A stretch of 64,000 bases of DNA from the NCBI GenBank assembly GCA_019454045.1, contig SKCR01023726.1:1-64000 (forward strand), read 5' to 3'. Source of the stretch: Zanthoxylum bungeanum. Taxonomy: Eukaryota; Streptophyta; Magnoliopsida; Sapindales; Rutaceae. Shown one piece after another: positions 1 through 64,000 of the stretch (the first letter of the stretch is position 1; each line of letters begins with the position of its first letter). Position numbers and translations under genes: made by a program. The notes under the pieces are model-generated. The model was not told the origin of the DNA and did not search any database. It saw nothing but the letters and a program-made list of their open reading frames with translations.

Positions 1-261
1 CTGGTTTCTCTCCATAAGCGACCGATACTGTGATATTTCCACTCGACATGTGTAACTAGAGATGTAACAGTAATAATAAGTCTACAAAAGACAAATCACA
101 CAACGATTAACCGTATGATCTTGTTTAAGTGATACACTAAGAATCCACTTGTTGTTATATATGACACTAGTACCAAATAACACAAGTCCTTGATTTTTTG
201 ACTAAGTTTCTTATGATAAGTGAATAAAGGAAAATTCACAGAGGACGGGGGGCCCGGTGTA
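1..261. other. Unrecognised AT-rich left edge
   Basis: No coding frame or repeat was recognised. The last bases before 262 are a G-rich run (about 244-258) followed by GTGTA, which is the left target-site duplication of the LTR that starts at 262. Confidence 0.5.
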
Positions 262-3061
262 TGTTGGGGTTTTTATCAGGGCGACGCAGCGGAAGAAGCG
301 CTGTTCAGGCGAAATCGTAGTTTAAAATTTTAAACTTAAGGATAAATTATTTAATATCCAATATTAATAATTCATTCATATTTTACCTAAACATATTTAT
401 TCGATATCATATAACGACATAAATAATATAGAAACACCGCGAAAACTTTTACGAAAATATTTTTCCGCAAAATAGCATAAAACGTGTTTCCGGCCGAACC
501 GACCAATGCACATGGGGACTGCCCAGGTCAGCCCCAAAAATATTTGGACAGTTCGTGGGCTGCCCGAACAGTGCCCAGTTCACTGTTTGGGAAGTCGTTA
601 CCCGATAACGCTGTTTTTCGCCGTTTTCGCGTATTTTCACTCCGAAATAATTTCCGATAAATATTTTTCTTGGGCAATTAAAATAAACCAATTTATTCTA
701 ATTACTCAATAAATAAAAACTGAATTTTTATCTGAAAAATCAGATTTATCATTAATTACCGTGAGACCCCTAAACTTTACAAATTTTACATTTTAGTCCT
801 AAAATTGTCAAATACAATTTTAGATGATTCCAAATAATTTCTAAAATGATTCTTAACATGTTCAAAACATGAAAAGAGAATTTTCAACTCAAACCCTTCA
901 ATTTCTTCAAATTGCCGAGATGGGCCCAACTTTTCCATTAATTACGATTTAGCCCCAAATGTTCAAAACATGTCAAGATCAAATCCAATTAATCCCAAAT
1001 TTGATATAAATCATATATACATTAGAATATGCAACATATATGAAAAGCCCCAAAATTGGATTAGGTTAAGAACCCTAATTTCTCAAATTACTCCAATTGT
1101 TCAATTTGCATTAAATTGATAAAATTCAACACTTTAATCAATCCAATACCACACCAATCAAGTCTCACCATCATGAAACAACTCAAGAACAATTCTAGGT
1201 TATTTATGAATGGCAAAGCAACTCTAGAATGGCAACTTTAATCTTTAATTAATCAATTAAGCATAATTACTCCTAATTAGCTCATTAATTAATCACACGT
1301 GCTAATCACATCCAACAAGCTTCAAACACATATAATTACAAACCCAAAGAGTAGAGACATCAACTTAGCAATACAAATTGAAGCTAAGATTAATTGAAAT
1401 AATTTTCATGTAGAAGAAAGTGTGAAAAACTTACAAAATCTCCAAGTTTTGCTTTGGTTTTCCTTTCTTTCTTCAACAAATGCTCTCAAATCTCTTTGTA
1501 AAATATTTGTTAAACTTGTCTAAGTGTTGAAAATGAAAAACAAAACCATTTTGTAAATCCATTCACTTGGTCGAATTTTGCAACAAGAAATTAAATAACA
1601 ATTATTTAATTTTGTTCAATTTCAATTGGCACACATATTACTTTAATAAAGTTAACAATTATCATCCATAAAGTAAATTAAAATGTGTTCCAATGGCATC
1701 ATGCCATTTCCAACTTTAATAAAGGAAATCATGTCATAAGATATTTGTAACTTTAATTATATTAATCATATAACATTTATATAGTTAAATAATTAAATAG
1801 TAATATCTTAAATATATGTATTATATTTACATTAAATATCTCAAATACATATATTAATGATATACGTCAAATATCACAAATTGATATTTTATTAATGTGT
1901 ATTTAATAATATCAAGTATTAAATACAAATACACATTAATTTGGAAATGAAGTTTAGGTCCCGATTGCATGTATTTTTCGTTTAACCATTAAACGAGTTA
2001 TAAATAATCAGTATTATTCATAACAGTTTCCCTAGTGCTCTACGAGTATATCTCATTAGTGATACTCTCTAAATCCATGCACATCCGTCACGAAATCTAA
2101 TTTCGTGTCTATAATTCATCCACCCATAAATTATGACGACCACGGATAAACTCGCTGAATCATACAGGTCGAGGTCATTGCATACGTATAATCCCTCCGT
2201 CACAGGTATCCGGATTATCCCAGAGATATAGATATAAATGTCAAATCTCTATAGGAATAATCTCGTCGACGTATCTATTAGCAATCTCTAAATAACATTC
2301 GGAACTCACTTCCGAAGTATACTATGGCCATAGATTTAACAGATTGCTAATCACCTTATGGACTACATATGCTCTGTACACAGAACTAGCGGATCCTTTC
2401 TTGATACTCACATGATATCATGAGCATGAGTCCACACCCAACGAACATGTGAAGATCTGATCTAAATAGATCGGTGATGTGACTGTCATCTAAGTGTGGA
2501 GGATAACTCATATATCCACAGTGGTATCTCAAGTCAAAGAATCATTATGCTACTCAACCCGAGAAGATTCACATTGACGTTAGTATACCATCTATTAGGA
2601 AATCTTTGGTGATTCGTTCAGTGTTTATCAAATAAACACATACACGTCTATACGAGTCTCCCAAGACTCATGGTTCATTGGGATAAACCATCGGACCAAG
2701 TCTGATATACGACATGTACTGGTCTAAGTGGATTTTACTAATCGACATGTGTTAGTAAATCTTGACCAGAAACTTAATTTAAGGATATACAACTTATAGT
2801 GACACTTCCCAATATCAATTACAAACTATGTTGTAACTGTGCACTACGTTTTAAATCTTGGGGTCTTTGTCTAATATATATACATATCACTAAACCAGAT
2901 TTAGTTTCAATCTAATCGAAATTAGATCGAATACGTATATAAAAGACAAGAGGTGCTACCATTTAAATTAGTAATATTATGAAAAAAAAAATGTATTGCT
3001 CGTATTCATGAATTGGACATAAATACGATCCGGATTGGCGCTCAGAGCACCAACCCTAACA
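262..3061 (-). mobile_element. Probable solo LTR of about 2.8 kb (copia-like)
   Basis: The segment starts TGTTGGGG and ends CCCTAACA, an inverted-terminus pair of the TG...CA type. It is flanked on both sides by the same 5-mer GTGTA (257-261 and 3062-3066), the mark of LTR-element integration. The interior has no gag or pol frame, PBS or polypurine tract, so a solo LTR left by LTR-LTR recombination fits best. A small non-autonomous element is possible. The minus strand is preferred because it begins TGTTAGGGTTGG and ends in a CTTCCGCTGCG-rich stretch just before CCCCAACA, resembling the 3' end of the copia LTRs at 41.7 and 58.2 kb. The copia assignment is inference. Confidence 0.7.
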
Positions 3062-3540
3062 GTGTAACCACTTAAATTCATGTCCATCTAGGCTTTTATC
3101 GCTTTGTTAACATAATTTTCTTAAACACTTTCTCAATAGAATATCTTAAACGTTTAATCTTAGTGTTCACTTCAACTCACAATTACAACAATAAATATGT
3201 GTAAATTTGTATGTATATATATATATAATTCAATCAAGCTTGGATGGAATTACTTGTGTAAAATTACATTTTTAATTCTCAGCCAAGTATGTCACACACA
3301 TAATTTTCAACTTTATCATATTTATACACTATGTGTATGCTTGTGATAATTGAGTATCCTAATATTAACTTGAACATATACTACCAAGTTTACAAAATTC
3401 AGTATATGATTTTACTAAGTTAACATTACTATATATATTTTATAATGCCGATTCCATATCTATAACATGTATATCATATAATATAAATTAATCTAAGTCA
3501 ATGTTATTATTTTTTTAAATCTAAAAATTTCAGGATTAAG
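3062..3540. other. AT-rich intergenic DNA, nothing recognised
   Basis: No coding frame or repeat was recognised. There is a short TA run near 3213-3227. Confidence 0.5.
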
Positions 3541-3760
3541 TTGTGTTAGTGTCACGTTCGTTCAGCCGTTCGAACGAAGCTTACCAGTAAGTTCACGTTC
3601 GTGTAGCGTTTGCATACGCATTCGAACAAAACTGTCCAGGGGACTGGCGTTCGAGTTGCATTTGAATACGCGTTCGAACGAAAACGAGAAATATAGGGTT
3701 TTCCCTATGCGTTTGTCGGGCGTTCGAGCGCCCTTGAGTATTTTTCATGCACATAATATA
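3541..3760 (-). repeat. Cluster of GTTCGAACG-type palindromic words (copia leader-like)
   Basis: The palindrome core TTCGAA and near variants recur at least five times in about 200 bp, separated by short unrelated spacers. On the minus strand the words and spacers resemble the copia leader at 42316-42440: both contain a phrase close to AACGCTACAcGAACGT and a CAAaCGCAACTC-like phrase. I read it as a diverged copy of that leader in minus orientation. Confidence 0.5.
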
Positions 3761-3899
3761 TTTTCCAGGAATAAGAACACTAAAACATGCAAAACTAGTA
3801 TTAACAACACATGTAAAGTAATAAGTTCTTAAAATTATTGTCATGTATATATTATTAAATAAGTTTGACATGCAAATTCATCATTAACATACCAAAAAA

Positions 3900-4640
3900 A
3901 AAACAGAATAAAAACCATGAAACTTAGAAAAAACTTAGAAAAATATTAAAGATGATTGAAAACTTGATCCAAGTCGAGTTGCATTTGTCCTTAAGAACTT
4001 ATTAGCCATGCCTCGGTATTTTACCGATGTCTTGTGGCTAACTTTCTCCCAGGATTACTTGAATGCTTCTTATAGAAGGGAAACTAATTTCTCCAAGAAC
4101 TTGAACAAAGACAAATGGTGGAAACTCTCTCTTTTTAATTGGCTCTCTAGCCAAATGAAAGACTTATGAATATTTTTGGATTATTAGAAATGAACTCAAG
4201 GCCCCCTTTTATAGACATGTAATTGTGCATTTGTAGGTACCATTTGGTTTAGGGTGTAACTCTCCTAAAAGTTATACCACTTCCCTTATACATTTTGGAG
4301 TCTTAAGATGTGTTCTTCCAATTTAGAGGACATGTCTCTTCAACTTGTATCTTTCCCATAAGGCACTTCTTAAGGGACATGTCTCTCCTACACTTATACT
4401 ATATATTTAGAGAATTTACAACAATAATTTTATCATTTCCTTCACAACTACCAACTTTGCATGTTGTAGATTGTAAATATTTGAGGTCAATGATGAAGTT
4501 TGGCAATGCCAATATAAAAGTTAGTACACAATCGACACAAATCGCTGGCAAATACTCTAAAATTTGATTTAAAATTAAAATCCAAATCTCATAATTTTAA
4601 AAATTTACATAGAGTTCTAAAATTTAGGACAATTTAAGGT
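3900..4640 (-). mobile_element. Diverged LTR-family fragment, copy 1
   Basis: It shares ordered landmarks with 8870-9660: AACTTGATC..., a TCCTTAAGAA block, GAAACTCTCTCT, and TTTATAGACATGT near 4207-4220. The last reads on the minus strand as a promoter-like CTATAAAAGGGGG. The order and spacing of these words in both copies point to one LTR family. Ends were not resolved and no TSD was found. Confidence 0.45.
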
Positions 4641-5530
4641 TATTCCTGATCAAAACCATGACTCATGGTGTAATGATTTTATTAAAATTTTGTTATGTGA
4701 TCTTATTTATGATAAGTTGAAATGTTCGCAGTGCAATAATACAATTAAGATACGGCATATTTTTTTCATTAATACTTCAAAAAACAAATAACACTTATGA
4801 TGACGACTTATTTAAGATTTAACTGGTGTTACAAGACTAGTAGTAAAATCAAAAATTTTGTGTTAAACATTGAAGATAAATAAATAAAATTTCTAACTAC
4901 TTTTAAAAATAAGGGAAAAAATAAATAAAACACATTAAAAAATTAAAAATCCTCATTAAATGATATTGGATGTACAAATTTTGTATTTATCTCACCATAA
5001 ATGGAAATATTTTGGTTTTCATTTATGGTTTCGTTCCAATTTTTCAGCACAAATTAATTCATGATTGAGCCTGAATCTCTAGAAAATTGGATTAAACTAG
5101 AAAGAATTTGGATACAATGCTTAACTGAGGTGTAGTGAACTTTTTATAATCTTCCGTCACATGTAAATGAATATAATTAAGATATAAATTATGATTTAAT
5201 AACTACTAATTATAATTTTAAAAAGCTCGGACCAAATCAAGTCCAAATGTTTGACCCTAGTGAAATATATAATAAAACTAAATGGAAGGGCTTTCATGCA
5301 AATTAGACTGATAGACATTATTGATCAAATTGTATTTGTTTAATTTTTTTATGAGAAAAAATATTTGTTTAGTTAATTTAGGAACCATCGTGTACATACA
5401 ACCAAAACCAACATAGGGATCTGCAGCTAACCTATCTTAGTCGATAATCACTTAATTAAACTTTTAAAAATTAATAACTTTCTGCCTTCACTGTCTCTTG
5501 CTTCATCTCTTTCCTCTCTCCTTTATCCCT
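4641..5530. other. AT-rich region upstream of NSP2
   Basis: No coding frame or repeat was recognised. It presumably includes NSP2 promoter sequence. Pyrimidine-rich stretches appear from about 5480 onward, as is common just upstream of plant transcription starts. Confidence 0.5.
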
Positions 5531-5532
5531 CT

Positions 5533-5540
5533 TATATATA
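5533..5540 (+). promoter_or_regulatory. TATA box of NSP2
   Basis: TATATATA lies about 100 bp upstream of the NSP2 start codon, within a CT-rich context typical of plant core promoters. Transcription would be expected to start near 5565-5575. Confidence 0.6.
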
Positions 5541-5641
5541 CACACATCTATTACAACCTTTTTTTTTAAATCCTTAAACTCAAAACACTAATTGGATACG
5601 GATCACAAACAAACACTCTCTCCTCTATCTCTCTCTCTACA
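5541..5641 (+). promoter_or_regulatory. NSP2 5' untranslated region with CT-rich stretch
   Basis: The predicted leader contains a CT dinucleotide-rich run at about 5617-5640, directly before the ATG. No upstream ATG was seen between the predicted start site and 5642. Confidence 0.5.
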
Positions 5642-7165
5642 ATGAGTTCAGCCATCTCCATGGGCATGGACTTGGACGACTTCCTTCAGCTCGATTTCTC
5701 CGGCTACAGCTCCACCACCACCACTATCAATACTACAGGCGACGACTATGCCTGTGACTGGAACTTATCTCCAGTCGTAGACTGGGAAGCTTTATCCGGA
5801 GGGCAAGATGACTTTCACGACCTCATCGAGTCGATGATATTGATAGACGATAGAGGAATATTGAACCCTAATAATGCAACTTACGACCATGAACCATGCA
5901 ACTCTGTATCAACTGACACCACCACCAGTAGCAACAGCAACGTCATGATGGCGGTAGATGAAGAAACAAACAACGGCGAGGATTTCAAGGGCTTGAGGTT
6001 AGTCCATCTCTTGATGGCTGCTGCTGAAGCCCTAACCGGCGTCAACAAAAGCCGTGAACTGGCTCGTGTGATATTGGTTCGGCTCAAGGAGTTGGTGTCC
6101 CCTAACGACGGTACCAACATGGAAAGATTGGCGGCGTATTTTACCGACGCCTTACAAGCCTTGCTAGAAGGCGCCGGGGGTGTACATAGCAACAACAAAC
6201 ATTTCTTAACCAACGGGCCCCACCACCGTGACGATCATCATCACACGGACGTGCTTGCGGCCTTCCAATTGTTACAAGACATGTCCCCGTTTGTTAAGTT
6301 CGGTCACTTCACTGCCAATCAAGCGATCCTTGAAGCTGTAGCCAATGACAGGAGAGTCCACATAGTTGATTATGATATCATGGAAGGGATTCAATGGGCG
6401 TCATTGATGCAAGCGTTGGTTTCTAGAAAGGATGGCCCACCGACCCCACATCTAAGGATCACGGCGTTATCTAGGGGAGGCAGCGGTACTAGGCGTTCGA
6501 TCAGCACCATTCATGAAACGGGGCGTCGTTTGGTAGCGTTTGCAGCGTCAATTGGCCAACCATTTTCTTTTCATCTGTGTAGATTGGACTCTGATGAAAC
6601 GTTTAAGCCATCGGCTTTGAAATTGGTGAGGGGAGAAGCGTTGATTATCAATTGCATATTACATCTACCCCACTTTAGTTACCGGGCCCCCGATTCGATT
6701 GCTTCGTTTTTATCTGGAGCCAAGACCTTGAACCCGAGATTGGTGACTTTGGTTGAAGAAGAGACCGGATCCATTGGAGATGGCGGGTTCGTGGGCCGGT
6801 TCATGGACTCATTGCACCATTACTCTGCTGTTTATGATTCACTCGAGGCTGGGTTTCCAATGCAGAGTCGGGCTCGGGCTTTGGTGGAAAGAGTGTTCTT
6901 GGGGCCCCGAATATGTGGGTCATTAGCGCGGATCTACAGGACACGTGGAGAGGAGGAGGGTTGCTCATGGGGGGAGTGGTTTGCTGAGGTCGGGTTCAGG
7001 CCAGTTAATATAAGCTTCGCCAATCATTGTCAAGCAAAGCTATTACTGGGATTATTTAATGACGGATATAGAGTGGAGGAATTGGCCAATAATAGGCTTG
7101 TTTTAGGGTGGAAATCTCGGCGTTTGCTTTCAGCTTCTGTGTGGACTTCTACTTCATATTCTTAG
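5642..7165 (+). CDS. NSP2: GRAS transcription factor NSP2
   Basis: The frame encodes 507 aa in a single exon. An acidic, Ser/Thr-rich N-terminus (about 1-115) is followed by a complete GRAS domain. Leucine heptad I covers about 118-180. The VHIID-type motif reads VHIVDYDIMEG at 239-249. Leucine heptad II covers about 290-345, the PFYRE region about 355-420, and the SAW region about 425-507, ending near SRRLLSASVW. The N-terminal DDFLQLDFSG and SPVVDWEA blocks, the His-rich loop at 195-201 and HFTANQAILEAVA match legume NSP2 as I know it. The start is the first ATG after the leader. A second Met at residue 7 and a third at 9 are possible alternatives. NSP2 is a nuclear regulator that partners NSP1. 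It is needed for rhizobial nodulation signalling in legumes and, more widely, for mycorrhizal colonisation and strigolactone biosynthesis gene expression. No frame break is visible. Its GC content is higher than the flanks. Confidence 0.95.
   Translation: MSSAISMGMDLDDFLQLDFSGYSSTTTTINTTGDDYACDWNLSPVVDWEALSGGQDDFHDLIESMILIDDRGILNPNNATYDHEPCNSVSTDTTTSSNSNVMMAVDEETNNGEDFKGLRLVHLLMAAAEALTGVNKSRELARVILVRLKELVSPNDGTNMERLAAYFTDALQALLEGAGGVHSNNKHFLTNGPHHRDDHHHTDVLAAFQLLQDMSPFVKFGHFTANQAILEAVANDRRVHIVDYDIMEGIQWASLMQALVSRKDGPPTPHLRITALSRGGSGTRRSISTIHETGRRLVAFAASIGQPFSFHLCRLDSDETFKPSALKLVRGEALIINCILHLPHFSYRAPDSIASFLSGAKTLNPRLVTLVEEETGSIGDGGFVGRFMDSLHHYSAVYDSLEAGFPMQSRARALVERVFLGPRICGSLARIYRTRGEEEGCSWGEWFAEVGFRPVNISFANHCQAKLLLGLFNDGYRVEELANNRLVLGWKSRRLLSASVWTSTSYS
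6066..6085 (+). promoter_or_regulatory. Predicted miR171h target site in NSP2
   Basis: The segment encodes ARVILVRL, in the N-terminal part of the GRAS domain. Compared with the complement of miR171h as I remember it, the 20-nt core has one mismatch and one G:U wobble. In Medicago, miR171h cleaves NSP2 mRNA and limits mycorrhizal colonisation. The same position and reading frame are conserved here. The match was made by eye. Confidence 0.75.
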
Positions 7166-8116
7166 CACTAAGTTGTGGTTTTTGAACATTCTGCCCAAAA
7201 ATTTGTAATGGATGGAACTTCTTTTTATTGGTTTTGTGTTAATGTGGATTTGTATAAACTTCTGAGTTTTGAGTGTTTGAAATTGTAAGTTGTGTCATTT
7301 CTTCAGTAGCATTTCAAATAATAGTTGTTGAGTAATAATAGTGATTCAACAAGTGATTTTACCTACAAGATAATTGTCGAATTATTTAATTATTTAATGA
7401 CTAATCATTTATTAACAGATTTTTTAGGGTGGGCCTATTTGTACTCTAAAAAATTCATTGGACACACATATTTTAATGAAAATATTTATTACTAAATAGC
7501 CATAGTATAAATTATTATTAAATACAATTTATAGTAGATAAATATATATTATTTCCTTGAATACTCATTAGCCCACACCCATCAATCTTTCTCTTATCTT
7601 CAAATTCTAAAACCTTTTATTTTCATAATTAACATATTTTAAGGTAAATTTCGTGGGGATGTGATCAGTTGAATTTTAAAAATTAAAAAAAGTAATAAAA
7701 AAGATATGTGAGTTCTTGTTTTATTTTTTATTGATGAAAATTATTGAAAAATTTTTTTAAAAAAAATAACGTATATTTTATTCTTTTGAATTTTGTATTT
7801 ATTATTTTCTTTTTTACACTTTCTTCCAAACCTAAATCCTATTAATTGATGAATTAGCGTTTGGTTGTTTAATGTATTTAAATTTATAAGATAATCACAT
7901 CTTATAAATTTGATGTAGCATTCATACTACCGGATTTAGTGTAATTTGGTGTTCAAATAATTAAATAATAATAATAATAATTTACAATATAATATAAGAA
8001 TAAATAGTGTATTTATTAATAAATGAAATGAAAATAAAAATGTTAATGGAATGAGAGATAGAGGAAGAATAATTAAAAGATTTTTTTTTTAGTGTATTTA
8101 AGTAGTGTGTAAAGTC
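7166..8116. other. NSP2 3' flank, AT-rich intergenic
   Basis: It holds the presumed 3' untranslated region (no canonical AATAAA was seen close to the stop), then AT-rich DNA with an ATA/ATAA simple run near 7963-7980. No gene was recognised. Confidence 0.5.
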
Positions 8117-8430
8117 TCCATGTAGGGCTTACGTCATCTTGACTTGATCATAAAGCTACTATCCCGACCCACCCAATCAGGTCGGGCAACTGAAACGACA
8201 TCATGTCCTGTCGAGCTACCAGGTCAAGTCGGTCCTGAGGCCTCACTTCACTCCTCTGAACAACTTTTCCACCTCGAGTCGGGTATCAGGTGCAAACCGA
8301 TTCTGATATCTTCACTGGTCACGACACATCTGCCTTATGAGCCTGGGTCCCCGAGTCCGGGAAGTGGAAATCTCCTTCATACCCTCATTCGAGATTCTAA
8401 CTTCTTGGAAGGTGAAAACCACCATCAACA
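8117..8430 (-). mobile_element. Truncated, inverted fragment of the Tat-type LTR
   Basis: Read on the minus strand it begins TGTTGATGGTGG with a TTTTCACC block, as do the LTRs at 13962 and 18398. It ends at the same GATGACGTAAGCCCTACATG word found at 14477-14496. The middle is diverged but keeps Tat-LTR-like gaccCGAc words. The downstream half of the LTR, including its TATA box, is missing. Confidence 0.65.
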
Positions 8431-8869
8431 AATATATTTTGGATAGTTTTGAATTTGATGATATTTATTAATATCTTATTATGATTAGCGGGTGAATATG
8501 TGTAATTACTTACAAGTCACAATATTTTTTTTATGTGTATATCGGGTTAAATCAAAGGTTCAAACTCAACAACCACCAGGGTATTTCAACTATAAAATAC
8601 ACACCAACGGTAAAATAAAATTATTAACTGTGTAAGTACTAGCTACTTTACTATTAAAATCAAGGAGAAGTACGAAAGATTACATATGAGCAATATTAAT
8701 CAACCGTCCTTGTCCTTTTCATTTAAATTGTTGCTGAAACTATGTGGTATGATTCAACATTTACCTCATTGAATTATATTATTTGGTCTCACCTATCAAT
8801 GGGATCAGAAATATTTTTAGAAAGAAAGATATCAAATTCAGTTGTGGATTCGAAAATTAAAGTTTATTA
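8431..8869. other. Intergenic, nothing recognised
   Basis: AT-rich sequence with no supported feature. Confidence 0.5.
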
Positions 8870-9660
8870 GAAGTTTGGTGTGTTGGTAGAAATATTGTAT
8901 ATTCTATATATATACAAAGATTACACAAAACTTACAAAAATAAAAAGAACATAAGCTAAAATTACTAAACAAAGAACTTCGAAAAAATATGAACTTTATT
9001 AATTTAACTTGATCGAGACAAGAATAATTTTGCATCCTTAAGAAAAAAAAATCAACTCATACTAGTGCACTTGGTTTTTGATTGTTGTCTCCCAAAATAC
9101 AACTATCACTTTTTAATAATAGATGTAATTCAAATCAACAAAAATAATGAACTTCTTTTAGTTGAAACTCTCTCTAATCTATATGTTCAACTATGGGCTT
9201 CTATGAGAGACTTTTCACTCAAGAAATAGAAGAAAAATAAAGTAGAGAATAATGTATGGAATGAATGAAAAATACAGCACATTTAGTGCCTATTTATAGA
9301 CATGTGGATTGCCATTGAAATATTGCAATTGATGACAATGGTTGCATCAATTCATTTAATTTGTATCATTTCATCCAACATTTATGCTCTTTAATCATAA
9401 ATCAGGTTTGTTAACATGAAATGTTATATCTTTAAGTGGAATAAAATCATTAAAGGTTATATCTCTTCACTTAAAAGGAAATAGTACTCCCAAACAAGAT
9501 ACACGTTACTTCAAAAATTCGTATAGCACTTGATGAGTTCAGTTAACTAAACTAAGTTCGATTCACCGAACTTAGCATATCTTGAAACATGCTTACTATC
9601 TAGTATTTGATTAACCAAACTTGCAAGTTCAGTTAACCAGACTTTTAAATTATTGAAAAA
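8870..9660 (-). mobile_element. Diverged LTR-family fragment, copy 2
   Basis: It shares landmarks with 3900-4640: AACTTGATC, CCTTAAGAA, GAAACTCTCTCT and TTTATAGACATGTG at about 9294-9307, which gives a TATAAATAGGC-type promoter on the minus strand. At 9535-9645, upstream of that TATA on the minus strand, is a cluster of GTTCAGTTAAC / GTTAACCAGAC / TTCGatTCACCGAAC words, also present in the copy at 19.8-20.4 kb. Confidence 0.45.
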
Positions 9661-9839
9661 TTTCTTACATGGTGTTATTGAAAATTTCGTTTGTTATTAT
9701 TACAATGGGAATTATTTAGAGCTAAAATATTTTGGTGTAAGGACACCCTAACTATCTTTAGAGATAAAGAGGAGTATAAATATTTTTACAATGTATATAG
9801 TTATACAATTATGATATGGACACCTATTTGATAGGTCTT

Positions 9840-11720
9840 AGATATTGAATTTATCACATCCCAGTATATCCAGGACATGACCTGTAGGAAACAATGTTAT
9901 CATCTCCCTAAGTCTCTGACATGGACATGCATTATGTGTCATGAATTGTAACTGATTTGTACTTAAACTATTGACAATATATCAACACATTAATTTTTTA
10001 GAATCATGCATGATCATCATGAAATACGCATATTACTCGTATGATAATGGTAAATGACATGTTTATACATATGGACATCATTTGGCTAATTGGCCTACCA
10101 TGACGACATTTACATATATGTGAACCCATATAATTGCATCCCTAAGACTGTAGTTGGTGTCCATCTCCTCCGAACTAAACATCTAATAAAATGGAGTCCT
10201 TACCAATAGTGACTATCAATAAATCACACATCCAAAAACTAAGAATGTGGGGGGTAAGTCGTATGAACGACATAGTGAGTGAATGTGAAAAGAAAAAAAA
10301 TAACGAGAAAACATATTGGTTTACAAAATAATTGAGCTACATTTAAATATTATTTTCTTGACATCGTAAATAATTAAAATACAAAGCTGATACATAAAAA
10401 ATATGTTGGTAAATCTATGTCATGAAAAATCTCACCAGTATCGTAACCTATGGGCATGAAACCTACTTAACGGGACCTTGAACCGAGTAAGAAGGGGAAC
10501 GCGAACATAAATAATCCTAAAAGGGTTACTGAAAAACCATTAGGTATGCTGAACTGAGCGTACTCGAGTCGCTATACTGAGGGGACGTCACTATACTGGT
10601 GTTTGAAAACGTTTTTAATACTTGTATAAATACCATACAACATAAACTTGTAAAACATAATCGAGTAACATAGCAAAACATATAAGCGTAACTTGAAATA
10701 TGTGTAAATCATGTTAATTTGGAAATATCATATATACTGGAAATAAATATAAACTGTTATAATTTAAGAATATCATATATATTGGAACTGTTAATCATGA
10801 AGACTTGGAAAACTGAAAACAAGTTCATGCAAATTTAAATCTTCATATTCAAAACATATATTATTTAAAAATACATGGAAAAATGTAGCATTCACTCACA
10901 GAGTGACGTCAAATTCTACTGCTCGTGTTGGCGTGTGGAACTGGTTGCGTGTAACTGGTATGACCTATAACGATTGAAATACGGTTAGTATGCTAAGATG
11001 CTCACGAATCTAAACGTGTGTGTGCAATGATGCATGTATTCATGATGATAATGAAGCTTAAAGTGTATTTTGACATCGTAAGATGAGACCATGACCAATT
11101 GGAAACATATCTTGAAACTGACTCCGCGTTGCGATGCCAATCTTGAAGCTGCTCGCGTCGTGATACGACTCGTCAAGTAAATATATTCATAAACCATGCC
11201 TGGATTTTCCATGAATTTACATGATGAACTTGAAGAGTAATGCTAAAATGTAAAGTAATTGCTAGAATAGGGAATATGAAACTTACTTGCTTTAATTAGC
11301 GTTTAGAACTGTAAGGAAAACACACCATTTGAGCTTGCATAATGGCTGAGAAAATGAAGCAAAAGAATGCCTTGATCGTGGATTGAAGAATAAAGAATAA
11401 GAGAATGGGGTGTGATTTCAATAGCCACAAGTTGGCTTCATTTTTGTGACTTAAATAATGGAATTTAAAAAATCACATGTCAAATTTCTTGCAAATCTCG
11501 TTATTGCTCACCATGCCCGAATTACAATCTAAATTTGACTTAGTTCTACATAAAATTTGGGGAAATAACATGAAATTTCTAGAAAAATGATATATGTAAC
11601 TCAAAATATGTGCTGAAATTGAAAATTTATCATGAGTTTCCGGTATGGATTACACATATAATAATCCCACTAATACTCTATTGTATAAGTAATAATACTT
11701 CTTGCATGGAGGGTACGAAC
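9840..11720 (-). mobile_element. Possible diverged gypsy LTR and flank
   Basis: The left end resembles the gypsy LTR at 20905: an ACATCCC block, GTTaTCATcTCCC and GTCTCTGAC, followed by CATGCATGA at similar spacing. Similarity fades to the right and no TSD or second LTR was found. No coding frame was recognised. Treat the extent as approximate. Confidence 0.3.
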
Positions 11721-11809
11721 ATGTTGGTTATAGAATTAAGATAACAAACTGATAAATTAAATCTCTAATACCAGCAAAATCGTTTCGGCTATAGATATAT
11801 GATAAATTT

Positions 11810-12154
11810 CTCTGATACCAAATAGTGATTCCAATCAGAGAAATTAATTATCTGATATCAGCGGAGTGGTCGCACTCAAATAATTGATAGTCTCTCTTAA
11901 AATGAGAGTAAGACCATAATTTTGTTGAATAATTTCTGATTGCTTTATTCATTAGCTTACACAACTTAAATATGAAAGATATGTGGCTAACATATAACTC
12001 TTATTTGATCTAATCTCTAATTCTAATTAAATAGTATGAATCCTAAACCTAAAGACTAATAATAAAATAAATAATATTAACCATAGTCTTTAAGGTTTTG
12101 ACTTAAATACAACTCTAATAACATATCATATATGATCAATATTCATATCTAACA
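11810..12154 (-). mobile_element. Short copia 5' LTR with initiator-Met primer-binding site
   Basis: 11810-11820 reads CTCTGATACCA, which on the minus strand is TGGTATCAGAG, the initiator-methionine tRNA primer-binding site typical of Ty1/copia elements. Five bases further, 11826-12154 begins TG and ends CA (TGTTAGATATG... on the minus strand), giving a 329-bp LTR. Only about 100 bp of possible internal sequence lies to the left and no second LTR was found, so this is a truncated 5' end. Confidence 0.6.
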
Positions 12155-13694
12155 CTATCTTTTCTAAATTATTTTGCTCTCTTTACCACATCAATTTGTA
12201 TGAAGAATTTGTGACTCTCTGGGTTGCACTAAGTTATGGAACCTTAGACGAGTTCTAAAGTATGTGTCATCTTGGCTCCTGTCGATAAAAGAATTTTTTT
12301 TTTTTTTTGGCTTTCTTATTGTAATGGATTTAACTTCTCTTATATTTGATGCTTTCAATTTTTATCTAAATTTAGGGATCTTAACCGACCATCTGACTGT
12401 CCTCAACGCCGCGCTTAATAACTCTAATATTACTTTAAAAAAACTTACATTCTACTATTCAATCCTATTTTTCAGTACAATTTTATTGATGTTATTAGAG
12501 AAAAATTATATGGAGCATACTCAATACATCCAATCAATTGATACATGACATGTATTAATAAATAATTGTCTCTCTATTATTATTGACTAATTTCAAATTT
12601 ATTATATATATGTCAACATATTAATGGACAGACGTGCCATATCATCCGTACACTCCTCTCACACATTCTTTTTCTATTACCCAAACCTATATTTGGGTTA
12701 TATTAGCAACTAATTACCAGTACATAATATCAAAATCGTATTAACAAATCCCTCGGGTCCAGCAATCACTTGACTGGTTAAATTTTAAAGTTAGCTTAGC
12801 ATGCATCATCTACCTACTCAATACTATTTTTCTTTCTCAAATTTGGCTAATTATAATCTACTAATTTCAACCAAAAAAAAAAAAATTATTAATAAAAATT
12901 ACAATGAAGTTCTTGATAGCTAAAGAGTAGTTAACACATCCCTATCTTTTTACGTGTAATTAGCTTGGCTTAATTACAATAATTAAGAGCAGAAGATTCC
13001 TTAGAATGTACCTTTCACTGCAATTCTATATAACTTTAATTTGTCAATTTAAAGACATGGTTTAATTTAGGATAATTCAGAACAAACGTCGTTGAAACTT
13101 TTAACATGATATCATCCCAAAAAGTTCTCTTTTGTACACCTCTCTCAGAGATGGCATCTAATTTCTCTGCTTATATTTTTTTATTTATAATTATATGAAT
13201 GTATTATTTAATTATTTTTCCAAAGTGTCGGTGCGATATCAGCTTTTTTTATTTAGTTAATTTGAATCGTAATGTATTTATTATTTAGTCATATAATAAT
13301 TCGTAATTGTAATATATATATATATATATATATATATGAAAATTCTCATATGGAAGTATCAGTGGGAAAATTTCGTAAGGATGCACCATCAAATACCTGT
13401 GTTTATTGGTTTCCAACACATGGTATTTTTGTCCACACGAAATTTTCGTGCGGACAATCGTGAGATAACGATTATTTACCATTGTATTAAAATTTGTGTT
13501 TTTTTTTTTAAGTAATGTAAGCCAGTGACTTCCAATAAAGAATCTATCATTTTATTGAGTTAACTATCAAATTAAAAGAAAATAATAATACAAATTTCAA
13601 TATGTTATTATTTTCTTTTAATGTATTAAAACCTATATTTTTTTTTGTCCTTTTGCTTGATCCTTAACTTCATAAAACAAATTGTCTGTGTAAA
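12155..13694. other. AT-rich intergenic, nothing coding recognised
   Basis: It contains a poly-T run at about 12295-12308, an A-run near 12872 and the TA microsatellite listed separately. Small frames here have no recognisable domains. Confidence 0.5.
13312..13337. repeat. (TA)n microsatellite
   Basis: An uninterrupted TA dinucleotide run of about 13 units. Confidence 0.9.
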
Positions 13695-13961
13695 TAGAGA
13701 TGGCCAACCGGCCCGGCGGCCCATTAGGCCCGTGGGCCCGGCACGAGTTCGTATAGGAACGGAACAACACGGTTTATTATTGTGGGGCATGATGGCACGA
13801 CAGGGCCCATACGCCGGCTGTGCCGTGCCTTATGCTTTGGCCCGATACGAAAATAGGCCCGCGAGTGGCCCACCAACAATAATTTATAATTTAAATTTTA
13901 TATTTCAAATTTATTTTTTTAAATTCATTAACTCATTTTTCAGTTGATTTTAAATCTTAAA
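13695..13961 (+). repeat. Left half of a GC-rich repeat split by the Tat-type element
   Basis: It opens TAGAGATGGCCAACCGGCCC and continues with many GGCCCG words in otherwise AT-rich DNA. Sequence of the same style (cGGCCCACATGGCCCGATGAG) resumes at about 19640-19790, beyond the retroelement. This resembles non-autonomous hAT-like plant elements, but the far terminus was not identified. Confidence 0.4.
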
Positions 13962-15043
13962 TGTTGATGGTGGTTTTTCACCCCCAAGAAGTCAGAATCC
14001 CTAGGATGGGTAGAATGAGGATTACAGTTAACGGATAAAAGCCCAAGGTCATTGTGAAGATAAGAGGTCAGCAGATGGGCCCGAGCCCGAGATATAGGAT
14101 GGGACATTGAGGTGGTCATGTCCGAGGTGGTCGGGTCCGGATTCTCAGGGAAACCTCGGCATCAGACTCTCACGGCAGCCTCAACATCAGACTCAGCATT
14201 CAATGCCCCGTGTCAGCCTCTGATATCAGGACCGACTCAGCAGGTCAGACCCGGTCGAGGAAATTATAGGAACTCAGACTAAGCACCGTCACCGACCCGA
14301 CCTTGTGGTAGACGCAATGAAAGATGTAACCTGTTCCGACAGACCAACCCGATGAAGTCATATGATCCTTTCAATCTGACCTAGTTAAGAAGAGAGTAAG
14401 AGACTTCGGCATAATCACTTCGGCATACCGAGATGGTTACCTAGGTCGGGGCTGCTAAATCTTATGAAAATGTATGGATGACGTAAGCCCTACATGAAAC
14501 CTAGAGTCTCCAGACCGATGGATAGGTGTAACGTGCGAGTAATAAGTAATAACGTACGAGTGAAGACTGGTGGGTGTAACGTACAAACAATGATTAATGG
14601 GCATGACGTACGAGTAATGGGCATAATGACAAGGAAGTGTGGCTGACGTCATGAGTAGGCAGAATAGTGGAATTTGTCCTAGTATATAAAGGGGTTGAGA
14701 ACTTGTTGTAATGGGTTGGCTAATTTATTTCTTCACTTGTAATAGAGAGGGAAAAAGCATAAGTGTAAGAGAGAGCTAGTAAGAAGCCGATCAGCCGATC
14801 TAGAGCTAGTGAGAGGTCAGTCCGACCCGATGTGGTAATAAAAGTCTTTATTCTTTGCCTCTGTGGACGTAGGTCGGGTTCATCTCGCCGAACCACGTAA
14901 ATCCTCTGTTTTGTCTATGTGTTTTTCCATCTTTTGCTAAGTTTGCATTTGATCCTCAAACCAAATAAATTTACACTTGAGAGAGATTTGTTCGATGAGT
15001 GATTTTCCCGAATTTCCCATGGAGCGAAAATCAGCCCTCAACA
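13962..15043 (+). repeat. 5' LTR of the Tat-type element
   Basis: Begins TGTTGATGG and ends CTCAACA. It contains GATGACGTAAG near 14476, TGACGTCA near 14644, a series of TAACGTACGAG-like words at 14528-14610, and a TATATAAAG TATA box at 14683. Confidence 0.85.
14683..14691 (+). promoter_or_regulatory. TATA box of the Tat-type 5' LTR
   Basis: TATATAAAG, conserved at 19129-19137 in the 3' LTR. TGACG-type bZIP sites lie upstream. Confidence 0.6.
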
Positions 15044-15063
15044 ATTGGTGCCGCTTGTGGGGA
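15044..15063 (+). other. Primer-binding site of the Tat-type element
   Basis: ATTGGTGCCGCTTGTGGGGA follows the LTR terminus directly. It closely resembles the TTGGCGCCGTCTGTGGGGA-type PBS usual in Tat/Retand gypsy elements. Confidence 0.7.
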
Positions 15064-15093
15064 TAGTACGAAAAGCAACAAGCACGTTAAGAC

Positions 15094-16508
15094 GATGGCA
15101 AGGGATGAAAACCATAGACAAGCAGAGGCACCGACGATGGGATGGATGGAGAGGATGGAGAAAACCCTGCTCAATAAAAGGGAGGATGCACGAAATGAGA
15201 GGGAAACAACTCAGGCCCTCATGAAGACTTTGATGGAAAATATTGAGAAACTAGAGGAGAAGGCCGAAGAACCTGGCGAAGTAGAACCTATTAGAAATAG
15301 GGAAGAAATAGCAAGAGGAAAGAGGATCGTCGGAGCAGCCGGAGACCGCCAAGAAAGAAAGAAGGGGTATGAAGTTCCCAGTTACAGAGAAAACCTTACT
15401 CGAAGTGGAAGACATGAAGAAGGTCATAGGCAAAAGCATGACGCCTACGAGAGCCATATGAAGAATTGGTTCCGGAGAGAGATGAGGAAATGAGAGGATA
15501 TAACGAAAGGAAAAGCTCTGGATGATAAGGACATGGGGACAGCGTCCCCGTTCTCGAAGGAAATATTGGCGATGGAGTTCCCGAGGAAATTCACCATGCC
15601 CACGATAGACATCTACCAGGGCAACACGAACCTCAAGTATCATGTAGAGAGGTTTGCTTTTTTAATAGAAATTCAGGGGATGGTCGGAGAGGCCATCTGC
15701 AAGGTGTTCTCTTTAACCTTGAGTGGGTCAGCCAGCCTATGGTTCATGAACTTGATCCCATGGAGTATCAGCAGCTTTGCCCAGTTGAGGAAATCCTTTG
15801 TGCGGTATTTCAAAGGGGCGTGCATACCGAGGAAGATTATGGGGTCATTGAGTTGATGAAGTAGGGAGACGATGAGTCTTTGAAAAGCTTTATAAATAAG
15901 TACCACAACCTGGTTTTAGAAGTTGAGGCATTTGAGTCCCGGAGGCTTTGGAAAGTTTCAAATGGGCTCTCAAGCTCGGAAAATTATGGTCTCACCTAAG
16001 AATCCAGGAGATTCCAGACTATGCCGCGGCTTTGGAACATGCAAGGAAATTTGTGTTAATAGAGGAAGAGGAGAAGATTGTCCAATGGGGGAACCCAGAG
16101 GATCAAGATACTCAGGCCGAAAAATCAGCGGGATACGGGTAGAGACATGAGGAGACCGATCCCGAGGCAGAAGGAGTTCAGGTCGATGCCTCGGAATAAT
16201 CAAGTACAATAGAGAATGAAGCTTGTCCAGTTCAATTATGTCACCGTAGGGACAGTGTACACCCCCTGAATATACCTCTGGCCCAGATAGTTCAAGAAAT
16301 CCAGGATAAATGTCTATTTACTGAGCCCGACCTGAGGAAGTTTCCAAATGAGAAGAGAAACAACAAGACTTATTGTATGTACCATAATGCAATGGGACAC
16401 ACCACAGAACAATGTAGAGACTTGCGGGAGCAGGTGGAAGACTTGGTAAAGAACGGATATTTGAACGAGTGCATAGACCAAGCGGTTGGGAAGGCCAAAC
16501 AGCGCTGA
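15094..16508 (+). pseudogene. Degenerate gag of the Tat-type element
   Basis: This is the structural (capsid/nucleocapsid) gene of the element. A charged, coiled-coil-like N-terminus (15094-15490) is followed, past an in-frame TGA at 15491, by a retrotransposon-gag domain at 15533-15853 (PFSKEILAMEFPRKF, then SGSASLWFMNL). The frame breaks again at about 15854. It resumes in another phase at 15948-16142 (WALKLGKLWS, IPDYAAALEHARKF). A Tat-type zinc-binding segment, CMYHNAMGHTTEQC, lies at about 16374-16415 and the frame ends at 16508. The ATG at 15094 is chosen because it begins the conserved charged region after the PBS. At least two stop or frame breaks make it non-functional as read. No pol follows. 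Confidence 0.75.
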
Positions 16509-16830
16509 TGAAGACAGTCATCAGATGCTGAGTGGACATTTTCAATTGAGCTTCCCCTAAAATGACCCCCAAATAGTTGTAAAATGGGCAGTAGTTCATG
16601 GGCATATAAATAGGTTTTTCCTTTTTTATAATAAAAAATTGTTTATCTATGTTGTTTCTTGTGAGATACATGTGGTTAGGACATATCAATGGGCGAAATA
16701 CATGCGGGAAAGATGTGAAACTCGTGGCATACCAATCTCTGGTGTCATTATCAAACCCCCGAGCTGGATCGTCAACACCTAATGTCTTGTAACTTTGGAG
16801 AGCTTGAACATACGGACCTTTGTGGCGTTT

Positions 16831-17030
16831 GTATCCTCGGGTATACCGAACACGGGGAGGGAGAATGCCCCTGTGACACTGGCCATCCCATTCTATATCC
16901 TCGGGTATATCGAACACAGAGGGATGGAGATTTCCCCCGTGACACTGGCTATCCCATTTTGTATCCTCTGGTATGGTGAGCACAGGGAGAGAGGTTGCCC
17001 CGTGACATTGGCCATCCCATTTCGGATCTG
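16831..17030 (+). repeat. Tandem repeat, about 65-bp unit, 3 copies
   Basis: Units begin with GTATCCTCGGGTATa-like words at 16831, about 16895 and 16961. Each contains a GTGACAcTGGCcATCCCATT block. It lies in the non-coding stretch after gag. Confidence 0.8.
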
Positions 17031-17400
17031 TATAAGCATAACATGGGGAAGACCTGAGGGTCTCCATGGTGTTTGCAGACTCGGGGCCAGCCTAGCATGG
17101 AAAAAATCTCATGACGTTGGATGCCCCCTCGATCTGTAGCTCGGTTCACAAGGATATTGGACTGTAAGGTTCAAAATTATAGTTTTGGGTGGCATGGGGC
17201 AGGACATTATCTCAGGCTCCTTTGTTGTTTCTTTTTGGGTCAGTGCGATGTATGTGCTAAGTCACCCTTATTTTTTTGGTCTTGTTTTTTATCTTGATTT
17301 TATTTTTGGTGGATGACCTGAAATTGGATGTTATTTTCGGCCTCCATGGAGATCTCTGGAGGTTGAAAATCTTTCCTCGTGGTCAAGTCTTGGAAAGAAG

Positions 17401-17796
17401 TTTGATGGTTTCGGTCTGCTTTCGTATCATCGAGGTCGTAATAGTTTGATGGCTCTGGTCTGCTTTCGTACCGCTGAGGCCGTAGTGGTTTGATGGCTCG
17501 GGTATGCTTTCGTACTGCCAAGGCCATAATGATTTGATGGCTCAGGTCTGCTTTCGTACAGCCGAGGCTGTAATAATTTGATGGCTCGGGTCTCCTTTCG
17601 TACCGTCGATGCCGTAGTGGTTTGATGGCTCGGGTCTACTTTCATATCGCCGAGGCCGTAGTGATTTGATAGCTCGGGTCTGATTTTGTACCGCCAAGGC
17701 CGTGGTGATTTGATGGCTCGGGTGTGCTTTTTTACCGTCGAGTCCGTGGTGATTCGATGGCTCGGGTCTACTTTAGTACCACTGAGTTCATATTAT
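17401..17796 (+). repeat. 44-bp tandem array, nine copies
   Basis: TTTGATGGCTCGGGTCTGCT-type units start every 44 bp at 17401, 17445, 17489 and so on to about 17753. Copies are diverged but in phase. The array lies in the untranslated region between gag and the 3' LTR. Confidence 0.9.
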
Positions 17797-18383
17797 CTTT
17801 GTTGGCATGTGGTCGGAGTTTCTCCCCCATAGCCAAGTGTTGAGTGGAACAAGGAGAAAGTATTCCCTTGTGGTCGATATATTATAATCAGTTCGGGGCT
17901 GGGTTACGTCCCGCTGAGGCCCTTTGTACTGTGTGATAGCCCGAGGATGTGAGTTTTCCCCTGTGACCTATGTTTTATTTTACAAGTGTTTGCAAATCAT
18001 TTTTTTCCGAGATTGCAGCATGGCGAGAGCATGCATCAGCCCGACGTGGCACGCGGTGAGCTTCTTCAAGAAGAGAAACTAACGAATGGACCGGCTAGAT
18101 TTGGCTCGGGTCAACTTGGTCATAGAGGGCCTAGTGGAGGAGATGACCAAGTTATGAATTAGAAACTGAGATGATGAATCAGAATTGTGAACCTGACATG
18201 GATTTTCATAAGAAGCATTGAAACTTGCAGTTGTGGTACCTGCTGAGGGGTGTGGCAGACTTGAGATTTTGGACTGGATCATAACATATTATCAGCCTGA
18301 GGACACCAGATCGGTTTCGGGCTTCATGCATCATCATTTTTTTATAGTTCTCGGCACCAACTCGATAACCCATTGATACCGAG

Positions 18384-18397
18384 AACTAGGGGACAGA
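18384..18397 (+). other. Polypurine tract of the Tat-type element
   Basis: A short purine-rich stretch (AACTAGGGGACAGA) lies directly before the 3' LTR, at the expected place for plus-strand priming. Confidence 0.5.
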
Positions 18398-19489
18398 TGT
18401 TGATGGTGGTTTTTCACCGTCAAGAAGTCAAAATCCCTAGGATTGGTAGAATGGGGATTACAGTTAACAGATAAAAGCTCAATGTCATTTTGAAGATAAG
18501 AGGTCAGAAGAGGGGCCCGAGCCCGGGGTACATGATGGCACACCGAGGTGGTCATGTCCGAGGTGGTCGGGTCCGGATTCTCAGGGTAGCCTCGGCATCA
18601 GACTCTCAGGGCAGCCTCGGCATCAGACTCAACATCCAGAGCCTCGTGTCAGCCTCTAAAATTGGGACCGACTCAACAGGTCAGACTCGATCAAGGAAAT
18701 GAGAAGATGTCACACTAAGCACCGTGAGTCCCGGTACACCGACCTGACCTTGTGGCAGACACAATGAAAGATGTAACCCGTTCAGAAAGACCGACTCAAT
18801 GAAGTTATATGATCCTTTCAACCTGACCTGGTTAAGAAGTGAGTAAGAGACTCCAGTCTAATCACTTCGGCATACCGAGATGATTACCTAGGTCAAGACT
18901 GTTGAATCTTATACACATGTATGGATGACGTAAGCCCTACATGAAACCTAGAGCCGTCAGACCGATGAATGGGTGTAACGTGCGAGTAATGAGTAATAAC
19001 GTACGAGTAAAGACCGTTGGGCGTAACGTACAAACAAGGTTAATGGCGTAACGTAAGAGTAATGGGCAATAATGATAAGGAAGTGTTGTTGACGTCATGA
19101 GTAGGCAGAATAGTGGAATTTGTCTTAGTATATAAAGAGGTTGAGAACTTATTTTAAAGGGTTGGCTAATTTATTTTTTCACTTGTAATAGAGAGAGAAA
19201 AAGCTTAAGTGTAAGCGAGAGCCATAAGAGGTCGGTCAGCCGAGCTAAAGCTAGAAAGAGGTTGGTCCGACCCGAGATGGTAATAAAAGTCTTTTTTCTT
19301 TACCTCCGTAGATGTAGGTCGGGTTCATCCCACCGAACCACGATAAATCCTCTGTTTAGTCTGTGTGTTTTTCCATCTTTTGCTAAGTTTGTATTTGGTC
19401 CCCAAACCAAACAAATTCACAGTTGATGGAGATTCGTTCGAGGAGTGGTTTTCATGAATTGCCCCTGGAGTGAAAATCAGCCGTCAACA
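18398..19489 (+). repeat. 3' LTR of the Tat-type element
   Basis: Begins TGTTGATGG and ends CGTCAACA. It is colinear with 13962-15043 with many substitutions and keeps the TATA box at 19129-19137 and the TGACGTCA word. Confidence 0.85.
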
Positions 19490-19795
19490 TCAAATGTTAA
19501 AAGATAAAACCAACTAAACCATTATTAACAATATAATAGATAATTAACAGAAATAATTTTTAATTAAAAATGATAATATTTCAAAGAAAAATAAAATATA
19601 AGTTATTTATATGAAAGCTCATAGATTGGCCCAGACACGGCCCACATGGCCCGATGAGCCGTGCTAGGCCTTTTATTATATTGATGAGTTTAGCACAGCA
19701 TGACCCTTTAATTAAATAGGTCGTACCTTGTCACCCCGCTAACACGAATATGTCTTATCTTAGCACGGATAAGCAATTAGAAAATCTCTTTACGA
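19490..19795 (+). repeat. Right half of the split GC-rich repeat
   Basis: After an AT-rich stretch, GGCCCA and GCCCGATGAGCCGTGC words resume at about 19635-19670, matching the style of 13695-13870 on the other side of the Tat-type insertion. Confidence 0.4.
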
Positions 19796-19799
19796 TATA

Positions 19800-20400
19800 A
19801 TAAAGGTTGTTGTGTTGGCTTGTGATAAACCAAAAGAATCAAAGAACACATTTTTTTACATAGAAACTAATTATGCAAAATATAAATATTAGAACAAGAA
19901 ATAGAAGATCTTTTAGACATAACACCTATATGTGTATTTATAAAAGTGGATGGTTGTTAATAAGGAGGTATATTTACACTAAATAAATATTTACACTACA
20001 TGAGGTATATCCTCATTTAATTCATACTCTTTCATATTTTTTTCAATATGAATTTGAATTAAATTCAATGAAACAACATATTTTATATCTAAAGATATCA
20101 TAAAGGTATGTAGCTTTTTATTTGAAAAGAGTTATTTCCTCAAAAGGTACATGTACTGTACGAAATAAATTCTGGGTTTTTTCGAAGTTCAGTCTATTGA
20201 ACCCAAATTCGGTTAACTAAACTTCAGTGTCCGCAGTCACTAGATAAAATACAGTTAACCAAATATTTGGTTTCAAAAACATCGATTTAAGACAAAGTGC
20301 GGTCCACCAAACTTTTTATAATTTTGATACTTGACCCCGATGTATCAGCATAAGAACATAAATCGAATCAAATAATCTGAAAAATACCAACAATCTGCTC
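19800..20400 (-). mobile_element. Diverged LTR-family fragment, copy 3
   Basis: A GTATTTATAAAAGTG stretch near 19935 gives a TATA box on the minus strand. The cluster of GTTCAGT, GGTTAACT and GTTAACCAAA words at 20185-20310 matches that of 9535-9645. Confidence 0.4.
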
Positions 20401-20479
20401 TCTCCTTGTTTTTTGTTTCTATAGATTAAATTTTGTTGTGAATAATATTTTATAAAAAAATTGACATGTTAAAATATAA

Positions 20480-20770
20480 TTTTAGATATGTAAAATGACA
20501 TTGTAACTGTGATTGAGTATTTATAACAGTCACTGTAAATGAGATATATGACTGAGTATTGTAACTATCATTGTAACTAAGAAACGTGACTAATAATTGC
20601 GTATGTGACTAATATTGTGATTGAGTTATAAGTGTAAATGAATGTGACTGTATGACAATGATTGTGTGGCTATGATTGTGAATATATGACTATGACTCTG
20701 ACTATGTGACTATGACTGTGTGATGGTGACTGTGAATGTGTGACTATGTGACTGTGATTGTGACTATTAC
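20480..20770. repeat. Cryptic simple repeat of TGTGACTA / TGTGACTG words
   Basis: Irregular repeats of GTGACT, GTGATTG and TGACTATG fill about 290 bp. They are densest at 20640-20770. Confidence 0.8.
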
Positions 20771-20904
20771 GCCATAATAATTTTGGAGTTAATTTTCACC
20801 TTTTAGAAATCCTAATTTGGGAAGTACTCTTGATGAAAATTGTAGGTGTGAATGTTAATTAACTGTATATAACATCTTACAGATTGTAATTTAGAATCTG
20901 TATG

Positions 20905-21922
20905 TGTAACATCCCTCTTCCGGAGATGCTACCGGCAGAGAATAGGTTGTCATATCCCCATAGGCCTCTGACTTACTGACTGTGAATATCACTATTAATC
21001 CATCTCAAATACAAACTCATGCATGAGGACCATTGCCCAACTCAACAACATAGAATGCATTTTATTACCTATAACTGTGTACTCAAATACACTTCTCTTT
21101 ACAACTTTATAATGGAGACTTTTAACACATTACACTGACTTATTACACACATAATCTCTATTATACTGATGACTGATACAAGACTTTACTTCAACTTTGA
21201 CCGAACTGTACTTCTGACTTGATCTGGTGAACCCAAACACCCTAGTTACTGCCATCAGTATCCATCCTTTTGAACTCGTCCTCCGAGTAAACCTGTAAAA
21301 TAGAAATATGATTAATAACTATTGCCAGTGATCCTGGATGCGACTGGAGAGATTCCTGCGGAAAAGCTAGTCCGTCTTGTATGAGAAATGAGCTTAGGAT
21401 GAACACCAATTGCTTACAAAGTAGTGTGAGTGAAAGAAAATGGGTGAAGCTTTTCTTCAAGCTTCCTACGTTTTTTTGCCAAAAATGAGAGGGATGGGTG
21501 AATAGTGCGGATTTTATAATGAAAATGGCTGATTTTTGTTGCAAAATAGTGGTCCAAAATTTACCACATCGCTCAATTCTAGACATTTCTAAAATTTACT
21601 GTAGCAGCCATAGAAATTATGATTTTTAACCTACCTTTATTTCTAATTTGTATAAATATCCAATATGAAAGTTGTAGGTCTCGGTCTTACCTTTCCGAAG
21701 ATATAAAATTCCTAAAAATCAAAGATTGTATGAAAACGTTATGGCCTAAATACTAAGAGATTTCGGGAGTAGAACAGGAAATAAATTTCGTATCGGAACT
21801 GCAAGGGATTTATTGAAGGTTCGTAATGTAATTACACTAGCACATACACGCTTGAGCATTATTTATATCATGTATTATTCCACCTACAATATAGTAATCT
21901 TTAGAATTACCGGAGTGTTATA
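20905..21922 (-). mobile_element. Gypsy 3' LTR, minus strand
   Basis: The segment begins TGTAACATCCC and ends GGAGTGTTATA. On the minus strand it therefore starts TATAACACTCC, resembling TGTAACAC-type gypsy LTRs. Just outside (21923-21960) the minus strand reads TTCGAGGACGAATCC followed by AAGTGGGGGAGAAAA, the junction usual in chromovirus Del/Tekay-type elements (end of the internal region plus polypurine tract). Confidence 0.65.
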
Positions 21923-24720
21923 TTTTCTCCCCCACTTAAATAGGATTCGTCCTCGAATCCCCTTTAGGATTGAAACCACAAGTCACCAGATTCACACGCT
22001 ATTTCCTTGGCCACCAATTTTCAATTGACTGCATGCTCATAACTAACCTTGCTTTATCAACTATATCACATTACTTTCCGACTGTCTCTTCGTCTTACTT
22101 AACATCTGATTTTTTTATATATAATACATTTTGCCATGCTCGTACATACTGCACCAAAGTCCGTAAGCTTCGGTGAAAAATCCCTCTAAGTCTTGACTGA
22201 AAGGTAATTCTTCGTTCTCATTCCATGAAATTTCTGTTGAACACATTATACAACCGTCATGCTATAACTATCTTCATGCATCAAAGAAACCTCATTTTAG
22301 ACTTCTAGTTATGCTCAACATTCTCTAACTCGATTATCTACGTGAGCTATAAGTTCTAAATCCGATACTATGTTCATGACCTGTCGTCTCATACATCTTA
22401 GTTCTTTCTTACTTAAAACCTCATATATCTATTGCCATGACAACATTAATTCTTAAGTATCACTTGGGACTTCTGTTACACTTTACATTTAACATATCAT
22501 TATTTTACTTGTACTACAACCAATGACCTTTATTTCTCCTAACTTTGAGTATACCTCGGGTTCTTCTTAGCTGGTACTTCCGAGTCCCTAGAAATACTAG
22601 TGTTCTTTATGGTTAGGCATTTCCATATCTTGCTTCCATTCTAGGATAACTATATACAAAAATAATCATTGGTACTATTAGAATTGTTCGTACTTGATAC
22701 TTCCTCGGTTCTACATGTTCAATCTGATCATAGCATTCTTCCTCTTAACTTAACTATCTAACTCTCTATTTTCTTCTCACTAAACTCTAACTACTTATTG
22801 ACTTTATCCTTCAAGTTCTTCTATCTCTGCCTACCTGTGGGGCTTAGGGCTTCGCAGTTCATGGTCATATTCTTCATATACCTCTAGCTTACTATTAACT
22901 TCGACGCTGGCGATGCGGTTCTGGTCAATGTTCATACTCATTAAATTTGTTGCTAGTATAGATCTGGTTAACCATCATTTGCACTGACTTGTGCTCTTTG
23001 CATGGTTGCACTCCAGAATATTCCACTTTCAATTACTCACATAGTCTTATTCTGTTAGGTGTTGTCATGGTCTCAATAATATCCGTATACTAATGCCTAA
23101 GGGCTCGTTGTTATATATCCCATAATATATTCTGTTGATACATTTCTTCTTCAATTTCTAAATAGAAAGGTCTATTGTTATACATCCTTAGTCATTTCTA
23201 ATGTTGTTGCTCATGTATTCATGTCCATGCTTGATTAATGCACCTTCTTTAAATCCTTTACTTAGAGTTCTTTTCCCCTTCTCTTCTGGTCTTATACTCT
23301 GACTGAAGTTTCTGTGTTTTATGTCTCAATTTTCTTATCTGAAGGATATTATCCTTTAAATGTCTCTTACCCTGCCTTATAGGATATTATACTACACCAC
23401 AGATTCACTTGTTTCTGGGAATATCATCGGGACGAACATCGAGGTCCATCATTACTAACATAGTTTAACGAGGGTTGGGAGGGTATGAGTTGGTCATGAA
23501 GTCCTTTTCTGGTTATGGTGGTCTCATTAGTTTTGTGTGCTGCAGTAGTACATGCTGCTCGTTTGTAATCCTAGGATTCCCTTATTTATATATTTGATAT
23601 TGGTTTCCCATACTAAGGTACTACTGCCAAAAACTAGCTGAATTACCTTTTTCAACTCTACTCCTGGTTTATTTTCAACTATTAGTCATATTATCCCTTA
23701 CTGAGAATCTCATTCAGGTTTATGATCTCTCAAAATCCTACCATACTCCCTCTATTATTCCTCCTATTTATCTCAGTTTCTTAAACCTCTTAAGTCATTA
23801 CTTCTCTGGAAGCTCCACATTTTACGACAAGTTATGGTATCATTACTGAACCTTCGGTTTGGGTGTTGCTCTTTTACTAATTTGTTTCTCTCTAGTTATG
23901 GTGGGAAGCTCTGTAAAAGTTGTATATCTTACTTCTTGGGGTCGTTATATGTGTATGCATTGCTTACTTTGATTCCTTACTCTTTTGAGCCTTTACTTGC
24001 TTGAAGGCTATATATTCTACAATAAGATATGTTATCACTTCTAGATTTGGCTAGTCTCACTGTGAATTTAAATTACTCTATCTCATACAGAATATTACTA
24101 TCTTATGATTCTTATCCAGGTTATGTTGAACCTCTTGGTTTGGCTATCGTGCTATTTCGTGACTTGTCTATCCTGTCAGATACTTTTTTTACTTGTTCAA
24201 ATCCTTACTGGGCTCTACGCTGAGCGGTGAATACATGTTTCCCATAGAGATCTGAGAATACATATTATTGTTAATTGTCTAAGTTCAATGATGTTCTGGT
24301 TAGGGGTCTATATACTTACTAGAGTAGAGGCTGCTGGAAAGAAGAATCATCATTCGTTCTGTTGGAATCTGCATTGACTGCTTCATGTCTTAAGGTTCCA
24401 TAACTTTTATCAACCATCATGATGTCTCCATTTACTTTATTGTCCTTAAACTACGTTATCTCTGTTACTATCTGTATTGAACTTCTTTGTTACTTTCTGC
24501 ATCCTTCTATATTATTTATTTCCATAACTTAGCTCTTGGCTCTAAGCTATACTACCGAGGCCAGTGGTGGTTCATTCTTATTAGAGTTCTGCTTTTGTTG
24601 TAGGCTTTAGCTACGTCGATCCCTTTTTGCTAACTCTTGAGTGTCTCCAATCTAATGAGCTTGTTTCTTACGTTCGTATGGATTTTTACTACGTTTGGTC
24701 TATTATGTGGACTTTACTAG
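21923..24720 (-). mobile_element. Heavily decayed internal region of a gypsy element
   Basis: The PPT-like stretch next to the LTR implies internal sequence to the right. No frame longer than about 70 codons and no clear RT or integrase motif could be read, so this is a weak inference from position. No second LTR was found before the hAT element at about 24.8 kb. Confidence 0.3.
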
Positions 24721-24789
24721 TACTGCAAGAAGAATAGGAATACCCCAAAATTTTAAGTTTAAAATTGCAATGGCAGCAAGTTTGGGCAA

Positions 24790-25132
24790 TGGCAGTCCAC
24801 AACTTGGTTTTGGCCTTTTTGGGTGACGGTACCTAGACCCGGTTATGGTTATGGTTCGGAATTAAAACTGAACCAGTCAAAATCGTAACCGGACTGGTTC
24901 GGTTACAGTTTGAGGACTTTTAGAACCGCCTAACAAGCGATTCTAACGGTTCTAAAATGGAACTTAAGGTTCCGATTTGGAACCTGTCTTTTGCATGTTA
25001 CCGTTGTCATGCAACGGTATAATGGGATGTGCAAGAAACAACCCCAAAAATGAGGTTGTGCCTGCATTATTTTTTTAAAAAAAATTAAATAAAAGATAAA
25101 TATTATAAAATCCTAAATTACTAAAATACCCT
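24790..25132 (+). mobile_element. 5' part of a hAT-like DNA transposon
   Basis: It holds many GGTTCGG / AACCGG-type words (24836-24990) and a GCAACGGTATAATGGG block, as in the subterminal regions of plant hAT elements. It ends in ACCCT, which is repeated at 35634, where a TATA box and transposase remnant follow. The Athila-type element thus sits between the promoter-distal end and the promoter of this hAT copy. The exact terminal inverted repeat was not identified. Confidence 0.5.
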
Positions 25133-27172
25133 TGACCGGTGCGTAATCACATGCGTATAACGCAAGCGCACGTATCGCTCAAGTAGTATAAAAAGTATCG
25201 ATCCCACGAGGACTTAATACCTAAGCTATTAATTTATGAAGCCAAATTTTTTCGAGTATCTAATGGATTTATTGTTTGATTGGATAGTGACTTTAAAATT
25301 AAAACAAGTAAATGAAAATAGCGCGAAAGTAGATTAAGGAAAATTCAATATTATTAAACTATCCAGGGTTGTGAATTCTTCCAATACCTTTTTAAAGATA
25401 AAGTGGTTATTTCATGTTTGTGTAATATACTGGTTTACTAACCTGGAACACGAAATTCTGCAAAAGCCTATGTCGATGGTCAGATGCAAATACCCAGTGT
25501 AACCCAATTAAATCATATGTCTATGTCAACCAAGTTACCTGAATTCATTAAGATTAAGTTATAATTATGGCTACCTCCGCCCAACAGGTATATGTCTATC
25601 ATGTAAGGAAATCTATTAAAGGGTTATCTATCCTCAAGGAAGATCGTGGGCTATTAAGTCTAAGGCTGAAACCTAAAATTCCTTCGTCAAATTTATTTTA
25701 AGTTTACCCGATCAATCTTACTAGTGACCAGTTAACTAGAAGCATTAACCTTAAGACTTAATAAGTAAACCCTTATATTACCCAAACTATAAAATAACCC
25801 CTTATAAACCGGTGATATTAGATTTCATCACAACCCCAGATAACGGGCTTAGCTACGACAAATATTTACAACTACTAAAAGCTTAAAAATAAAAGACATA
25901 AAGTAAAGTGCTGAAAAGTAAATGATGGAAATTAAAAAGGTAAAAGTACAATGAAAGAAAATGTTGGGGTTAAAGGATTCACTTCTATTACTACTATTTT
26001 AGATATCTCTCTTAATATAATATATTAACTTGTGTGATATTACCAACCAGCCATATAGGCGGTAACCTGATTAAGTCAAATTAATAATTAATTACCAACC
26101 GACCAACCAAGCGGTATCCATGCTTAGTCAGGTTAAAAATAATTTATAAATAATTACCAACCGGCCAATATAGCGGTATCCTCATTAAGTCAGGTTTTAA
26201 ATAGTTATTATATTATAATTAAGGGAGATTAATCTAAATAGTAATAATAAAAGCTTTACATTTTACCCCAGCAGGGGGGAGTTACCTCCTCATTACTGAA
26301 AAGTAAAAACTGAAAAAGTAAAGAAATGTAAGTATTGTGCGTAAAAGTAAATAAAATTAATTACAGAACAAAAATTAAAAAAATAATATATAATCTTCTT
26401 AGTATTCTTAAGGAATTACAGAGAAGAAGGTATGGATCTGAAATGGAAAATTTGGCCTGAATTTATAGGCATCAGTAGGCCTAACGCGTCGCGACGCGGT
26501 ACCCTTGGCGCGTCGCGACGCACCGTGATTTACGGCGAGAATTTTAGATCTTACGACACGTGACAGGCGACGCCGGAAGCTGAATGATTACTCAATAATT
26601 GTGATGACATGGCGATGATGTGGCGATGTGGATTTTCGGCAGCATGTGATGGTGACACGTGGCATAAGATGATTAGCTGATGATGACGTGGCTGACACAT
26701 GGCAAGCTGACTTGGCATGTGACTGATATGGATGCCATGTGGCTGACACATGGACGACATGTGCCGATGTCGATTGTTGGCAGCATGTGATGATGACACG
26801 TGGCATGGCGTACGTTAGCGGATCTGCTCTGATGTTGACATGTGGCAGGCGCACGTTAGCAAGTGCGCATGTTAGCAGACTTCTCAGATTTTGACACGTG
26901 TCTCGACATATTTTAGCAAGATTCAGCGCACGTTAGCAAGGTCTAGCGCACGTTAGCGGTCGCGACGTAGAAGGCTTGCACGTTCAAATTACTGTTTTAC
27001 CATTTTTGTCTGTTTTTCACTGTTTTGGCCCTGAATTGCTTCCAGAGAGTCCTGAAATTTTATTTATCTACAAAATAACACAAAACACATTAAAATATTC
27101 ACAAAACACAAGAAACTATACAAAATATTAGGTCAAATGAGTGGGAAATAGTGATACATCTACGACTCATCA
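25133..27172 (-). repeat. 3' LTR of the Athila-type element
   Basis: 2,040 bp. On the minus strand it begins TGATGAGTCG and ends GGTCA. It contains a triple sub-repeat (about 26035-26205), a pair of GCGTCGCGACGC palindromes (26485-26525), a TATAAATTCAG-type TATA box on the minus strand near 26460, and three CACGTG sites. Confidence 0.85.
26035..26205 (-). repeat. Three sub-repeats inside the Athila-type LTR
   Basis: Units start with ATTACCAACCrgCCAA, carry a GCGGTAtcC block and end with TTAAGTCAggTT. They are spaced about 50-65 bp and recur in the other LTR at about 34500-34665. Confidence 0.8.
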
Positions 27173-27737
27173 CAACCTCAAACCTAACATTTTGCTAGTC
27201 CTCGAGCAAAACAACAAAATAAAATAACATAAACATCTTTAAAATAAAATTAAGCTAAGCCACTTTCGTAGGGATCACGGTTGCATTTAGCGTATGCAAC
27301 AAGCCTTTAAACCCCTAGGTGTCCCTAGTGGACGAGTTGTAGTCTCGTGATGGCTTACAGCAACGATACCCACAAACGTTTTACAAAAGTAAAAAGATAG
27401 TAAAACTAATGCACACAAAAATAAAAAGACAAGAGAAAATAGAATAAAGAAGTTAGTGACTAACCAGGTGAAACTTTTTATCCAAGTTTAGAGTTGTTTT
27501 CTTTCTTTCTAAATTACTGAATAGGTAAATTCTCCGATTATTTTTACCATTCTCCATACACACATCCAATAAAATATTAATTAACTCATTTTTTTCCCAC
27601 AATAGTCACAAGTGTAGTTGAAAAGAAGGTAATATTTTTGTCCTAAAGTTATATCAGAATCACACCTTTTTTAAGCAATGGAATATTTTTCTGATTTTTC
27701 TGTTTTTTTTTTTAATTTATATACAATATCTTACATC

Positions 27738-27970
27738 CATGTAGTGAGCTTTAGGCCAGTGACTCCCAAACCAGTTGTCTTTAGGGCACTAGGTGTTAAG
27801 ACACCCCTACGGACTTAATTACTCTGACTTCAGATATATATTTTTTTTTCCTAACATCTTCGATCCATGTAGCGAGCTTTAGGCCAGTGACTCCCAAACC
27901 AGTTAGCTTTAGGGGCACCATGTGTTAAAACACCTCTACGGACTTAATTACTCGGATCTCAGACGTGTTT
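27738..27970 (-). repeat. 128-bp tandem repeat, two copies
   Basis: CATGTAGtGAGCTTTAGGCC starts at 27738 and 27866, and both units run through a CTACGGACTTAATTACTC block. It lies between the LOG-like frame and the 3' LTR, in what would be the element's 3' untranslated region. Confidence 0.85.
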
Positions 27971-28357
27971 TTTTTTATCCCATCGCTTTTTTAAGATGCT
28001 TCCTCCAATTAAACTAGAGCACTAAATATTACAAACTTTTCAATTACAACTCATGTCCGTATGTTACCATGTATGTTGATAATATATGTCAATTGAGTAT
28101 ATTAAGATTCTTTTAGTCAATATTATGGAGAATTTACAAATTAAATAATTCAAAAGGAAATAAATAAAAATTAACTTGTTCCGAAATAGGTTGAGATACG
28201 TCTCAGGAGTAGAAACTCCTTACACAGCTATCTCACATCAATTTCACCTGATTAATCGAATTAAAAACACAAAAACACAAAATATTTTTTTGAATTTTTC
28301 GAAAAATTTTGGACTAAAAATAAAAACAACATAAAAACAAGATACTAGTCAATTATT

Positions 28358-28372
28358 CCCTACCCCCAAACC
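28358..28372 (-). other. Internal polypurine-tract-like motif after LOG-like frame
   Basis: On the minus strand this reads GGTTTGGGGGTAGGG, preceded by a GGGGACAATGTCTCATTTA-like context. A related but weaker motif (TTAGGTTTGAGGTTG) lies directly at the LTR, 27173-27187. The duplicate could be a second plus-strand primer or the relic of an earlier LTR junction. Confidence 0.45.
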
Positions 28373-28458
28373 TAAATGAGACATTGTCCCCGATGTCTTA
28401 AAAAGTTGAAGATGAGTTTAGAAGATAGTACCTTGTTAGCTGAAAGTTTACATTAAAA

Positions 28459-29091
28459 TTAAAGATTAAGATCGAGATTTATCCGACGTTTTTTACCACG
28501 ATCATTATCAGACCAGTTTATCTTGGAAATGATAGGGTCAATTTGTGGTTCAAATGCTAAGATTTGGTCAATTAAATCTGGGGCCGTTCTGGCAGTGAAA
28601 ATGATTTCTTTTAAAGGTTTTGACACGAACTCATTTCTCCGGGCATCATCAAGAAATACACAAATAAAATCATAGAATCCATCAGCGTTAAACAGTCCAA
28701 TTGGTTTCTAGTGTATGTTCAAGTTCGCCCAAGATAGTACTGTAAAGATTTCCTCCATTGTACCCAAGCCACCTGGCAAAGAAATAAAAGCATCAGCACG
28801 ATTAATCATTTCTACCAGTCGTTCAGACATACCTGGCACGATCAGCTCTTCTTCGTTTGATGATCCTATCAGATTCGCCTCCGCCAAAGGTTTTGGGATG
28901 ATTCCCAATACTTGACTGCCTCCATCCTGTACAGCCTTTGAAACGATTCCCATTAGTCCAAGATTGCCACCGCCATATACTAGGTGCATATTCCTTTCAA
29001 CTAAGACTCGACCCAATTCATGTGCTGCCTCTACGTATTGTGGCTTAGTACCAACACTAGTACCACAAAGACACAGATATTTACAACTCAT
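28459..29091 (-). pseudogene. LOG-like: LOG-like cytokinin-activating enzyme, one in-frame stop
   Basis: The frame has 210 codons plus a terminal TAA, with no intron, no frameshift and a single TAG at codon 128. LOG enzymes (lysine decarboxylase-like Rossmann fold, cytosolic) cleave ribose 5'-phosphate from cytokinin nucleotides to give active bases. Visible landmarks are CKYLCLCG at 3-10, YGGGNLGLMG at 39-48, VLGIIPKPL at 61-69, GMSERLVEM at 87-95 (keeping the Arg but with Leu for the usual Lys after it), and the signature PGGLGTMEE at 106-114. After the stop the frame continues with KPIGLFNADGFYDF, family-like to the end and with a basic tail. Plant LOG genes have several introns, so an intronless copy suggests capture through RNA. 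It lies on the sense strand between integrase and 3' LTR, inside the TSD-bounded element. No poly-A tail follows it. Confidence 0.85.
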
Positions 29092-29376
29092 CTTCTTGAA
29101 GTGGCTTCCATTTTATGTATGTTTCTTTTCTCAAATCTGGATGCCTTCAAAAGTGCAAAGATTAGTTAAATTTATAACACCTGAAAGGGGTGAGTAATAA
29201 TAGCACTAGTATCTTCCAAAGAACGATTATTAGCAAAACAATAAAAGAAATCGTGAAAGGTCAAAAATTTTGGATCTTGTCGGAGAAAATAAAAGAAAAT
29301 AATAAAACAAATCATAATTATTATGAAAAGATAAAGAGATATAATATTTACAGGTCGTAACAGCTTTGAATGACGT

Positions 29377-29925
29377 CTATGCGTGAGGGACAAGCTTCTT
29401 ATCCAATTTTCTTATAAATTGGCAAACAGGGTCTTTTAGAGTTAGATTCCCGAGACTTAATTGTTGTCTTTCTTTTCGGAATTGTGTATATAACAAGCGA
29501 ATTTCGTGATACACATTTCCACTGGGATGCGTCTCAGAAGACTTAGATATGTCATCCAAAGACTCCTTACTCAGGTCATCCCTAATGAAATTAATCTTAT
29601 CTTCACGGTTATCAGACACCATTCCTAAATAACGACAACGAGTATTACAAAACATACGAGCACATTTATAGCATACACCCATTCTTTTGGCTCTTCTCTT
29701 TTTAGCATAGGTGCTTCTTCCTAAACCAGACATGTGTGAAATAAAAGAGTCAGAAGACTCACCTGCCAATCGGACCCGTGCTTCAATAATCCAACAAATG
29801 TCATTATGAATACCTTTGATCATCAGTAGTCTCATCCGTTCCAAGCGAGCTTTGTAGATCTTCATCAGAGAATTTTGAGGGAGAGAAGGAAATTGCTTGT
29901 GAAGATTTGCGAGAACTTCTTCCAT
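29377..29925 (-). CDS. 182-aa Cys-motif protein in the env position, function unknown
   Basis: An uninterrupted frame encoding 182 aa lies directly after pol and before the LOG-like frame, on the element's sense strand. I do not recognise a named family. Visible are a helical N-terminus with a FPSLP segment (12-16), a basic stretch at 74-83 (AKKRRAKR, possible nuclear targeting), a C-x2-C-x4-C-x3-C motif at residues 85, 88, 93 and 97 that could bind zinc, and a charged C-terminal half. No signal peptide or membrane segment is seen, so it does not look like an envelope protein. The ATG at 29923-29925 lies 2 nt after a TTTCAG, a plausible splice acceptor. Because it is open while pol is broken, it may have been under recent selection or simply been lucky. 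Confidence 0.6.
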   Translation of the reverse strand: MEEVLANLHKQFPSLPQNSLMKIYKARLERMRLLMIKGIHNDICWIIEARVRLAGESSDSFISHMSGLGRSTYAKKRRAKRMGVCYKCARMFCNTRCRYLGMVSDNREDKINFIRDDLSKESLDDISKSSETHPSGNVYHEIRLLYTQFRKERQQLSLGNLTLKDPVCQFIRKLDKKLVPHA

Positions 29926-30059
29926 CCTGAAATCTATTTTTACCTACACAAATTAAACACACCAAAATAAAACACATCAAATCACAATATATACACAAAT
30001 TTCATGGGTTGCCTCCCAGCGAGCGCAAAGTTTAAAGTCATCAGCTAGACGTGACTTCT

Positions 30060-31200
30060 CGAACGTTAGGCTGGATCTGAAAGTATGACACTTTCTTTTT
30101 GTCGCTCAAATGATTCTCCCCAATAGTGCTTGACACGCTGACTGTTAACCTTGAATGTTTCGTTAGTGTTGGGATCAAGTAACTCAACAGCTCCATATGG
30201 TAAAACCTAAGTGATCACAAATGAACCTGACCATCTTGATTTCAACTTTCCAGGGAAAAGTTTCAACCTTGAATTGTACAACAATACCTGCTTCATTGGT
30301 TCCAATTGTCTGCGCACTATTTTTCGATCATGTCATTTCTTGGTCTTTTCCTTATATAATCTGACATTCTCATAAGCCTGTAGGCGAAATTCCTCCAATT
30401 CATTGAGTTGGTGAAGTCGATTCTCTCATGCTGCTTGTGGATCAAGATTTAACTTCTTCAGTGCCCAGTACACCTTGTGTTCAAGCTCAACTGGCAGATG
30501 GCATGCTTTCCCAAACACCATTCGATATGTGGACATACCAATGGGTGTTTTGTAAGCTGTCTGGTAGGCTCATAGTGTGTCATCCATTTTTATAGACCAG
30601 TCCCTCATTGTTGATCCAACGGTTCTCTCCAAGATTTTTTTGATCTCCCTGTTTGAAACTCCAACCTGTCTGTTTGACTGTGGGTGGTAAGCAGTGTCAA
30701 CTTTATGAGTAACTTCGTATTTGGATATGATTGCATCAAAATATTTTTTGCAGAAATGTGTGCCACCATCACTGATAATAGCCCGAGGTGTTCTGAAGCG
30801 AGTGAAAGTATTCTTTTTAAGGAATTTGATCACCACTTTTGAATTGTTTGATGGCAGTGCAATTGCTTCAACCCATTTGGAGACGTAGTCTACCACAACT
30901 AGTATGTACAGGTTTCCGAATGATGGAACAAAGAGTCCTATAAAATCAATCCCCCATACATCGAATATCTCCACTTCTAGAATGTTTTGCAAAGGTCTTT
31001 CACTTCTCCTCGAAATATTTCCCGTTCTCTGGCATCTGTCACATTGAAGAGAAAACAAGTAAGCATCTTTAAAAAAAAGTGGGCCAGAACAAACCTTATT
31101 GTAGGACTTTGGTTGTAGTTTTGTTTCCGCTGAAGTGTCTGCCATATGGTGATGAATGACAATGTTGCAGAACATTGTTGACCTCCTCATGTGGAACACT
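30060..31200 (-). pseudogene. Athila-type integrase, broken
   Basis: Integrase inserts the element's cDNA into the host genome. The zinc-finger region is degenerate (HHH near 31140 and CDRCQRTGN near 31030). The core retains GIDFIG and SDGGTHF with the two catalytic Asp. The expected Glu, 36 residues after the second Asp, is Gly (QVGVSNREIK). The main frame stops at about 30570. Beyond that, family-like C-terminal sequence (VLLYNSRLKLFPGKLKSRWS) continues to about 30070 through further stops. Confidence 0.8.
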
Positions 31201-31297
31201 GTCTCAATAATTGATCAGCACAATGTTTGAACAAGTACGGCTCATCCCAAATATAGTGTTTGACTTCTTTGAATAACTTCTTTCGTTGCTGAGTTGT

Positions 31298-32740
31298 TCA
31301 TTCCAATGGCCATTTTCTCGATACTATATAGTTGACATAGTCAGCATACCAATGGACATCATACTGTTTCATGGCAAACAACTGTTCATCAGGAAAAGTT
31401 TCTTTGATTGTCAATTCTTTGCCAACTATTTCTCCATTCTCGAGCCTCAATAAATGATCTGCCACTTGGTTTTCTGTCCTTTTCTTGTCTCGAATCTCCA
31501 CGTCAAATTCTTGTAAAAGAAGTATCCAACGGATCAATCTGGGTTTGGCATCTTTCTTCGTAATCATGTATTTGATTGCTGAATGATCTGTGTAGACCAC
31601 CACTTTGGAACCCAGCGGATAGGATCGAAATTTATCAAAAGCGAACACAACTGCGAGCAACTCCTTTTCAGTGGTTGTGTAGTTGAGTTGAGCTTCATTC
31701 TGAGTTCTGGTGGAGTAATAAATGGTGTGGAAAACTTTTACTTTGCGTTGTCCCAAAACTGCACCTACAGCAAAATCACTAGCATCGTACATCACCTCAA
31801 ATGGAAGGGTCCAGTCTGGTGCTACAATGATATGAGCAGAAACCAGCTTCTGTTTTAGGATCTCAACAGCTTCGTGACATTTTTTGGTGAAGTTGAAAGG
31901 CACATCCTTCTCCAGAAGATTACACAGAGGTTTAGCAATCTTGGAAAAGTCTTTGATAAATCTCCTGTAAAAACCAGCATGTCCAAGAAAGCTCTGAATC
32001 CCTTTAACAGATGTTGGTGGAGGTAATTTTTCAATTGTCTCGATCTTTGCTTTGTTTACCTCGATTCCCTTTTGTGAGATTCGATGTCCAAGGACGATGC
32101 CTTCATGCACCATGAAGTGGCATTTATCCCAGTTGAGTACCAGGTTAGTATCTTCGCATCTTTGTAACACATGTTCCGGATTTTGCAAACAGTGGTCGAA
32201 AGAGTCTCCAAACACAGAGAAATCATCCATGAAAACCTTCATACTTTGTTCCAGCATGTCTGAGAAGATAGCCATCATGTAACGTTGAAATGTGGCAGGA
32301 GCATTACATAGTCCAAATGGCATCCTGCGGAAAGCAAAAGTACCATACGGACATGTAAAAGTGGTTTTCTCCTGATCTTCGGGGGCGATGGCTATCTGAT
32401 TGTACCCCGAGTAACCATCCAAAAAATAATAAAATTCATGTCCCGCCAGTCTGTCTAGCATCTGATCAATTAATGGCAGCGGAAAATGGTCATTCCTTGT
32501 TGCTTTGTTCAGCTTCCGGTAGTTCATGCATACCCTTCATTCAGTCACTGTTCTTGTTGGAATTAGCTCATTCTTTTCATTTGTGACTACAGTAATTCCT
32601 CCTTTCTTTGGCACACACTGCATAGGACTCACCCAAGTGCTGTCAGAGATGGGGTAAATGATGCCAGCATCCAACCATTTGATAATTTCTTTCTTCACGA
32701 CCTCCTTCATGATTGGATTGAGTCTTCGTTGATGCTCCAC
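31298..32740 (-). pseudogene. Athila-type reverse transcriptase and RNase H, one stop
   Basis: This region copies the element RNA into DNA. The upstream part (32740-32537: LDAGIIYPISDS, VPKKGGITVV) ends in one in-frame TGA just before VCMNYRKLN. The rest, 409 codons, is open from 32527: [19 protein letters not shown], the active-site block [20 protein letters not shown], then RNase H with [13 protein letters not shown] and TDHSAIKYM. It ends at 31298, short of the integrase frame, with a further break between them. Confidence 0.85.
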
Positions 32741-32749
32741 TGTGGGTTG

Positions 32750-33980
32750 TTACTCATCATTCATCAGAATCTTGTGCATGCAAAATGATGGACTAATGCC
32801 TCGAATGTCTAATATAGTCCAGCCAATGGCTTTCTTGTGTTCTCGTAACACTCTTAGAAATTTTTCTTCCTGCTCCAATATTAGCGACGAAGAAATAATC
32901 ACAGGTAATTCAGAAGAATTTCCTAAGAATACATATCTGAGATGGCTCGGAAGTAACTTCAGCTCCAGTTGTGGTGGTTCTTCAATCGAAGGTTTGATTC
33001 GCTCCTTCTTCGGGAGTTCCAGGCTTTCAACTGGTGGTGTCGATTTGAAACGAAATGGCTTGTCAAGATAGTTGATACATTCCAGAATTTCAGCATCTAG
33101 CTCGATGTCAGTCATATTGGTGATGCAAGCTTCAAGTTTATCCGTGGGAGGTGGTTCAGTATCCTGGATGATACTATCAACAACATTAACTCTGAAACAT
33201 TCTTCTTTCTTTTCATCACTCGGGAATTTCATGGCTTTGAAAACATTGAAGGTAGCTTCTTGGTTCTGAACTTTCATGGTTAGTTATCCTTTTTGCACAT
33301 CAATAACAGTTCGACATGTAGCCAAAATGGTCTCCCAAGGATGATAGGTACATCTTTGTCTTCTTCCATATCAAGGATAATAAAATATGCTGGGAGAATG
33401 ATTTTGTCAACTTTGACCAGCATATCTTCAACAACTCCTCTCGGAAATACGAGCGTTCTATCCGCAAGTTACAGAAAGACTGAGGTAGGCATTGCTTCTC
33501 CAATTTACAGTTTCCTGTAAATAGAAAAATGCATTAAATTAACACTTGCACCTAAGTCACATAAAGCCTTACCGATGTAATGTTCTCCAATGGTGCATGG
33601 GACAGTGAAACTGCCAGGATCATTCAAATTCGGGGGAAGTTTTCTCTAAATGATGGCGCTGCATTCTTCCGTTAATACTACTGTCTCATAATCTCCCAAT
33701 CTTCTTTTTCGTGAAAGAATGTCTTTCATGAATTTCACATAGCTGGGCATTTCTTCCAACGTTTCTGCAAATGGGATGTTGATGTGCAGCTTTTTGAAAA
33801 CCTCCAAGAAACGGGCAAACTGCTTGTCCAGTTTGTTTTTCTGAAGACGCTGTGGAAAAGGTAGATGTGGAGTGATTTGATCTTTTTCCTTTGCTTCTTT
33901 TTCCTCCATCTGTTGCTCTGCTTCTTTTTGAACTTCTTCAATGGATGCCTTGATTCCAACATCTTTGTTGATTTCAGTAC
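32750..33980 (-). pseudogene. Athila-type gag C-terminus and protease, broken
   Basis: The segment 33909-33646 (KNKLDKQFARFLEVFKKLHI, MPSYVKFMKDIL) is the conserved stretch upstream of Athila proteases. The protease active-site region reads LCDLGASVNLM near 33535-33560, with Asp-Leu-Gly in place of the common Asp-Ser/Thr-Gly, as is usual in Athila. Frames change at about 33510 and 33290. A 175-codon linker frame (33277-32750) leads to RT. The N-terminal gag is absent because sequence upstream is deleted at 33980/33981. Confidence 0.75.
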
Positions 33981-35633
33981 CATATGTCTATGTCAACCAA
34001 GTTACCTGAATTCATTAAGATTAAGTTCCAATTGTGGCTACCCCAACCCAACAGGTATATGTCTATCCTGTAAGGAAATCTATTAAAGGGTTATATATCT
34101 TCATGGAAGATCGTGGGCTATTAAGTCTAAGGCTGAAACCTAAAATTCATTCGTCAAGTTTATTTTAAGTTTACCCGATCAATCTTATTAGTGGCCAGTT
34201 AACAAGAAGCATTAAGCTTAAGACTTAATAAGTAAATATTTATATTACCCAAACTATAAAATATCCCCTTATAAACTGGTGATATTGGATTTCATCACAA
34301 CCCTAGATAACGGGCTTAGCTACGACACATATTTACAACTACTAAAATCTAAAAATAAAAGACATAAGGTAAAGTGCTGAAAAGTAAATACTGGAAATTA
34401 AAAAGGTAAAAGTACAATGAAAGAAAATGTTGGGGTTAAAGGATTCACTTCTATTACTACTATTTTAGATATCTATCTTAATATAATATTAACTTGTGTG
34501 ATATTACCAACCAGCCATATATGCGGTAACCTGATTAAGTCAAATTAATAATTAATTACCAACCGACCAACCAGGCGGTATCCATGCTTAGTCGGGTTAA
34601 AAACAATTTATAAATAATTAGCAACCGGCCAATATAGCGGTATCATCATTAAGTCAGGTTTTAAATAGTTATTATATTATAATTAATGGATATTAATCTA
34701 AATAGCAATAATAAAAGCTTTACATTTTACCCCAGCATGGGAGAGTTACCTCATCATTACTGAAAAGTAAAAACTGAAAAAGTAAAGAAATGTAAGTATT
34801 GTGCGTAAAAGTAAATAAAATTAATTACAGAATTAAAATTAAACAAACAAGATATAATCTTCTTAGTATTCTTAAGGAATTACAGAGAAGAAATTATGGA
34901 TCTGAAATGGAAAATTCGGCCTGAATTTATAGGAGTCAGTAGGCCTAGCGCGTCGCGACGCACTACCCTTGGCAGGTCGTGATGCGCCGTGATTTGCGGC
35001 GAGAATTCTGGATCTTGCGAGACGTGGCAGGCGGCGCCGGCAGCTGAATGATTACTCAATAATTATGATGATGTGGCGATGTGGATTGTCAGCAGCATGT
35101 GATGGTGACACGTGACATAAGATGATTGGCTGATGATGATGTGGCTGACACGTGGCAAGCTGACTCGGCATGTGACTGATATGGACGCCACGTGGCTGAC
35201 ACGTGGATGACATATGGCGATGGCGATTGTCGGCAGCATGTGATGATGACACGTGGCACGGCGCACGTTAGCGGATCTGCTCTGATGTTGACACATGGCA
35301 AGCGCATGTTAGCAAGTGCGCATGTTAGCAGACTTCTCAGATTTTGACACATGTCCCGACATATTTAAGCATGATTCGGCGCACGTTAGCAAGGTCCAGC
35401 GCACGTTAGTGGTCGCGACACAGAAGGCTTGCGTGTTGCGACGCCCAAATTATGATTTTGCTCTTTTTATCCATTTTTCACTGTTTTAGCCCTGAATTAC
35501 TTCCAGATAGTCCTGAAACTTTATTTATCTACAAAATAACACAAAACACATCAAAATATTCACAAAACTCAAGAAATTATATAAAATATTAGGTCAAATG
35601 AATGGAAAATAGTGATACATTTACCATTCATCA
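33981..35633 (-). repeat. Truncated 5' LTR of the Athila-type element
   Basis: Colinear with 25514-27172 of the other LTR (1,653 against 1,659 bp). The 381 bp equivalent to 25133-25513 are missing at the junction with gag. It carries five CACGTG G-boxes at 35109, 35149, 35189, 35200 and 35250. The two LTRs are clearly diverged. Confidence 0.85.
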
Positions 35634-35692
35634 ACCCTTATAACAACTATGACTGTAGGATATTTTGGCATAGTAAATTTATCCAAAAAACC

Positions 35693-35700
35693 TATAAATA
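35693..35700 (+). promoter_or_regulatory. TATA box of the hAT transposase gene
   Basis: TATAAATA lies 104 bp upstream of the transposase ATG (35804), in a CT-rich leader context like that of plant hAT genes. Confidence 0.55.
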
Positions 35701-35803
35701 CTCTCTTAAATCAATTTCCAAACTCATTTTATATCTCTCAATTCTAAATTGTCATTCTCAATTTCAATATAAATCTCTCAAATTATCTATATTCTTAAAA
35801 AAA

Positions 35804-36500
35804 ATGGCAAGGTCATCACAAAATATCAATATTCCATCCATGAATGAAGAATATGACCAATTCTCTGCTTAAGAAAGTAACATCTTTCCACTAGAAAAGC
35901 TCATCAAGTCAAGACCTGAGGGTCTGATATATTCACAAAATATTTTCACATAATAGTAAATGATATTGGTAAGGAGAAGAATGTTTGCAATTATTGTGGA
36001 ACACAATATAAACATAGCTTTGGATATGGAAACTTGTCTACCCACTTGAGGAAATATCATCCAACTAAGTACGGGATCGATAAAACCTAACAACAAATAT
36101 GGAGGTACACTTCTGGTTCTGGACATGAGTCTTCATCTTCTAGCACTCAATTATTCAAATACATTGATTCATGTTTTAAAGAAGAATTTGCTAAATTTAT
36201 TTCCATGGAACACTTGGCATTTAGTTTTGGTGAAAAACTAACATTTAATAATTTCTTGCATAAAGCTCTTAATCCTGCTATATGCAGAGTTCCTAGGAAT
36301 ACATGTAAAAGTAAAATTATTGAATTATTTATTAATGGTAAAAAAAAATTTAAAGTATTTTAAAGGGTTTTGGATCGTGTTAAATGGACTTTCTCCACTA
36401 ATCTATACTAGTACATTCTTAAAGGTACTTAACTTCTTTAAATTATCATACTATGAATTTATTTGGGTGATGTATTACACAATCGAACCATTATTTGAAT
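35804..36500 (+). pseudogene. hAT-family transposase remnant with BED zinc finger
   Basis: The frame starts MARSSQNINI and stops after 23 codons (TAA at 35870-35872). Beyond it, in broken frames, is a BED-type finger: NVCNYCGTQYK (Cys codons at 35986 and 35995), then STHLRKYH with His at 36043 and 36058. Next come family-like segments, FAKFISMEHLAFSFGE and NFLHKALNP, near 36190-36280. BED fingers bind the element ends in hAT transposases. The catalytic DDE and C-terminal dimerisation regions could not be read, so the copy is truncated or decayed. The Athila-type insertion separates its promoter from the hAT 5' end. Confidence 0.75.
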
Positions 36501-36509
36501 TTTGAATAT

Positions 36510-37058
36510 TTATTCTCGACAAGTGTTCACATTGAACTGTAATAATATTTTAATTATTTATCCATATTATTTTATATTTTTTTGTTTTAAAGTCCATGTG
36601 GCATGTTTTAGTCTCTTTGACCGATTTCCTAAAACTTTTGACCATTTGATTGGTCTTTGAATCAGTTTTATTTTGTTTATTTACCTAATAGTCATTGACC
36701 CTTATTTTGGTTCATGACACCTACTCACAACTAGCTCTAATTATTCTAACCTTCCACTTATTTTTTAATACTAAGTAGGCCTAATCTAACCTAACTATCC
36801 AATCCCACAAAGAGAGGAGTAGCGTAACATATAAATAACCAATCACTAATGCGTATAGACTCTTTAGGTCTTGGGTCGCATGCCTGGTTCAATAACAATG
36901 ATAATAATAATGAAAATAAAAGTTTTAATAATGAAAAATAAAGCCTAAAAATATCATAAGTGTTGCGCATGGGCTTGTTCTTCATTGGGCTTGAATTTGC
37001 TTCCTCACAAGTGTGTTTGGTCTTCTAGTACTTGGGCTCCGTGCTGATAGCCGTTCAG
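36510..37058. other. Intergenic, nothing recognised
   Basis: AT-rich sequence without a supported feature. It may include the decayed 3' part of the hAT element. Confidence 0.4.
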
Positions 37059-37313
37059 AAAAAACCTCTAGCGGACAATGTAGCTGACCCACTCACAAAG
37101 CCAATGAGCCAAGAACAAATAGAGCGTCATCTTGAGAAGATGGGCATTGGGTATCAAAACAATTGGCTTTAGTGCAAGTGAGAGTTTGTTAAAGTGTATG
37201 CCCTAAAATCAGTTATGGATGTAATGGTTTAAGGCATAATGTTTGTAAGAGAGTTTATTATTTAATTAATAAAAGGTATTTGTTATCTACACATTGTTAC
37301 ATTCATATTTTAT
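37059..37313 (+). mobile_element. 3' end remnant of a second copia family
   Basis: 37059-37172 encodes ADNVADPLTKPMSQEQIERH and LEKMGIGYQNNWL, the C-terminus of a copia RNase H, ending in TAG. A purine stretch (GTGAGAGT) and an LTR start, TGTTAAAGTGTATGCCC at 37187, follow. The LTR runs about 127 bp before the join at 37314 to a different copia integrase. Confidence 0.7.
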
Positions 37314-39739
37314 GTGTAAAAGCCCGAGGTGGTTTTGAATACTTTGTCACTTTCATTGACGATTATTCCAGATATGGGTATGTTTACCTAATGCAGCACA
37401 AGTCAGATACATTTGAAAAGTTCAAAGAGTATCGTGCTGAGGTTGAGAACCATTTAGGTAAAAGCATCAAAATTCTACGATCAGATCGTGGAGGAGAATA
37501 CCTTGATAGAGATTTCGAGGAATTCTTAGTTGAGCATGGAATTATTTCACAGCTCAAAGCACCTGGAACACCACAACAAAATGGTGTTGCAGAAATGAGA
37601 AATCGAACCCTACCAGACATGATAAGATCAATGTTTAGTTATAGCACTCTACCTAGTTCATTCTGGGGGTATGTATTACAAACTACAATGTATATCCTGA
37701 ATGTAGTTCCTTCTAAGTGTGTTTCTAAGAATCCCTTAGAGTTGTGGAATGGTCGTAAAGCTAGTTTGCGACATTTTCGCATATGGGGGTGTCCGGGACA
37801 TGTGCTAAAGAACAAGACTACTAAGTTGGAACCACGTTCACAGGTGTGCCTATTTGTAGGCTATCCTAAGGAAACTAGGGGTGGATTCTTTTATAGTCCA
37901 GAAGATAATAAAGCATTTGTGTCGAAAAAGGCTACATTTCTTAAGGAGGACTATATGAGAGAGTTCAAAACTCAAAGTAAAGTGTTACTTGAGGAGTTAC
38001 TTGCTGGTACGACCAGTACACCATTGTCAAATGTTGACAAAGACATAACATCTTCTACATCTGAAAGTCAGATGCAAGTTTATCAGGATACCATACCACC
38101 TAGACGTAGTGGGAGGGTTGTAAGACAACCTGAACGCTATCTAGGAAATGGTGAGGTGCAAGTTGTTGCATTTTATGATGGTATAGATGATCCATTGACC
38201 TATCATAGTGCAATGGAATATACTGATAAAGAGGAATGGCTTAAAGCCATGAACCTCGAGATGGAGTCTATGTACTCTAACTCAGTCTGGGAACTTGTAG
38301 ACCAACCTAATGGAGTAAAACCCATAGGTTGCAAGTGGATCTACAAGAGAAAAAAAGGAATAGATGGGAAAATACAGACTTTCAAGGCTAGGCTAGTGGC
38401 AAAGGGTTATACCCAAAAAAAGGGAGTTGACTATGAAGAAACTTTCTCGCCAGTAGCCATGCTTAAATCCATCAGGATTCTTCTTTCCATTACCGCATAT
38501 TATGACTATGGGATTTGTCAAATGGATGTCAAAACTGCATTCTTGAATGGTAATCTTAATGAGAGTATCTATATGGTACAACCAGAGGGGTTCATTACTC
38601 AAGGTCAAGAGCAAAAAGTTTACAAGTTGCAAAGGTCCATTTATGGACTTAAGCAAGCATCTAGATCTTGGAACATAAGGTTTGATACTACGATCAAGTC
38701 TTATAACTTTGAGTAGAACATCGATGAGCCTTGTGTCTACAAGCGCATCATTGATGGGAATGTGGTTTTCCTTGTGTTATACGTTGATGATATTTTACTC
38801 ATTGGGAATGATGTAAAGATATTATCGGACGTGAAAATCTGGCTAGCTAACCAATTCCAAATGAAAGATTTGGGAGAGGCAAGTTATGTACTTGGGATCC
38901 AGATCATTGGGATCGCAAGAAACAACTGTTAGCAATGTCTCAAGCAACCTATATCGACAAGATTATTGTGCGATTTGGTATGCATAATTCCAAGAAAGGT
39001 AATTTACCTTTCAGGCATGGAATTCATTTGTCTAAGGAACAGTCTCCGAAGACACCTCAAGCAGTTGAGGAGATGAGACATATACCATATGCTTCAGCAG
39101 TTGGAAGTCTTATGTATGTTATGTTATGCACGAGACCAGACATCTGTTTTACAATGGGAGTACTACTACTAGGTTTCATTCCAACCTAGGATTAGATCAT
39201 TGGGTAGCGGTGAAACATATTCTCAAGTATCTTCGGAGAACGAGAAATTATATGCTTGTATATGCAAGTCAGGATATGATTCTGAGAGGATATACAGACT
39301 CTGATTTTCAGAAGGATGTCGATTCTAGGAAATCAACATCGGATCAGTGTTCACCCTAGGTGGTGGGGCTATAGTATGGAGGAGTATTAAGCAATCTTGT
39401 ATTGTTGACTTCACCATGGAGGCTGAATATGTAGCAGTTTGTGAAGCAGCTAAGGAAGCGGTTTGGCTCCGTAAGTTCTTGGCAGATCTGGAAGTTGTTC
39501 CAGATATGGATAAACCACTCACACTTTATTGCGATAATAGTGGTGCAATGGCGAACTCCAAAAAACCGAGAAGCCACAATATGGGTAAGCATATTGAGAA
39601 AAAATATCACCTCATCAAGGAAATAGTGCAGAGAGGAGATGTCGCTGTCACGCAGATTCCATCCACAGACAACCTGGCTGATCCGTTTACAAAGACCTTC
39701 TCGACTAAAGTATTTGAAGGTCACCTAAATGGTTTATAA
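37314..39739 (+). pseudogene. Truncated copia pol, copy A
   Basis: Sequence colinear with 45193 onward in copy C begins here, inside integrase (RGGFEYFVTFIDDYSRYGYV), so gag, protease and the first integrase Asp are absent. It retains SDRGGEY, NGVAEMRNR, the GAG-like linker with RRSGRVVRQPERYLG, RT (CKWIYKRKKGID, FLNGNLNESIY) and RNase H (39347-39739: CDNSGAMANSKKPRSHNMGK). An in-frame TAG lies at 38714-38716. The YVDD active-site block is intact near 38780, and a 1-nt deletion relative to copy C lies near 38906. It ends with TAA at 39737. Confidence 0.85.
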
Positions 39740-39780
39740 TTACATGACATGTCTCATTTACTCTAGTCCAAGTGGGAGAT

Positions 39781-41735
39781 TGTTGGGATTTATGTCCTAG
39801 AGATTCATGTATTGTAAACGGAATTGATTTTTGTAATAATAATAAATGCATTATTCATTTTATCAAAGTTGTTTGATTTATATCGCATATTGTCCAATTG
39901 TCTTGTTTACCTTGATTACTCTTGTACCTTTAGACTTAATGTATGTTTGATGCACAAGAGGATTTAAGTCTAAAGTTAGTAATCTAAATAGTACATAGAG
40001 AGCGAACAATGAGGGTACTTTGTTTGTGGTTTATCTATAGCTGCGGTCTATTCTATACTTGTATGACGATCTTGATCCGGGATCATTCATGTAGTGACAT
40101 GGGAATGGAGGAACCTTGTATGATAAGATCATATAGGAGTGGACTCAGATAAATACGAATTACTTTTAATATCTGTTAACCAAAGAAATTTATTTTATCT
40201 AATAGATGGTCATATATGGATTCGATCTAAATCATGAGTGTACTACGAACCCCTGCATGAAAGGTTATGTCCTTTGATTTACTATGGTGAGGTTGGTGTT
40301 GCATTCCCAGCCAATAACTACGTATTTTTGGGATATGATTTGGTATGTAGCTGGGAACATTTTACATAGATATGGAATTCACTCCTTCTTACGAGAAGCA
40401 GATGAATATCTCTTTTAAGAGTTGATTCGGGACTTGAATAATTTGAGCGCTCAACTTTTCTATTACGAATAGAAAGTATTTTATATTCATAATTGTTATG
40501 AATTAATTGTTCATTATAGAATCAATGGTGCTTAAGAGACAAAATATTTAGAGGGGTTTAACGGACTTATGAACCGGCTCTATTTATGAGATATTCGTGA
40601 AGGGCTATATCCATATGTAATGACTATATCGATGGACACCGAAAATGTTCGGTTTATTTAATCCATTTACGGTAACGGGAGTTCAACTTCGAGTTTTTAG
40701 TGGAATAACGTGGAGTTAATAATTCGTAATATTTGATTAAAGAGTTTGATTAATATTTCAGAATTATTGGAGCTCGGAACCGTAGGTCCATTTGGTCCCC
40801 GTGCTAGCTCGATTGACTGTAGAAAACCTAATATAATTAGATTGTCTAATTATATGCTCACATTATATTTATTTATATATTATTAATAAGATTAATAATA
40901 TTTATTGTCACAAATGAAAACTATGTTAAATTAGTTTAACTTAATGTTTTCTAGAATTCTTTGATTATGAGATAATCAAGTTAGTAATAATTATGAGATA
41001 ATTACTACAACATAATTGAAGGTAAATAAATCATTATTAATATATTAATTTTTATTTACCATTAAAGACAAAGCCATATGGCTTACCATGTCATCCAAGG
41101 AATTATGTCTATTAGGTGGCTTGGATACACCTAATAGTTTTGTCATTAGCTAATGCATTTTATGCTTTGGTGTGGCCTTCACATTTATGTGTTTGCCATT
41201 TAAAAAAAGCATTGAATGATTAATGACAAAGCCATTGTCTTTAGCTTAACATTTCTTATGCTTTGGTATGGCATTCACATTTTTGTGTTGGCCATTACAA
41301 GAAAGCATTATATGCTTAATGACAAGGTTAGTTGGCTTGTGTAAGAGAATATAATCTCTACCATTTCTCTCATTTCCTAAGGTTTACACTTTGCATTCAT
41401 TCACACAATTATTGTGAGAAACGATTTGAGAGAAAATAGAGAGAGATATGGCATTCACAAGTGTTGTGAAATTCCTAAAGCCAAACACCATTATGACATC
41501 TTAAATCTCTAAATAGTTTAGAGGTTTAATCTTTGTGGGTGAAGCCCACACTTCGGTTTGATGGTTTCGAGTCATAGTTCGGAAGATCGAGTGGTTGATC
41601 CAAGTGTTGGACACCAAATGATTGACCTTGGCTACTACAATAAAGGGAGAAGGCAAAGAAAATTTTGAAGATCCATACCGGACCCGGTGCCACCACAAAC
41701 AACTTCCGCCGCGCTAAGGAAAGTCATTTCCTATA
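39781..41735 (+). repeat. Copia LTR shared by copies A and C
   Basis: Begins TGTTGGGATTTATG just after copy A's polypurine tract (AAGTGGGAGAT at 39770-39780) and ends CTATA, with CTACA in the other LTR. It therefore serves as 3' LTR of copy A and 5' LTR of copy C. It contains an internal duplication: TTATGCTTTGGTrTGGC at about 41159 and 41266. Confidence 0.85.
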
Positions 41736-41752
41736 ATTGGCATCAAGAGCTT
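41736..41752 (+). other. Primer-binding site of copia copy C
   Basis: ATTGGCATCAAGAGCTT directly follows the LTR. It resembles the TGGTATCAGAGC-type site for initiator-methionine tRNA used by copia elements, with changes. Confidence 0.6.
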
Positions 41753-43671
41753 AAGGTTGAAAAGTTTTCTTAACCCTTTTCTCTTTTTATGTTTAAGTTT
41801 TAATAATTTAAATTAGATAATATAAATTATTAATATGCATGTTGTGATGAGTAGGCACAATTAGATTCATGAGATGAATGGTTTTTAATGTTCATGTGAT
41901 GAATGTTTACTTTGATTCATGTGATGAATGTATTGCGTTGATCGTTAATTTTTCCGGCTCTTTTTTTTAGTATTGGAAAGGTAAGACCATAAGGTCATAT
42001 TCTTTCAAGTGTTGTAAGTTCATTTCTTTTGTGATAAGTCCATTTTATAACTCAATTTGTAACTTGTATGAGCCGATGTCGCGAAGGACTCATTACGAAC
42101 CTATTCCGCGAATAACTCAACAACATACCGTGGAGCAAGATTTGAAGACCAAAGGATGCCTCGGATTTATTGTACTAATTGGATTAGTATTTTTTTAAAA
42201 AAATAAGACTCTGGTTAACGTAATTTATGTATGTATGTGAAACTTCATTCCGTTACGAGTCCGTAAAAAAAATAGGGCCCAAAACGGAGTCCGGAAGCTC
42301 CGGAACGGAGTAAATGAAGTTCTAGTGTTCGAACACCAGACCGATAGCGTTCGAACTCCAGTCAAACGCAACTCAAACGTTTGGCTACTGCTTGGAAACG
42401 TTCGAACGCCCAAGGAACGCTACATGAACGTTTTCAGCCCAGACCTGGGCATATATATGTGTTTTAAATTGTTTATTAACATGTCATATAGCCTAGGGTG
42501 CCTACTCTTGTATTTTCACATGTCATAACATGTAGACATGCATGATATTCAAGTCATAAAATATGATTTTATGTAAATTTAAAAGTTAAATTAGAATATA
42601 AGATGCATGTTAACGAATTAATAAGATTAATTAGTTTAAAGGTTTAAAAATTACGAATTCAAGTTTAAGAACAAATGGACATTATGAGTACATTATTTTC
42701 CTTGGTATATTGGATGGAAACCCGGAATAAATTCCATAGCCGCTTCTGAATGGACGGTAATTTGGTTTGCACTCAGGATACAATTCCACGTACTTTGGAG
42801 TAAATAACGTATTTTTAATCTATTAAATAGTTTGATGACATATAGTCCATTAGTTGAATTCTAAAATTTTAAAACCTATAAGTGAACTAATTTTTTAAAA
42901 GTTAAAATTGATTAGATCACTTAAGAAAACTTGATTAAATTAGTTTAATTAAGTTAATTGGTTAGTAGAGACTAATCGGGATTAGTGAATAAAATTTTAA
43001 AAGTTAAAATTGGTTAGATCATTATATCATCAACTAGTATTAATTAAGGTTATGACTTTAGCCGAGCATAATCTAAGATTCATAAAATACTAGTGAGATA
43101 TAAACCTTAATCTTTTTAATAGTGAGTGGGAGAGGGGTATACCACAATATATCCCGCAATCTCCATTGTTATCCAGAAATGTGAGATTCAATAGGCGCCT
43201 CGAGACGGATTTGCTTTCGTCCCCTTATGGATGGTGTCCTTTTTGGGTCAATATCATGTTTGGATTCTGAAAGGATAGGGACTCTAGATGTATCTGGTGA
43301 TTTGACCTACCCTACGGCGACACTTCACTAGTTAAGTCCAAGGGTTCCGAAATAATGGGTCACACTCACAAAGGAATGATTAAGTTTTAATCAAAGCTTC
43401 CTTGATCAAAATAACGGTAATTGATTAATATAGGAATAAGAGTTATTTCAGATATATTAATCAATTGAGAATGTCTCAATCTATCATGTGAATACTTGAC
43501 CTACCCTACGACGGTACTTATTTGTGGGATGATAGATAACCGTGGCATAGTAATTCTTTTAGGTTTCTAATTCATTATACATTGATCATGCACCATGTTT
43601 AATTTTATGCCTAAATGTTTGACAATTTTAATATGCGACGAATGAATATTGAGTTTATTATTTTTTCAGCC
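41753..43671 (+). other. Long untranslated leader of copia copy C
   Basis: About 1.9 kb between PBS and gag without a coding frame. It contains the GTTCGAAC word cluster (42316-42440), a 91-bp module shared with the LARD LTR (42703-42793), and ends in TTTTTTCAG two bases before the gag ATG, a possible splice acceptor. Confidence 0.6.
42316..42440 (+). repeat. GTTCGAAC word cluster in copia leader
   Basis: GTTCGAACaC, GTTCGAACtC, AAACGTTTGG and GTTCGAACGC occur within 125 bp, separated by short spacers. The phrase AACGCTACAtGAACG is shared with the minus strand of 3541-3760. Confidence 0.7.
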
Positions 43672-44527
43672 ATGGCATCTGCAATAATCTCTATTATCAA
43701 ACAACAAGAAAAATTAATTGGGGATAATTATGTTAAATGGAAAGTGACATGAATGTTATCTTGGTCTGTGAAGACCTTAAATTTATCCTAATGGAGGAAT
43801 GTCCTCCTGAGCCAGCACCTAATGCTGGCAGAGCTGCACGTAATGCCTATAATAATGGATTAAAGCTGATGAGAAAGCCCATAGCTATTTTATAGCATCC
43901 ATGTCTGAGGTTCTTGCTGCACAGCATGAGCCTATGGCGACAACATCAATGATTATGCAGTCATTACATAACATGTTTGGGCAACCTTCAGACCGACAAC
44001 AACATGAAGCAATTGCCTCTGTATTGACCGCTAGAATGAATGAAGACACATCAGTCTGAGACCATGTGTTAAGGATGATGGCTCATCTTAATATGGTTGA
44101 AACCCATGGTGCACGTATTAATGTGCAAAGCCAGGTGACAATGATCATGGAAACCCTTCTGAAGAGTTTCCTGCAGTTTAAGAGCAAATATTCTATGAAC
44201 AAGTTGACTTTCACATTGACTGAACTGCTAAATGAGCTCACCAATTATGAGTCTGTTATGAACGGTCCTCGTAGGCCCAATGCCGAGGTAAATGTTGTCG
44301 AATCTTCTAAATTTGCAAAGAATAAGAAGAAGAAGTGCAATTGGAAGGCAAAGGCAAATCCAATGAAAAAGAATGACAATAAAAGCTCCAAATGAACCAA
44401 TGCCAAAGGAAAATGTTTCCATTGTGAACAACAAGGGCATTGGAAAATTAATTGTCCAAAATACCTTGCAGAGATTAAAGAGAAGAAGAATACAGGTAAA
44501 TATGATTTACTTGTCATTGAGTCTCTT
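43672..44527 (+). pseudogene. Copia gag, copy C, broken
   Basis: The structural gene begins MASAIISIIKQQEKLIGDNY at 43672 and goes out of frame within 30 codons (TGA at about 43750). Family-like segments persist in shifting phases to MMAHLNMVETHGARINVQSQ (44075 on) and LTFTLTELLNELTNYE (44208 on). After a stop at 44393 come the nucleocapsid zinc knuckle CFHCEQQGHWKINC (about 44412-44453) and the linker to protease. At least three breaks are visible. Confidence 0.75.
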
Positions 44528-47062
44528 TTGGTGGAGGATGATAAATCCATATGGATTGTTGATTCTGGTGCCACTAACCATGTTTGTTGTTCTTTGCAAC
44601 TACTTGACTCATTGAGGGACCTTACTGAAGGTAGTTTTACCATGAGAGTTGGGACAGGGGATGTTGTTTCAGCAAGAGCAGTGGGACTTTCAAATTTGAA
44701 TTTTAATAAAAGTTATTTATGTTTGAATGGTGTGCTATATATTCCTAGTTTTCGCAGGAATTTGATTTCTGTAACAAAACTTATGGAATATGGTTTTTTT
44801 GTTTCGTTTAATAATAAGTCAGCTATTATTATTAGAAATGGATTAAATATATGCACGGGAAACTCCGAAAATAATCTATATGTATTAAAGTCGTTAATGC
44901 ATGAATCACTGATTAATACTGAAATGTTTAAGATTAAAAAATCTAAAACTAAACGGCAAAAGATTTCTCATGATGATATCTATTTATGGCACTTTAGACT
45001 TGGTCACATTAACCTTGACCGGATAGATAGACTAATTAAGAACAGAGTATTAAATCAGTTAAAACTTGGTATTTTACATGTCTACGAATCCTGTCTAGAA
45101 GGCAAAATGACCAATAGACCTTTTACTGGAAAAGGGATAAGAGCCAAAGAAACTCTTGAGCTAATACATTCGGATGTTTGCGGACCAATGAATGTAAAAG
45201 CCCGAGGTGGTTTTGAATACTTCGTCACTTTCATTGATGATTATTCCAGATATGGGTATGTTTACCTAATGCACCACAAGTCAGATACATTTGAAAAGTT
45301 CAAAGAGTATCGTGCTGAGGTTGAGAACCAGTTAGGTAAAAGCATCAAAATTCTACGATCAGATCGTGGAGGAGAATACATTGATAAAGATTTCGAGGAA
45401 TTCTTAGTTGAGCATGGAATTATTTCACAGTTCACAGCACCTGGAATACCACAACAAAATGGTGTTGCAGAAAGGAGAAATCGAACCCTACCAGACATGA
45501 TAAGATCAATGTTTAGTTATAGCACTCTACCTAGTTCATTCTGGGGGTATGTATTACAAACTACAATGTATATCCTGAATGTAGTTCCTTCTAAGTGTGT
45601 TTCTAAGAATCCCTTAGAGTTGTGGAATGGTCGTAAAGCTAGTTTGCGACATTTTCGCATATGGGGGTGTCCGGGACATGTGCTAAAGAACAAGACTACT
45701 AAGTTGGAACCACGTTCACAGGTGTGCCTATTTGTAGGCTATCCTAAGGAAACTAGGGGTGGATTCTTTTATAGTCCAGAAGATAATAAAGCATTTGTGT
45801 CGACAAATGCTACATTTCTTAAGGAGGACTATATGAGAGAGTTCAAACCTCAAAGTAAAGTGTTACTTGAGGAGTTACTTGCTGGTACGACCAGTACACC
45901 ATTGTCAAATGTTGACAAAGACATAACACCTTCTACATCTGAAAGTCAGATGCAAGTTTATCAGGATACCATACCACCTAGACGTAGTGGGAGGGTTGTA
46001 AGACAACCTGAACGCTATCTAGGAAACTGTGAGGTGCAAGTTGTTGCATTTTGTGATGGTATAGATGATCCATTGACCTATCATAGTGCAATGGAATATA
46101 CTGATAAAGAGGAATGGCTTAAAGCCATGAACCTCGAGATGGAGTCTATGTACTCTAACTCAGTCTGGGAACTTGTAGACCAACCTAATGGAGTAAAACC
46201 CATAGGTTGCAAGTGGATCTATAAGAGAAAAAGAGGAATAGATGGGAAAATACAGACTTTCAAGGCTAGGCTAGTGGCAAAGGGTTATACCCAAAAAAAG
46301 GGAGTTGACTATGAAGAAACTTTCTCGCCAGTAGCCATGCTTAAATCCATCAGGATTCTTCTTTCCATTGCCGCATATTATGACTATGAGATTTGTCAAA
46401 TGGATGTCAAAACTACATTCTTGAATGGTAATCTTAATGAGAGTATCTATATGGTACAACCAGAGGGGTTCATTACTCAAGGTCAAGAGCAAAAAGTTTG
46501 CAAGTTGCAAAGGTCCATTTATGGACTTAAGCAAGCATCTAGATCTTGGAACATAAGGTTTGATACTACGATCAAGTCTTATAACTTTGAGCAGAACATC
46601 GATGAGCCTTGTGTCTACAAGCGCATCATTGATGGGAATGTGCTTTTCCTTGTGTTATACGTTGATGATTTTACTCATTGGGAATGATGTAAAGATATTA
46701 TCGGACGTGAAAATCTGGCTAGCTAACCAATTCCAAATGAAAGATTTGGGAGAGGCAAGTTATGTACTTGGGATCCAGATCATTCGGGATCGCAAGAAAC
46801 AAATGTTAGCAATGTCTCAAGAAACCTCTATCGACAAGATTATTGTGCGATTTGGTATGCATAATTCCAAGAAAGGTAATTTACCTTTCAGGCATGGAAT
46901 TCATTTGTCTAAGGAACAGTCTCCTAAGACACCTCAAGCAGTTGGGGAGATGAGACATATACCATATGCTTCAGCAGTTGGAAGTCTTATGTATGTTATG
47001 TTATGCACGAGACCGGACATCTGTTTTACAATGGGAGTACTACTACTAGGTTTCAATCCAAC
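44528..47062 (+). pseudogene. Copia pol, copy C, first part
   Basis: Protease, integrase, RT and RNase H are translated as one polyprotein in copia elements. Protease shows DSGATNHVCC (44561 on), and GAG-pre-integrase LWHFRLGHINLDRI lies at about 44985. Integrase carries HSDVCGPM, SDRGGEY and NGVAERRNR. RT shows FKARLVAKGYTQKKGVDYEE and FLNGNLNESIY. A 719-codon frame runs to 46687, where a 2-nt deletion compared with copy A sits in the YVDD block and shifts the frame. The sequence continues in another phase (46690-47062) until the LARD insertion. Upstream protein sequence extends before 44528, so the first Met there is internal. Confidence 0.85.
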
Positions 47063-47067
47063 CTAGG

Positions 47068-49669
47068 TGTAGACACTGCATTTTTGCATATAAGCCCGAT
47101 GATGAGTCTCGTATGGAGACACTACCTCTTTAGTTGTGAAAGCTGCGTGAAACGGACGTTGGAAGGGTAAAATTGGAAATTAGTATTTTGTCAGATTTAA
47201 CTCGCTTGTTTCGCTTCGGGTTCGCTTGTGGGACCTCTGTTTTAAAACACACCAAACTATTAAATCACATCTCACAAATTAAATTAAAACAAATCCAAAA
47301 TTAAATAAATCACTCACCTAATTTAAATAATTCATTGCCTTAAATAATTAAAATTAAACCTAAATTAATTTGATCCCTTTCCTTTTTAATTCATGCATAA
47401 CCCTAACCCTACCCTCTCACTATATAAGCATCCAACAAACCCTAACTGCCTTGGCTGGCCTATCTCTCTCACACGGCACAAACAAATAAGAGAATAATCC
47501 CTAATCTTCATCTGGCTCACGGCTTCAATCCCTCTCATCTCCCTCAGCCGCACACTTCAGACAATGAATAAACCCTGAGCAGCCTGCTCACACCCCCAGC
47601 CTTCACGCCAACTCTTCACGCTCAACTCATCAACAAACGCCATAACCCCTCGCCACTGCAACGCCCAACACTCACTGCCAAGCCCCCATGTACGTAAACC
47701 ATCAAACCCTTAATCCCCATCACGCAACACAGGCCACGACAACTTTACAAATCAAATCTGCCCTGACCAGCCCCAATCAACAGCCCACGTACCCAAGCCA
47801 ACTTCACGCACATATTCACACAGCTCATGCACAAGAACCCTTCATCACGCCACTGCCCATCCACGCACCACAACAAGCCAAAAGCCACTAGCCAACGCAT
47901 TCAATAGCCTGCACATTAGCCACACGTTGCCTGCTCCACACGTCTCTAAGCCTCCTCACACCACGCCTCACAAAGACACATGCCCCTCAACGCCATCAGC
48001 CCATCACGCCTCACAAAGCCCCCTGCCCCTCAACGCCATCTCCCTTCACGCATAAACCAAGCAGACTACCTAGCCTTCATAAGCCACTCACTCACCTTAT
48101 ACACTCAGCAAGCCACTAACATCATCACTCTATTCTGACCGACCAAGAGCAACCCATCACACAAACAAAAAAGTGAAATCCACCAAGACCCTAGAACCAG
48201 CCACGTGACCAAAACTAAAGGAAACCCTAACGCACACACTGCCAACGAACCAATAAGCCATTGACGCACCAGCCCTCACAAATAATTCCTTCACGCCTAG
48301 CTATCCACCACTTCAACAACAACCCCCTAACCTTCAACAGCCCTTCACTGCTACCTTAATTCAACGCATAAAATCCTTCCACTACACACGCCCAAAACAG
48401 CCCACTGCACTGCCTCCTTCACTGCGCGCAAATTAACCCACTGCACTGCCAGTTTTTGCCGCAACTTTAGCCCATTCACAGCCCTAAAAACCCCTCAAAT
48501 AAACCTTATTCACAGCCCTAAATTCACACTAAACACCCTCCAAACACAGCCCCTCATTCGCAGCCCCAAAACAGTCCCTGAAAACACCCCACTGCACCAG
48601 TGAACTGCTGAGTTTAGCTCGATGTTCTGGTCAGTTCTTGCTGCGGCTTTAGCCAGCAAAATAGCCCTAAAATCACCTAGAAAACCCCCCAAAAACCTCC
48701 ATAAAGTTTCCCTAAAAAATCCCCACAAACGCACTTCCCTAAGCCTTCAAAATCACCCAAAACAGTCCGCTAAACCATCAAGACAGTGACCTGAAACGTA
48801 GCAGCGAAACAGCAGCGAAACGGACTTGAAACAGCAGCCCGAACAGCAAAACAGCGAGGAAAGACGTTGAGTTGGTGAACTAAAAGAGTAGCGGATCATT
48901 CACTCTTCCAACGGACGTGTAACGCCCTTTCTTAGACGACAAAAGAGGTTAGACCTGAGGGCACCTTTCTACTTATCTTCTTTATTTTTGTTTTATTTAT
49001 TTTGATATATAATTGCATGAGAGTCGTTTGAAGCATGATGTGATTGTTGGATGAGCGGGATATGTGTTCTCTTTTGTGGTATATCGGATGGAAACCCGGA
49101 CGTAAATTCCATAGCCGATTTCGAATGGACGGTAGTATGGTCTGCACTCGGGATACAATGCCACGTACCACTTAAGATACACGTATCTCGTCTCATCCAA
49201 ATTTGTATTTGAGCATGTTATAGTCTTTAGGTTATTTGTGTATTATTTAAAGCATGGTTTAATTTAGTTTGTTATTTATTTGTTAAAGCATGTTTAGGTT
49301 GTTCTTTATGCATGTCCTTAGTTTATGATGCGTTTGGGTAATGATTTATACATGTTGATTTAATGGTTCAATATGCTTGTTGTGTTACATTGCGTGGAAT
49401 TATTTGGATGAAAACATGTTAGATCTAAGTACCCTTGAGCATGAATGTTGAATAGATTCGGTTAGTTTATTGCACAAATTATATCATCACAAGTGACATA
49501 AGTAAGGGACCATTCCGAACCCAACGGTTTGAGGTCTTCCCTTGCAAGGGGTGAGTGCGGCCTTAAATCTTTGTCCCGGTTCACACCGGGTGGCGACTCC
49601 ATGTTATTTCGTACTTCCCAACTAGGCCGCGAGCCTAGAAACAGCGTCGCCCAGGTTCTGTTGTCTACA
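47068..49669 (+). repeat. 5' LTR of the LARD
   Basis: 2,602 bp from TGTAGACACTGC to GTTGTCTACA. It contains a TATATAAG box at 47421, a C-rich stretch of about 1.1 kb (47500-48700) and the 91-bp module shared with the copia leader at 49077-49168. Confidence 0.9.
47421..47428 (+). promoter_or_regulatory. TATA box in the LARD 5' LTR
   Basis: TATATAAG after a CT-rich run, repeated at about 53374 in the 3' LTR. Confidence 0.6.
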
Positions 49670-49672
49670 GTT

Positions 49673-49690
49673 TGGCGACTCCACTGGGGA
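49673..49690 (+). other. Primer-binding site of the LARD
   Basis: TGGCGACTCCACTGGGGA begins 3 nt after the LTR. It matches the TGGCGACTC-type site of Tat/Ogre gypsy elements and could pair with a tRNA ending in GGAGTCGCCA. Confidence 0.7.
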
Positions 49691-50078
49691 TAGAGAATTA
49701 GCCCCGAAATCATGTCTTGTGATGTTTATGATTTGTGCTTTAGTTAACCGTGTCTATAATGGGTTGAAGGGGTTTAGTTAAAGGCATTGTCATAAACCCG
49801 CATGAGAACCATAGTTGTATATCCTGTAGAAGTTGCCCCTTTTATGCTTTTGATAACCACATGCATATTATATCTCGTTTGTCGCACGCATCTCATGCAT
49901 ACATGCATCATGTTAACCCTTTGTGTCTTAAAAGCCATCATAGATATCCGTTGGGTTAGAGAAAAAAAAATAAAAAATGGTTATTCAAGAGGAGTTTAGC
50001 AAACATGGATAGCGGGGAAAAGGAAATCGAGAAACAGAAAACCTCACGGCAAGGATAGAAAGACCATTGGGGGGCCTT

Positions 50079-50180
50079 CGGAAAAAAAAAAAAAAAAAAA
50101 AAAAGAAAAAAAAAGAGAGAGAGAAAAGAAAAAAAAGAGGGAAAAGAAAAAGAAAAAAAAAGAGAGAAAAGAAAAAAAGG
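50079..50180 (+). repeat. Purine-only A/G tract 1
   Basis: About 100 bases almost entirely A with interspersed G on the plus strand. Confidence 0.9.
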
Positions 50181-50576
50181 TTGTTTAGTCCTTAATAGTT
50201 AGACATAAGTCCGATGATGAAATTGATTGCTTTAGAGTGAAACTATAGAAACGATAAACCCTTGACGTGCTTTTATCTGATGCTTTGATTAATTGATCTA
50301 TGTTAGACTCGTAAGCACTTGATTATGGTTCTTAGCAGTGAAAACCTGAGTAGTTAGCAAAGTGACTAGTCGAAGAAATTATGGGTCGGTGAATGACCGT
50401 TTGCTTAGATGTCTATCTTGATTTGCTTATGTTATGATGTGTGGTATGGTTGAAAATAAAAGAAAAGTCTCTAAGGAAAAAAATTCGAACCACCTATAAC
50501 CGATAAGCGTGAAGCTACCCATGGGCGAGTATTAGGACCACCATGAGGAGAAATGCTACCTTAAAGGGTAGGTGTG

Positions 50577-50692
50577 TTGAAAAAAGAGAAAGAAAAAAAA
50601 GATAGAAAAGAAAAAAAAAAAAAAAAAAAAGAAGTTCAAAAAAAAAAAAAAAAAAAGAAGTTCAAAAAGAGAGAAAGAGACAAGAGAAAAAA
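50577..50692 (+). repeat. Purine-rich tract 2 with GAAGTTC duplication
   Basis: A/G-rich with two long A-runs, each followed by GAAGTTCAAAA (50630-50670). Confidence 0.9.
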
Positions 50693-51339
50693 AACCATAC
50701 CACATTGAGCACGGAAAAGCAACTGCAGGCATAACTAAGATATCTAGGTTGGTTTGACCCATCGATCCCGATTTTTGAAACGAAATCATTGAGTTAGCTT
50801 ACTTAAGGATCAAGCTGCAAAGGAACCTTTGCACACACACACTTTGAGTCTGGCATAGATCATTTATTCAAAAACTCAGATTTGAGTTTCATTGAGTGTT
50901 TTGAATGTTCTCTGGTTTCATTACTGGACATTCCTTGAGGACGATAATATGTATAACTATTGGGACTATTTCGTAGCATGTGATATAGTATGATGATATG
51001 GAAGGCCCCAACATGTGGTTCATCTTGACTAAATGCAAACAGCGGAGAACAGAAAGCTAAATCAAGACTGGGAGCGACCAGTCTACCACCTCGTGAATCC
51101 GGGAGATAACAAGAAATTGAGCCATGAGACCAGAGAGAATACTGTGCAATCACCTGGAGAACTGGCGGAAGACCTAACCCAACGGAATAGGAAATTCATT
51201 CATGCATGCATGCATACACGTAACATATTTTGCATTCTTTTTTGTGTTTGTTTTGCTTTATATTCACAGGTTTTGAAGAATAAAAAGAAAAGCGGCAAAG
51301 ACAAACCAATCAGAAGCAGCAACAGTACAGTCAGTTTCA

Positions 51340-51794
51340 GAAATGAATCAGTTTTGGGGATGAGTCCCAGGGTTCAGGCCCATATCAGTTTCAGTATTGG
51401 GGATGAGTCCCAGGGGCGAGGCCCATATCAGTATCAGTTTGGGGCGAGGCCCACATCACTCTGGGGGTGAGGCCCACATTATCATCAGCATCAATAGCAG
51501 GCTTGCCGGGTATGGCATTCTGGGGGCGAGGCCCACATTGGTTCAGTATTAGTTATGTCGGGTATGGCATTCTGGGGGCGAGGCCCACATTGGTTCAGTA
51601 TTAGTTCTGCTGGGTATGGCATTATGGGGCGAGGCCCACATTGGTTCAGTATCAGTTATGCCAGGTACGGCACTCTGGATATAGAGATATCAGATCAGTT
51701 CTGCCAGGTACGGCACTTCGGGTATGGAGATATCAGATCAGCTCTGCCAGGTACAGCACTCTGGGTATGGAGATATCAGATCAGTTCTGCTAGG
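51340..51794 (+). repeat. Minisatellite block 1 of the LARD
   Basis: Variable copies of GGGGCGAGGCCCACAT, GGTATGGCATTCTGG and GGAGATATCAGATCAG words with periods of roughly 40-60 bp. Confidence 0.75.
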
Positions 51795-51982
51795 TATGGT
51801 AATCCGAGAATGGATCAGAGTTCGAGAATGAACAAGCCAGGAATGGTAATCCGAGAATGGATCAGAGTTCGAGAATGAACAAGCCGAGAATGGTAATCCG
51901 AGAATGGATCAGAGTTCGAGAATGAACAAGCCATGAATGGTAATCTGAGAATGGATCAGAGTTCGAGAATGAAAGCCGGGAA
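51795..51982 (+). repeat. 47-bp tandem repeat, four copies
   Basis: AATGGTAATCCGAGAATGGA units start at 51795, 51842, 51889 and 51936, near-identical and in phase. Confidence 0.9.
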
Positions 51983-52389
51983 TGACACTCCGAGAATGGA
52001 GCACGGTTCGGGAATGGATCACCTCACAGCACGGTTCGGGAATGGACCACCTCATAGTAACAGTTCGAGAATGGACCACCTCACAGTAACGGTTCAGGAA
52101 TGAACCATCTCATACAGTACAGTTCGGGAATGAACCATTACATCAGCATCAACATCAGTTTTGGGGATGAGTCTCAGGGTCGAGACCCATATCAGCATCA
52201 ACATCAGTTTCGGGGATGAGTCCCAAGATCAAGACCAACGTCGATATCAGTATCAGTTTTTGGGATGAGTCTCAGGGTCGAGGCCCACATCCGTTACAGT
52301 ATCAGTTTCGGGGATAAGTCCCAGGATTGAGACCCACATCAGCTACAATATCAAGTTTTGGGGGACGAGTCCCAAGGTCGAGGCCTATA

Positions 52390-52900
52390 TCATCATCTTC
52401 AGTAGTTTGGGGATGCGTCCCAGGGTTGAGACCCACATCATCATCTTCAGCAGTTTGGGGATGCGTCCCAGGGTTCAGACCCACATCATCGTAAGTATAT
52501 TCCAGTTTGGGGATGCGTCCCCGGGCCGAGGCCCACTTTGTCAGCGGTATTGGGATGCGTCCCAGGGTCGAGGCCCCCGTTGTCGGTTGCAGTTATTGGG
52601 ATGCGTCCCAGGGTCGTGGACCCACTGCATCAGTTTGGGGATGCGTCCCCGGGCCGAGGCCCATTTTGTCAGCGGTATTGGGATGCGTCCCAGGGTCGAG
52701 GCCCCCGTTGTCGGTTGCAGTTATTGGGATGCGTCCCAGGGTCGAGGCCCACTGCATCTTTGGTTTTTGGGATGCGTCCTAGGGTCGAGGCCCACATTGT
52801 CAGCGGTATTGGGATGCGTCCCAGGGTCGAGGCCCCCGTTGTCGGTTGCAGTTATTGGGATGCGTCCCAGGATCGAGGTCCACTGCATCATCACTTCAGT
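52390..52900 (+). repeat. GGGATGCGTCC minisatellite with 128-bp higher-order unit
   Basis: GGGATGCGTCCCAGGGTCGA monomers of about 40-45 bp. From 52503, three successive variants repeat together every 128 bp (starts 52503, 52631 and about 52759). Confidence 0.85.
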
Positions 52901-53006
52901 TCGAGGCAACAGGCGAGTCATGTGGCAGCTGGCGAGCCAGGTAAGTAAAAATGCATTGCATAATTTTGATAGGATTGTCACTGTTACACATTACACAAGT
53001 CCCATC

Positions 53007-53020
53007 AAAGTGGGGGCGAC
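53007..53020 (+). other. Polypurine tract of the LARD
   Basis: AAAGTGGGGGCGAC abuts the 3' LTR start TGTAGAC. Confidence 0.65.
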
Positions 53021-55618
53021 TGTAGACACTGCATTTTTGCATATAAGCCCGATGATGAGTCTCGTATGGAGACACTACCTCTTTAGTTGTGAAAGCTGCG
53101 TGAAACGGACGTTGGAAGGGTAAAATTGGAAATTAGTATTTTGTCAGATTTAACTCGCTTGTTTCGCTTCGGGTTCGCTTGTGGGACCTCTGTTTTAAAA
53201 CACACCAAACTATTAAATCACATCTCACAAATTAAATTAAAACAAATCCAAAATTAAATAAATCATTCACCTAATTTAAATAATTCATTGCCTTAAATAA
53301 TTAAAATTAAACCTAAATTAATTTGATCCCTTTCCTTTTTAATTCATGCATAACCCTAACCCTACCCTCTCACTATATAAGCATCCAACAAACCCTAACT
53401 GCCTTGGCTGGCCTATCTCTCTCACACGGCACAAACAAATAAGAGAATAAACCCTAATCTTCATCTGGCTCACGGCTTCAATCCCTCTCATCTCCCTCAG
53501 CCGCACACTTCAGACAATGAATAAACCCTGAGCAGCCTGCTCACACCCCCAGCCTTCACGCCAACTCTTCACGCTCAACTCATCAACAAACGCCATAACC
53601 CCTCGCCACTGCAACGCCCAACACTCACTGCCAAGCCCCCCTGTACGTAAACCATCAAACCCTTAATCCCCATCACGCAACACAGGCCACGACAACTTTA
53701 CAAATCAAATCTGCCCTGACCAGCCCCAATCAACAGCCCACGTACCCAAGCCAACTTCACGCACATATTCACACAGCTCATGCACAAGAACCCTTCATCA
53801 CGCCACTGCCCATCCACGCACCACAACAAGCCAAAAGCCACTAGCCAACGCATTCAATAGCCTGCACATTAGCCACACGTTGCCTGCTCCACACGTCCCT
53901 AAGCCTCCTCACACCACGCCTCACAAAGACACCTGCCCCTCAACGCCATCAGCCCATCAAGCCTCACAAAGCCCCCTGCCCCTCAACGCCATCTCCCTTC
54001 ACGCATAAACCAAGCAGACTACCTAGCCTTCATAAGCCACTCACTCACCTTATACACTCAGCAAGCCACTAACATCATCACTCTATTCTGACCGACCAAG
54101 AGCAACCCATCACACAAACAACAAAAGTGAAATCCACCAAGACCCTAGAACCAGCCACGTGACCAAAACTAAAGGAAACCCTAACGCACACACTGCCAAC
54201 GAACCAATAAGCCATTGACGCACCAGCCCTCACAAATAATTCCTTCACGCCTAGCTATCCACCACTTCAACAACAACCCCCTAACCTTCAACAGCCCTTC
54301 ACTGCTACCTTAATTCAACGCATAAAATCCTTCCACTGCACGCCCAAAACAGCCCACTGCACTGCCTCCTTCACTGCCGCAAATTAACCCACTGCACTGC
54401 CAGTTTTTGCCGCAACTTTAGCCCATTCACAGCCCTAAAAACCCCTCAAATAAACCTTATTCACAGCCCTAAATTCACACTAAACACCCTCCAAACACAG
54501 CCCCATTCGCAGCCCCAAAACAGTCCCTGAAAACACCCCACTGCACCAGTGAACTGCTGAGTTTAGCTCGCTGTTCTGGTCAGTTCTTGCTGCGGCTTTA
54601 GCCAGCAAAATAGCCCTAAAATCACCTAGAAAACCCCCCAAAAACCTCCATAAAGTTTCCCTAAAAAATCCCCACAAACGCACTTCCCTAAGCCTTCAAA
54701 ATCACCCAAAACAGTCCGCTAAACCATCAAGACAGTGACCTGAAACGTAGCAGCGAAACAGCAGCGAAACGGACTTGAAACAGCAGCCCGAACAGCAAAA
54801 CAGCGAGGAAAGACGTTGAGTTGGTGAACTAAAAGAGTAGCGGATCATTCACTCTTCCAACGGACGTGTAACGCCCTTTCTTAGACGACAAAAGAGGTTA
54901 GACCTGAGGGCACCTTTCTACTTATTTTCTTTATTTTTGTTTTATTTATTTTGATATATAATTGCATGAGAGTCGTTTGAAGCATGATGTGATTGTTGGA
55001 TGAGCGGGATATGTGTTCTCTTTTGTGGTATATCGGATGGAAACCCGGACGTAAATTCCATAGCCGATTTCGAATGGACGGTAGTATGGTCTGCACTCGG
55101 GATACAATGCCACGTACCACTTAAGATACACGTATCTCGTCTCATCCAAATTTGTATTTGAGCATGTTATAGTCTTTAGGTTATTTGTGTATTATTTAAA
55201 GCATGGTTTAATTTAGTTTGTTATTTATTTGTTAAAGCATGTTTAGGTTGTTCTTTATGCATGTCCTTAGTTTATGATGCGTTTGGGTAATGATTTATAC
55301 ATGTTGATTTAATGGTTCAATATGCTTGTTGTGTTACATTGCGTGGAATTATTTGGATGAAAACATGTTAGATCTAAGTACCCTTGAGCATGAATGTTGA
55401 ATAGATTCGGTTAGTTTATTGCACAAATTATATCATCACAAGTGACATAAGTAAGGGACCATTCCGAACCCAACGGTTTGAGGTCTTCCCTTGCAAGGGG
55501 TGAGTGCGGCCTTAAATCTTTGTCCCGGTTCACACCGGGTGGCGACTCCATGTTATTTCGTACTTCCCAACTAGGCCGCGAGCCTAGAAACAGCGTCGCC
55601 CAGGTTCTGTTGTCTACA
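53021..55618 (+). repeat. 3' LTR of the LARD
   Basis: 2,598 bp, nearly identical to the 5' LTR. It includes the TATA box at about 53374 and the shared module at 55026-55117. Confidence 0.9.
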
Positions 55619-56200
55619 CTAGGATTAGATCATTGGGTAGCGGTGAAACATATTCTCAAGTATCTTCGGAGAACGAGAAATTATATGCTTGTATATACAA
55701 GTCAGGATATGATTCTGAGAGGATATACAGACTCTGATTTTCAGAAGGATGTCGATTCTAGGAAATCAACATCTGGATCAGTGTTCACCCTAGGTGGTGG
55801 AGCTATAGTATGGAGGAGTATTAAGCAATCTTGTATTGTTGACTTCACTATGGAGGCTGAATATGTAGCAGCTTGTGAAGCAGCTAAGGAAGCGGTCTGG
55901 CTCCGTAAGTTCTTGGCAGATCTAGAAGTTGTTCCTGATATGGATAAACCACTCACACTTTATTGCGATAATAGTGGTGCAATGGCGAACTCCAAAAAAC
56001 CGAGAAGCCACAATATGGGTAAGCATATTGAGAGGAAATATCACCTCATCAAGGAAATAGTGCAGATAGGAGATGTCGCTGTCACGCAGATTCCATCCGC
56101 AGACAACCTGGCTGATCCGTTTACAAAGACCTTATCGACTAAAGTATTTGAAGGTCACCTAAATGGTTTAGGATTACATGGCATGTCTCATTTGCTCTAA
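55619..56200 (+). pseudogene. Copia pol, copy C, RNase H after the LARD
   Basis: Resumes copy C directly after the TSD: LDHWVAVKHILKYLRRTRNY, then RNase H with TLYCDNSGAMANSKKPRSH and HIERKYHLIKEIV. It ends in TAA at 56198-56200, 14 bases before the 3' LTR. The segment itself is an open frame and even continues upstream into the LARD LTR (from 55478). It is colinear with 39185-39739 of copy A with few differences. Confidence 0.9.
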
Positions 56201-56214
56201 TCCAAGTGGGAGAT

Positions 56215-58193
56215 TGTTGGGATTTATGTCCTAGAGATTCATGTATTGTAAACGGAATTGATTTTTGTAATAATAATAAATGCATTATTCATTTTATCAA
56301 AGTTGTTTGATTTATATCGCAAATTGTCCAATTGTCTTGTTTACCTTGATTACTCTTGTACCTTTAGACTTAGTGTATGTTTGATGCACAAGAGGATTTA
56401 AGTCTAAAGTTAGTAATCTAAATAGTCCATAGAGAGCGAACAAGGAGGGTACTTTGTTTGTGGTTTATCTATAGCTGCGGTCCATTCTATACTTGTATGA
56501 CAATCTTGATCCGGGATCATTCATGTAGTGACATGGGAATGGAGGAACCTTGTATGATAAGATCATATAGGAGTGGACTCAAATAAATACGAATTTCTTT
56601 TAATATATGTTAACCGAAGAAATTCATTTTATCTAATAGATGGTCATATATGGATTCGATGTAAATCCTGAGTGTACTACGAACTCTTGCGTGAAAGGTT
56701 ATATCCTTTGATTTACTATGGTGAGGTTGGTGTTGCATTCCCAGCCAATAACTACGTATTTTAGGGATATGATTTGGTATGTAGCTGGGAACATTTTACA
56801 TAGATATGGAATTCACTCCTTCTTACGAGAAGCAGATGAATATCTCTTTTAAGAGTTGATTCGGGACTTGAACAATTTGAGCGCTCAACTTTTCTATTAC
56901 GAATAGAAAGTATTTTATATTCATAATTGTTATGAATTAATTGTTCATTACATAATCAATGGTGCTTAAGAGACAAAATATTTAGAGGGGTTTAACGGAC
57001 TTATGACCCGGCTCTATTTATGAGATATTCGTGAATGGCTATATCGATATGTAATGACTATATCGATGGACACCGAAAATGTTCGGTTTATTTAATCCAT
57101 CTACGGTAACGGGAGTTCAACTTCGAGTTTTTAGTGGAATAACGCGGTGTTAATAATTCGTAATATTTGATTAAAGAGTTTAATTAATATTTCGGAATTA
57201 TTGGAGCTCGGAACCGTAGGTCCATTTGGTCCCCGTGCTAGCTCGATTAACTGTAGCAAACCTAATATAATTAGATTGTCTAATTATATGCTCACATTAT
57301 ATTTATTTATATATTATTAATAAGATTAATAATATTTATTGTCACAAATGAAAACTATGTTAAATTAGTTTAACTTAATATTTTCTAGAATTCTTTGATT
57401 ATGAGATAATCAAGTCTTGATTATGAGATAATCAAGTTAGTAATAATTATGCGATAATTACTACAACATAATTGAAGGTAAATAAATCATTATTAATATA
57501 TTGTTTTTTATTTACCATTGGAGACAAAGCCATATGGCTTACCATGTCATCCAAGCAATTATGTCTATTAGGTGGCTTGGATACACCTAATAGTTTTGTC
57601 ATTAGCTAATGCATTTTATGCTTTGGTATGGCCTCCACATTTATGTGTTTGTCATTAAAAAAAAAAGCATTGAATGCTTAATGACAAAGTCATTGTCTTT
57701 AGCTTAACATTTCTTATGCTTTGGTATGGCATTCACATTTTTGTGTTGGCCATTGCAAGAAAGCATTAGATGTTTAATGACAAGGTTAGTTGGCTTGTGT
57801 AAGAGAATATAATCTCTACCATTTCTCTCACTTCCTAAGGTTAACACTTTGCATTCATTCACACAATTGTTATGAGAAAAGATTTGAGAGAAAATAGAGA
57901 GAGTTCTAGCATTCACGAGTGTTGTGAAATTCCTAAAGCCAAACACCATTATGACATCTTAAATCTCTAAATAGTTTAGAGGTTTAATCTTTGTGAGTGA
58001 AGCCCACACTTCGGTTTGTTGGTTTCGAGTCATAGTTCGGAAGATCGAGTGGTTGATCCAAGTGTTGGACACCAAAGGATTGATCTTGGCTACTACAACA
58101 AAGGGAGAAGGCAAAGAAAATTTTGAAGATCCATACCGGACCCGGTGCCACCACAAGCAACTTCCGCCACGCTAAGGAAAGTCGTTTCCTACA
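56215..58193 (+). repeat. 3' LTR of copia copy C
   Basis: 1,979 bp from TGTTGGGATTTATG to TTTCCTACA, preceded by the polypurine tract AAGTGGGAGAT. It is homologous to 39781-41735. A 22-bp block (TTGATTATGAGATAATCAAG) is duplicated at about 57397-57440 here but single in the other LTR, which largely explains the length difference. Confidence 0.9.
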
Positions 58194-60990
58194 ATATTAT
58201 CTAAGGTCATTGATCTTCGTAATAATACATTTGTGTCCTCATATCCTCTGACCTGAGATCATATGATGACTTGTGCGATAGTACTCTTGGTTCACAAATA
58301 TATCCTCATTCGACTATCAACGTCCATTGAATAAATGCTAAATGGCCATGAGCGATTAACGTATGAAGTCATGTATGCTTCAAGATGGGATCTGATAGCT
58401 TTGATAATAAAAGTTAGAGATATTTCAAGGAAACTCAAAGTTGTGGATATAAGACTTGCTGCAGATATTGAGTTCGAGTTCAGGGGTGTATTTCTTATAA
58501 AAACCTGAGACAACTGAGGATTTTACATGCTCCGTTTAAGTTCGGGTCAGATGATTTAGATACGGGGTTTCCAACTTTTCCAAAAAAAAAAAATATAGAC
58601 ACTATACCTAAATGTGTGCATGATATATTTATAATTAGATGCATTGTTAGTGGGTCATCGCCTTTTTTTTTAATGATTTTAAGAGTAATTAATCAATTAA
58701 TCCTAATACATTATTTATCATGTAAACTTTAACTGTAAAATTGTTGGTTCTTTTTTTATATACTTTTTTGGTATTAATTAATAAATTTTTGATTCAATCA
58801 ACAAGGAGCCAGTTCAGTCAGGATAAACAAGCCTTAATTAACCTGTTTGATGATGCAACAATGGCCTACTTGCAGCAAGTAATTAAGGTATCTAAAAATG
58901 CAATTTTTGAATAAAATTCAAGTGATTAAGTAGAGTTTGTTTATTTGCCCACAACGGAGGCCCAGGACGATTTTGAAGTAGTTTTACTCAGTTTATCACC
59001 AAGTTCAAATCTTAGGAAAGAAAGGGAATAAAAAAAAAAAAAATTAGGTTTTGTCTATTACTTTTTGAAGATGAAATTCATTCATATATACAAATATTAA
59101 AATGATGTAATTATACAATCATTTCAATTCAAATTTAAACTTATGATATATTAAGATTTAAACCTAGTTAGGATGAAATCTAACAACATAAAATAATTTA
59201 TGTATTATATATTTTCCGTATATATTTTCATACCTAAAACTAATTATAGTATATGAGAAATTACGGAAGTGGCCTAGAATTATATAAAAAAAAATAAAAA
59301 TAAAAATCTTGTATTTTTCACATAGAAGCCGCGATAACACTTAAATCGTGTATTTTTATTTAGATACCATAAATTTCACTTTTTCTCTCCTCAAATTAAG
59401 CATATCCCTTGTATTTGAAACATTGAATATCTTAGGTTGTGCTTGGTTCCAACTGTTAATGAGAAGGGAATTGCTCAAGTTTGGCACTGATACATGAGTA
59501 GAGAATGAGTATGAATAAAGAATACAAATTATCTTATTTAATTCAAATTAGCCAGAAGTTTATGCTTTGTATAAAAATATTATATGAAATTTCAATAATA
59601 ATCCTTATAAAAATAAATTAAAATATGTTTGAGTTTTGACAATCAATTTATATTGAAAAGTTATATGAAACCTGTAATAATTTATATGGCTAACAATTTT
59701 AATAAAAGATTGAAAACATGACTACACAACCTATAAAATAGATATGTTATTCAATTCAACTAAATAATCGTGAAGTGAAAACGATGTAAAGAGAATAAGT
59801 AGTTTTAAGAGTTATACAATGGTTCATATTCACTTTCATCATAGGATCGTCTATAATTTTAACTAAAGGCAAATTGGACTTTACGCATGTCGGTGCGATC
59901 ATCTACTTATAAGTTTGATCATTCTCATGTTTCAAAAAAAAAAATGAATTATAGAATATGAATGGTGAATGATGTGAGAATAATATTAACTATTCACTCC
60001 GATAAAATACCAACCAAACAAGAAAATGGTTATTCCATTACTCATTCTTCATCAATTCTCTATGAAAATTATGAACCAACCCCGAACTTATTTTTACGAC
60101 AAGAGAAGAGTATCCTTTTGAGAATACTGAATTCCCTGACCCCCATTGACTAGAATCAGTCGTTTTATGAAATTTGCAAATATCATCATTATCATAAAAA
60201 TCATCTTCAAGAGTTGAGAATTACAAATTTGCCGGCCGAGACTATGCAACTAGGCAATGGCCCATGAATATGATGGGCAAAGGCAAATAGGTTTAAGGGA
60301 TGAAAAGGAAATTAACAAAATCAAATTCTAACTTGATCAAAACTACTATCTCGTCTACACCAATGGCTTAAGACACATGAGCAATTCGAGTTTCCATGTT
60401 CCCGTCGGGAATTTTTCTATCACAAATATGAGCCGAAGTGTGTATATATGTATAGTGGTATTGGCTTATGATTACCTAACCACCTATGATAAAAAGACAA
60501 TCCAAGCATAACCCTAGCTCCGATAATCTAACGAAAATGAGGCGGATGAGTAAGAATCTAAAAATTTATCTAGAAATTTGTCTAACCTAAAAAGGCTACT
60601 AAAAACACATTAGTGGACCGCCTAATGCTGTTGCGGAGTTCTACCAATTGTTTATTCGTAATGGCTTGAATGAATCTGATGAGGAATCCTTTGCAAGCTG
60701 AGCTGGAACTGGAAGGTACTTTTTTAAAGCTATTGAAGTACCTCGCAATCTTTTCTTCTGTTGTTGGGAAAGTCTTCCTCAGTCAAAGCCTTGAATGTAT
60801 CTTCTTCAATTGCTTAATTACTTCACTATTTTCTTATACCACTTGGGATTCTTTTTTTGCCTCAGTCTTAGCCCCATATATATGTATGTGTGCGCGCGCC
60901 TAAAGGAAAAAATAATAGTTTATATCTTTTAGTTGAATGTGGATTTTATGTGGAGTGTAAGGTTTGGACCTGAGCCTAATCGTATGTGTG

Positions 60991-60994
<4 letters not shown>
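58194..60994. other. Intergenic, AT-rich, no gene recognised
   Basis: Contains A-runs near 58580 and 59030, and short frames without recognisable domains (for example 60670-60903). No repeat family was identified. Confidence 0.5.

Positions 60995-61022
<28 letters not shown>
60995..61022. repeat. (TA)n microsatellite
   Basis: A TA dinucleotide run of about 13 units. Confidence 0.9.
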
Positions 61023-61025
<3 letters not shown>

Positions 61026-61220
61026 AGTCTTGTGTGGTATGAGAGTATGAATGATTTGATATTCATGTTTAATAATATTTTGACATATATACATATATTA
61101 AGTTTGAAATTAATTGATCATAATAAAGAAAAAATATTTATAATTAACATAAGACATATATTTATTGGATATAGATTCATTGGACCAGTGGTATATAAGT
61201 TTTTATCCCTTAAATATATG

Positions 61221-61290
61221 AGAGTGTAGGTCTCGTCGTTAGTTAACATAGATATAGAGTGTAGGTCTCGTCGTTAGTTAACATAGATAT
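61221..61290 (+). repeat. 35-bp perfect tandem duplication
   Basis: AGAGTGTAGGTCTCGTCGTT and the following 15 bases occur at 61221 and again at 61256 without visible change. Confidence 0.9.
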
Positions 61291-61303
61291 CCGGACTATA
61301 GTT

Positions 61304-61437
61304 AGACTTCTAAAATATATTATAAATTTATCAATTTGAAATTTCAGTAGACGGTAGATTGTATATAGACTTCTCAAATATATTATAAATTTATCAATTT
61401 ATCAATTTGAAATTTCAGTAGACGGTAGATTGTATTT
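61304..61437 (+). repeat. 63-bp tandem duplication with internal repeat
   Basis: AGACTTCTaAAATATATTAT units start at 61304 and 61367. The second carries an extra TATCAATT-type duplication of about 10 bp. Confidence 0.85.
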
Positions 61438-62668
61438 TATAATATATATACACACACGCTATGTAGGCATAGTAATAATTTGATGCGGAACATTCGTAAG
61501 AACAGAAGTTGGCAGCCAATTGGTGGCTTTATTGGTAAAGGGCTCAAGGCAACTCCATAACGGGCCCAAAATAACTGCTTAGGCCCAAATGAGATTTTAT
61601 TGATAGATACTTTTAGTAAAATATTTTGATAAGAAAACAATTGAGTTATCATTAGATTATAATGAAAAAAAGATCAGAGCTCCTAGCACCTCTCTAAAAC
61701 CCTTAGGACACTCCCTTTTAATTTTATTTCCTAAAATACTTCACTTTAATTCATATACAACTTCTGAATTCGAATATAATATTTATGATATCATAAGATT
61801 AAAGTCTTTGTGATGTTTTTATTAATGAAAGTATTTATTACCCTTCAAAAAAAATTTATATACGACTTATTTATTATTTTGTTAACAAAACCCTAGCACA
61901 TTTTGGTCAAAATAAGCTTTTGTATTCATAAGAATTATGGTGGATAATTTGTGTTCGATTCGATATTATTTTTTTTTAGTTTGGTTTCCAAACTATTCGA
62001 TTTTGGAATTTGAAACCATTGGGTTTTTATCGAATTTCAATTTGGTTTTTATATTTGATTCGGTTTGATTTAGTTTGATAATTTGATTATATTTGGATAT
62101 TACAATTGAGTATATCAAACGATAAAAGTAACACATTATATACTAATTTACAATGTCCAATATACCGTTTTAAATATATTTTTTTGTGACGAATCATGTA
62201 TGTATAATTATACATTTATGTGAAATTATATGATTTAATAACTTGTATATCTTTTATTTAATTTAATCATCTCGGCTTAAATATATTTTGCTAAGGAATG
62301 AAGAATATGAGAAAAAAATAATTTTATTATGGTATGCACCATAATTTCAAAACATAATTTACGAATATTCATATATACAAAGAAACTATAGGAAGATACT
62401 AATTTCTGCTAAATAGTGGTCATTTCTGGGTTAGTTCAGTTTCGAAACTGTTCGTTATATAAGTTTGGAAAACAATAAGTTTTTGGTAGAATTTCTATTC
62501 GATTAATTTAATTTAATTCTATTTAGTTCCGTGTAATTTGGTTCAACCATTTACCCACCAATAAGAACTTTACAAACATGAACCAAATAAAAATTACACA
62601 GCAATAACAATTATAAAATAAAAATTTAGAAAACCAAATAAATAAATCTTAAAATAAAATTGTATATT

Positions 62669-62670
<2 letters not shown>

Positions 62671-62725
<55 letters not shown>
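62671..62725. repeat. Long (TA)n microsatellite
   Basis: An uninterrupted TA run of about 26 units. Confidence 0.9.
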
Positions 62726-62726
<1 letters not shown>

Positions 62727-62889
62727 ATAGAGTTAAAAAGAAAATAAAAAGAGGGCTTATCTTCCCCCCTCCCCCTACACATTTGACTTTTTGTCTCCTC
62801 TATAATGGTCCTATTGCCCTTTTCCTTTCACCAAAATTCCATTTTCAATTCAAATAAATCATATATATCTATTTTTTTTTTTATTGAGT

Positions 62890-62938
62890 GATATATATGA
62901 TATATATATATAATAATATAATATATATATATATATTT
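62890..62938. repeat. Interrupted (TA)n repeat
   Basis: Several TATATATA runs separated by one or two bases, flanked by T-runs. Confidence 0.8.
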
Positions 62939-63252
62939 TTTTTTTCTTTTAAAATTTTTTTCAAAAATATATTTTATAATTTTAATTTTATTTGGTTAAA
63001 TTAAAAAATATTAAATATAAATAATATTAATATTTTTAATTTATTTAACACTATTTACGTATTATAAAAATGTTCTCATGTATATTAGAAAAATATTTGT
63101 TTAAAAATATTACAATAATAACATTAAAAGTTACACTTAAAAATATAAAAACATAAATTCTAATCTATGTTGCCTCCAAAGTCTCCTCCTGGCGCACTTG
63201 GTGATATACCCAATACCTCATGGCGCACTTGGTCATAATTGATTAAAAAAAA

Positions 63253-63289
63253 AGGGGGACGGTTCCCCTAAAGGGGAAAAATCGTCCCT
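63253..63289. other. Short inverted repeat (hairpin)
   Basis: GGGACGgTTCCCC and GGGGAAaaatCGTCCC flank a TAAA loop, forming an imperfect stem in otherwise AT-rich DNA. Confidence 0.6.
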
Positions 63290-64000
63290 CTTATGATCCC
63301 CTGGACGATCATATCTTCCTCTTCCTTTTTTTTTTTTTCAAAAAAAAAAAAAATAAAAAAAATTATTGTTTAAATTATATTTTTTTAATACATAAGTAGT
63401 ATTAATTAAATTAAAATGAATCAAAAAAAATAAATGAATAGATAAAAAAAATTTGTAATATTTATTAACAAAAATATATTAATTATTAATAAAATGTTAT
63501 AACTAGTATATAATTATTTTTAAATTAATATATATAAATATATAAATTTTATAATGTGTAACTTTTCAAAAAAAAATTAAAAAAAAAGTCATTACAAATA
63601 TTGATAAGGATTATTTAGTAAATTAGCAAGGATTATAAAAAAGTCATTACAAATTTTATAAGGATTATTAAAAGAGAATACATATAAATAGTATTAAATG
63701 AGGAAATAAATCAATGAAAGAACAAATAAAAATTATTTAAGATAAAAAATAAAAGAATTTAATAAAAAAAATAAAATCAAATAATTAAATTTAAAAAATA
63801 AGGAAACAAATTAATAAAATAAAAAAGTAAAATAAAATACAAGTAAAAAATAAAAAAAATAAAAGGGGACAAAAATTAAGGGAAAAAAGAATGAATTAAA
63901 TTTAAAAAATAAGGAAATAAATTAATGAAAAAAAGTAAATTAAAGAAAAAGAAATAAAAGGGGATAAAAATTAAGGAAAAAATAAAAGAAAATAAAAGAA

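Follow-up and report, generated by a model that had tools for sequence, protein, structure and literature searches.

Extra open reading frames are common in plant retrotransposons, and whether they act is rarely clear. The question recurs in a 64,000-nucleotide stretch of the Zanthoxylum bungeanum genome (hereafter the window), where a frame resembling the LONELY GUY (LOG) enzymes of plants lies inside an Athila-type retrotransposon: is this frame a gene of the element, is it kept by selection, and is its product likely to retain the chemistry of the family?

LOG inside such elements is already known from Citrus and poplar. A LOG-type YgdH domain is present in LTR-retrotransposon consensuses of C. 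sinensis and C. clementina and, with a filter switched off, also in elements of P. trichocarpa, according to the accessible text of PMC9289625, which cites Steinbauerova et al. 2011 for LOG-like extra ORFs. These elements resemble the one described here in that a LOG-family gene sits in a Gypsy-type element, and their proteins fall in the clade of the window family. New relative to the accessible account of them are the copy number, the selection on LOG, its retention in carriers that lack pol, the change in its pocket and a carlavirus-like neighbour, none of which we found in print in the literature searched. A comparable case in the accessible text of PMC9289625 is the AlkB/2-ODD m6A demethylase of Phalaenopsis Gypsy elements, likewise a host-type enzyme ORF kept by a plant LTR retrotransposon, although it is a different enzyme, was found in that screen in Phalaenopsis only, and was tested there in vitro. 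The extra ORFs of sunflower Athila elements are described as env-like or transposase-like (PMC11728184, accessible text), and the accessible text of the review PMC7264820 makes no mention of LOG, cytokinin or lysine decarboxylase. A search of the literature by title gave nothing else relevant on LOG in such elements.

The host element in the window

The element is read on the minus strand, in the order reverse transcriptase-RNase H, integrase, 182-aa ORF and LOG, and comprises the following features:

35634..35638, no strand: target-site duplication ACCCT, beside the 5' LTR
33981..35633, minus: 5' LTR, beginning TGATGA, inner end truncated
32750..33283, minus: 177-aa open stretch upstream of the reverse transcriptase, by position the gag-pol linker region, without a Pfam match
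31298..32536, minus: reverse transcriptase and RNase H (RVT_1, RT_RNaseH)
30570..31214, minus: integrase core (rve, PF00665)
29380..29925, minus: 182-aa ORF matching Carla_C4 and Viral_NABP
28459..29111, minus: LOG-like gene, broken in this copy (28459-29091 in the initial annotation)
27725..27980, minus: two imperfect tandem units of about 128 bp, downstream of LOG
25133..27172, minus: 3' LTR of about 2.04 kb, TGATGA...CCGGTCA
25128..25132, no strand: target-site duplication ACCCT, beside the 3' LTR

The layout is that of a Ty3/gypsy element, with reverse transcriptase-RNase H before integrase, LTRs and a 5-bp target duplication. As the initial annotation had it, LOG lies between the integrase and the 3' LTR in the same direction as the reverse transcriptase and integrase, and both ACCCT duplications are present. 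The two LTRs are 91.4% identical in their matched part (1,667 aligned columns), where positions 25514-27172 of the 3' LTR pair with the truncated 5' LTR. Next to the cut at 33981, the window copy lacks its primer site and the greater part of gag; in the sister copy L039 the 5' LTR is followed by the site TGGCGCCGTTGCCGGGGA, the same one that is deleted in the window, which we take to be of the tRNA-Asp type found in Athila and Tat. The label Athila is our working assumption, taken from the initial annotation, the position of the accessory ORF and the literature on LOG ORFs; Steinbauerova and colleagues reportedly described the LOG-carrying elements of Citrus and Populus as Athila-like in 2011.

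The rest of the window has, on its plus strand, several frames whose translations are Copia-type polyproteins (37193-39739, 44396-47066 and 55451-56200), some of them nearly identical to each other and therefore probably recent insertions. A 531-aa open frame at 5570-7165 (plus) has the appearance, by eye, of a GRAS-family (NSP2-like) host gene, and overlapping plus-strand frames at 51033-53123, built of repeated GMRPRVEAHI / CVPGSRP-like units, are probably a tandem repeat and not a gene.

A broken LOG gene in the window copy

Across the LOG interval the plus strand is full of stops, and the frame opens on the minus strand from 29091 to 28459. Profile searches match it to PF03641 (5e-34), PF18306 (7.5e-15) and TIGR00730 (3e-45, 154 bits with a cut-off of 96), and it matches the Arabidopsis LOG3 structure (PDB 2a33) at 4.9e-53; given the PF03641, TIGR00730 and 2a33 matches, the resemblance is not due to chance. 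With NF058542, the NCBIfam cytokinin-LOG equivalog (cut-off 300 bits), the window frame scores 104, and an Arabidopsis LOG control also falls below the cut-off at 132.

The initial annotation had described a frame of 210 codons with YGGGNLGLMG and PGGLGTMEE signatures, one TAG at codon 128, no intron and no frameshift. The length, the signatures and the TAG (codon number in that frame) stand, with the strand being minus, and no intron breaks the frame when it is aligned to 217-aa relatives. The claim of an unshifted frame does not hold. Related proteins begin with MEATSRRRVENICVFCGTS or MEATSRRRVENICVFCG, and the corresponding start in the window is at 29111, so the methionine chosen earlier is not the shared start; counted from that start, codon 8 of the window copy is TGA, and near codon 15, before CGTSVG, the frame is broken by one base. 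It is thus a dead fossil of an older accessory gene, more damaged than first described, and the suggestion that the gene was functional until recently applies to its sister copies and not to the window copy itself.

Thousands of copies, some without pol

The genome searched comprises 3.96 Gb in 51,709 contigs. A search with the LOG protein gave at least 150 places, the window included, the weakest listed at 2e-117; the alignment spans at least 203 of the 210 residues at every one of the 150 best-scoring places listed, and 114 of these have no internal stop by hand count. A 25-base LOG motif has 11,848 exact matches genome-wide, against none for the reversed motif. Since the window copy itself misses this motif by one base, the figure undercounts the copies, unless it is inflated by duplicated haplotypes, to which some sampled copies may belong (L045 and L039 are both 100% identical to the same query). 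The element family is therefore present in many thousands of copies, and the proposal of a LOG-family gene within an Athila-type element, common to its relatives and carried by other copies, is borne out.

Comparison of 36 distinct loci and of longer stretches revealed three architectures. In 22 of the loci the 182-aa ORF lies upstream of LOG, and 12 lack it and have a different ORF1 instead (matched in all 12), with L008 and L010 belonging to neither type; a common downstream piece follows LOG in 35 of the 36. Pieces matching the tandem units of about 128 bp are also doubled in many sister copies. Six 9.9-kb stretches (L039-L044) were read, so that three of the 12 ORF1-type copies are known from LTR to LTR. 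These three, L039, L040 and L041, have the layout ORF1-LOG with a complete LOG frame and an ORF1 whose stop-to-stop length is about 400-450 codons, and they are young, their LTR pairs being 99.2%, 99.0% and 98.6% identical, respectively. L042 and L044 contain gag-like ORFs, the 182-aa ORF and LOG. The reverse transcriptase and integrase of the window found no match at E 1e-5 in any of these five stretches; L043 alone matches both, so that among the carriers of the 182-aa ORF, too, only one of three long stretches bears pol. Thus pol was lost in at least two derivative types, both of which keep LOG. No Pfam domain reaches the cut-off in the ORF1 of these pol-less ORF1-LOG copies; by eye this ORF has a CCHC-type, gag-like knuckle, and it weakly matches the gag region of L044.

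Copies whose LOG start is altered have spread as a subfamily, too: L028, L029 and L030, three ORF1-type copies located on three contigs, do not differ in architecture or in the identity of their LOG to the reference, and in all of them the alignment begins at residue 10.

Selection on the LOG gene

We estimated dN/dS by simple pairwise counting (NG86), without a codon model, in three samples that overlap in part. The first consists of the 36 loci, of which six (L003-L008) were drawn by a DNA search with LOG itself and the rest by protein search, and therefore favours good LOGs. Here dN/dS is 0.205 (CI 0.15-0.26; 630 pairs). Taken separately, the 12 copies of the ORF1 type stand at 0.180 and the remaining 24 at 0.218, the latter group taking in all non-ORF1 copies and thus extending beyond the 22 with the 182-aa ORF. 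In 28 copies of this sample, where LOG stands at 0.20, the downstream noncoding DNA, read as codons in three frames, gave 0.56, 0.88 and 0.69; these control ratios, run on first-sample copies only, lie below 1, and the counting method therefore reads low. When LOG itself is read in its wrong frames, the values are 0.62 and 1.94. In the same 12 copies of the pol-less type, ORF1 stands at 0.612 against the value for LOG given above, and the 182-aa ORF at 0.41 (14 copies). In nine of the 36 copies (L009, L011, L013, L017 and L028-L032), the main-frame alignment does not begin before residue 10-16.

The second sample holds 20 copies out of 40 places matching the noncoding stretch that follows LOG in L039, plus L039. 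A full, stop-free LOG frame is found in eight of the 20 newly drawn copies, L039, the source of the query, being the ninth; dN/dS is 0.195 in these nine, 0.255 (0.17-0.37) in 14 copies, and 0.424 (0.33-0.54) in all 16 usable copies of the 21 (those with over 150 codons in a single frame), where the 16 include the most diverged copies, L055 and L059, and the 14 do not. The third sample of 20 copies took about every fifth of roughly one hundred motif places listed; four of its LOGs are full and stop-free, and 16 usable copies gave 0.348 (0.27-0.43), or 0.85, 0.45, 0.29 and 0.35 by pair divergence. This pattern is roughly what is expected if selection acts on the lineages that replicate and copies decay freely once inserted. 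The comparison of element-borne copies proposed by the initial annotation thus yields ratios from 0.20 to 0.42, below the noncoding control, and LOG is under purifying selection. It is also better constrained than its neighbour ORF and persists in parasite lineages that have lost pol. On the other side, most sampled frames are no longer intact (4/20 and 8/20 are), and the nine copies that align from residue 10-16, L028-L030 among them, speak against a strict need for LOG.

Could LOG nevertheless be a passenger that was taken up in a single event and has been carried along passively, with the apparent constraint arising from a few active masters and from the picking of well-preserved copies? 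The first sample was indeed picked by similarity to the query, 16 of the 20 motif-sampled copies are not full and stop-free, and copies with an altered LOG start have also been amplified. However, the constraint persists in samples that were not picked by protein score and is stronger in the more diverged pairs, and within the same 12 copies LOG and ORF1 differ sharply, as do LOG and its own wrong frames, which makes passive copying quite unlikely. That LOG is retained without pol, where cis-acting signals must be kept, would also fit a region preserved as an RNA or DNA signal for packaging, splicing or export; nevertheless, differences among the copies are distributed 30/14/57% over codon positions 1/2/3 and the element clade as a whole conserves its catalytic residues, so that the constraint acts at the level of the protein and the signal explanation is highly improbable. 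As for a later, separate insertion or a host LOG gene adjoining the element, nothing was found in its favour: the flanks are common to the sisters (the 182-aa ORF in 22 and the downstream piece in 35 of the 36 loci), LOG lies inside LTR pairs 98.6-99.2% identical in three elements, and this candidate is ruled out by the shared sister architecture. We therefore hold with considerable confidence that LOG is an old accessory gene of the element lineage, kept by selection.

Descent of the element-borne LOGs

A tree of 114 rows was built from 92 element-type LOGs, 20 canonical LOGs, AtLOG8 and one bacterial LOG; eight of the element-type rows come from the host genome, and the named ones from Xanthoceras, Acer, Dipteronia, Citrus, Populus, Diplodiscus and Reevesia. 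The split between the 92 and the 22 other rows has a support of 94/94, and when the bacterial row is left out, in a tree of 34 rows, 23 element-type rows separate from 11 canonical ones with a support of 100/100, the branch between them measuring 0.71 changes per site. We assign the element-type rows to several rosid families; as they form one clade in this sample, the capture looks old and not recent. These trees are read most simply as one old acquisition; their canonical rows are a narrow sample of top matches to an AtLOG3 query together with AtLOG8. The source of the gene was most likely a plant LOG gene, and an origin from a processed transcript, as initially suggested, would fit the absence of introns.

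Gene models of Acer and Citrus (P0107 and P0237) have the 182-aa ORF and LOG fused in one protein. For these two and for the host-genome copies, the evidence of element origin is direct; we infer it for the other rows, with the accessible text of PMC9289625 aiding the case for Citrus and Populus. Annotated poplar LOG genes, namely the Populus trichocarpa 'LOGL10' (P0041) and P0048, P0043 and P0044, lie inside the element clade. The poplar 'LOGL10' and several Xanthoceras, Acer and Citrus proteins may accordingly be transposon genes that have been counted as host LOGs.

A conserved catalytic core and an altered pocket

The element LOGs share with AtLOG3 and AtLOG8 the fold family, the PGGxGTxxE motif and the catalytic arginine and glutamate; unlike canonical LOGs, they are transposon-borne, exist in thousands of copies, lack introns and have three pocket residues mostly replaced. 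In the alignment, the catalytic arginine is present in 85 of the 92 element rows, the catalytic glutamate in 88 and each motif glycine in 90. The roles of these residues and of those of the adenine/prenyl pocket are taken from CgLOG and AtLOG3 as given in the accessible text of PMC4979012, where alanine changes in AMP-binding and catalytic residues, Ser19 excepted, nearly abolished activity; the adenine-binding lysine of CgLOG is among the residues so affected.

The pocket histidine, lysine and glutamate, each present in 20 of 20 canonical rows, are found in only 21, 10 and 10 of the 92 element rows, respectively, and in none of the eight rows from the host genome. They are all kept in the nine Xanthoceras/Acer-type rows, and the change in the pocket therefore came after the capture. 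In the remaining 83 rows, the main element clade, the histidine survives in 12 and the lysine and glutamate in one each, the replacements being mostly Ser for His, Leu/Ile/Met for Lys and His/Thr/Gln/Ile for Glu; the catalytic arginine (77/83), the catalytic glutamate (79/83) and the pocket tryptophan (82/83) are retained. Thus, as judged from the alignment, the core of the enzyme was kept while its side-chain pocket changed.

These replacements could mean that the enzyme was repurposed: still a phosphoribohydrolase, it would have a pocket unfit for prenylated adenine and would act on AMP, N6-methyl-AMP or an adenine-based immune signal. The near-complete loss of the three residues in the main clade beside an intact catalytic pair and tryptophan speaks for such a shift, as does its timing after capture; on the other side, the residues that took their place could tune prenyl binding rather than abolish it, and we consider repurposing unlikely, if a serious contender. 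The altered pocket makes the release of cytokinin, and with it the influence on host cell division that the initial annotation had envisaged, less certain, and the reading as a LOG-type hydrolase stands. The element LOG has probably remained a nucleotide hydrolase of the LOG type, one that acts on the physiology of the host; that its product is cytokinin itself is a tentative proposal, for which we would give slightly less than even odds.

The neighbouring 182-aa ORF

In the product of the 182-aa ORF, basic residues (KKRRAK) precede a cluster of four cysteines (C85-C88-C93-C97). The window copy of this ORF matches the Carla_C4 profile with 27.2 bits (cut-off 20.9) and Viral_NABP with 23.2 bits (cut-off 23). 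In an alignment of the window ORF with 19 of its at least 120 relatives, 20 of the 20 members match Carla_C4 and 19 match Viral_NABP at E values of 0.01 or lower, the best being 1.2e-8. Named relatives among the matches listed come from Xanthoceras, Populus, Rhamnella, Acer, Orobanche and Citrus; IMG/VR returned no relatives of this protein or of the LOG-like protein. The resemblance to the cysteine-rich nucleic-acid-binding proteins of carlaviruses lies in the basic stretch before the cysteine cluster and in Pfam matches above the gathering score, whereas the element protein differs in being a 182-aa retrotransposon ORF with a long predicted-helical N-terminus, which is of low confidence in an AlphaFold2 model with a mean pLDDT of 56.6. 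Carlavirus-type cysteine-rich proteins suppress RNA silencing in viruses, and for one of them, CVB p12, a role as a hyperplasia-inducing transcription factor has been described (PMC12172455, accessible text). A title search found no publication linking Carla_C4, Viral_NABP or carlaviruses with Athila elements. If the 182-aa ORF is truly of the carlavirus type, it would represent an exchange between the RNA-virus gene pool and a retrotransposon.

Such a pairing might even constitute a two-gene, host-acting toolkit of a rosid Athila lineage, in which a carlavirus-like, cysteine-rich zinc-finger protein accompanies a host-derived LOG that was retuned, once captured, to something other than the usual prenylated nucleotide. 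As LOG is the gene under the strongest protection by selection in the pol-less parasite lineages, the benefit would in that case go to the carrying copy or cell lineage. We regard this as a speculative and rather improbable extension.

A proposed role for the element LOG

The explanation that we favour as a whole, with a probability of about 0.7, is that LOG is a selected accessory gene whose product most likely still changes the hormone chemistry of the host. We propose that an Athila-type lineage took up a LOG-family gene long ago and that selection has retained it. In cells that express the element, it would supply a LOG-type nucleoside-monophosphate hydrolase, which would shift the chemistry of adenine-derived hormones by releasing cytokinin bases from riboside monophosphates, possibly with an altered side-chain preference. 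Such cells may divide more or stay meristematic, and more new insertions would then reach the germ line. An accessory gene that outlives pol makes the idea of a transposon steering the hormone or nucleotide chemistry of its host directly testable.
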